A stretch of DNA of 39,808 bases from Polyangium jinanense (GTDB lineage Bacteria > Myxococcota > Polyangia > Polyangiales > Polyangiaceae): NCBI RefSeq assembly GCF_028435365.1, contig NZ_JAGTJJ010000083.1, positions 1 through 39,808 on the forward strand. Direction: 5' to 3'. The position numbers and the translations under genes were made by a program. The notes below the pieces were generated by a model that saw only the letters and a program-made list of their open reading frames with translations, ran no database searches and was not told where the DNA came from. Shown here piece by piece: positions 1 through 39,808 of this stretch. How positions within the stretch are numbered: the stretch's first letter is position 1; the number at the start of each line of letters is the position of its first letter.

Positions 1-120
1 ACTGCGCATCGCGCAGTTCATCGACCCTGGGTCCAGCGCTTGCGCTGGTCCGGGTCCCGGGGCGGATAGCCCCGGGTGGGGCCTGGGGCAACGCCCCAGC
101 GCAGCGCCTCCAGATGAGAC
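1..120 (+). repeat. structured repeat arm A1 (cut by window edge)
   Basis: Arm of the dispersed hairpin repeat, beginning inside hairpin 1 at the window edge. Visible hairpins are CCAGCGC-TT-GCGCTGG, CCCGGGGC-GGATA-GCCCCGGG and CTGGGGC-AAC-GCCCCAG (83-99). The tail, AGATGAGAC at 112-120, matches the outer end of the copy at 28581-28930. It ends four bases before the stop codon of the gene at 124-534, with hairpin 4 nearest that stop. A second arm may lie outside the window to the left. Confidence 0.85.
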
Positions 121-123
121 GCG

Positions 124-534
124 TCAGCTTGCGGAGCGGAGCTTGTCGATCCAGGCGAGGGCGGCGGCGTCGGTATCGAAGAAGCGGACGTCGAAGGGGG
201 GGCCGCCGTGCAGGATGCGGGCTGCGCGGACGACCATGGCGCCGAGGATGCGGGCGTGAAAACGTGCGCCGACGAGGGCGACGCCGAGGATGGGCACGCC
301 GGCGCCCCTCTCGCCGGCGCCTTCGGAGGCGAGGCGACGTGCCTCGGGTGTGATGTTCTCCAGCCGCTCGACGTTGACGAGCAAGAAGATGCCCGGTTTG
401 CCAGCGGAGAAATTGCGCTGGATGTCGAGGATGCGCTGCATGTCGTCCACGCTGATGTGGCCGATGAAGTGGCCGATGAGGAGATCGGGGTCGCGGGTGA
501 CGACGTGGCTTTCACCGCTGGGCGAAGGAAGCAT
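124..534 (-). CDS. small STAS/SpoIIAA-like domain protein
   Basis: The 136-residue protein has alternating beta/alpha character: LLIGHFIGHIS, then VDDMQRILDIQRNF, GIFLLVNVERLENI, VPILGVALVGARFHARILG and FDVRFFDTDAAALAWI. This resembles the one-domain STAS / SpoIIAA-like proteins common in myxobacteria. The closing FDTDAAALAWIDKL segment is typical of proteins that follow this fold. There is no signal peptide or membrane segment, so it is probably cytosolic. The ATG at 534 has only a weak ribosome site. It lies 88 bp downstream of the Cys-rich lipoprotein gene on the same strand and may be read through from it. The fold assignment is an inference from pattern; no partner is visible. Confidence 0.7.
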   Translation of the reverse strand: MLPSPSGESHVVTRDPDLLIGHFIGHISVDDMQRILDIQRNFSAGKPGIFLLVNVERLENITPEARRLASEGAGERGAGVPILGVALVGARFHARILGAMVVRAARILHGGPPFDVRFFDTDAAALAWIDKLRSAS

Positions 535-622
535 TCCAGGGGGAACGTACTGGGCGAGGTGGGGGAGTGCAAGTGAGCGGGGCTACCGGACATGACGGTA
601 TGCCGCGGTCGCTGGTGGCGGA

Positions 623-2530
623 TCAGGGCATGCACGTTCCTCCCCCGCATTTTCCGCTCAAGCAATCGACGCCGCTGCTGCAGCTAGAGCCGTTCTTTTT
701 TTTGCACAAGCCATTCCCGTCACAAGCTTGCGTGTTGGTGCACATAACTGAGCTCAGGTCTTCCTGCCCCGCGGGGATGTTGGCGCAGACCCCCTCGTTG
801 CCCGCGAGACCGCACGATTGGCACGTGGCTGTGCACGCGCTCTCGCAGCAGACGCCGTCGACGCAGTTCCCGGAGAGGCATTCGCTACTGGCGCTGCAAC
901 TGACGCCCTGCTCCTTCTTGCACTGGCCGCCGCCATTGCAGGAGTTCGAGCCGGTGCAGGTGGGGGAGTCGTCCATGCCCGAGAACACGTTCGTGCACGT
1001 GCCGACGTTGCCCGCGACGTTGCACGCCATGCACGTGCCGCTGCAGGCCGCGTTGCAGCAGACGCCGTCCACGCAATGGCCGCTCAAGCACTCGACGGCC
1101 CCGCCGCAGGTCTGCGCGGGGGCCTTCTTGCATGCGCCCGCGCCGTTGCACACCGTGCCGCCATTCTGGTTGCACGCGGCGTCGACGGGCCGGTTCGGGT
1201 TCGACGGCACGCCGGCCGGGCTGCACATGTCATCGGTGCATTCGTTGCCGTCGACGGGTTTGTCGGTCGTGTCGGTCGACGTGACGATGTTGCCCTGACC
1301 GTCACACTCGATGACCTTGCAATCGCGGGCCGTCTGCCCGTTCGGCAGATCCGTGCCCTTGGGCGTGAAGCTCACGCCGCACTGGTTATCGATGCACGTG
1401 CGGACCTTGCAGAAATCGTCGGTGCCTTCGCATTGCGCGGCCTCGTTGCAGCCGACGCATTGGCCGGCGCCGTCGCAGTAGATCCCGGCGCCGCACGCCG
1501 TGTTGGTCGCCTCGTTCGGGAACGTCGGCGTCCCGTTCGTGCAGACGTTCTTCGTGCAGGCGTTGTTGTCGTTCGGCAGGTCGATGTCGTCGACGATCTT
1601 CTCCGTCGCGCCCGCGCCGTCGCAGACGACCCGCATGCAATCGCCAGCCGTCTGGCTATCGAACGTGGTCCCGGCCGGCGCGAATGTCTGCACGCAGACG
1701 TGATTCTCGCACGTGCGCTTCTGGCAGACGTCGTCCGGCGGGAGGAGCACGCAATCGGCGGGCTCGTTGCACGCGACGCAATTCGAGGTGCCGTCACAGA
1801 CCTCGGGTTTGCCCGGCTCGCAGGGATCGCCCGCGAGCACCGGCGGGTTCGTCGGCGCGCCCATCGTGCACACGTCGAACGTGCACGTGTTCATGTCGAC
1901 CGGCACGTCCGTATCGTCGGTGACGTCCGTGTCCTTGCCATTGATGCAGAGCCTCTGCTTGCAATCCCCCGGGGTCGGCGTGACGCCCGGGGTGGGCAGG
2001 CCGTCGAGATTCGTGAAGACGCAGATGCTCGTGGCGAAGTTGCAGAAATCGTCCGTGCAGGCGTTGCCGTCGTCACACGGATTCTGCGCGTCGCAGGCGA
2101 TCTGGCAAACCCCACCCTGGCAAGTGCCGCTCTCGTTTCCGCGCTGGCACACGCCGCCGTCGGGCGTATGCGTGTTGCTCGGCGTGCCGCCCTGGCAGGC
2201 GTCGTTCGTGCAGGGCTCGTTGTCGTCGGGGATGTCCGCGTCGTCGGTGACGGTGACTTCCTTGCCGGCCGCGCAATCGAGCCGCTGGCAATCGCCGACG
2301 GTCTGCACCGGGCTCGTCCCGTCGGTCGTCGGCGTGTAGACGCAGATCTTCTCGTCGCTGCACGTAGCGGTGGTGCAGGCGTTGTTGTCGTCGCAATCCG
2401 CCGCCGTCTCGCACGGCTCCTTGGCCGCGGGGACACCCTCCACGCTGTAGGGATGGTCCCCGTCGAGGAGCTGCACACAGCTCGCCGCCGTGGCGAGCAT
2501 TCCGACCCAGAAGAGCTTCCAGGTGCGCAT
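623..2530 (-). CDS. Cys-rich myxobacterial lipoprotein
   Basis: 635 residues. The N-terminus MRTWKLFWVGMLATAASC is a lipoprotein signal with Cys18 as the likely lipidated residue, followed by VQLLDGDHPY, a motif shared with the lipoprotein at 3864-5513. The rest is a chain of disulfide-type repeats: four or more DDNxCTxxxC / TAGDCxxxxC blocks (residues about 35-410), then copies of the SGxCVDGVCC...C...C myxobacterial repeat (about 420-630). It is probably an extended, surface-exposed protein. The start is fixed by coupling: its ATG overlaps the stop of the upstream gene as TGATG. It is the last gene of the kinase operon. A specific ligand or function cannot be read from the sequence. Confidence 0.88.
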   Translation of the reverse strand: MRTWKLFWVGMLATAASCVQLLDGDHPYSVEGVPAAKEPCETAADCDDNNACTTATCSDEKICVYTPTTDGTSPVQTVGDCQRLDCAAGKEVTVTDDADIPDDNEPCTNDACQGGTPSNTHTPDGGVCQRGNESGTCQGGVCQIACDAQNPCDDGNACTDDFCNFATSICVFTNLDGLPTPGVTPTPGDCKQRLCINGKDTDVTDDTDVPVDMNTCTFDVCTMGAPTNPPVLAGDPCEPGKPEVCDGTSNCVACNEPADCVLLPPDDVCQKRTCENHVCVQTFAPAGTTFDSQTAGDCMRVVCDGAGATEKIVDDIDLPNDNNACTKNVCTNGTPTFPNEATNTACGAGIYCDGAGQCVGCNEAAQCEGTDDFCKVRTCIDNQCGVSFTPKGTDLPNGQTARDCKVIECDGQGNIVTSTDTTDKPVDGNECTDDMCSPAGVPSNPNRPVDAACNQNGGTVCNGAGACKKAPAQTCGGAVECLSGHCVDGVCCNAACSGTCMACNVAGNVGTCTNVFSGMDDSPTCTGSNSCNGGGQCKKEQGVSCSASSECLSGNCVDGVCCESACTATCQSCGLAGNEGVCANIPAGQEDLSSVMCTNTQACDGNGLCKKKNGSSCSSGVDCLSGKCGGGTCMP

Positions 2531-3831
2531 CAGAACGTCCCGTCGACGCCCAGATACCCGGCCCCTGGCCCCGCCAATCCCCGCACCCGCACGGACCCGA
2601 CCTTTTCCGCCGTCGGCTTTGGCGAAAGCACGAACAACGTCACGCCCGTCGCGAGCACGACGCCTCCCACGATGAACGTCGCGGTGCTCGCATTGCCGAG
2701 CGCCCAGAACCGCTCGACCGTCTTCATGCCTTCCACGCCGCACGCGAAGTTCGCGTCGCATACCGCGTCGACCTCGCGCTTCTCGGCCATCGCGAGCCCG
2801 CCGAGCACGCTGCCCGCGATGAGCGCCGCGCCGCCCAGGCCCATCGCCGCGATTCCACCGATCGCCCACGGATGCATTTCCGGCTTGGATGGCGCGATCG
2901 GCTGCGGGGGCGGCGGCAATGGCTGCTCGGGGAGCGGCTGGCGCTCGTCCTTCGCTTCCTGCGTCGCGCCGGGCGTGAGCTCGAGGATCTTTCGGTCCCC
3001 CTTTTCCAGCCGCACGTTTCGGTCCTGCGGCGGGCGCCCCGGGACCTCCACGCGGAAGGCATATTCCCCCGGATCCATCGGCACCGAGGCGCCCAGCGTC
3101 TTCAGGTCGAACGTGGTATTCCCCCGCGAGACGACGACCCCCTCGGGCACCTCGCCCGCCCACACGAGCTTGAGCCGAGGCGTCTCCGCGTCGAGCTTCT
3201 TCCGCTGCTCCTCCGCGATCCGCGCGCGCTCGGCGTGACGCTCGCGCAGTGGGCTCTTCATCGCCGCGAAGAGGCCGAGGTACGTCGTGTAATGCCCGAG
3301 CGCGGTCGCCATGCGGCCCCGCGTGGCTTCGCATTCGGCGAGCGCGTACAGCGTCCCCGGCGTCGGATCGATCCGCTGGCTCTCCGCGAGCGCGGCGCAG
3401 GCCTCGGCGTGACGGCCGGCTGCCCGGTGCGCGACCGCCCGATTGAACAGGATCTCCGCCAGGAGCTTCTTCTCCTGCTCCTCGGCGACGCGCGCCCGCT
3501 CCGTGTGTTTTTCGCGCAGCGGGCTCTTCATCGCCGCGTAGAGAGCGAGATACTCTCTGTAATGCGCGAGCGCCTGATCGAGCTTCTGGATCTTCACCTC
3601 GCATTCGGCGAGGGCGTGCAGCGTCCCGGGCTTCGGATCGAGCACGTGGCTCTGTTCGAGCAGCGGGCAGGCCTCGGCATACCGCCCGGCTTGCACCTCC
3701 GCGACGGCGGCGTCGAAGAGCTTTCCCGCGGCCGCCTCCTGCGCGGGCGTCGGCGCGGCGGACGCCATGCCTTCCGGGAGCCCGAGGCCCACGCAGACGA
3801 GCCCCACGAAGAACCATCGTGCCTTACGCAT
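2530..3831 (-). CDS. secreted/membrane TPR-PEGA-like protein
   Basis: 433 residues from the ATG at 3831, which has AAGGTGG six bases upstream. An N-terminal hydrophobic segment (WFFVGLVCVGLGLPEGMASA) is a signal peptide or anchor. Two homologous blocks of about 87 residues follow, each carrying GRxAEACxxLxESxxxDPxPGTLxALAECE, ALxHYxxYLxLxAAMKSPLRExH and ERAR(V/I)AEEQxKKL. These are TPR-type helical hairpins produced by internal duplication. A PEGA-like beta segment (FDLKTLGASVPMDPGEYAFR) comes next, then a Pro-rich linker and two hydrophobic stretches near the C-terminus. This architecture is frequent next to myxobacterial Ser/Thr kinases. Its stop overlaps the next start, so translation is probably coupled. 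Confidence 0.88.
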   Translation of the reverse strand: MRKARWFFVGLVCVGLGLPEGMASAAPTPAQEAAAGKLFDAAVAEVQAGRYAEACPLLEQSHVLDPKPGTLHALAECEVKIQKLDQALAHYREYLALYAAMKSPLREKHTERARVAEEQEKKLLAEILFNRAVAHRAAGRHAEACAALAESQRIDPTPGTLYALAECEATRGRMATALGHYTTYLGLFAAMKSPLRERHAERARIAEEQRKKLDAETPRLKLVWAGEVPEGVVVSRGNTTFDLKTLGASVPMDPGEYAFRVEVPGRPPQDRNVRLEKGDRKILELTPGATQEAKDERQPLPEQPLPPPPQPIAPSKPEMHPWAIGGIAAMGLGGAALIAGSVLGGLAMAEKREVDAVCDANFACGVEGMKTVERFWALGNASTATFIVGGVVLATGVTLFVLSPKPTAEKVGSVRVRGLAGPGAGYLGVDGTF

Positions 3832-3863
3832 GTCGTGTCCACCTTTGCCGCATGATTCGTGCG

Positions 3864-5513
3864 TCACGGAGCGAGCCGGACGCTGAAGAGATCGGCGCCG
3901 CCGCTGCTCGGGATGGTCGCGAGCGGGGCGCCGAACGCGATCTGCGAGTCGAAGCTGCCGCCCACGATGACGTCGCCCTTCGCGTCGGCAGTGATGGCCC
4001 AGGCTGCCTGCGTGCCGTTCACGCCAAACGTCTTGGTCCAGAGCGGCGACCAGTCCGCCGCGGCGAGCTTTGCGACGAAAATATCGTATCCATCACCCGT
4101 CGTGATCGTCCCGGATCCGAAATCGACGGACCCGTTGAAGAGCCCGGTCACGGTCACGTTCCCCGCGCCGTCCACCGCGATCCCGGTGCCCAGCGAGGTT
4201 CCGGAGAGCCCGAAGCGCTTGCTGCGCACAGGTTCGCCGTTCGCGGCGGCGAGCTCGGCGACGAATGTGTCCCATAAGCCCGCCGCCGACATCTGTCCGC
4301 CGCCGAAATCGACCTTGCCCGTGAAGCGTCCGGCGATGAGGATGTTGCCGCCGTTCGGCGCGGCGGCGATGTGTCCGGTGAATTGGGAGGAGCCGAACTC
4401 ACCAAAGCGCTCGCTCCAGATGTGGGCCCCATTCGAGGCGTACATCGCGACCACCAAATCGGTGTCGCCCCCGTTCGGCAGGTTGCTGCCGCCGAAGTTC
4501 GCGTCGCCTACCGCGTCGCCAGCCGCGTCGCCCACGACCGCGACGTTGCCGTCCCTCGTAACCGTGAGGTGACGTCCTACTTGAGTCCCGCCGTTGACGA
4601 AAACCGAGCTCCAGAGATGGTTCCCCGCGGAATCGTAGCTCGCCACAAATAGGTCTTGGCCGTCCGGGGTCACGGGAGCGCCCCCGAGGCTCACGTTGAC
4701 GCCGGTAACCAACCCCGTGACGTACAGGTTCCCAGCGGCATCGGCGTCCACGTCCAGCGCGGATTGCCTGCTCGTCGTGCCGAACCGCTTGCTCCAGACA
4801 TGCGCGCCCATGGCGTCGAGCGTGACGATGAAGATATCGTAGCTTTGGGCCAGCAGAACGCTCCCACCGAAATTGATCTCCCCGCCGAACTCGCCCACCA
4901 CCGTGACACGGCCGGCCGGGCTGACAGCAACGCCGTATGCGAAGGCGGCACCGGTGCTGCTCTGGAACTCTTTCTGCCATTGAAGCGTTCCATCGGGATG
5001 AATCTTCGCAACGAAAACGCTGCCGGTTTCCGCTGGGAGGAGAACTTCGTTCATCTTGGCGCCGACGACGCCCGCAATGACGTACCCGCCGTCAGGCGTG
5101 ACCGCCACGTCGTAGATCCCATCGCCCAACGGGGCGACGGTGTTGCCTCCCGGCGTGAACGCAGCCATGGGCGTGCCCGTACACGCGTTTACGGCCGCTC
5201 CATCACAATCCTCGTCTCCAGGCAGGGAGCAATCTTCGGCCGCCGGAAAAACCTCGCCCTCGCAGCTGCCCCACTCCATGCCGTTGTAGCTGCAAAACCG
5301 GACACCGGCTGTGCAGTCGCCGATGCCTTCGGTGCCGGCGGGCCCCGAATAACACAGCCTCGTCTCGCCGGGGGTGCACAGCTCACTCGTCCCGCCGGTC
5401 CCCCCGCCGCCCACGGGTTCCCCCGGGTTATAGGGATGGTCCCCTCCGAGGACCTGCACACAGCTCGCCGCCGTGAGCAGCGCCGCAACACCGACTGACT
5501 TCCAGGCTCGCAT
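3864..5513 (-). CDS. beta-propeller (SBBP-type) lipoprotein
   Basis: 549 residues. The signal MRAWKSVGVAALLTAASC ends in a probable lipobox Cys18, followed by VQVLGGDHPY. A short Cys-containing segment (CTPGETRLCYSGPAGTEG ... CEGEVFPAAEDC ... DEDCDG) resembles the MopE-like metal-binding/Cys module of myxobacterial surface proteins. From about residue 120 to the end there are repeated blades of the type GNVxVTGxFxGxVDFGxGxxxxxGxxDxFVAKLxxxGxxxWxKxFG, which is the SBBP beta-propeller pattern. It is probably anchored in the outer membrane. A GAGGAG site lies seven bases before the ATG. It starts nine bases after the kinase stop, so it is in the same transcript. It is a paralogue of the protein at 37744-39600. 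Confidence 0.88.
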   Translation of the reverse strand: MRAWKSVGVAALLTAASCVQVLGGDHPYNPGEPVGGGGTGGTSELCTPGETRLCYSGPAGTEGIGDCTAGVRFCSYNGMEWGSCEGEVFPAAEDCSLPGDEDCDGAAVNACTGTPMAAFTPGGNTVAPLGDGIYDVAVTPDGGYVIAGVVGAKMNEVLLPAETGSVFVAKIHPDGTLQWQKEFQSSTGAAFAYGVAVSPAGRVTVVGEFGGEINFGGSVLLAQSYDIFIVTLDAMGAHVWSKRFGTTSRQSALDVDADAAGNLYVTGLVTGVNVSLGGAPVTPDGQDLFVASYDSAGNHLWSSVFVNGGTQVGRHLTVTRDGNVAVVGDAAGDAVGDANFGGSNLPNGGDTDLVVAMYASNGAHIWSERFGEFGSSQFTGHIAAAPNGGNILIAGRFTGKVDFGGGQMSAAGLWDTFVAELAAANGEPVRSKRFGLSGTSLGTGIAVDGAGNVTVTGLFNGSVDFGSGTITTGDGYDIFVAKLAAADWSPLWTKTFGVNGTQAAWAITADAKGDVIVGGSFDSQIAFGAPLATIPSSGGADLFSVRLAP

Positions 5514-5522
5514 CCGCGCTCC

Positions 5523-7016
5523 TCAATCCCTGCTCCACGTCGAGCCAGGCCTCGGAGCCTTCACCGTCGGCGCCCCGCTCGTCTTCGAGGGCTGCGTCGC
5601 CGTCGCGGGCTTGCTCGTCGGCGCCGCCGCAGCCGCGCTCACCGCGGGCGCAGCACTCGCCGACGCGATCGGCGCGGGCGCCGTCGTCTCCAGCGGCGCC
5701 GCCGGCACAACCTCGGGCGCGGCCGTCGCCACGGGGGCCTGCGCCGACGACGGCGCCGCGGCGGCCGGCTCCGGCGTCTTGCCTTCCTCGCGCGACGAGA
5801 GCGCGAAGACAGCGACGACCGCAACGAGCAAACACGCAAGCCCCACGCCCGCGGCGATGAGTCCCGTCGGCGGTGACCTTCGCCCCGTCGGAACCGCGGT
5901 CATCCCGCTCCCGAGCGGCGTCAGGACCGGGCCCATGGGCGTGCCCGCGTGCCCCACCGGCGTCGCCGCGCCAAAGTCCGCGCCGTTCGGCAGCGGCCCG
6001 CGTCGTGGCGCCATCGGCACTGTCGCTTGCGTGTCGAGCGTCATGATCGGCACGTCGAACGGCTGCGACGCGAACGACGGCCGCGAAATCGACCCCGGCG
6101 GCAGCATCCCCGCGGAGGCGAGCCCCGGCTGCGGCAACCCGAACGCCTCGGCGAGCGCTCTCACCGCGCTCGTGGCCGAAGGAAACCGCTCGGAGGGCGT
6201 CCTCGCCGTGGCCCGTGCAAACCACGCGTCGAACGTGGGCGGCAGGCTCGTGCCGAGCCGCGCAGCCCGCGCGGTCGCCGGCTCGCGTGGCCCGAGCGCG
6301 GCCTGCGCGGCGAATGCGAAGACGTTCGCGCCGCCCCGCGATTCCTCGTACCAGTAGGCTTTGCCGACGAGGAGCGTGAACGCGATCATGCCGAGCGCGA
6401 AGATGTCCGTCGCGGGCGAGACCGACGATTCCATCAAGAACTGCTCGGGCGCCATGTAGAGCGGCGTGCCGAGCGATTGCGTCGCGCCCGCCGCCGTCGA
6501 GCCGGCGGCCACGATCTTCGCGATCCCGAAATCGAGCACCTTGATGCGCGGGGGGCCGTCCTCGCGCTCGCAGAGGAAGAGATTGTCGGGCTTGAGATCC
6601 CGATGGACGATGTGGGCCCGGTGCGTCTTTTCGAGGGCGAGCGAGGTCTGATGCAGGTACGCGACCACCTCCGCCGGCGGCAAGGGGCCCGTGTGGCGGA
6701 TCCGCTTGCCGAGCTCCTCGCCGCGCAAGAGCTCCATGACCAGGAAGGGCATCCCGGTCGCGTCGTCGATGCCCGCGTCGAAGACGTCGACGATGTACTC
6801 GCTCTCGATCTCGGCGGCGACGCGCGCCTCTTGCCGGAAGCGCCCGCGCAGGTCGTCGCTCTGGACGAAGTTCGCGTGCATCACCTTGAGCGCGCGGCGG
6901 CGGTTCGTCTCGAGGTGGACGACCTCGTAGACCGCCCCCATGCCCCCTGCGGCGATGCGACGCTCGACGCGGTAACGCCCGGCGAAAATCGACCCGGCTG
7001 CCAGATCAGACGACAC
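5523..7016 (-). CDS. transmembrane Ser/Thr protein kinase
   Basis: 497 residues from a GTG at 7016, chosen because AGGGAG sits six bases upstream; longer in-frame extension is possible but lacks a site. The kinase domain is complete: Gly loop AAGGMGAVYEV, the ATP-anchoring Lys in RRALKVM, catalytic HRDLKPDNLF, DFGIAK, and SLGTPLYMAPEQF with downstream subdomains. An Ala/Pro-rich region is followed by one membrane span (IAAGVGLACLLVAVVAVFAL) and a low-complexity Ala/Pro tail that would be periplasmic. It is the first gene of the set ending at 623, so its substrates may include its lipoprotein and TPR neighbours. A perfect palindrome at 7048-7061 lies in its leader. Confidence 0.93.
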   Translation of the reverse strand: MSSDLAAGSIFAGRYRVERRIAAGGMGAVYEVVHLETNRRRALKVMHANFVQSDDLRGRFRQEARVAAEIESEYIVDVFDAGIDDATGMPFLVMELLRGEELGKRIRHTGPLPPAEVVAYLHQTSLALEKTHRAHIVHRDLKPDNLFLCEREDGPPRIKVLDFGIAKIVAAGSTAAGATQSLGTPLYMAPEQFLMESSVSPATDIFALGMIAFTLLVGKAYWYEESRGGANVFAFAAQAALGPREPATARAARLGTSLPPTFDAWFARATARTPSERFPSATSAVRALAEAFGLPQPGLASAGMLPPGSISRPSFASQPFDVPIMTLDTQATVPMAPRRGPLPNGADFGAATPVGHAGTPMGPVLTPLGSGMTAVPTGRRSPPTGLIAAGVGLACLLVAVVAVFALSSREEGKTPEPAAAAPSSAQAPVATAAPEVVPAAPLETTAPAPIASASAAPAVSAAAAAPTSKPATATQPSKTSGAPTVKAPRPGSTWSRD

Positions 7017-7047
7017 GGCCTGCTCCCTCGACAAGGATCCGCCGCAT

Positions 7048-7061
7048 GTTTGCATGCAAAC
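7048..7061. promoter_or_regulatory. palindrome in the leader of the kinase operon
   Basis: GTTTGCATGCAAAC is a perfect 14-bp palindrome 32 bp upstream of the GTG start of the kinase gene, in a very GC-rich context. Its position suggests an operator for a dimeric regulator. This is inference only. Confidence 0.4.
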
Positions 7062-7164
7062 GGGTTTCCGTCGCAGTAGACGTCCAGTTGCCAGCGAAGT
7101 CAAGCTTCGGGGGAGGAGGGCGGGCGCTTGCGGCTACACCGGCCTGCTGGGACGCGCCACCGTC

Positions 7165-7272
7165 CGAGAAACCGCGCATCGCGCGGTTTCTCGGCCCTCG
7201 GTCCAGGCCGTGCCTGGTCCGGGGTGCAGGGGGCGGACAGCCCCCTGCTGGGGTGCGGGGCAAAGCCCCGCG
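7165..7272 (+). repeat. structured repeat arm A2
   Basis: Solo arm of the hairpin repeat. The four stems are GAGAAACCGCGC/GCGCGGTTTCTC, CCAGGC/GCCTGG, TGCAGGGGGC/GCCCCCTGC(A) with loop GGACA, and GCGGGGC-AAA-GCCCCGC (7255-7271). Hairpin 1 differs from the common GAACTGCGC form on both strands of the stem, so pairing is kept. It lies between the kinase start and the stop of the gene at 7276, with hairpin 4 adjacent to that stop. Confidence 0.88.
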
Positions 7273-7275
7273 GCA

Positions 7276-8061
7276 TCACCTTGGGACTTCGGGCACCTCG
7301 GTCTCTGGGGTGACGGCGTCGTTCGACTCTTTGGGCGTGTCCCTTCGGGCGGCGTTGGCTCGGTATTCGTCGAGTGGGCGGAGGGCGTCGCGTGCGGCGG
7401 TGCGGGATTCGAGGGGTGCTTCCTCGTCGAGACATACGGACACGAGTTGGAGGGCGTGGCGGACGATTGCGTCGCCCACCTCGCGCAGCGGGAGGACGAG
7501 GCTTGGGACGGTGATTTCGGGGCGGGCCTTGGTGATGCCGATGGCTTCGCCGTACAGCTTGTGGATTCGACGCACCTCGGCCAGGAACTCGGGGCCTGCG
7601 ACGACGTCGATATCGGCGGCGAGGTCCTCCTCGTTGATTCGATCGAGCCGCTTTTGCGTCTCGGCCCACTGGCTCGCGTAATCGGCCTTCAGGAACGAGA
7701 GACCCGTGGGGAACAAGGTGGCGAGCAGGACACCTGCGCGCGCGGCGTGGGGGTGCGTCTCTGCGGGCAGCCCCGAGTAATCCTCGATTCGGCCGAAGAG
7801 ACGGCTCATGGCGTGGTCGGCGAGCACGTCGACGGGCCGCGCGTCGGGCCGCTTCTCCACGCGATCACGCGCCTTCCAGCTCTCCTGGAGCGAGAGTGCC
7901 GCCTGCCGGAGCGTGTTCGCGGCCTTCTTGACGGACAGCGGCGCGCCGTCGGGCGTGGCTGCGACGAGTTTGATCGAGAGTGCGACGGCGGACGGCACGT
8001 CGAGCTTGGGGGGACGAACGTAGACAGACGGGTCGAAATCAGCGTCCAAGGAAACCTCCAT
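7276..8061 (-). CDS. conserved-looking hypothetical cytosolic protein
   Basis: 261 residues from the ATG at 8061. It is mostly helical and charged, with no signal, membrane span or recognisable motif. Sections such as ALSIKLVAATPDGAPLSVKKAANTL and FLKADYASQWAETQKRLDRI look like helical bundle segments, and the C-terminal 40 residues are low complexity and acidic. The start is uncertain: a TTG at 8049 has a perfect GGAGG five bases upstream that lies inside the first codons of the ATG version, so the protein may begin at residue 5. I do not recognise the family. It is transcribed away from the CVNH-like gene, and the 43-bp array lies between them. Confidence 0.75.
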   Translation of the reverse strand: MEVSLDADFDPSVYVRPPKLDVPSAVALSIKLVAATPDGAPLSVKKAANTLRQAALSLQESWKARDRVEKRPDARPVDVLADHAMSRLFGRIEDYSGLPAETHPHAARAGVLLATLFPTGLSFLKADYASQWAETQKRLDRINEEDLAADIDVVAGPEFLAEVRRIHKLYGEAIGITKARPEITVPSLVLPLREVGDAIVRHALQLVSVCLDEEAPLESRTAARDALRPLDEYRANAARRDTPKESNDAVTPETEVPEVPR

Positions 8062-8153
8062 TGAAACGGGGTGCGAGGCAGACGGTCGACCCGGGAGAAG
8101 CGTGCAGGCGGAATCTTGCTGCGAGGGCGGAGACGGAAGCGACATTGCGCCGT

Positions 8154-8340
8154 GCAGGTGGGTGGACCTCGCGGATCGATGTGGCGCATCGGTCCTGGAG
8201 GTGCCGGGACATCCCGGGACGATGCGGGGAGCGGTTGGAGCAGGTTCCGGGACATGGGCCGGCGATGATCGGATCCGGGGACGCAGGTTCCGGGAGCTCG
8301 ACGCGTGAGGGCATGATCCCTCGGCGAAGGATCTGGAACG
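8154..8340 (+). repeat. 43-bp-period tandem array upstream of the CVNH-like gene
   Basis: Five degenerate units begin at 8154, 8197, 8240, 8283 and 8326, exactly 43 bp apart. Each starts with a form of GCAGGTTCCGGGA: identical in units 3 and 4, 9-11 of 13 matching in the others. The first three also have CGATG at unit positions 24-28. Units 3 and 4 match at 27 of 43 positions by eye. The period is not a multiple of three, so it is not coding. The array fills the divergent intergenic region (8062-8458) and ends about 25 bp before the -35 box at 8365, so it could bind a regulator with a fixed helical phase. Confidence 0.75.
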
Positions 8341-8364
8341 TCGCGGGACGGAGGATCCCTTGGC

Positions 8365-8393
8365 TTGACTCCGCTCCTCCGTGTCTCGATACA
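8365..8393 (+). promoter_or_regulatory. sigma70-type promoter of the CVNH-like gene
   Basis: TTGACT (8365-8370), a 17-bp spacer, and GATACA (8388-8393). This predicts transcription starting near 8400 and a leader of about 58 nt before the ATG at 8459. Confidence 0.65.
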
Positions 8394-8458
8394 CAGACCA
8401 GGACGCCCGGGGCGTTGAATCCAAGCCGTCCGGGCCTCGAACGCGGAGGGGGAAGAAC

Positions 8459-8794
8459 ATGAAATTCCATCTGATTGTCGTTGCTCTCGCGGCGCTCGTC
8501 GGAATCGGCTCGGTTGCCGAGGCTACGGTGGCCGCGCCTGCCGAGGGCCACCTCGACGAGGACTCGAACCCGAGCGACGTGGGCGCCGATGACTTCGAGC
8601 TCAGGGCGGTCACCCCGCCGGGCGGCTCGTGGAATCGGACCTGTAAGCAGCCGGGTAGTTCGATTCCCGGCGGATTCTGCGCCGAGTGCAGACGGGTTAA
8701 CGGCTCCTACGTGCAGTCCTGTATCTACACGCGCCGCTGCCCGAGCTGGTGCGCCGACAACATCGACGGCACGCTGAGGTGCAGCGGCTGCTGA
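8459..8794 (+). CDS. secreted CVNH (cyanovirin-N-like) small protein
   Basis: 111 residues from the ATG at 8459, with GGAGGGGGAA upstream. Residues 1-23 are a signal peptide (FHLIVVALAALVGIGSVAEA). After an acidic linker, residues about 58-111 follow the cyanovirin-N homology pattern: GSWNRTC, then GGFCAECRRVNGSYVQSCIY, then NIDGTLRC. The last element matches the NIDGTL end of the second CV-N repeat. Only one CVNH half-unit is present, and there are eight cysteines in it, far more than in classical CVNH, so it is probably disulfide-stabilised and exported. CVNH proteins bind mannose-type glycans; that role here is inferred. An alternative is an unrelated Cys-rich secreted peptide. Confidence 0.75.
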   Translation: MKFHLIVVALAALVGIGSVAEATVAAPAEGHLDEDSNPSDVGADDFELRAVTPPGGSWNRTCKQPGSSIPGGFCAECRRVNGSYVQSCIYTRRCPSWCADNIDGTLRCSGC

Positions 8795-8915
8795 ATGCTG
8801 CGGGGTACGCCGGAGTGACGGAATCCGAAGCGCAGGCGGGCGTGGCAGGAGCAGCGATTCCGGAAGCACTTACGGAAGCAGGCGCCGACCTCACGGCGCC
8901 GACCGTGACAGCGCT

Positions 8916-9701
8916 CTAGCCGTGCACCTTCCGCCCGAACTCCCGCATCCACTTCGCCTCGTCCTCGGTGAGCGGCCCTTTTTCGAGCGCCTTCAGGTTG
9001 TCCTCGAGCTCGGCCCGAGTCTTGGGCCCCGTGAGCGCCATATCCACGTGCGGGCTCGAGAGCTGGAACCGATAACAGTCGCCCGCGCTCATGACCGGCC
9101 CGTCCCAGCCACTCGGGCGCTTCAGGAGCTTCCGCCAAGCCGTCGCCGTGTACGCGAGCACCGAGGGCGAATGCTCCTTCACATGCGGGAAGACGTCGCG
9201 CTCGGCCCCCGGATGCGCCGCGTTGTACCGGAGCATCAAGAGGTCGAGCGGCGAGCCCGCGGCAAGCGTGCCCGCGCGCGGGCGGTCGTGGATGCTCACG
9301 CCAATCGAACGGACCTTGCCGCTCTCGCGCAGGTGGAGGAGCTCTTTCTGCGTCGCCTCCGTCCAAGCGGAGCCCGTGCCGAGCCAGCCGAGCAAGTACA
9401 CGTCGAGGTGATCCGTGCCAAGCTGGCGCAAAAGCTTCTCCGCACCCGAGCGCACGCCCCAGCCAAACCAGCCGATCTGCGCGAAGCCAATCACCGACAC
9501 CTCGTCGCGCCGCGCACCCAAAGCCGCCTTGACGGGCGCGCGCATCCCCTTGTTCCGCGACGTCCACAAGAAGACATTCACGCCACGATCGATCGCAGCG
9601 CGGACGCCGTCCTCGTCGATGCCATAATTCGCCGCAAGGCCAAGCCGAAACGCGCGCTTGCCACGCAGCGCCGAGGGAGTTGCATACAGCCAGTCGTTCA
9701 T
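8916..9701 (-). CDS. aldo/keto reductase-fold protein lacking the catalytic tetrad (1)
   Basis: 261 residues from the ATG at 9701, preceded by GGGGGG. The overall pattern is the AKR TIM barrel: LGLAANYGIDEDGVRAAIDRGVNVF, DHLDVYLLGW, VRSIGVSIHDRP, LLMLRYNAAHPGAERDVFPH and the C-terminal DMALTGPKTRAELEDNLKAL. The expected catalytic residues are missing: the GxNxFDTAxxY segment reads GVNVFLWTSRNKG (no Asp or Tyr), the Lys strand reads VSVIGFAQIG, and the LLHW His is replaced in LLGW. It is probably a binding or regulatory member, or an enzyme with different chemistry. It is paralogous to the protein at 10051-10932, sharing LLMLRYNAAHPGA and DVFPH. Confidence 0.85.
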   Translation of the reverse strand: MNDWLYATPSALRGKRAFRLGLAANYGIDEDGVRAAIDRGVNVFLWTSRNKGMRAPVKAALGARRDEVSVIGFAQIGWFGWGVRSGAEKLLRQLGTDHLDVYLLGWLGTGSAWTEATQKELLHLRESGKVRSIGVSIHDRPRAGTLAAGSPLDLLMLRYNAAHPGAERDVFPHVKEHSPSVLAYTATAWRKLLKRPSGWDGPVMSAGDCYRFQLSSPHVDMALTGPKTRAELEDNLKALEKGPLTEDEAKWMREFGRKVHG

Positions 9702-9749
9702 GCCCCCCACGGTATCACGACGGGAGCAGAGGGGGCTGTCCTACAGCGT

Positions 9750-10044
9750 AGCGCCGGGGTTTCACCCCGGACCCCAGCAGGGGCTATCCGCCCCTGCACC
9801 CGGACCAGCGCAAGCGCTGGACCCGGGGCGACAGCGCGCGATGCGCGCTGTCGACAGGGAAGACGTCGCTACGAGACACGGCAGTGCTGCTGTCTCAGCT
9901 GGCAACGCCGCTCGTGGTCTTGCCAGGGCCTCTTCGATGAACTGCGCATCGCGCAGTTCATCGACCCCGAGTCCAGCGCTTGCGCTGGTCCGGGGTGCAG
10001 GGGGCGGACAGCCCCCTGCTGGGGTGCGGGGCAACGCCCCGCGC
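9750..10044. repeat. complete structured repeat (arms A4 and A3 head to head)
   Basis: Two inverted arms, 9750-9857 (read on the minus strand) and 9936-10044 (read on the plus strand), around a centre of about 80 bp. Arm A4 stems: GACAGCGCGC/GCGCGCTGTC, CCAGCGC/GCGCTGG, GCAGGGGC/GCCCCTGC, CCGGGGT-GAA-ACCCCGG (9753-9769). Arm A3 stems: GATGAACTGCGC/GCGCAGTTCATC, CCAGCGC/GCGCTGG, GCAGGGGGC/GCCCCCTGC, GCGGGGC-AAC-GCCCCGC (10026-10042). The centre resembles, in reverse complement, the centre of the copy at 19574 (GCCAG..A.ACAGCAG). It fills the space between the two AKR-like genes and ends about six bases from the stop at 10051. Confidence 0.9.
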
Positions 10045-10050
10045 ACGCGC

Positions 10051-10932
10051 TCAGCCTTCGCCGAGCTCCGTCGTCGTGCGAAAGCCGAAACCCGAGTAGA
10101 GGTTGACCAGCCGATCTGCGAAACCCATTCCGCGTGCCGTGAGCTTTGACGTCTCTCGCACGCGCTCGCCGATTCGCCGCATCCATGCGAGCTCCTCTTC
10201 GTTCATCGGACCCTCTTCGAGTGCCTTCAGGGCTTCGTCGATCTGCGCTGCGTCTCGCGCGCCGGCCCAGCATGCGCCGATGTTCGGGTTCGAGAGGGCG
10301 AACCGGTAACAATCCGCGGCGCGCGGCAGACGTTCCTCCGCGGGGACGAGCTTGCGATCGAGGAGCTGGCCCCAGGAGGTCGAGGTGTATGAGACGATTC
10401 CGGGGCCAGGGTCCGGCAGGTGCGGAAAGACGTCCTTGTCGGCGCCGGGGTGCGCTGCGTTGTAACGGAGCATCAGAAGGTCGATGCGGGGATCCCGGGC
10501 GAGACGCTTGAATGCGGGGCGGTTGTGGCAGGAGATCATGACCGAACGCGCGCGACCCCGGCGCACGAGATCTGCGGCGGCGTCGAGGATTGCGTCCTTC
10601 GGCGGGAGGTTCCACCAGCCGAGGAGCAGGACGTCCGCGTGATCCATTTCGAGCTTGCGGAGCCCCTTTTCGAGGGATTTGCCGATGCCGGCCGGCGAGC
10701 GCGAGTAAGTCTGGATGACGACCTTGATCCGCTCGCGGCTACGCTTGCCGAGACGCTTCAAGCCCTCGCCGAAATCGGGCATGCGCGACGAGCCCCAGTA
10801 GAAAAAATTTATCCCGCGTTCGAAGGCATGCTCCACGTCGCGCCCCTTGGCGCCATAACTCGCCGCGAGCCCGAGGGGCACGACGTCGAGAGGGCTGCGG
10901 CCGAGGCGGACAGGGGAAAAGGAAGCCGACAT
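10051..10932 (-). CDS. aldo/keto reductase-fold protein lacking the catalytic tetrad (2)
   Basis: 293 residues. AKR features include VVPLGLAASYGAKGRDVEHAFERGINFF, a helix/strand pattern through DHADVLLLGWWN, SVMISCHNRPAFKRL, LLMLRYNAAHPGADKDVFPH and a C-terminal ALSNPNIGACWAGARDAAQIDEALKAL region. As in its paralogue, the tetrad is gone: GINFFYWGSSRMP replaces GxNFFDTAxxY, VVIQTYS lacks the catalytic Lys, and LLGWW lacks the His. It is about 30 residues longer than the paralogue at the C-terminus. It lies on the same strand, 66 bp after the membrane protein gene. The loss of the same residues in both copies suggests a conserved non-redox role. Confidence 0.85.
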   Translation of the reverse strand: MSASFSPVRLGRSPLDVVPLGLAASYGAKGRDVEHAFERGINFFYWGSSRMPDFGEGLKRLGKRSRERIKVVIQTYSRSPAGIGKSLEKGLRKLEMDHADVLLLGWWNLPPKDAILDAAADLVRRGRARSVMISCHNRPAFKRLARDPRIDLLMLRYNAAHPGADKDVFPHLPDPGPGIVSYTSTSWGQLLDRKLVPAEERLPRAADCYRFALSNPNIGACWAGARDAAQIDEALKALEEGPMNEEELAWMRRIGERVRETSKLTARGMGFADRLVNLYSGFGFRTTTELGEG

Positions 10933-10998
10933 GCAAGATCCTCCGGCGCCGAGGGTGGCACGGAGGATCGGGGAAAGGCAAGCGAGGTGCGCGGGGGA

Positions 10999-12036
10999 TT
11001 ATCGGGTTTCGGCGGCGATCGGGGCGGGCGCCTCTGCGTCGGCCGCGCTTGCGGTGCGCGCGCCGGTGAGGCTGACGCAAGCGCCGCCCACGCCGAGGGC
11101 GACGATGCCACAAGCAAACGCGCCGAGGAGGGCGCGGCGCGCGTCCCGCGGATTGCCGTGGACGACGGAGAGGACGCGGTCGTGCTCGCGGTAGACGACG
11201 GCGGCGGAGAGCACGGACGCGCGCGTCTCCTCACCGAGGCCGAGATCGAGCTTGCGCGGCGACCAGGCGACGCGCGGGTCGTCGCCGGATGCCGAGCGCA
11301 TGGCGGGCAGCAGGCGCTCGACGCGGAGCGCACGCACGAGGGCCACGGCGTCGCTGAGGCAAAGCGCGAAGATGGCGGCGACGGCGGCGAGGCCGAGGGT
11401 GCGCGAGACCTCGAGCGAGGGGCGGACGCCGGTGGGGAAGACGTTCCAATCGGGCAGGGCGGCGAGGGTGCCGAGGGCGACGCTGACGGCGACGGCGAGC
11501 CAGACGGCGCGGCGATCGGCGCGATCGACGAGGGAGCCGGGGCGGGCGCGACCGACGCGGCGGGCGGCGGCGAGGACGAGGGCGAAGGCGGGCAAGAATC
11601 CGAGCGCGCAGACGAATCCGGTGGCGGCGCCTTCGCCGAGGCCCCAGCGCGACCAGCGCATCACGCCGATGAGCGCGCCGCCCATGAGCCCGGCCGAGAG
11701 GACGCCCACGGCGGCCGCGAAGAACGCGGCGGCGCGGCCGGGCCAGCGGACGGTGGGCTGCACGAGGATGCCGAGGAGGAGGGCGCAGAGCGGGGTGACG
11801 ACGACGAACGCGGGGCGGAGGCCGGCGTCCATGAGCTTGAGGGCGCCGACGCGGAAGAAGTCGGCGGCCATCCATCCGCCAACGGCGCCGAGGACGGCGT
11901 ACGGGAGCGAGAGACGAGGAACGCGGCCAGGAGCGGAGGCGAGGACGGAAGCGGAGGCGGGAGCGGGAGCGGGAGCGGCGACGGAAGCGGGAGCGGGAAC
12001 GGCAGAAGCGGGGGCGGTGGCGTTCGGCTGGAGCAT
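10999..12036 (-). CDS. polytopic membrane protein of unknown function
   Basis: 345 residues. The first 35 are a low-complexity Ala/Pro/Ser stretch, followed by about seven hydrophobic segments, among them YAVLGAVGGWMAADFF, LRPAFVVVTPLCALLLGILV, AAAFFAAAVGVLSAGLMGGA, VWLAVAVSVALGTLAAL and LLGAFACGIVALGVGGACVSL. A cytosolic loop before the last span (residues about 240-310: SPRKLDLGLGEETRASVLSAAVVYREHDRVLSVVHGNPRDARR) is the only hydrophilic domain. An AGG-type site precedes the ATG at 12036. I do not recognise a transporter family. It lies in a same-strand run from the beta-barrel gene (12772) to the AKR-like genes, with gaps of 66-103 bp. Confidence 0.8.
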   Translation of the reverse strand: MLQPNATAPASAVPAPASVAAPAPAPASASVLASAPGRVPRLSLPYAVLGAVGGWMAADFFRVGALKLMDAGLRPAFVVVTPLCALLLGILVQPTVRWPGRAAAFFAAAVGVLSAGLMGGALIGVMRWSRWGLGEGAATGFVCALGFLPAFALVLAAARRVGRARPGSLVDRADRRAVWLAVAVSVALGTLAALPDWNVFPTGVRPSLEVSRTLGLAAVAAIFALCLSDAVALVRALRVERLLPAMRSASGDDPRVAWSPRKLDLGLGEETRASVLSAAVVYREHDRVLSVVHGNPRDARRALLGAFACGIVALGVGGACVSLTGARTASAADAEAPAPIAAETR

Positions 12037-12139
12037 GGGGCGGTACCTCGCGGGGGGGCTCAGACGCTCGGAAGGTGGGAAGAGTTCCCGGGATCTTGGG
12101 TCTGCCCGCGTCTGAAAGGCCCGCTCGGCCTTCCCCGGC

Positions 12140-12772
12140 TCAAAACACGTAATTCATCCCGACGTTGAAGCCGCCGTCGACGTTCAGGAGCGAGCTCTCG
12201 GTGGGGCCTTGGCCCACCTTCCCGACGTAGAGGACCGCCTCGGGCCTCGCGAACAGGCTGAACTTCGGGCTCGCATAAAACGCGAGCCCGAAGCCGGCCC
12301 GCGCGACGCCGCCCACCATCGTCGGCGCCGGCGTGCCGCTCGGCGCGCCCTTGACGGACACCTTGCCGTAGAAGCCACCACCGGCGAGGCCGGGATTGAG
12401 GAACAACCCTCGTCCGATGTTGATGAGGTAATTCCCGCCGAGGGTGACCATGCCGCCCTGGCGCGCGGCGGCGTCGACACCCTTGTAGAAGTAGCTGGCG
12501 TTCAGCGCCAGGTTGAGGTTGTTGAGGATGAAATAGCGGAACGAGAGCCCGGTGATGTTCGTGGTCCGGATGGAGGAGGTGTTGTTCTCGTTGCTGTAAT
12601 TGAGCACGAGCAGGCTCTCGGCTCCGATCTCCTTGATGCCCTTCCCGATCGCCCGGATGCCGTTCGTGTCGGGAGCGTTGGGAACGAGGACGTCGGCGAG
12701 CGCGGACAGAGGTGCAGCCACGAGGACCGCACCAAGGGAGACCATTGCAGCGACAATCGACCAAGTACGCAT
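12140..12772 (-). CDS. outer-membrane beta-barrel protein
   Basis: 210 residues. A clear signal peptide (MRTWSIVAAMVSLGAVLVAA ... ALA, cleaved before DVLVPN) is followed by amphipathic strands that alternate aromatic and small residues (LSFRYFILNNLNLALNASYFY, GGMVTLGGNYLINIGRG, GFGLAFYASPKFSLFARPEAVLYVG) and a C-terminal strand ending FNVGMNYVF. A terminal Phe is the usual signal for insertion into the outer membrane. The size fits an eight-stranded barrel of the OmpA/OMP_b-brl type. The ATG at 12772 has GAGG seven bases upstream. Substrate or partner is unknown. Confidence 0.85.
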   Translation of the reverse strand: MRTWSIVAAMVSLGAVLVAAPLSALADVLVPNAPDTNGIRAIGKGIKEIGAESLLVLNYSNENNTSSIRTTNITGLSFRYFILNNLNLALNASYFYKGVDAAARQGGMVTLGGNYLINIGRGLFLNPGLAGGGFYGKVSVKGAPSGTPAPTMVGGVARAGFGLAFYASPKFSLFARPEAVLYVGKVGQGPTESSLLNVDGGFNVGMNYVF

Positions 12773-12821
12773 GATACCTCGACGGGATGACAGGGCAGAG
12801 GCGCGGGACGAGATTGGGCCG

Positions 12822-12912
12822 CGATCGCCCTGGATTCCCGGGCGGTTTACACCATTTCGAGCCGCCCGGAACGGTCGCGACCGGGCGATCGGGTCGTATT
12901 AAAAAGAATTAA
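12822..12912. promoter_or_regulatory. nested inverted repeats and AT-rich motif in divergent promoter region
   Basis: The 322-bp divergent gap (12773-13094) contains an outer inverted repeat CGATCGCCC (12822-12830) / GGGCGATCG (12883-12891), an inner one CCGGGCGG (12838-12845) / CCGCCCGG (12862-12869), and the AT-rich TTAAAAAGAATTAA (12899-12912). This is a plausible control region for the barrel gene. No further gene is visible in the gap. Confidence 0.4.
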
Positions 12913-13094
12913 GCGGGCGCCGCGGCCCAGCGTCCACGGCAGCCGCGAGAGCGACGTGGCACCCGATCGCGCGCGCGGAAGCCACATGGAAGACGATTTG
13001 CATCACTTGTCCTCACGACCTCGATGGGCAAGCCAGACGCACGGCAGTCTATCCATCGATATTCACGGCGGACTGATCCGTCCAGGAATCTCGC

Positions 13095-14318
13095 ATGTCA
13101 CCTGCAAGCGTCCGAGATGAGGGCTGGTTCGTGAACGGATCGTCGCCGGCAGGACGGGAAGGCGCATTTCCTGGGTCGCGTTGCCTGACCCCGGGGGCGG
13201 GGTTCTGGGCGCCAGCCACCGTACGGAGGGTGAACGAGGACGGCTCGTTCAACGTCGAGATCGAGCTGGAGCCGGAGGAGCAGGGCGAGGTGGAGACACT
13301 CTTGTATGGAGTGCCGCCGGAGGAGGTCTCGTTCGACGACGTCGCGACGTGGGGCTCCGTGTTCGGCAGGGTGACCGGAGGCGAGGCGGGGTTCACGTAC
13401 GCGCACTTCAGCAATATGCTGGCCGGGCTGGGCGGTCGCCTCACCGCGGAGGAGACGCGGGCGCTCTGGCTCCGAAGCTGCGCGCATCTGTTCGGAATGC
13501 ACGAGGCGGAGGCGGCGGACAGCGCTCTGGACGTCGAGCAAGCGTATCGGGTCGTTCGGCGCGTCGGGCTCTGCGCGGGCGCGCTGCAAAAGGATCTGGA
13601 CCGCGGAGAGGAAGCCGTCCCCTACCACGTGCTCTACATGAATGGGATCCGCATGGGAGGCCGAGATCCCTCGGGCGTGAGCCGGACGGTCACCCTGGAA
13701 GACGCGTTCGCCGCGCTCGGACTATCGGCGGTCGGGTCGGACGCGGAGAGCCTGGATGATCTCGCGAACGTGGAGCAGAGATGCGGAATTCGCCTGCCGG
13801 ACGCCTTGAAGAGCTTTTTCGGCCAATGCGGTGTCTGCAGGGCCGTGCGGGAGACGCATCCCAACGATCCGAAGCTGTCGCGGGTGGACTGGCTGCTCTG
13901 GCCGGAGAACGACAGAGCGAGACCGAGGAGGATTCCGGAGCTGGGCCTGAACGGCGATTGCGCGATGTTGCTCGTGGACGAGCACGACGGCGATTACGCC
14001 TGGCACGCCGTCTTCTGCGAGGGGGACCTGGACGCACGTGTGTATCTCAGAGACGAGCAGGAGGAGCGGTGGCACCTCGTCGCGCCGACGATGGCTTTCT
14101 TCTTCTGGGACCTCGCACAGTCCGGGCTCATCCGCTACCAAGAGCCGCGCTTCGCAGGAATGAGGCCCGTGAGGAAAAACGACATTGGATTGATCTACGA
14201 CAGGCCGATTCGCAGGCGCGACGCGTCGAAGGTGGAGAAAGAACGCGCCGCCCGGAGCCTGGTCGAGCCAGTCACGGACCCTGAAAAACCGCGGCGTCCA
14301 TGGTGGAAGATCTGGTAA
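13095..14318 (+). CDS. SUKH (SMI1/KNR4)-like domain protein with N-terminal modules
   Basis: 407 residues; AGGA lies seven bases before the ATG. Residues about 30-60 (GAGFWAPATVRRVNEDGSFNVEIEL) look like a small Tudor/SH3-like barrel. Residues about 95-160 (FTYAHFSNMLAGLGGRLTAEETRALW) look EF-hand- or helix-rich. From about 215, LDDLANVEQRCGIRLPDALKSFFGQCGV matches the start of SUKH domains, followed by WLLWPEN, AMLLVDEHDGDYAWHAVF and WHLVAPTMAFFFWDLA. SUKH proteins are often immunity proteins for polymorphic toxins, but no toxin gene adjoins it, so that role is not supported here. The C-terminus is basic (RRPWWKIW). It is transcribed alone and ends at a strong terminator. Confidence 0.75.
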   Translation: MSPASVRDEGWFVNGSSPAGREGAFPGSRCLTPGAGFWAPATVRRVNEDGSFNVEIELEPEEQGEVETLLYGVPPEEVSFDDVATWGSVFGRVTGGEAGFTYAHFSNMLAGLGGRLTAEETRALWLRSCAHLFGMHEAEAADSALDVEQAYRVVRRVGLCAGALQKDLDRGEEAVPYHVLYMNGIRMGGRDPSGVSRTVTLEDAFAALGLSAVGSDAESLDDLANVEQRCGIRLPDALKSFFGQCGVCRAVRETHPNDPKLSRVDWLLWPENDRARPRRIPELGLNGDCAMLLVDEHDGDYAWHAVFCEGDLDARVYLRDEQEERWHLVAPTMAFFFWDLAQSGLIRYQEPRFAGMRPVRKNDIGLIYDRPIRRRDASKVEKERAARSLVEPVTDPEKPRRPWWKIW

Positions 14319-14356
14319 GGGCATCAAGATCAGCCGCTTTGAGCGGATCACCTATT

Positions 14357-14386
14357 GAAAGTCCCCGGCTTTGCCGGGGGCTTTTT
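14357..14386 (+). terminator. rho-independent terminator
   Basis: GAAAGTCCCCGGC, loop TTT, GCCGGGGGCTTTTT: a stem of at least ten pairs followed by five T residues, 38 bp after the stop at 14318. It also sits just past the convergent regulator gene ending at 14395, with a weaker T run on that side, so it probably serves both. Confidence 0.85.
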
Positions 14387-14394
14387 ACAAAGAG

Positions 14395-17223
14395 TCAAGC
14401 GGGCGGCAGCTCGAAGGCGAGCGATTCCAGGACGACCGCCGTGGGATCGAGCAAGAAGCCGTCATCGCGGCTCTGCAGCAGGGCTCCAAGGCCGAGCTTG
14501 CGGAGCTTGGTCAGCGTGACGTAGACGCGGTTCGCCGCCGCCTTGGGCGAGATTCGTTCCCCGGGCCAGCCAGCCTCGAAGAGCTCCGCGAGCGAGAGGG
14601 CGCGGCCCGGAGCGTCGATGCGCGCACGAACGAGGAATGCCAGGACGAGGCGCGCCGCCTTCGCCTTCAAGAAGGGCACAGGGCGGCTATCCTGGAGGCG
14701 AAACCAGCGGGCCTCCGGGCCCACGACGAGCCTCGCAATCGCTGGCGGGAGCGGATCGCCGGGCGGGCTCGCCGAGGTCGCGGGCAGGGCGATCGCGCGC
14801 TCGAGCAGGCGTACGGCGAAGCGAACGTCCTCCGAACCGCGCGCCGGCGCGAAGGTGCCGTCGGGGGCCGGAGCCTGGGCCACGGCAATCGGCGCAGCGG
14901 CGGCGAGGCGATATCGCGCTGCGGCCGTCTCATCGCCCGCTGCCAGGGCGACGCGCGCGCGCCAGGCGTCCGCATGGGCAGAGTGCAGCTCCACCGCAAT
15001 CCTCGTCGTGAGCACACGCCCGCCGCCGAGCCTTTCGGCGGCGGCCTCGAAGTGGCGCGCCGCGGCGTCCTCGTGGCCGAGCCCGGTCTCGACGGCTCCG
15101 AGCGCGGCCAGGAAGACGATCGAATAGTGCCGCTCGCCGGTGCCATGGAGCCGCGCGAGGGCTTCGCCGTACGCGGAGCGCGCGTCGTCGAGCAGGCCCT
15201 CCTCGAACGCGACGTCGCCGAGGTAGCCGTGGAGCACGCCCTCCGACCATCGATCGCCGACGGCCCGGTGGATCGCGAGCGCCGCCCCGAGTTTTTCGCG
15301 CGCCTCGCCGAAGCGGCCCCTCGCTTGCTGGATGCGCCCCAGGATGCCGAGCACGTAACCCTCGGTGCGTCGGTCTTCCTGGAGCAGGGCGAGCGTTTGG
15401 CCGGCGGCGAGCTCGGCCTCGTCGAGCCGGCCGAGGCTCAGGCGCGCCAGGGCGATCTGCGAAAGGGCCAGGGATTGTCCCCGCGGATCACCGGCGACCT
15501 GGAAGCCTGCGGCCGCCTGCTCCACGTACCCCACGGCCTCCGTGGCGCGTCCCCGCCAGTTGAGCGCGCCGCCGTAGGTGAGCATCCAGTCGGCATGAAG
15601 CGAGGCTTCGCCGAGATCGAGGGCGATCGCCCGCGCTTGATCGAAGCAGGACCGCGCGTCGTCCGGGCGCTCCGCCTGATCGAACATCAGCCCGAGCTTG
15701 GTGAGGGCGAGGGATTCGTCGGCGCGTGAGCCCGCCGCGCGCGCTTCGTCGAGCGCCCGCTGAAAGCCGAGGAAGCTGTCGAGCACCCGTCCTCGAAGGA
15801 GGTCCGCGAGCGCGCGTGTGTAGAGCGCCCGCGTGCGCAGGCCCGGCGGGGCGGACGCGGCTTCAAGCGCAGCATCGAGCATCGCGACGTACGGCTCCAG
15901 GCGGCCCTTGGCGCACAGGAGGAGCACGGGTTCGAGCAGCAGAAGCCCGCGCAGGGCGGCCTCCGCGTCCTCGGGCGTGAGCGGTCGCCGCGCGAGCGCG
16001 CGCGTGCACACGGCGATCAGGTTGCTCGCTTCCAGCGAGGCGCGGCGAACGTCGATCACCCTCGGGAAGGGGGCGTCCCGTGAGCCCTCCATGCCGAGGA
16101 AGTACGCCGCGTGGCGTCGGGCGGCGGCTTCCTTGCCGCCGAGTTCGTCGAGTCGCTCCGCGGCGTACTCGCGGAGGCTTTCCAGCAGGCCGTAGCGGCG
16201 TTCGCCCTGGAGGTCGAACGCCCGGATCAACGATTTGTCGTGCAACGACTGGAGCACGTCGAGGATCGGCGGGCTTCTGCCTTCGCATCCGGCACCGAGC
16301 TCGAGCACCGCCTCCGCGGCTTCGAGCGAGAAGCCGCCGGTGAACACCGAGCACTGCGCGAGCGCGTCCTTCTCCCACGGTGCCAGGAGTTCCCACGATG
16401 AGTCGATCGCGCCGCGCAGCGTCGCCTTGCGCGCGGGCGCGCCGCGGGCGCCCGTCACGAGGAGCTCGAAGCGGCGCGCGAGCCGGTCGAGGATCTGTCC
16501 CGGCGCGAGGACGCCCATCCGCGCCGCGCAAAGCTCGATCGCCAGCGGGATGCCGTCGACGCGCCGGACGATCGCGGCGACGTTCTCGGCTTCGGCCTCG
16601 GTGAGCTCGAAGTCGAAGCGCACGGCCCGCGCTCGCGCCACGAAGAGCTCGACGGCGTCGGCCGAGGCGATCGCCTGCAGCGATCGCTCGTCCGCGGGCG
16701 GCACGCCGAGCGGCTCGAGCCCGAGGGACACCTCGCCGTCCAGCCGGAGTCGCTCGCGTGAGGTCACGACGAAAAGCGCGCGAGGCGCGTACGAGAGCCA
16801 GGGGCCCAGCATTTGCGGGGCGACGTCGACGAGCTGCTCCAGATTGTCGAGGAGGACCACGCTCCGCGGCGGCTCGGCGAGGGCGCGCCCGAGCTGCGCC
16901 ACGACCTCGTCGGCGGTGCCCCCTGCGGAAAGGGGCACGTCGAGCGCGCGGGCGAGGACCGCGCACGCGTCGTCGAGCCCCTTGGCCTCGCTGAGATCGC
17001 AGAACAAGAGGCGCGCCCCGTCGCGCGCGGCGAGCGCCGACGCGGCCCACTCCAGCACGAGGCGCGTCTTGCCGATGCCGGCGGCGCCGGTGATCGTCAC
17101 GAGCCGAGCGCCGGCGTCGATGCGCTCCCCGAGCGCACGAAGCTCCCGCGCGCGCCCGATGAAGGCGCCGCGCGCCGACGTACCTGGCGGCTTTCCCGTC
17201 ACGGGCGGAAAGGCTACCACCAC
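14395..17223 (-). CDS. ATPase/TPR transcriptional regulator with C-terminal winged helix
   Basis: About 942 residues from a GTG at 17223; the frame stays open further upstream to 17307 but that stretch holds the AT-rich promoter-like motif. An NB-ARC/AAA-type ATPase comes first: Walker A GAAGIGKT, Walker B RSVVLLDNLEQL, FVVTSRERL, and GIPLAIELCAARM. About ten TPR-like helical pairs follow (ALYTRALADLLRGR, LALTKLGLMFDQAERPDDARSCF, LGILGRIQQARGRFGEAREKL and others). The last 100 residues (RLVLAFLVRARIDAPGRALSLAELFEAGWPGERISPKAAANRVYVTLTKLRKLGLGALL) form a winged-helix DNA-binding domain. This is the layout of STAND/AfsR-like activators that respond to a ligand. Its likely target includes the genes beside it. 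Confidence 0.85.
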   Translation of the reverse strand: MVVAFPPVTGKPPGTSARGAFIGRARELRALGERIDAGARLVTITGAAGIGKTRLVLEWAASALAARDGARLLFCDLSEAKGLDDACAVLARALDVPLSAGGTADEVVAQLGRALAEPPRSVVLLDNLEQLVDVAPQMLGPWLSYAPRALFVVTSRERLRLDGEVSLGLEPLGVPPADERSLQAIASADAVELFVARARAVRFDFELTEAEAENVAAIVRRVDGIPLAIELCAARMGVLAPGQILDRLARRFELLVTGARGAPARKATLRGAIDSSWELLAPWEKDALAQCSVFTGGFSLEAAEAVLELGAGCEGRSPPILDVLQSLHDKSLIRAFDLQGERRYGLLESLREYAAERLDELGGKEAAARRHAAYFLGMEGSRDAPFPRVIDVRRASLEASNLIAVCTRALARRPLTPEDAEAALRGLLLLEPVLLLCAKGRLEPYVAMLDAALEAASAPPGLRTRALYTRALADLLRGRVLDSFLGFQRALDEARAAGSRADESLALTKLGLMFDQAERPDDARSCFDQARAIALDLGEASLHADWMLTYGGALNWRGRATEAVGYVEQAAAGFQVAGDPRGQSLALSQIALARLSLGRLDEAELAAGQTLALLQEDRRTEGYVLGILGRIQQARGRFGEAREKLGAALAIHRAVGDRWSEGVLHGYLGDVAFEEGLLDDARSAYGEALARLHGTGERHYSIVFLAALGAVETGLGHEDAAARHFEAAAERLGGGRVLTTRIAVELHSAHADAWRARVALAAGDETAAARYRLAAAAPIAVAQAPAPDGTFAPARGSEDVRFAVRLLERAIALPATSASPPGDPLPPAIARLVVGPEARWFRLQDSRPVPFLKAKAARLVLAFLVRARIDAPGRALSLAELFEAGWPGERISPKAAANRVYVTLTKLRKLGLGALLQSRDDGFLLDPTAVVLESLAFELPPA

Positions 17224-17269
17224 GAGCCGCGCGTGGAGAAGCCCCTCGCAGGTGCCGGCGACCCGTGCG

Positions 17270-17283
17270 TTAAAAATCGTTAA
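17270..17283 (-). promoter_or_regulatory. TTAA-N6-TTAA motif upstream of the regulator gene
   Basis: Read on the minus strand this is TTAACGATTTTTAA, 47-60 bp before the chosen GTG. It matches TTAACGATATTTAA at 18772-18785 at 13 of 14 positions, and is strongly AT-rich in a GC-rich genome. Confidence 0.5.
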
Positions 17284-17332
17284 GGGGGTCGCGGGGCCGA
17301 GGGCCAAGCGCCGGGGCGGCGCCGGCGCGCGG

Positions 17333-18688
17333 TCAAAAGGTCGAAATCCCGAGCGAGAGTTGATGGATGAACTTCACGTCCGGCGACGGCAGCACGCGCA
17401 GCTCGTATCCGAACGTCATGGCATGCACGTGCACGCCGAGGCCCACGAACACGGCGCCGGTCTGTGTCCTGGATTCCTGCTCGTTCTCGACCATTCGAAA
17501 GGAACACGCTGTCGTCTGGTTCATGCAAGTCGGATCATCGAGCTGGAGGTTGTAGGTTTTTTCCTTGGTAAAATCCCAGTTCCAGCCGGCGCCGATCGAA
17601 GGGACGAGCGAGACCGTCGCGGGCGACGAGACCAGCGGAATGCGGTACCCGATGCGCACGTCACCCACGAGTCGCAGCGTGTCGGTCCGCCCGAGGGGCA
17701 GGTGGATGTCGCCCTTTGCCGGGACCTGCACGAAGGCGCTGAAGCGGGGCAAGAACTCCCACTGCTCGGCGAAGAGCATCGGAATGCCAATCGTTCCGCC
17801 GATGAATCCCCTGCCACGCTCGAATTGACCCGCGAACGTGGTCGCGAACCCGAGGACGATGCCAGGTTTGCTCTGGTACGGCTTTTTTCCCACGCTTTCG
17901 CGTGCCTCGCGTATTCTTCCGACCGGGACTGCGTGACCCATCGGAGCCTGTCCCACGGCCACCCCCGAGGGAGAGGGGACGACGATGCCGACCACGTGAC
18001 CCTGACAGTCGAGGAGCGGGCCGCCGGTGTGGTTCGTCCCGAGGAGCGCGTCGGTCGACAGCAGATCGTCGTCGCGGTCGCTGACGACGCCCCGGCGGTG
18101 GGTCGGAAAGCGCTCTTCACGCGTGCCGAAGTCGACGGGAACGGCGATCGCGACGACCTCGCTGCCGATCACGGGGGCCGACGTCGCGAGTTCGAGCGCC
18201 TTTCCAGGGATGGGCGCGTCGAGCTCCAGGATGGCGATGCGTTCGAATGCGTCGATGAAGACGACCTTCGCATCAATCGAGAGGTTGTCGCGGGCATGGA
18301 CGCGCAGCTTGAAGGGCCGCCCGACGACGCTGACATGGGTCACGACGTGCGTGTCGTCCACCAAAAAGCCTGCGCCCCAATTGGTATGCGTGGTGATGCG
18401 GACCGTACCGCGCCGCGCAGCCTCCGCGACGCGCTCGAGCCCCGCCGTGCCGCACGTGCCGCTCTCCAAAGGATGAGCAGGCGTCGCGGGCGGCGAAGAC
18501 GCGACGGATAGCGTCGGCGCGGGGGGCGGGGAGGGAGGCTCGGTCGCGGCACCCGCGCCCAGGGGCTCCGCGCGGGCGACCGCGGAAGACGCGAACAAGG
18601 CCGCGAACAAGGCCGCGGCAGCCAAGGACCTCACGCGGCGCGGCGCGGGGGAGGTATCGTGGGGGCCTTCTCGGGTGGGGTTCCACAT
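17333..18688 (-). CDS. secreted trypsin-like pseudoprotease fused to a beta-barrel
   Basis: 451 residues from the ATG at 18688, chosen for the GGAG eight bases upstream; an in-frame TTG at 18706 lacks a site. A signal peptide (SLAAAALFAALFASSAVARA) and Pro-rich linker precede an HtrA/trypsin-like domain (about 85-250): GAGFLVDDTHVVTHVSVV, FERIAILELD, TNHTGGPLLDCQGHVVGI. Aligned with active relatives, the triad is lost: His of VTxxHVV is Ser, Asp of DIAL is Arg, and Ser of GNSGGP is Thr. From about 265 to the end the sequence turns into amphipathic strands (GFIGGTIGIPMLF, LRLVGDVRIGYRIPLV, TFGYELRVLPS) ending in ISTF, an outer-membrane barrel signature. It is probably a surface binding protein, not a protease. 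Confidence 0.82.
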   Translation of the reverse strand: MWNPTREGPHDTSPAPRRVRSLAAAALFAALFASSAVARAEPLGAGAATEPPSPPPAPTLSVASSPPATPAHPLESGTCGTAGLERVAEAARRGTVRITTHTNWGAGFLVDDTHVVTHVSVVGRPFKLRVHARDNLSIDAKVVFIDAFERIAILELDAPIPGKALELATSAPVIGSEVVAIAVPVDFGTREERFPTHRRGVVSDRDDDLLSTDALLGTNHTGGPLLDCQGHVVGIVVPSPSGVAVGQAPMGHAVPVGRIREARESVGKKPYQSKPGIVLGFATTFAGQFERGRGFIGGTIGIPMLFAEQWEFLPRFSAFVQVPAKGDIHLPLGRTDTLRLVGDVRIGYRIPLVSSPATVSLVPSIGAGWNWDFTKEKTYNLQLDDPTCMNQTTACSFRMVENEQESRTQTGAVFVGLGVHVHAMTFGYELRVLPSPDVKFIHQLSLGISTF

Positions 18689-18771
18689 GTCGATCGTCTC
18701 CGGCAAGAGCGACCCCGGGGACGGATCCAGGGCCTGCCGGAGATGCTAGGGATCGGCACGGAGATCGCACA

Positions 18772-18790
18772 TTAACGATATTTAATCGTT
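18772..18790. promoter_or_regulatory. TTAACGATATTTAA motif with AACGAT palindrome
   Basis: TTAACGATATTTAATCGTT contains the perfect inverted repeat AACGAT-ATTTA-ATCGTT (18774-18790). It lies in the divergent region between the pseudoprotease gene (start 18688) and the Cys-rich gene (start 18898), and shares 13 of 14 bases with the site at 17270-17283. Confidence 0.55.
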
Positions 18791-18897
18791 CACGTCGTCG
18801 GAGCGGGCGCGGCTTGCGGCCTGGGCGGCGGGCTCCATCCATGGGATGAGGTAGACCGGTCGCCGGCGTGGCGCCGGAGGTCGGGGAGGGGCGTGTG

Positions 18898-19536
18898 ATG
18901 GTTCGACGAACGGCATTGGTGCTCGCCATCGGGCTCGCGAACGTGCCGGCCGCGCTTGCGGACGACGAGACGAGGCAGCAGGCGAGCGCGGTGGCGACCA
19001 ATCCGCGGCGCGTTTGCTGGAAACCTGGACAAGGACGCGGCGCAGGAGACGCGCCGACGACGTGCGAGCCGCGAAAAGAATTTCAAGGTGGTCTCTGTTA
19101 TTCGGTCTGTCCGTCGGGCATGACGGGCGAGGGGCCAGTATGCTGGTCGATTTGCCCGGCGGGATACGCGGACGAGGGGCTCCTCTGTCGCAAGGGGCTA
19201 CACGTCGTGGCCAAGCAATCGATGGGTCGCGGGACCGGGGAGGCGCCCCGATGCGCCGCAGGGCAAGAGCCCGACGGGAGCCTCTGTTATGCCCCATGCC
19301 CCGCGGGCCACACGGGCGCGGGGCCGGTCTGCTGGCCGGCGTGCGGGAGCGATTACCCAGCGAGCTGCGGCGCCTTGTGCGCGGTATCGTCCACGGCATG
19401 CGCGGAGGTGGTCGGGGAGATGGTGTCGCAAGGGCTGCTCGTGGGGCTGGAGGCCATCCTGACGCAGCGGATCGACCCGCAAGCGCTGGCGGATCTGGCG
19501 AAGGCATTCGCGTGGCCGATGTGCGAGGGCAGGTGA
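18898..19536 (+). CDS. secreted Cys-rich protein with tandem GEAPxC repeats
   Basis: 212 residues from the ATG at 18898, with GGGGAGGGG upstream. A signal peptide (VRRTALVLAIGLANVPAALA) is followed by two related blocks: GAGDAPTTC...GGLCYSVCPSGMTGEGPVCWSICPAGY and GTGEAPRC...GSLCYAPCPAGHTGAGPVCWPACGSDY. Each block has about six cysteines. The last 60 residues are helical with few cysteines (VVGEMVSQGLLVGLEAILTQRI). Blocks of the type GxxxxxxLCYxxCPxGxxGxGPVCW recur in secreted proteins of myxobacteria and some eukaryotic microbes. The function is unknown. It is divergent from the pseudoprotease gene and shares its control region. Confidence 0.82.
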   Translation: MVRRTALVLAIGLANVPAALADDETRQQASAVATNPRRVCWKPGQGRGAGDAPTTCEPRKEFQGGLCYSVCPSGMTGEGPVCWSICPAGYADEGLLCRKGLHVVAKQSMGRGTGEAPRCAAGQEPDGSLCYAPCPAGHTGAGPVCWPACGSDYPASCGALCAVSSTACAEVVGEMVSQGLLVGLEAILTQRIDPQALADLAKAFAWPMCEGR

Positions 19537-19573
19537 GGGGTTTGGTCGTGCGCGTCGGCTCCTGGGGGGCGCG

Positions 19574-19884
19574 TCGCTGGGGCGTTGCCCCAGGCCCCAC
19601 CAGGGGCTATCCGCCCCTGGACCCGGACCAGCCAGGGGCTGGACCCGGGGTCGATGAACTGCGCGATGCGCAGTTCATCGAACAGGCGACCCTGCCAGCC
19701 AAAACAGCAGCGCTGACGTCTCGACCCATGACGCCGACGGCGTGAGGCACACCTCCGCGGTCTTGCCACCGGCCTGTGGGAAGAACTGCGCATCGCGCAG
19801 TTCTTCCCCCTGAGGTCCAGGGCTTGCCCTGGTCCGGGTCGAGGGGCGGATAGCCCCCGCGGGGTCCGGGGCGGCGCCCCGGCG
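19574..19884. repeat. complete structured repeat (arms A5 and A6 head to head)
   Basis: Arm A5 (19574-19685, minus) stems: GATGAACTGCGC/GCGCAGTTCATC, CCAGCC-CCT-GGCTGG, CCAGGGGC-GGATA-GCCCCTGG, CTGGGGC-AAC-GCCCCAG (19578-19594). Arm A6 (19778-19884, plus) stems: GGAAGAACTGCGC/GCGCAGTTCTTCC, CCAGGGC-TT-GCCCTGG, GGGGC-GGATA-GCCCC, CCGGGGC-GGC-GCCCCGG (19866-19882). The roughly 90-bp centre shares CCTGCCxGCCAAxACAGCAGC with the copy at 28581, and GGTCTTGCCACCGGCCTGTG with the solo arm at 21028. It begins 38 bp after the stop at 19536. Confidence 0.92.
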
Positions 19885-19899
19885 CGGGGGTCACGGCAG

Positions 19900-20243
19900 G
19901 GTGAGATCGGAAAGGCGCGCTCGGTGCGGCGATCCGGGGCGCCGTGAAGTGGCAAAGGGGAATGGGGGGAAGGGATCCACGGCGCTGTGGATCGGGGTTC
20001 CGAGGGTGGGATCGGCGATCCACAGCGGGGTGGATCGGGCAGGGGAGAGGGCCGCGGGCGAGTCACGACGGCGTGAGGTGAAGGCAGGAGGCGAGGGAAG
20101 GCGGTTCGCGGGGATGGGGAAGGGGAGGAGGCGAGGGGGAAAGCGGGATCGGGGCGGTGTGGGATGGCGGTGGCTGGGAGGGAAGGCGGTTTCGGGGCGC
20201 TGTGAGGTGGGGAAAGTGGAGGCGGGGGCGGGGGCGGAGGCGC
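19900..20243 (+). repeat. 43-bp-period G-rich tandem array
   Basis: Eight degenerate 43-bp units start at 19900, 19943, 19986, 20029, 20072, 20115, 20158 and 20201. Each opens with a form of (C/T/G)GTGRRGTGG, and several end in GATCC(A/G)..GCG or TTCGGGGCGC. Consecutive units keep register exactly, with no indel. The plus strand is strongly G/purine rich, with runs of four to six G. Two small hairpins occur: GATCCACGGCGCTGTGGATC and CGATCCAC...GTGGATCG. No gene fits this stretch. It sits between convergent genes, 15 bp before the stop of the sigma factor gene (20258). Confidence 0.8.
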
Positions 20244-20257
20244 AAACGCAAGCGGAT

Positions 20258-20806
20258 TCAGGCGAGCGCGTGCGTCTTCAGGTGCTCCCGGGCGAGTTGC
20301 AGGCGGGCGTAGGCGGTCTTGGTCTTGATGCCGAGCGCTTCGGCGATCTCCCGGATCGAACGGCCTTCCAGGTAAGGCACCACGACTGCACGGATGCGCG
20401 GGCCGATCCTCGAGAGGAATCGCTTGAGCCGGAAGAGCCCGTACGTCGCCAGCACGAGCGCCTCCGTCGACTCCGCTTCGTCTTCCCGCTCGGGAAAGTC
20501 ATCCGCAAGGCCCGCGAGGACCTCGCGCTCGCAACGCGCCAGCTTTCGATGGTTGCGCGCACGGTTGAGCCCGATCACCAGGAGCCACGGGCGCGCCTGC
20601 TCCGGCGTGACAAGACATTCGAGGCGTCGCCAGGCCGTGAGGAAGACCTCCTGCACGACATCGTCCACGTCGCTGGGAGGGATGGCCTGTCCGAGAAGAA
20701 GGCGGCGCAGGAAATCGCGGTGCTCCAGGTAAAGGCGCCCCAGCAGGGCGTGCGCCGCCGTAAAGTTTGCCGGCGGCGGATGGAGCTGTATCGTTACCAT
20801 ACTCAT
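20258..20806 (-). CDS. ECF-type RNA polymerase sigma factor
   Basis: 182 residues as drawn from 20806; an ATG at 20800 (180 residues) is better spaced from GGAG and may be the true start. Region 2 is at residues about 25-70 (YLEHRDFLRRLL ... DVDDVVQEVFLTAWRRL); the DVVQEVFLxAWRRL motif contacts the -10 element. Region 4 is at about 125-178 (LSRIGPRIRAVVVPYLEGRSIREIAEALGIKTKTAYARLQLAREHLK), with the helix-turn-helix in IREIAEALGIKTKTAYARL. No anti-sigma gene adjoins it. The lipoprotein gene upstream (21161-21571) is on the same strand, but 350 bp and a structured repeat separate them, so a joint transcript is uncertain. Confidence 0.92.
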   Translation of the reverse strand: MSMVTIQLHPPPANFTAAHALLGRLYLEHRDFLRRLLLGQAIPPSDVDDVVQEVFLTAWRRLECLVTPEQARPWLLVIGLNRARNHRKLARCEREVLAGLADDFPEREDEAESTEALVLATYGLFRLKRFLSRIGPRIRAVVVPYLEGRSIREIAEALGIKTKTAYARLQLAREHLKTHALA

Positions 20807-21027
20807 GACTCCGGGTATCGCGGGGTTGTGGGGAGATGCCGGTCGGTGTTCCTTGCACCGGCTGGCGTCGCTTGCTTTGTCTCATGGATTGCGGCCCGAG
20901 GCAATGGGAAAAGAGCGGATTGGTTCGTCGGCGGAAAACCCACGATCCGACCTGAATGGGACGAGGGGCGTTGGAATGGGAGCTGTGATCCTGCGCGGCT
21001 GAAAGACCCTCACGCCAACTTGTTCCT
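20807..21027. other. non-coding upstream region of the sigma factor gene
   Basis: No credible gene is visible. The stretch holds the leader and presumably the promoter of the sigma factor gene, including a small hairpin GCCGGT...ACCGGC near 20840-20870. No clear consensus promoter was found. Confidence 0.4.
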
Positions 21028-21158
21028 GGTCTTGCCACCGGCCTGTGGAAGAACTGCGCATCGCGCAGTTCTTCCAACACGAGTCCAGCGCTTGCGCTGG
21101 TTCGGGTCGAGGGGCGAACAGCCCCCGCGGGGTCCGGGGCGGCGCCCCGGCGCGACGG
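21028..21158 (+). repeat. structured repeat arm A7 with part of the centre
   Basis: Begins with GGTCTTGCCACCGGCCTGTGG (21028-21048), identical to part of the centre of the copy at 19574-19884. It continues with stems GGAAGAACTGCGC/GCGCAGTTCTTCC, CCAGCGC-TT-GCGCTGG, GGGGC-GAACA-GCCCC and CCGGGGC-GGC-GCCCCGG (21134-21150). The other arm is missing. Hairpin 4 is about ten bases from the stop of the lipoprotein gene at 21161. Confidence 0.9.
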
Positions 21159-21160
21159 CC

Positions 21161-21571
21161 TCAGCCGAGTGGCGGCGATGGCAGCGTGCCGTTCGGATCG
21201 TCGAGGTCGTCCTGCTGCGCCTGCCGCAGCCAGCTCTGCGAGAGCGTGCCGGCTGGAAGCCCGGGGAGGTCGACGGTCTCGAACGCGGCGCCATTCTGGA
21301 CGGACCGTGAGAAACCCCAGTTGTCGAATGCAAAGTGGTTGACGGTGGAGCTCACGAGCGATTCCTCGCTGGCGTAACGCACGATGATGTCGTGCAGCTC
21401 TTCGGCGAACGCCGATTCGATTCCGGCCGCGACAAGCCCCGGGTGAACGCGGAGCCGGCCGCTGGTCGATACCGGCGAATGCGTGCGCCAGGTCGCCGCG
21501 CCGCACGCCGCGAGCACGGCGCTTGCGAGTGATATCATGCCGACGAATACAGAAGAGAAGCGAATAGCCAT
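21161..21571 (-). CDS. small lipoprotein of unknown function
   Basis: 136 residues from the ATG at 21571. The N-terminus FVGMISLASAVLAAC is a lipoprotein signal with Cys at about residue 22. The mature part is short and soluble: VHPGLVAAGIESAFAEELHDIIVRYASEESLVSSTVNHFAFDNWGFSRSVQNGAAFETVDLPGLP. I recognise no family. The start is uncertain because the only nearby site (GAGG) is one base from the ATG, and the frame is open further upstream; the lipobox position supports the choice. The repeat arm A7 follows immediately after the stop. Confidence 0.65.
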   Translation of the reverse strand: MAIRFSSVFVGMISLASAVLAACGAATWRTHSPVSTSGRLRVHPGLVAAGIESAFAEELHDIIVRYASEESLVSSTVNHFAFDNWGFSRSVQNGAAFETVDLPGLPAGTLSQSWLRQAQQDDLDDPNGTLPSPPLG

Positions 21572-21765
21572 GCCTCTTGTGTGCCACGTGAGCGAGGTCG
21601 GCATCAAGCACATGACCAAGCTCTGGTGACGGCTTGCACCCCCGGCGGCGCCGTGTCGAGGGATGGCAAACACCCGGACGGACGACGCAGCGCGGCGCGC
21701 GGTGCGACCTGAACTCATCGCTTACCGTGCTGCCTGGGCGCAAGTTCGGCTGGCACACAAGGCAT
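21570..21765. repeat. inverted repeat flanking a 164-bp non-coding stretch
   Basis: ATGCCTCTTGTGTGCCA (21570-21586) and TGGCACACAAGGCAT (21751-21765) are inverted copies with a two-base bulge. The left copy contains the ATG of the lipoprotein gene. The rest of the 395-bp divergent gap (21572-21966) holds no convincing gene. Confidence 0.5.
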
Positions 21766-21966
21766 CGGGGCCCGTTTACGCGACAAGCTACTGCTGTTAC
21801 GTATACCGTGCACTGCGAGGACGGCTTCCCCCGTCTGTCATGGTAACATCCTGAACGTGCAGGGTCATCGGTGGGGTCGGGGTTTGGACCGGGAGACTCT
21901 TGCCGGTGTCGCTTCTCGTGCGCGGGGAAGGAGAGGTGTGCGCCTTCCGGAAGCCCAGGGCGTTGC

Positions 21967-24900
21967 ATGTACACGCTGAGAGAGCTGCTTTTCCAAAACA
22001 ACGGGGTCGCCGTTCATCGCGGACTCAGGAAGAGCGATCAGCGCCCGGTGGTGGTCAAGACGCTCGATCCGAGGCGGTGCCGGCCGAGGGACCTCGTGCG
22101 CCTGAAGAACGAGTACGAGATTGGCCGGAAGCTCGACATCCCGGCGGTCGTGAAGCCCCTCGCGCTCGAGACGCTCGAGGGCATGCCCGCCCTGGTCATG
22201 GAGGATACTGGCAGCGAGCCGCTTTCCCGCCTCCTCGGAGCGCCGATGGGCGTGGAGAGGTTTCTCCCGCTCGCCGTTTCCATCGCGCAGGCCGTCGCGG
22301 AAGTCCACGGCCAGGACGTCGTCCACAAGGACCTCAAGCCGGCAAACATCCTCGTCAACGTAGAGGCCGGCGAGGTGAAGATCGTCGATTTCGGGATCGC
22401 TTCCCGGCTTCCCCGCGAACCGCAGGCCGCGCAGCCCCTCCGCCTCATCGAGGGCTCGCTGCCGTACATGTCGCCAGAGCAGACGGGGCGGATGAGCCGG
22501 GTGATCGACAACCGCTCGGACCTCTACTCCCTCGGCGTGACGTTCTACGAAATGCTGACGGGCAGGCTACCCTTCCAGGCGGCGGATCCCCTGGAATGGG
22601 TACATTGCCACATTGCGCGGTCGCCCACGCCTCCTCGGGAGGTCGTTCCGTCGGTGCCGGAGGTGGTCTCGGCCCTCGTCATGAGGCTGCTTTCCAAGGT
22701 GGCGGAGGAGCGCTACCAGAGCGCCACAGGCCTCCGGTACGACCTCGCGCGTTGCCTCGCGGCGTGGCAATCGACGAGCCGGATCGAGCCCTTTCCTCTG
22801 GGGCAGCGAGACGTGGCGGATCGTTTTCAGACGCCCCAGAAGCTCTATGGTCGCGCGGAGGAGTTCGCCGCGCTCCTCGGCGCCTTCGAGCGGGTGGTCG
22901 CCACCGGGACCCCTGAAATCGTGCTGGTTTCCGGTTACTCGGGCGTCGGGAAATCGGCCCTGGTACACGAGCTGTACAAGCCGATCTTCCGGCAGCGGGG
23001 CTCCTTGGTCTCGGGGAAGTTCGAGCAGTACAAGCGCGATATTCCCTACGTCACGATCGTCCAGGCGCTGCGCGAGCTCGTGCTCGAGCTCCTCGCCCAG
23101 AGCGAGGACCGGATCGATTCCTTTCGGCAGCGGCTGCGGGCCGCCCTCGGGGTGAACGGTCAGCTCATCGTCGACGTGATCCCCCAGGTCGAGCTCGTCC
23201 TTGGCCGGCAGCCGCCCGTCCCGGAGCTGCCCGTCACCGAGGCGCAGAACCGCTTCCACATGGTGTTCCGGCATTTCGTCGGGGTGTTTACCCGGAAGGA
23301 GCACCCCGTCGCGATCTTCCTCGACGATTTGCAATGGGCCGACGCGGCGAGCCTCGGGCTCCTCGAGGATCTGATGACCCACCCCGAGACGCGCCACCTC
23401 CTCGTCATCGGCGCGTATCGCGACAACGAGGTGACCGCCTCGCACCCTCTCGTGCGGGCGCTCGACAAGATGCGGAAGGAGGGCGTGCGCGTCTCGGACA
23501 TCGTGCTCGGCCCGCTCTGCCGAGAGCACCTCGCCGCGCTCGTCAGCGATACGCTGCATTGCCCCCGCGAAGACGCCGCGCCGCTCGCGAGCCTCGTCCA
23601 CGAGAAGACGGCCGGCAACCCCTTCTTCGCGATCCAGTTCCTCACCGCGCTCCACGAAGAACGCCTGATCGAATTCGACGGGCGCGCCGGCGTCTTTCGG
23701 TGGGACACCGCGAAGATCCGCGAAAAGGGTTTCACCGACAACGTGGTCGCCCTGATGGTCGGGAAGCTCGTGCGGCTTCCCCCATGCGCCCAGCAAGCGC
23801 TGAAGCAGCTCGCCTGTCTGGGAAACACCGCGGAGGTCGCCCTCCTGGCGACGGTCCGCGGCCGCTCGGAGGAGGCGTCGCATGCGGACCTGTGGGAGGC
23901 CGTTCGCGCGGGGCTGATTCTCCGCATGGGCGGCACGTACAAGTTTCTCCACGACCGTGTCCAGGAGGCGGCCTATTCGCTCATCCCCGCAGGCGAGCGA
24001 GCGGCGATGCACCTGGAGATAGGCCGGCTGCTCGCGGCGCGTACGGCGCCCGACGAGCTCGAGGAGAAGATCTTCGAAATCGTGAACCAGCTCGATCTCG
24101 GCGCCGCGCTGATTACATCGCGGGAGGAGCGCGAGCGGGTGGCGGTGCTCAACCTCGCCGCGGGCAAGCGCGCCAAGGCGAACGCGGCCTACGCCTCGGC
24201 ATTGAAGTACCTGGCTTTTGGCTCGGCGCTCCTGCCGGAGGAGAGCTGGGAGCTTCGGTACGAGCTCGTCTTTTCGCTCGAGCTCCACCGGGCCGAGTGC
24301 GAGTATTTGACGGGCGAGCTCTCGTCCGCGGAAGAGCGGCTCTCGACGCTCTGGCGCCGCGCCGCAAACCTCGTCGACCTCGCGGTCGTCACGTGCGCGC
24401 GCCTCAACCTTTATACCACCCAGGATCGGACCGACCGCGCCGTCGACGCGGGCCTGCAATACCTCCGGCTCATCGACATCGAGTGGTCGCCGCACCCGAC
24501 GGCGGACGAGGTTCAGCGGGAATACGAGCGGATGTGGCGAAAGCTCGGGGGACGGCCGATCGAGGGGCTCATCGACCTGCCATCGCTCTCGGAGCCGCGC
24601 TGGCGAGCGACGATGGACGTCCTCACGATGCTCGCGCCCCCGGCCCAGTTCATCGACAAGAACCTGAGCTGCATCGTCATTGCTCGCATGGCGAACATCA
24701 GCCTCGAGCATGGCAACAGCGATGCGTCGTGTTTCGCATACAGCTGGCTCGGCACCGTCCTCGGACCGCTCTTCGGCGACTATGCGACGGGGTTCCGCTT
24801 CGGCAAGCTCGGCCTCGATCTGCTGGAGAACCGCGGGCTGCTCCGCTTCAAGGCCCGCGTCTACCTGCTCTTCGGCAAGAGCATCCATCCATGGTCGAAG

Positions 24901-27630
24901 CACCTTCGCACGGGCCTCGAGTGGCTGCAGCGCGCCTTCGCCGCGGCGCAGGAGACCGGCGATCTCACGTATGCGGCCTATGCCAGAAACCAATCCTTGA
25001 CGCTCCTGCTCGCTGCCGGAGAGCCGCTCGGCGAGGTGCAACGAGAGGCCGACGACGCGCTCGAATTCGTGCGGAAGGCGAAGTTCGGTCACGTCGTCGA
25101 CTCCATCACCGGACAGCTCGTGCTCATCCGGGTTCTTCGGGGCAAGACGCGGGATTTCGCCTCCTTCAACGACGCCGAGTTCGACGAGGGCCGATTCGAA
25201 CGGCACCTGGAGAGCGATCCGCGCCTCTCGATCGCCACCTGCTGGTACTGGATCCGCAAGCTGCAGGCGCGCTTCTCCGCGGGCGCTTTTGCCGCCGCGG
25301 TCGAGGCCGCGTCGAAGGCGGAGCGGCTCCTCTCGACGTTGCCCTCCTGCTTCGAGCAGGCCGAATACCATTTTTATGGCGCGCTCGCACGGGCTGCGTA
25401 CCTCGACACGGCGCCTGTCGACGAGCGGCCCCGGCACCTCGCGGAGCTCGTCGCCCACCACGATCCGCTCGCGGTGTGGGCCGATAACTGCCCCGAGAAC
25501 TTCGGGAACCGCGCCGCGCTGGTCGGCGCGGAGATCGCGCGCATCGAAGGACGGCTCCTCGACGCCGAGCGTCTCTACGAGGACGCCATCCGCTCCGCGC
25601 GCGACAATGGCTTCGTCCACAACGAGGCGGTCGCCTTCGAGACGGCCGCGCGCTTCTACCGCGCGCGCGGCTTCGAGCTTTTCGCCGATACCTACCTGCG
25701 CGAGGCCCGCGCCCGCTATCTTCGCTGGGGCGCCGACGGCAAGGTGCTCGAGCTCGACCAGCGCTACCCCCGATTGCTGGAGACGAAGCTGAGCGCGCCC
25801 AACGCCACCTTCGCAGCCCGGCCCGAGCAGCTCGACCTGCTTTCGGTGACCAAGGCCTCGCAAACCATCTCGAACGAGATCCTCCTCGACAAACTGGTAC
25901 GCACGCTGCTCGAGGTCGTGCTCGAGCAAGGCGGCGCGCAGAGCGCTTGCCTCATCCTGTGTCAGGGCCAAAGCCTCTCGATCGAAGCGGAGGCCGCCCT
26001 CGAAGAGAAAGGGGAGGGGACGAGCTTCCGAAAGACTTCGCCTGTGGATGTTTCGCAGCGCGTCCCCGTGTCGCTCGTCCATTACGTGCAGCGGACGAGG
26101 GAGCGCGTCATCCTCGGTGACGCCTCGTCCGATGCAGGGAAGTTCTCGGGCGACGACTACTTCGCGCGGCACAAGCCCAAATCCGTCCTCTGCATGCCCA
26201 TTCTGAGGCCGGCCGAGGTGGTCCATTTCCTCTATCTCGAGAACAACCTGCTCGCCGGTGCCTTCACGCCCGACCGGCTCGTCGCCCTGTCGCTCCTCGC
26301 CACGCAGGCGGCGATTTCCCTGGAGAAGGCGCTGCTCCACGGCAAGGAGCAGGCGGCGCGGGCGGCGGCCGAGGAGGCGGAGCGCCGCGCGGCTTTCCTG
26401 GCCGAGACGGGGGCCATCCTGTCGGAGTCGCTCGATTACGAAGAGACGTTCGCCCGCCTGGGCCGGCTCTGCGTGCGCTCGCTGTGCGATTGGTGCGTGA
26501 TCGATATCCTGGAGCGTGAAGAGATCCGGCGTATCTCCGGGGCCCACAAGGACCCCGCGAAGGAGCCGCTGCTCGAGGAGCTGAAGCAGCGCTACCCTCC
26601 TCGGATGGATTCGCCGCACCCGGCTGCCATGGTCCTGCGGACCGGAAAGGCGCTCCTGTTGCCCGAGCTCTCCCTGGAAGACATCCGGGCCACCTGTGAA
26701 GATGACACGCACGCGGAGCTCATCCGCGCGCTGGGGACGCGGACGGGCTTGGCGGTGCCGCTCGTGGCGCGGGGGCAAACGCTCGGGGTGCTGAGCATGG
26801 CCTCGTGCGCGCCGGGGCGGCGTTATGGGGACGCCGATCTCACGCTGGTCCAGGAAGTGGCGCGAAGGGCCGCGACCGCGATCGACAACGCGCGCCTCTA
26901 CCGCAAGACCCAGGAGGCCATCTGCGTGCGAGACGAGTTCCTCTCGGTGGCCTCGCACGAGCTCAACACGCCGCTCACGTCGCTCACGCTCACATTGCAG
27001 TCGATGAGCAGGGCCATCCAATTGGGTCGATTCTCCGACGGGCAAGCCGTGGGCAAGCTGGTCGAGCGCGCCTTGCGGCAAGGGACGCGCCTGGCTCGGC
27101 TGAACGATGATCTCCTGGATGTCACGCGAATCCACGCGGAACGGCTTCCCCTGGAGCCAGAGGACGTCGACCTCGGGGTCCTCACCCAGAACGTGGTCGA
27201 GCAATTCACCCTGGATCTGGAGCGGGCCAGGTGCGCGCTCTCGGTACGGGACAGCGCGCCGATCGTGGGCCATTGGGATCGCTCCCGCGTCGAGCAGATC
27301 GTCACGAACCTCCTCGCCAATGCGATCAAGTTCGGGGCCGGCAAGCCCATCGAGATCTCCCTCGGCAAGGAGGCCGGGACCGCGTGGCTCGCGGTGGCGG
27401 ATCATGGAATCGGTATCGATCCGGCGAGGCAGGGCCGGATCTTCGAGCGCTTCGAGCGCGCCGTATCCAAGAACTACGGCGGGCTTGGGCTCGGCCTGTA
27501 CATCAGCCGGAGGATCGCGGAGGCGCACGGGGGCACGCTCCGTGTCCAGAGCGAGCCAGGCGTGGGAGCGACCTTCACCCTCGAACTCCCTTGCGCCGGG
27601 CCACCGACATCCGGAGGGCCGCAGGCCTAG
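21967..27630 (+). CDS. Ser/Thr kinase - AAA ATPase - GAF - histidine kinase hybrid
   Basis: 1,887 residues. Residues about 1-280 form a Ser/Thr kinase-like domain with HKDLKPAN (near 120), DFGIAS and PYMSPEQTGRM; its Gly loop is degenerate, as is usual in this class. A large AAA_16-type ATPase follows: Walker A SGYSGVGKS near 324, Walker B IFLDDLQWAD near 450. A long TPR-like helical region runs to about 1290. Two GAF-type sensor domains follow, near 1300-1450 and 1480-1640. The histidine kinase core has SHELNTPL with His1664, the N box NLLANAIKFG, DHGIGIDP, and GLGLGLYISRRIAEAHGG. There is no receiver domain or membrane span, so it is a cytosolic hybrid that should phosphorylate a separate regulator. 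No response regulator adjoins it. An upstream in-frame extension to 21871 lacks a site. Confidence 0.93.
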   Translation: MYTLRELLFQNNGVAVHRGLRKSDQRPVVVKTLDPRRCRPRDLVRLKNEYEIGRKLDIPAVVKPLALETLEGMPALVMEDTGSEPLSRLLGAPMGVERFLPLAVSIAQAVAEVHGQDVVHKDLKPANILVNVEAGEVKIVDFGIASRLPREPQAAQPLRLIEGSLPYMSPEQTGRMSRVIDNRSDLYSLGVTFYEMLTGRLPFQAADPLEWVHCHIARSPTPPREVVPSVPEVVSALVMRLLSKVAEERYQSATGLRYDLARCLAAWQSTSRIEPFPLGQRDVADRFQTPQKLYGRAEEFAALLGAFERVVATGTPEIVLVSGYSGVGKSALVHELYKPIFRQRGSLVSGKFEQYKRDIPYVTIVQALRELVLELLAQSEDRIDSFRQRLRAALGVNGQLIVDVIPQVELVLGRQPPVPELPVTEAQNRFHMVFRHFVGVFTRKEHPVAIFLDDLQWADAASLGLLEDLMTHPETRHLLVIGAYRDNEVTASHPLVRALDKMRKEGVRVSDIVLGPLCREHLAALVSDTLHCPREDAAPLASLVHEKTAGNPFFAIQFLTALHEERLIEFDGRAGVFRWDTAKIREKGFTDNVVALMVGKLVRLPPCAQQALKQLACLGNTAEVALLATVRGRSEEASHADLWEAVRAGLILRMGGTYKFLHDRVQEAAYSLIPAGERAAMHLEIGRLLAARTAPDELEEKIFEIVNQLDLGAALITSREERERVAVLNLAAGKRAKANAAYASALKYLAFGSALLPEESWELRYELVFSLELHRAECEYLTGELSSAEERLSTLWRRAANLVDLAVVTCARLNLYTTQDRTDRAVDAGLQYLRLIDIEWSPHPTADEVQREYERMWRKLGGRPIEGLIDLPSLSEPRWRATMDVLTMLAPPAQFIDKNLSCIVIARMANISLEHGNSDASCFAYSWLGTVLGPLFGDYATGFRFGKLGLDLLENRGLLRFKARVYLLFGKSIHPWSKHLRTGLEWLQRAFAAAQETGDLTYAAYARNQSLTLLLAAGEPLGEVQREADDALEFVRKAKFGHVVDSITGQLVLIRVLRGKTRDFASFNDAEFDEGRFERHLESDPRLSIATCWYWIRKLQARFSAGAFAAAVEAASKAERLLSTLPSCFEQAEYHFYGALARAAYLDTAPVDERPRHLAELVAHHDPLAVWADNCPENFGNRAALVGAEIARIEGRLLDAERLYEDAIRSARDNGFVHNEAVAFETAARFYRARGFELFADTYLREARARYLRWGADGKVLELDQRYPRLLETKLSAPNATFAARPEQLDLLSVTKASQTISNEILLDKLVRTLLEVVLEQGGAQSACLILCQGQSLSIEAEAALEEKGEGTSFRKTSPVDVSQRVPVSLVHYVQRTRERVILGDASSDAGKFSGDDYFARHKPKSVLCMPILRPAEVVHFLYLENNLLAGAFTPDRLVALSLLATQAAISLEKALLHGKEQAARAAAEEAERRAAFLAETGAILSESLDYEETFARLGRLCVRSLCDWCVIDILEREEIRRISGAHKDPAKEPLLEELKQRYPPRMDSPHPAAMVLRTGKALLLPELSLEDIRATCEDDTHAELIRALGTRTGLAVPLVARGQTLGVLSMASCAPGRRYGDADLTLVQEVARRAATAIDNARLYRKTQEAICVRDEFLSVASHELNTPLTSLTLTLQSMSRAIQLGRFSDGQAVGKLVERALRQGTRLARLNDDLLDVTRIHAERLPLEPEDVDLGVLTQNVVEQFTLDLERARCALSVRDSAPIVGHWDRSRVEQIVTNLLANAIKFGAGKPIEISLGKEAGTAWLAVADHGIGIDPARQGRIFERFERAVSKNYGGLGLGLYISRRIAEAHGGTLRVQSEPGVGATFTLELPCAGPPTSGGPQA

Positions 27631-27911
27631 AACATCGATCGGTCGATTACACGTTCATTACAGCACTCGACGACGTTGCTCACCGGCACCCTTCCGAGCT
27701 GTAAGGGCGGAGTAAGTGCATTCCGGCGAAAAGGGTGACATCCTCTCGATTGTCGGAGGCGCGGCGCAACCCCCTTCGATCCCGAGAGGCGATTCCAGCG
27801 CGATCAGGCATGGCTGATCGCACGGGCGCGCCCCTCGAACCATCGCTCGTTTGGCCATCGAAATGACGCCATGCGGGCGATAAAAAGACCGTAAAGAGAG
27901 GAGCATCGATC

Positions 27912-28457
27912 ATGGCTCAGGATATCTTGATCATCGTCAACGCCAAGACCGGCACCGTGCAGATGTATGCCGCCGATCCCTCGATCGTCCAGGGCAACTC
28001 GCAGGGCTCGAACGAGCTCTGGGTGCGCGTCCCCGCCTCCGAGCAGTTGCGGTGGCGCGTGGAGCCGCTCCAGCTTGCCGAGGGCGCCGGCGGCGAGGCC
28101 GATCTCTACCACGCGATCATCACGAAGGTCGAGCTCTGGGGAGCGACCGAATCCCCGCCCCAGGGCGATGCCAGCAAGTACCTCGTGGACTGGATCAGCA
28201 ACAACGGCGCGGGAGATACCCCCTATTACAGCGCTCCGGGCACGATCACTCCCGGGAAAAACACGTTTGGGCCTCCCACGCCCGTCGCCACGCAGGGCAT
28301 CAATCGCCCCTTCATCGCGTGCGAGACGCAAATGTCGAACCGCGACGAGATGGTGAGCCCCAAGATCGCTTATTCCTTCTCCGTCGACATCTACCTGGGC
28401 AGGGAGAAGGTGAACGCCGTCACCTGGGACCCCTTCGTGACGGTCTACCGTCCGTAA
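27912..28457 (+). CDS. PixA/AidA family inclusion body protein
   Basis: 181 residues; GAGAGGAG lies eight bases before the ATG. The N-terminal MAQDILIIVNAKTG, the central LWVRVPASEQLRWRVEPL, the IITKVELWG strand and especially the C-terminal YSFSVDIYLGREKVNAVTWDPFVTV match the pattern of the PixA/AidA family (Xenorhabdus PixA inclusion protein; Ralstonia/Burkholderia AidA). Length is typical. Family members accumulate in stationary phase as crystalline inclusions; their biochemical role is not settled. No signal peptide, so cytosolic. A bulged hairpin at 28488-28531 follows the stop and may end the transcript. The neighbouring gene at 29054 may be part of the same system. Confidence 0.88.
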   Translation: MAQDILIIVNAKTGTVQMYAADPSIVQGNSQGSNELWVRVPASEQLRWRVEPLQLAEGAGGEADLYHAIITKVELWGATESPPQGDASKYLVDWISNNGAGDTPYYSAPGTITPGKNTFGPPTPVATQGINRPFIACETQMSNRDEMVSPKIAYSFSVDIYLGREKVNAVTWDPFVTVYRP

Positions 28458-28487
28458 GGACGTCCTCGAGCGGTCGCACGCTCAGGC

Positions 28488-28531
28488 TCGAACAGGGCGG
28501 CGGTCGCTCGCTGCGAGCCGCCCTGGTTCGA
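28488..28531 (+). terminator. strong hairpin after the PixA-like gene
   Basis: TCGAACAGGGCGGC (28488-28501) pairs with GCCGCCCTGGTTCGA (28517-28531) with one bulged base. There is no T run, so it may be a rho-linked or mRNA-stabilising structure rather than a classical terminator. Confidence 0.45.
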
Positions 28532-28580
28532 CCCTCGACAAGCCCGGCGCCCCGCCTCTCGACGAGCCCGCGCTCTCGAA

Positions 28581-28930
28581 CTGAGCATTGGTCTCATCTG
28601 GGAGGCGCTGAGCTGGGGCGTTGCCCCAGGCCCCACCAGGGGCTATCCGCCCCTGGACCCGGACCAGCCAGGGGCTGGACCCGGGGTCGATGAACTGCGC
28701 GATGCGCAGTTCATCGAACAGCCGAGTCAAGACCAGGAGCGATCCTGCCCGCCAAGACAGCAGCGCTGACATCTCAACCGGCAGCGGGCCTGTTGGAAGA
28801 ACTGCGCATCGCGCAGTTCTTCCACGAATGGTCCAGGGCTTGCCCTGGTTCGGGTCGAGGGGCGAACAGCCCCCGCGGGGTCCGGGGCAGCGCCCCGGCG
28901 CGGCGGCCTCAAGAAGAGACCAATGCTCAG
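28581..28930. repeat. complete structured repeat with inverted outer ends (arms A8 and A9)
   Basis: The element is bounded by CTGAGCATTGGTCTC (28581-28595) and its exact inverse GAGACCAATGCTCAG (28916-28930). Inside are arm A8 (28613-28720, minus), with stems CTGGGGC/GCCCCAG, CCAGGGGC/GCCCCTGG, CCAGCC/GGCTGG and GATGAACTGCGC/GCGCAGTTCATC, and arm A9 (28794-28902, plus), with stems GGAAGAACTGCGC, CCAGGGC/GCCCTGG, GGGGC/GCCCC and CCGGGGC-AGC-GCCCCGG. They flank a centre with CCAAGACAGCAGCGCTGAC. At 350 bp it is the only copy whose two outer ends can both be defined. It lies between the PixA-like gene and the next gene. Confidence 0.93.
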
Positions 28931-29053
28931 GCTCTCGAAGCAGGGGCGCGGCCCCCTTCCTTGACCTTCTTCGCTTTCGCGTCGTCCAATCGGCCCGGCG
29001 GTGTAACGGGCGTGTAATTGACCGGGCCCCCGCGCTCGGGTAGGAGGGTACGC

Positions 29054-29602
29054 ATGCACAACAAAGAGAAGAGTGACGCGACCGGTGGTGTCCATCCGTT
29101 GAACGCCCAGCTCGATCCAGGGCTTTTGGATTGGCGGTATTACAAGATCGAATGGAGCGGGAGCCGGAAGTTCGCGGACATCATTGCCACCCGGGTCGCC
29201 GGCGCGGGGTACAACGCTGGTGTGGAGTACTGGCTCGTGGACAAGGCGGGCTTGACGGTCGAGAACGGGCTCGTCGTCACCTGCGTGGGCGACAAGGCCT
29301 GGACCGATTCGCGGCCCTTGGCCCCCACGAATGCGCAGGAGTTCACCGCTCCCTGCGCGGCGGACTGGACCGAGGTGGACACCGACCTCACAACCGGCAC
29401 TCTCTACAAGCACGCGACCGAGGACTATTACGTGCGTATCGCGATCAGCGACAAGGAGCCGGACGCGACCATTTCGATGCTGCGATGGTATCAGAAGAAA
29501 ACCACGGCCCCGGCGCCGTCCTTCGAACCGAGCGGGACGTATACCCAGGTCTCGGCGCTCGGGTCCGGACGGATGTGGTATGCCGATTCGAAGTCGCCCT
29601 GA
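29054..29602 (+). CDS. hypothetical protein next to the PixA-like gene
   Basis: 182 residues; a near-perfect AGGAGGGT lies six bases before the ATG. It is cytosolic by sequence: no signal or membrane span. It is rich in Trp/Tyr and predicted strands, such as WRYYKIEWSG, GVEYWLVDKAGLTVENGLVVTCVGDKAW, YYVRIAISDKEPDATISMLRWYQKK, and ends in a Gly/Ser tail. I recognise no family. It follows the PixA-like gene on the same strand but has the structured repeat in between, so it probably has its own promoter. Its stop is 18 bp from the convergent kinase-FGE gene. Confidence 0.75.
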   Translation: MHNKEKSDATGGVHPLNAQLDPGLLDWRYYKIEWSGSRKFADIIATRVAGAGYNAGVEYWLVDKAGLTVENGLVVTCVGDKAWTDSRPLAPTNAQEFTAPCAADWTEVDTDLTTGTLYKHATEDYYVRIAISDKEPDATISMLRWYQKKTTAPAPSFEPSGTYTQVSALGSGRMWYADSKSP

Positions 29603-29619
29603 CCACAAAGACGTGCGAT

Positions 29620-33165
<3,546 letters not shown>

Positions 33166-33189
33166 AGGCCGGGGCCCAGGGCTCTCGTC

Positions 33190-33840
33190 CTACCGATTCC
33201 CCGAGCGGATGGCCATCACGACGGCGACGAACACGAACAGCACCACAAGCGAAAGCGAGTAGTGGATGGCGATCTGCTGCGAGTTCGTCTGCGTCCGGCG
33301 GGCAAGGAACTTGCTCGAGGTCCCCTCGCCGTACAGGTCCCGATAACGGTAGGTTCCCAGCGGAATGAGCGGCAAGCCGCAGAAGACGACCCAGTGGACC
33401 CGGACCACGGAGCCGCAGTCGCAGCATCCCCGGTCCTCTCCGTAGAACATCGTCCCCGTGCCATTGACGGTCGAGATGTTGCCAGGCGACAGCGGGGTGG
33501 ACTCGTCATAGCACCTCTTGCAGAACCCGGAGCTCCGGTGCTCCTCCTCCTCGCGCTGTCTTGCCAGCTGCATTCGGCGGACCTCGACGAGATCCCTCAC
33601 GAGCGTCTCCGCCGCGGCCGGCGCCGCGCCGCTCGACACGAGCGCAGACCAGATCTCGACCGCGGACTTGCCCTGGCCAAGCAGTGCGACAGCGAGGAGG
33701 AGGCTGTTCACATGGGCCTCCGCCGCGGCCGGCGCCACGCCGCTCGACACGAGCGCGGACCAGATCTCGGCCGAGGATTTTCCCTGGCCGAACAGGGAGA
33801 CAGCCGGATCGCATGGCTGCCTGTTGATCATGTCGTTCAT
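33190..33840 (-). CDS. small membrane protein with duplicated helical repeat and Cys motif
   Basis: 216 residues. Two copies of a 37-residue helical unit (GQGKSxxEIWSALVSSGxAPAAAExxV) open the protein; at DNA level the copies are nearly identical and offset by exactly 111 bp (33607 and 33718). A Cys motif follows (FCKRCYDESTPLSPGNISTVNG ... GCCDCGSVVRVHW), possibly a zinc ribbon, then LPLIPLGTYRYRDL and one C-terminal membrane span (YSLSLVVLFVFVAVVMAI), so it is probably tail anchored. Function unknown. It is convergent with the FHA gene, with 25 bp between stops. Confidence 0.8.
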   Translation of the reverse strand: MNDMINRQPCDPAVSLFGQGKSSAEIWSALVSSGVAPAAAEAHVNSLLLAVALLGQGKSAVEIWSALVSSGAAPAAAETLVRDLVEVRRMQLARQREEEEHRSSGFCKRCYDESTPLSPGNISTVNGTGTMFYGEDRGCCDCGSVVRVHWVVFCGLPLIPLGTYRYRDLYGEGTSSKFLARRTQTNSQQIAIHYSLSLVVLFVFVAVVMAIRSGNR

Positions 33841-34122
33841 GACACCCGCCCCGAACCTCCAGAGGTGGACCTCAGCACTTCTTCGTGCTCGCCCGCGCGC
33901 ACCTCCGGTACTTCAACCCGTTAATGCCCCCCTTGGCGTTCTCGGCCTCCGCCCACGCGCGGTACCTCGCGGAAGGGCAAAGGACTTTCCGGGGAGGATT
34001 TGTCGCCCCTAAAACCCCCTTTCGGGTACGCTCCGCCCCGTGCGGACACGATTCTCTCTCGGGGCGGTGGGGCTCGGTGGGCGGGGAGCGCGGAGGCGTT
34101 TTGCGGTTTCTACGTGAGCGGC

Positions 34123-34179
34123 GCCGACAAACGGCTCTCGGACAAACCGCGGTTTTTCGGGCCGAGCGCTCGTTTGGCC
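34123..34179 (+). repeat. 57-bp direct repeat, left copy
   Basis: Matches 37196-37252 at 54 of 57 positions, same orientation. It contains the palindromes AAACCGCGGTTT and GAGCGCTC and a doubled GACAAAC. The surrounding 33841-34344 has no credible gene. Confidence 0.85.
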
Positions 34180-34344
34180 TGACTGTTTGGCGAGGTGGCG
34201 GAGCACACCCCCGCGTGCTTTTTGATCGTATCACCTCGCCCACCACCGTCTGGACGCTGGCCCGGCCCCGTGTCAGGCGCCGCGCACATGCGCTGTCGAG
34301 CCGACGGCCTCGCGCATTCGGCTTGGAATGCAAGTACCGCGTAG

Positions 34345-35040
34345 ACGTCCGCGCAACCGCTCGCGCGAAGCGCGTTCGTCGAGCAGATCGTCGAGCTCGA
34401 GGAGAAGGAGCGCGCGAACAACAGCCTGGAACGACGAATGTCGCGCAGCCGGGTGGGCCGCTTCAAGTCGATGACGGATTTCGACTGGGACTGGCCGACG
34501 AGGATCGACCGCGAGCTGGTGGAGGCCGCGCTCCGGCTCGAATTCATCGAGCAATCGAAGAATGTCGTGCTGGTGGCATCACACGGGCTCGGCAAGTCGA
34601 TGATCGCGCGCAACATCGCGCACCAGGCGGTGCTCGCCGGCCACTCCGTCATCTTCACGACCGCCGCGCAGCTCCTGCTCGATCTGGGCGCGCGGGAAAC
34701 GAGCCGAGCGCTGGACAAGCGGCTGAAGCATTACGCGAAGGCGACGCTTCTCGTGCTCGACGAGGTGGGATACCTGTCCTTCGACGGGCGCAACGAGGAC
34801 CTGTTATTCCAGCTCGTGAACCTGCGATACGAGAAGAAGAGCATCGTGCTGACGACGAACCTCGCCTTCAGCGATTGGCCAACGATCTTCCCGAACGCGA
34901 CGTGCGCGACGGCGCTGATCGACCGCGTCGTCCACCACGCCGAGATCATCATGATCGAGGGCGAGAGCTACAGGCTCCGTGAGGCGAAGGAGGCCGCGGA
35001 GCGGAGAAACGGCGCCGCGGCCGCGAAGAAGAAGCGGTAG
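34345..35040 (+). pseudogene. istB: 5'-truncated IstB-like ATPase of an IS21-type element
   Basis: The reading frame opens after a TAG at 34342 and runs to 35040. The first in-frame ATG (34438) has no site and starts inside the family's N-terminal helical part. Visible features: FVEQIVELEEKERANNSLERR, then RVGRFKSMTDFDWDWP, Walker A SHGLGKSM, Walker B LLVLDEVGYLSF, FQLVNLRYEKKSIVLTTNLAFSDW, and a basic C-terminus (AAAAKKKR). Full IstB proteins are about 250 residues with an extra 40-50 residues at the N-terminus, and are always preceded by istA, which is absent here. It is therefore a remnant. The C-terminal half is undamaged, so ATPase activity cannot be excluded. Confidence 0.85.
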
Positions 35041-35428
35041 ATCGCGGCGGCGGGAGAGACGGACCGGTCGGCAGAGGCGTTGCGAACGTCGGGCGGCCGG
35101 TCCAGATTTCTGCGGATCGGGAGGAGCGGTGACAGCGGTCGTGAACGGCAGAGGTGTGAGTCTCGTCAAGCCTTTCTTCAACGAGTATGAGACGATGCAT
35201 GCCGATGCGTCGCCATTGCGGGTAGCGCGACTCACTTTATCTGGAGATTGACAGGCGCGAGAGTTCTAGCGTTTCCTTCGCTTTTGCGGTCGCCGCACAA
35301 ATCTGATCCACCGGACAGGAAGCCTTTGACAGCTACATTTTTTCGGATGTCTTGTCCGCGTAAAGCGGGGTGTAGGGTTGGCGCGGGGTGTATCTCGTGC
35401 ACTCATCCGCCCCGAAAAGGAGAATTCC
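35041..35428. other. non-coding stretch with promoter-like element
   Basis: No credible gene. An exact TTGACA at 35327-35332 in an AT-rich patch could be a -35 box for the gene at 35429, but no good -10 box lies at the right spacing. Confidence 0.35.
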
Positions 35429-36355
35429 ATGGGCTATCCGATGCATGAAGATCCAGAGACGGCCACGTTCTGGGCGAACGTAGCGAGGGTTGACGGGGTC
35501 AGGTTCAACAGACAAACCAATTCCAAGAGCGCTCCCTCCACGCCCGCCGAGAAAGGCAGCGGGCCCGGGGCCGATCTGTACGAGATCACGACGGACGCGG
35601 CCGCAAATACCATCAACGACATGGTCGCTGCCTCCGACGCCTTCAACTGGTGGGGGGAACTGATCACCATGCTCTATAACCCCGCCGGCGCCTTTCGGGA
35701 CGTGGTCTTCGAGATCGTCGGTGACGCCATGAAGGCGGGCATCGCGGCGCGGAAGTTCTGGCACGATCACAAGTTTGCCAAGGGCGATCGCATCTACATC
35801 TCGACCAACGTCGCGTACCCGTCGGGGGAGGTTACTGTCTATTGCGGGTGCTCCGTACTCGGCTCCGACTACAATCGCTTCATCCAGAAGGGGAGCTCGT
35901 TCTCCAGGGAGGACATGCAGCGGATCGACAACTACTACGGTGCCATCCCCGATCCCCTGCCTCCCGTCGTCCAGCTTAAGCTCGACTCCCGCAATATAAC
36001 GGTCAGGCGGACCAGCATGACCCTAGACAAGGGATCGTGGGTGCCGGGGAAAGAGCCGCCCGAGACGCTGGACATTCACTCCGTCATCTGCGAGGTATCT
36101 GCCGACGGAGTGACCGCCCCGGTGGGCGTATCGGGACAGATCGTCTACGAAGGCGGCGACCTCAAGTGGACGATCAAGTTCAACCTCACCTGCAATCCCG
36201 GTGTCAATACGGGCTTGGCATCGGCGGGGTGCCAGTCTATCGCGGAGAACGAATGGCACGCGGAGATGGAGAGCATCGATCCGAGCGGTGTCCCTGATCA
36301 GAGCAGGGCGTGGTATTGCTATGTCTGGAAGACGGATTGGAGTCACCGGGGATGA
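35429..36355 (+). CDS. hypothetical protein inside the mobile-element region
   Basis: 308 residues; AAAAGGAG lies six bases before the ATG. The first 65 residues are polar and low in structure. Residues about 70-125 are amphipathic (DAFNWWGELITMLYNPAGAFRDVVFEIVGDAMKAGIAARKFW). The rest looks beta rich, with a GDRIYISTNVAYPSGEVTVYCGCS strand pair, FIQKGSSFSREDMQRIDNYYG, and a C-terminal block with GQIVYEGGDLKWTIKFNLTCN and RAWYCYVWKTDW. No signal peptide. I recognise no family. It lies between the IstB remnant and the IS91 fragment, within the span of the 57-bp direct repeats, so it may be cargo of a past insertion. The strong ribosome site suggests it is expressed. Confidence 0.75.
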   Translation: MGYPMHEDPETATFWANVARVDGVRFNRQTNSKSAPSTPAEKGSGPGADLYEITTDAAANTINDMVAASDAFNWWGELITMLYNPAGAFRDVVFEIVGDAMKAGIAARKFWHDHKFAKGDRIYISTNVAYPSGEVTVYCGCSVLGSDYNRFIQKGSSFSREDMQRIDNYYGAIPDPLPPVVQLKLDSRNITVRRTSMTLDKGSWVPGKEPPETLDIHSVICEVSADGVTAPVGVSGQIVYEGGDLKWTIKFNLTCNPGVNTGLASAGCQSIAENEWHAEMESIDPSGVPDQSRAWYCYVWKTDWSHRG

Positions 36356-36621
36356 TGGTGGCGTTGCAAATTCGAACGACCAAGCCGCCGTCATGAATGA
36401 CCAAGCCGCCGTGGAACACTGGCTGAGCCCGTCCCGCGCTGCTCGTGGAATGGAGCGCCAGGGTCGGGGCCGTTCGATCTGGTGGAACCGGGGGCGGCGT
36501 CGCGCGACGTGCACAGAGGACATCGACACAGCGCAACCGCCCGAGATCCGACAAACGGCCGCCAGAGGAGAGCGGCGGGGAAAAGGACAACGCTCGCCCA
36601 AAAGCGCCTCCCCGCCGCCCT

Positions 36622-36804
36622 CTTCTCGAGCAACCCGCAACGCAAATACTCGTCCACTTCGCGCACGACGAACTTCGGCAAACTGCTCAATCCTTCTATA
36701 CGCTCACGAAATGCCGGCCAAACCTCGCTCAACACCCGATAAAGGATACTCTCCTCGGGGCGACGACGTTCGTATTGGTAGGGCTGGTGAGTGTTCAGTA
36801 TGAC
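36622..36804 (-). pseudogene. N-terminal fragment of an IS91-type transposase
   Basis: Read from 36804 the frame gives VILNTHQPYQYERRRPEES, then ILYRVLSEVWPAFRERIEG, LSSLPKFVVREVDEYLRCG, LLEK. This matches the start of IS91-family transposases, where YxxRRPExxxLYxVVxE is followed by the zinc-binding domain and FVxREVxxYLRCG. The next part of the zinc domain is missing and the frame continues into unrelated sequence, so it is a truncated remnant of about 60 codons. No catalytic Tyr region is present. Confidence 0.75.
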
Positions 36805-37195
36805 GTGCGGACTCGAGCATCCACGCGCTATGCGCTCGCCGTGCCAAACGAATTTGCCGCAGTTTTCTCGACGTTTTCGCTGCCGAACTCATGGCGGCCG
36901 CCATGGCGGCACCTGGCGGCCGCCACCCCGCCGCCAACTGAAGGCTTTGCGTCGGCCCGCGAACGTCAACCGCTCAACTCAAACCCCAAAATGATGCCCC
37001 CGCAACCACCTCGGCAAACCCGTCTTGAACTGCCTCGCCGTCACCCGTATCCTCCCACGGCAGCCACACGCGCACGTGTGCCCCTTCGCATCTTCCTTTG
37101 CCGCCCACGCCTGCGCTTCTCCTCGTGCAGTTCCTGATCGTGTAGCTAACCTCACCGTTCCTTCGATGTGCACTTTTTGGCCCAAGGTCAGGGGA
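36805..37195. other. non-coding stretch upstream of the IS91 fragment
   Basis: No gene can be supported. A 14-bp palindrome ATGGCGGCCGCCAT is at 36891-36904. Likewise 36356-36621 holds only a 14-bp repeat GACCAAGCCGCCGT twice at 20-bp spacing (near 36380 and 36400). Confidence 0.4.
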
Positions 37196-37252
37196 GCCGA
37201 CAAACGGCTCTCGGACAAACCGTGGTTTTACGGGCCGAGCGCTCGTTTTGCC
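37196..37252 (+). repeat. 57-bp direct repeat, right copy
   Basis: Matches 34123-34179 at 54 of 57 positions; the AAACCGCGGTTT palindrome is changed by one base (AAACCGTGGTTT). The two copies bracket the IstB remnant, the hypothetical gene and the IS91 fragment. The following 37253-37635 holds no gene. Confidence 0.85.
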
Positions 37253-37635
37253 GGGCTGAAACTTGGCGCTTTCCAGTGTGGGCATTGGGGTCAGCGTCAA
37301 CGGCTGTCCAGAACTGCCTCCGACCGCGTGGTCTCGTCTCTCGTTCCCACTTTAATCCTGCCCCCGAAGTAAAGGGGCTCGCGGCGGGCGGGCGCCCCGG
37401 CAAGGGGAACCGCCCCGCGCGCGACATCCCGAGGGCGGTCCCGTCGACGGCTGCGGCGCTCTCCAGGTCCAGGGCCGCAGGATCGTGGAGAACGCCGTCC
37501 GCCTCCGTACGGGCAGTCTCACGCCCATTTTGAGAAGATCCCCTTCCACAGCAGAAGCGGAGCCCAACGCATCCTTCGCGGTGCGCCTGCCTCGCCGCCT
37601 GCCGACGTCGAAAACCTCCTTGTCCCCCTTCTGAT

Positions 37636-37671
37636 ACTCTGCTAACCAGAGTCACGAACGAACGTTCGTTC
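37636..37671. promoter_or_regulatory. two adjacent palindromes upstream of the beta-propeller lipoprotein
   Basis: ACTCTG-CTAAC-CAGAGT (37636-37652) is followed three bases later by the perfect palindrome GAACGAACGTTCGTTC (37656-37671), 72 bp before the ATG at 37744. The second has the form of a TetR-type operator. Both are likely control sites; the regulator is unknown. Confidence 0.55.
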
Positions 37672-37743
37672 TGTTAACTTGAACACGATGGCACCGTCTC
37701 GATCGCCGAGGTCGAGCGCCTCGTGAGAACGGAGAGAATGACG

Positions 37744-39600
37744 ATGAAAACACGTACGCTCGTTGTGGTTGCATGGGGGCTTCTGGCCGGCGCATGTTCG
37801 GAAGATCCCGGGACGGGAACCAGCGGCACAGGCGGCTCTGGAGGCATGGGCGGGGGCGGCTCTGGTGGAATGGCCACGGGCGGCTCTGGAGGCTCTGGTG
37901 GAATGGCCACGGGCGGCTCTGGAGGCATGGGCGGGGGCGGTTCTGGTGGAATGGCCACGGGCGGCTCTGGTGGAATGGGCGGCTCTGGCGGCATGGGCAC
38001 GGGCGGCTCTGGTGGAATGGGCGGAGGCGCTGGCGGCATGGGCGGGACATCGAGCGCTTCGAGCGGTGCGCAAATCTGCATACCTGGCACGCCGAAGAGC
38101 TGTTATGACGGGCCCGGCGGCACGGAAGGCGTGGGGACGTGCCTCGGCGGGATGTCGACGTGCCTGCCCGACGGCTCCGGCTTTGGTCCGTGCGAGGGGG
38201 AGGTCTTGCCGGCGACGGACGATTGCAAGACGGCTGCGGACGAGGACTGCAATGGCGCGAACGCGGCGTGCCCCGGCTCGACGAGCTGGAGCCGACGCTT
38301 CGGCAGCAACCTCATGAACCAAACCGAAGAAAAACTCGGGGGGCTCGCGGTGGACGCGGGAGGGAACGTGCTCATCGCGGGCCATTATCTTTCCACGATG
38401 GACTTCGACGGAGGCCTTGGGCTCGGCGACGGGGGGAGCGCCCGCGACGGGTTCGTAGCGAAGCTCGACAGTACCGGCCAACCCATCTGGGCGCGCAAGA
38501 TTGCGGCGCTCAACAATCTGTACATGCGCGGCGCGTGCGTCGATCCGCAGGGCAACGTCGTGGTCGTCGGCGAGACCAACGGCGACGGCATCAACGCGGG
38601 CGGAGGCTTGAAGGTCGGCACCGGGTCGGTGCAGACGTTCGTGGTCAGCTACGATCCGGCTGGCAACCATCGCTTCTCCTTGGTCTCGAACGGCTCGGGC
38701 TCGGCCTACGCAAAAGCAGTCGCGTGCGGCGCCGATGGCTCGATCGCGCTGGTCGGCTATTTCACCGGCAACCTGACCTTCGGCGGCAACCAGATCATTT
38801 CCAATGGCTCGGATGCATTCGTGGTGAAATTCTCGGGAGATGGTCAACAGATCTTCACGAAGCGCTACGGGGACGCCAGTTTCCAGGCGGCCACGGGCGC
38901 CGCCTTCGACACGCAAGGCCGGGTCGTGATCTCGGGATACAACGACAATACGATCGACTTCGGCGTCGCGACGCTCGCCAAGGGGTTCTTCGTCGCGAGG
39001 CTCTCGGCGACCGGAGAGCACCTCGCGAGCAGGAGCTTTCCGGGCGACGCGACTTCGTCGTCAAATTTGCTGGTTCGCGTGAGCGCGGGGCCGGACGACA
39101 CGCTCGTCCTGGCGACGGACTCGGGGGACACGCCGATCGTCGTCGATCTCGGAGTCGCCGGCCCGCAAAACGGGACGTTTTTCATGGTGAAGCTCGACGG
39201 GTCCACCACGCCGGTATGGGGGAGGGTTTTTTCGGGTGCCGGAGGTCTGAAGGGCGTCACGTTCGGAAACAACGGCGACGTCGTGGTGACCGGCGCGCTG
39301 CGCGGCTCGGTCGACTTCGGGAGCGGTACGGCGCAGACGACGACCGGCTCGTCGGATATCGTGGTCGCCTCGTATTCGGCCGCGGACGGCGCATTCCGGT
39401 GGTCGCGCGTGGAAGGGGACTTCGATGCGAAATCCATGCCACAATGGGGCGAGGCCGTTGGCGTGAATGCGGCGGGCCAGATTTACGTGGGCGGTAGTTT
39501 CGAGGGAGCCATTCACTGGGGAGACCAAGAGCTCGTCGCGAGCTTCGGTCATGTCGGTCTTTACTCGTCGGACGTGTTCGTCGCGTCGCTCGCGCCGTGA
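37744..39600 (+). CDS. Gly-rich MopE-like beta-propeller lipoprotein
   Basis: 618 residues from the ATG at 37744 (GGAGAG seven bases upstream; an ATG at 37738 is possible). The signal TLVVVAWGLLAGAC puts a lipidated Cys near residue 18. Residues about 25-105 are a low-complexity Gly/Ser/Met linker made of GGSGGM units. A Cys module (CIPGTPKSCYDGPGGTEGVG ... CEGEVLPATDDC ... DEDCNG) follows, matching the module of the protein at 3864-5513. The rest is SBBP-type blades: GNVLIAGHYLSTMDFDGG, GSIALVGYFTGNLTFGGN, GDVVVTGALRGSVDFGSG, GQIYVGGSFEGAIHWG. It is probably exported to the outer surface on a flexible tether. Two palindromes lie upstream. Confidence 0.88.
   Translation: MKTRTLVVVAWGLLAGACSEDPGTGTSGTGGSGGMGGGGSGGMATGGSGGSGGMATGGSGGMGGGGSGGMATGGSGGMGGSGGMGTGGSGGMGGGAGGMGGTSSASSGAQICIPGTPKSCYDGPGGTEGVGTCLGGMSTCLPDGSGFGPCEGEVLPATDDCKTAADEDCNGANAACPGSTSWSRRFGSNLMNQTEEKLGGLAVDAGGNVLIAGHYLSTMDFDGGLGLGDGGSARDGFVAKLDSTGQPIWARKIAALNNLYMRGACVDPQGNVVVVGETNGDGINAGGGLKVGTGSVQTFVVSYDPAGNHRFSLVSNGSGSAYAKAVACGADGSIALVGYFTGNLTFGGNQIISNGSDAFVVKFSGDGQQIFTKRYGDASFQAATGAAFDTQGRVVISGYNDNTIDFGVATLAKGFFVARLSATGEHLASRSFPGDATSSSNLLVRVSAGPDDTLVLATDSGDTPIVVDLGVAGPQNGTFFMVKLDGSTTPVWGRVFSGAGGLKGVTFGNNGDVVVTGALRGSVDFGSGTAQTTTGSSDIVVASYSAADGAFRWSRVEGDFDAKSMPQWGEAVGVNAAGQIYVGGSFEGAIHWGDQELVASFGHVGLYSSDVFVASLAP
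37826..38046 (+). repeat. Gly/Ser/Met-coding minisatellite
   Basis: Nested repeats of GGCTCTGGTGGAATGG and variants, alternating with GGCATGGGCGGGGGC and GCCACGGGC, all in frame, coding for GGSGGM, GGGG and MATGG units. Length changes by multiples of three would alter only the tether of the lipoprotein. Confidence 0.85.
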
Positions 39601-39619
39601 TTGCGTGGCATTAAGGATG

Positions 39620-39681
39620 CTGAACATTGGTCTCATCGCAAGCCGCCGCGCCGGGGCGCCGCCCCGGGCCCCGCGGGGGCT
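39620..39681 (-). repeat. structured repeat arm A10, truncated
   Basis: The outer end CTGAACATTGGTCTC (39620-39634) matches that of the copy at 28581 with one change, and hairpin 4 CCGGGGC-GCC-GCCCCGG (39651-39667) follows at the same distance. The arm stops at GGGGGCT (39681), where foreign sequence begins. It lies 19 bp after the stop at 39600. Confidence 0.85.
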
Positions 39682-39808
39682 AATACCTTAGGAGATCCCC
39701 CGGCTCTGCCGGGGAGGCAGCCGAAGTTTGACATTTCCGGGGGTCTAAAGGCGGAACCCCCTTCGTGAGCCGCTCAAAGCAACACGAAAGGGGTTCCAGT
39801 GGACGAGT
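39682..39808 (+). mobile_element. left end of a probable insertion sequence, cut by window edge
   Basis: Sequence from 39682 interrupts repeat arm A10. It starts near CCTTAGGAGATCCCC (39686) and has the hairpin CCCCGGC-TCT-GCCGGGG, a TTGACA (39729-39734) and an inverted repeat GGAACCCCCTTCGTG / CACGAAAGGGGTTCC. A GTG at 39799 with AGGGG upstream could open the transposase gene, of which only three codons are present. The family cannot be named from this much. Confidence 0.55.

Follow-up and report, generated by a model that had tools for sequence, protein, structure and literature searches.

MITEs of DDE-type insertion sequences are short elements without a transposase gene that share their ends and the length of their target duplication with a full-length insertion sequence. 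Terminal repeats accompanied by 9-bp duplications are a mark of DDE transposition, and Tn5 has a 9-bp duplication and ends beginning with CTGA.

The element described here, from the soil bacterium Polyangium, resembles MITEs in being short, in lacking a transposase gene and in having the terminal repeats and the duplication length of an insertion sequence of the genus (L222). Unlike MITEs, it has an interior of two arrays of four covarying hairpins which are absent from L222, and is thus not a shrunken insertion sequence. The L222 transposase matches the Tn5 transposase over residues 10-381, and the 9-bp duplication and the ends beginning with CTGA are likewise shared with Tn5; beyond CTGA the ends are different, as is the preferred target.

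Among dispersed palindromes, inverted REP doublets have been described for REPINs (PMC3116915), and copies of the IS4-family element ISRm22, given as nine in the text and as 10/10 in a table, lie in the REPs of Sinorhizobium meliloti (PMC1525189). The Polyangium arms resemble REP/BIME elements and REPINs as extragenic inverted hairpin doublets of high copy number, but differ in having four hairpins per arm and DDE-type ends with duplications, and in the lack of a Y1 transposase match in three of six arm-rich genomes. The likeness to ISRm22 is that an IS4-family insertion sequence lands in a dispersed palindrome; in Polyangium, however, the full-length palindrome arrays are bounded by the insertion sequence's own ends. 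Each half of the system, IS4-family insertion into REPs and REPIN-type doublets, is therefore already known. The combination of a hairpin-array element with an insertion sequence landing in the hairpins of its own element was not found in the open-access literature searched, nor was any paper on Polyangium palindromic repeats or a Polyangium IS4 transposase.

Hairpin arms in the window

The window, i.e. the whole analysed stretch of 39,808 nt of Polyangium jinanense contig NZ_JAGTJJ010000083.1, had been proposed in the initial annotation to carry nine near-complete arms and a truncated one, built on a common plan of four hairpins. All nine were located, each with the hairpins in the order 1-2-3-4, and the truncated tenth arm is present as well (Table 1). 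A pattern of the 3' side of hairpin 2 and hairpin 3 gave nine matches in the window versus none in 100 shuffles. In arm orientation hairpin 1 typically reads GAACTGCGC-ATC-GCGCAGTTC, hairpin 2 CCAG....CTGG, hairpin 3 ..GGGGC-loop-GCCCC.. and hairpin 4, for example, CYGGGGC..GCCCCRG. Six arms form three inverted pairs of the arrangement 4-3-2-1-spacer-1-2-3-4 (9750-10044, 19574-19884 and 28613-28902). The minus strand of arm 9936-10044, which is the sense strand of gene 10051-10932, is predicted to fold with -78.1 kcal/mol (z -7.7).

The element at 9750-10044 is flanked by neighbouring aldo/keto reductase genes (8916-9710 and 10051-10932). The copy at 39620-39682 retains a nearly intact terminal repeat and is cut inside hairpin 3, possibly by another insertion. 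An IstB/IS21-type ATPase gene at 34345-35040 (PF01695, 3.8e-56) belongs to another insertion sequence, and a 72-bp direct repeat is present at 34114-34185 and 37187-37258.

Table 1. Arms, terminal repeats and target duplications in the window.
Position	Strand	Feature	Remarks
1..103	+	Arm truncated at the start of the window	
7165..7272	+	Single arm	Outer end adjoins stop codon of gene 7276-8613 (-)
9750..9857	-	Arm without recognisable terminal repeat	Pair partner 9936-10044; absent at the orthologous site of G001 and from the G060 stretch
9936..10044	+	Arm	Pair partner 9750-9857; outer end near stop codon of gene 10051-10932 (-)
19574..19685	-	Arm of second inverted pair	
19778..19884	+	Arm of second inverted pair	
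21045..21158	+	Single arm with partial spacer	Outer end adjoins stop codon of gene 21161-21517 (-)
28572..28580	.	Target duplication (9 bp) GCTCTCGAA, left copy	Same sequence as 28931-28939; present once, as GCTCCCGAA (one difference), at empty site G001:C7
28581..28595	+	Left terminal inverted repeat CTGAGCATTGGTCTC	0 mismatches; motif in 6/6 arm-bearing genomes searched, reversed-pattern control 0
28613..28720	-	Arm, hairpins 4-3-2-1 left to right	
28721..28793	.	Spacer separating the two arms	
28794..28902	+	Arm, hairpins 1-2-3-4	
28916..28930	-	Right terminal inverted repeat	0 mismatches
28931..28939	.	Target duplication (9 bp) GCTCTCGAA, right copy	
39620..39682	-	Terminal repeat (1 mismatch), hairpin 4 and partial hairpin 3, then unrelated sequence	

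Distribution of the arms

A scan with the hairpin pattern of one genome per species returned at least 120 stretches; among the matches listed 117 were from Polyangium, and strays came from Luteimonas (L021) and one Clostridia MAG (L019, L087). These strays match the hairpin 2-3 pattern and may reflect chance, MAG contamination or a wider relative; L087, with one partial arm, was kept in the element set for the orthologous-site comparison, and the background of gene gaps includes all three strays. Viral contigs gave no match to the arm pattern.

A covariance model of 97 arms detected at least 150 arms in each of four Polyangium genomes and, in a 60-genome family sample, matches in four (strong in G001, G018 and G060, weak in G028), the counts being taken from the best 150 scored candidates per genome and the best 59 in the family sample. 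In a 400-kb stretch of G003 25 arms scored above 80 bits and were spread unevenly; scaling up this stretch would give about 800 arms per genome. The complete G060 chromosome measures 13.24 Mb with dnaA at 11.65 Mb, and 89 of the 104 elements into which its best 150 scored arms fall lie in the dnaA-distal half (binomial p 6e-14; one genome, with the origin placed from dnaA alone). Full arms (>80 bits) were present in seven of 40 evenly spaced 20-kb samples of this chromosome, all between 4.06 and 9.36 Mb.

The 60 weak matches in G028 include two loci that were read (L267 and L268), which have other hairpins (the pair GCGAACGGGG..CCCCGTTCGC plus GGGGTCTGGGGCGAAGCCCCAGCG) and a hairpin-4-like module alone in common with the arms. 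Single arms at L055, L063, L076, L079, L100, L114 and G003C20:46914 form a subfamily in which hairpin 1 is of the type GCATCGACCG..CGGTCGATGC and the tail is often another one; the G003 copy has CTA at both ends.

A mobile element of about 350 bp

The window copy at 28581-28930 is bounded by perfect 15-bp terminal inverted repeats and a 9-bp duplication, and its empty site in G001:C7 (Polyangium sp. 15x6, genome of L001) contains one 9-mer with one difference. In a set of 196 element clusters, few of them with a syntenic partner among the stretches compared, 19 elements (18 sites) have an orthologous site without arms in another Polyangium, the gap there not exceeding 100 bp; L158, which duplicates part of G060b, was omitted. 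Two of these elements lie in the window (9736-10041 and 28586-28925), both with the arm-less site in G001:C7, and they alone among the window elements had both flanks aligned in any of the five stretches around the orthologues of one window gene, the window being aligned to 53% with G001:C7 and to 13-14% with the stretches of G002, G003, G004 and G060. The latter four stretches contain no arms, which is not evidence of absence since no window element has both flanks there.

The terminal-repeat motif CTGAGCATNGGTCTCNTC with at most one mismatch occurs 10 to 70 times per genome in six genomes (reversed control: 0). Among 21 distinct terminal-repeat pairs the 9-bp duplication is exact in eight and has one mismatch in two more; other exact duplications are of 10 bp and 5 bp (one each), with none at 4, 6-8 or 11-12 bp, and ten pairs, including the one with 5 bp, have no close 9-10-bp duplication. 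Duplications of 9 or 10 bp accompany 11 units; eight of these, namely the window copy, L224-L227 and L229-L231, are arm elements with a length of 350-392 bp, and the remaining three measure 1011 bp (with arms), 1503 bp and 2090 bp. The 11 joined empty sites lie between called genes in nine cases and inside a gene in two (L230 and L231); the link to stop codons therefore looks looser for copies with terminal repeats than for the many without.

The arms are halves of a mobile non-autonomous element, for which insertion, target duplications, ends shared with an insertion sequence and the landing site of that insertion sequence are observed. The element has the terminal inverted repeats, the duplication of fixed length with an empty site and the same-ended autonomous partner that characterise a MITE. 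Taken together, it is probable that the arms represent halves of a MITE-like non-autonomous transposon mobilised in trans by a Tn5-type insertion sequence which has nearly the same ends and lands mainly in hairpin 2.

Terminal repeats (at most three mismatches) were found at 24 of 302 arm outer ends (10/145 left and 14/157 right, with some copies counted twice), and about 92% of the arm ends are without recognisable ones. Tails scoring at least 8 against the terminal repeat number 51 of 292 versus 8.6 expected from shuffles (the 51 include intact repeats); judged from these sequences, the resemblance supports an erosion of the terminal repeats, and such erosion may have given rise to many of the copies lacking them.

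Several observations speak against this model. A number of copies without terminal repeat, including the window pair 9750-10044, are absent in relatives and hence look recent; the L111 junctions show, by eye, a 3-4-bp and not a 9-bp repeat at overlapping stop codons; and G003 has at least 150 arms and no transposase match, although repeated insertion sequences can be missing from draft assemblies. The copies without terminal repeats might have spread by a second route, either another transposase with 3-4-bp duplications or arm recombination, the Tn5-type ends being a later capture. We regard this as rather doubtful: most arm ends do lack terminal repeats, L111 and G003C20:46914 show (by eye) 3-4-bp repeats where stop codons overlap in a CTAG-like sequence, and a second tail type (CGCTACGCTGTGG..) recurs, but the excess of terminal-repeat-like tails over chance speaks against it.

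The insertion sequence and its landing site

L222 in G004 (Polyangium sp. 6x1, genome of L009) is a 1503-bp unit with an exact 9-bp duplication. Its ends deviate from those of the element by one mismatch in the left 15 positions and none at the other end, and no arms were found within it. Its 475-aa ORF encodes a Tn5-type transposase of the IS4 family according to the matches with the Tn5 transposase in PDB (E 7.7e-31), NCBIfam NF033590 (2.8e-71) and Pfam PF14706 (9e-13) and PF02281 (1.2e-6); the insertion sequence thus has the DDE transposase with Tn5-type domains expected of this family. The closest source-assigned proteins are from Polyangium (84-85% identity), and one further protein reaches 88%. 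Some transposase match was obtained in 25 of the 60 genomes of the family sample, with more than 60% identity over most of the protein in G060 only. Four full copies of the insertion sequence are present in G060, fragments (mostly at contig ends) in G002 and fragments in G001 and G018; no transposase match was detected in G003 and G028. A 2090-bp unit with similar ends and a 9-bp duplication lies in a hairpin 2 of G060 (L219 1038-3127; G060:C1:6314037-6316126); its 537-aa ORF is not a transposase and has no Pfam or NCBIfam match, and the unit is possibly a cargo transposon.

The landing site was derived from 28 insertion-sequence ends (18 from G002, eight from G060 and two from G004), 24 of them reached by transposase match and four (L249, L261, L262 and L264) assigned by their end sequence only; the set does not include further G002 ends of other variants or the one at C181:56329. 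Exactly at the centre of hairpin 2, after GGWCCA and nine bases (typically GGACCA-GGCACGGCC), lie 19 of the 28 ends, GGWCCA itself occurring at 0.045% of positions. The L222/L237 copy has its two ends off the centre but still inside hairpin 2 (the second L237 end by eye), which brings hairpin 2 to 21 of 28; three further ends are in hairpin 3 and four outside arms (L250, L263 and both of L265). The 18 G002 ends are single ends at contig ends of a draft, so two of them may be the sides of one insertion. The G060 copies L238 and L266 are flanked on both sides by hairpin 2 and an identical 9-mer, and L242 of the same genome has one end in hairpin 2, one in hairpin 3 and no duplication.

Of the 11 reconstructed targets, six have a dyad of at least seven pairs at the centre of the duplication, such dyads occurring at 6.7% of positions genome-wide and at 7.0% in intergenic DNA, and five have no 7-pair dyad; folding energy discriminates less well between targets and controls than the length of the dyad. 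L219 and L222 of the 11 are hairpin-2 cases. Some young arm elements are located in other hairpins, e.g. L224 at CCCTCGCGGG within CCCCTCTCCCTCGCGGGAGAGGGG, with a T-run shortly after.

The plan and the covariation recognised in the initial annotation stand, but it had overlooked that the arms are halves of one mobile element of about 350 bp, that full-length copies have terminal inverted repeats and 9-bp duplications, that their ends match an IS4/Tn5-type insertion sequence and that hairpin 2 is the main landing site of the latter. A match to a known IS end, named there as an outcome that would count against its interpretation, was in part found, since the element ends match this insertion sequence.

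Covariation and maintenance of pairing

From 189 arms similarity thinning left 109, of which 12 were dropped by hand without a test; as some of these were aberrant copies, the pairing of 97.7% of cells, compared with 33-46% in slid controls, is valid for the 97 kept (Polyangium and window). Both sides change in 14 of 35 pairs, and all four helices are represented. Under a tree-based null of our own implementation (FastTree and reshuffled substitutions, 20 null alignments) five of the 35 pairs had E<0.05, at least one in each helix, as had two of 8611 non-pairs. The invariance of the 3' side of hairpin 2 and the inner stem of hairpin 3 is partly by construction, since the arm-collecting pattern fixes those letters; the five significant pairs all fall outside them. 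The claim that the stems of all four hairpins covary is thereby confirmed, and the covariation upholds the view that the folding is maintained, or that a structure-dependent process copies it.

Eight candidate loci shared between species were aligned, two of which, with three arms, have the same copy in both species (G003C20:20390/G060b and G003C20:356800/L009); the remaining candidates have different or reversed arms and were not counted. Inspection by eye of the two loci revealed five compensated stem changes and, as the sole difference that breaks pairing, one indel by which an A of hairpin 3 has lost its partner in one of the species; loops and linkers have changed too, and one arm has a hairpin-2 A-A mismatch in both species (by eye). 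The compensated changes indicate that pairing is kept at single loci and not only among paralogues, unless hairpins have been exchanged between copies.

Host selection, selection on the element and palindrome-correcting mutation are all candidate causes of the folding. Template switching which corrects the palindromes would keep the pairing without any selection, and hairpin-1 loops do occur in both orientations (ATC 104/GAT 4, TTC 15/GAA 5, GGA 25/TCC 1, GTT 4/AAC 1), as a local inversion inside a palindrome would give. Nevertheless, such a process seems unlikely to account for the pairing, considering that the loop ACC (10) has no GGT partner, that the rare loops could represent independent point changes and that template switching alone leaves the shared core of hairpins 2 and 3 unexplained, the invariance of this core stemming partly from the search pattern.

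Gene context and a possible role for the host

The arms occur mostly as inverted pairs beside stop codons, often between convergent genes, as judged with a home-made gene caller. The 81 pairs away from locus edges comprise 57 in convergent, 21 in tandem and three in divergent position (six more pairs lie at locus edges), compared with 92 convergent among 418 intergenic gaps of more than 50 nt in a background that includes arm sites and non-Polyangium loci. Stop codons lie within 60 nt of both outer ends in 47 convergent pairs. The outer end of single arms faces a stop codon in 24 of 29, at a distance of at most 20 nt in 22 of these 24, and three more singles are at edges. A target specific for stop codons (CTAG duplications) found no support as a general rule: the frequencies of stop-codon pairs between convergent genes are close to those expected from overall usage (TAG/TAG 6/47; TAG 158/716 overall).

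This position, together with the compensated changes at the two shared loci and the strong fold of arm 9936-10044, would also suit arms that serve as transcription terminators or 3' stabilisers of host mRNAs under host selection, with mobility being secondary. We consider such a role improbable as the primary one. A scan for Rho-independent terminators returned no terminator-like match, i.e. no hairpin with a T-run, at the seven arms within 9500-29200; a harmless insertion would leave the same 3' position; the gene context rests on the home-made gene caller; and the arms are absent at 18 orthologous sites in sister species and are consequently not required there. Rfam gave no match in the window at the gathering score and nothing credible at E up to 1 (best hit in 9700-10100: E 0.053, 23.5 bits versus a gathering score of 52). 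The initial annotation knew of no named family with this plan, and Rfam is in agreement with this at its threshold; the ends of the element match the IS4/Tn5-type insertion sequence.

Very improbable, finally, is that the arms are REP doublets moved as single-stranded DNA by a RAYT (TnpA-REP, Y1/HuH) in the manner of REPINs or BIMEs: they are inverted palindrome doublets in extragenic space, numerous and more often doublets than singlets, like the inverted REP doublets of REPINs (PMC3116915), but three of the six arm-rich genomes, including the complete G060, have no match to the Y1 transposase domain (PF01797), and terminal repeats with 9-bp duplications are present.

Proposed mechanism and implications

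According to the preferred model of a MITE-like transposon, a full-length copy consists of a 9-bp duplication, the terminal repeat CTGAGCAT(T/G)GGTCTC, hairpins 4-3-2-1, a spacer, hairpins 1-2-3-4, the second terminal repeat and the second 9-bp duplication. It is most likely moved in trans by the Tn5-type (IS4-family) transposase of an insertion sequence of the genus which has nearly the same ends and likewise produces 9-bp duplications. This transposase seems to prefer dyad-symmetric targets, hairpin 2 above all, so that the elements would offer their own insertion sequence its landing pads; these would be placed at gene 3' ends, where an insertion presumably harms little. After insertion the terminal repeats would decay while the hairpins go on pairing. 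The reason for which the hairpins are kept is presumptive in this explanation.

A more far-reaching version, which we put forward tentatively, is that the insertion sequence and its hairpin-array satellite have co-evolved as a landing-pad system of up to eight palindromes per satellite, with hairpin 2 preferred and seeding at gene 3' ends. The satellite would multiply safe sites, the insertion sequence would land there and leave genes intact, and selection for paired and covarying stems would follow from target recognition itself.

If this holds true, MITEs and REP-like palindromes would be joined in one system, with a DDE transposase whose satellites carry its target hairpins. It would also provide a testable reason for the existence of covarying structured repeats that encode no RNA, and a warning that strong covariation in intergenic repeats need not imply a functional RNA. 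Polyangium would furthermore possess a natural site-preferring relative of Tn5, the landing site of which is a defined palindrome.
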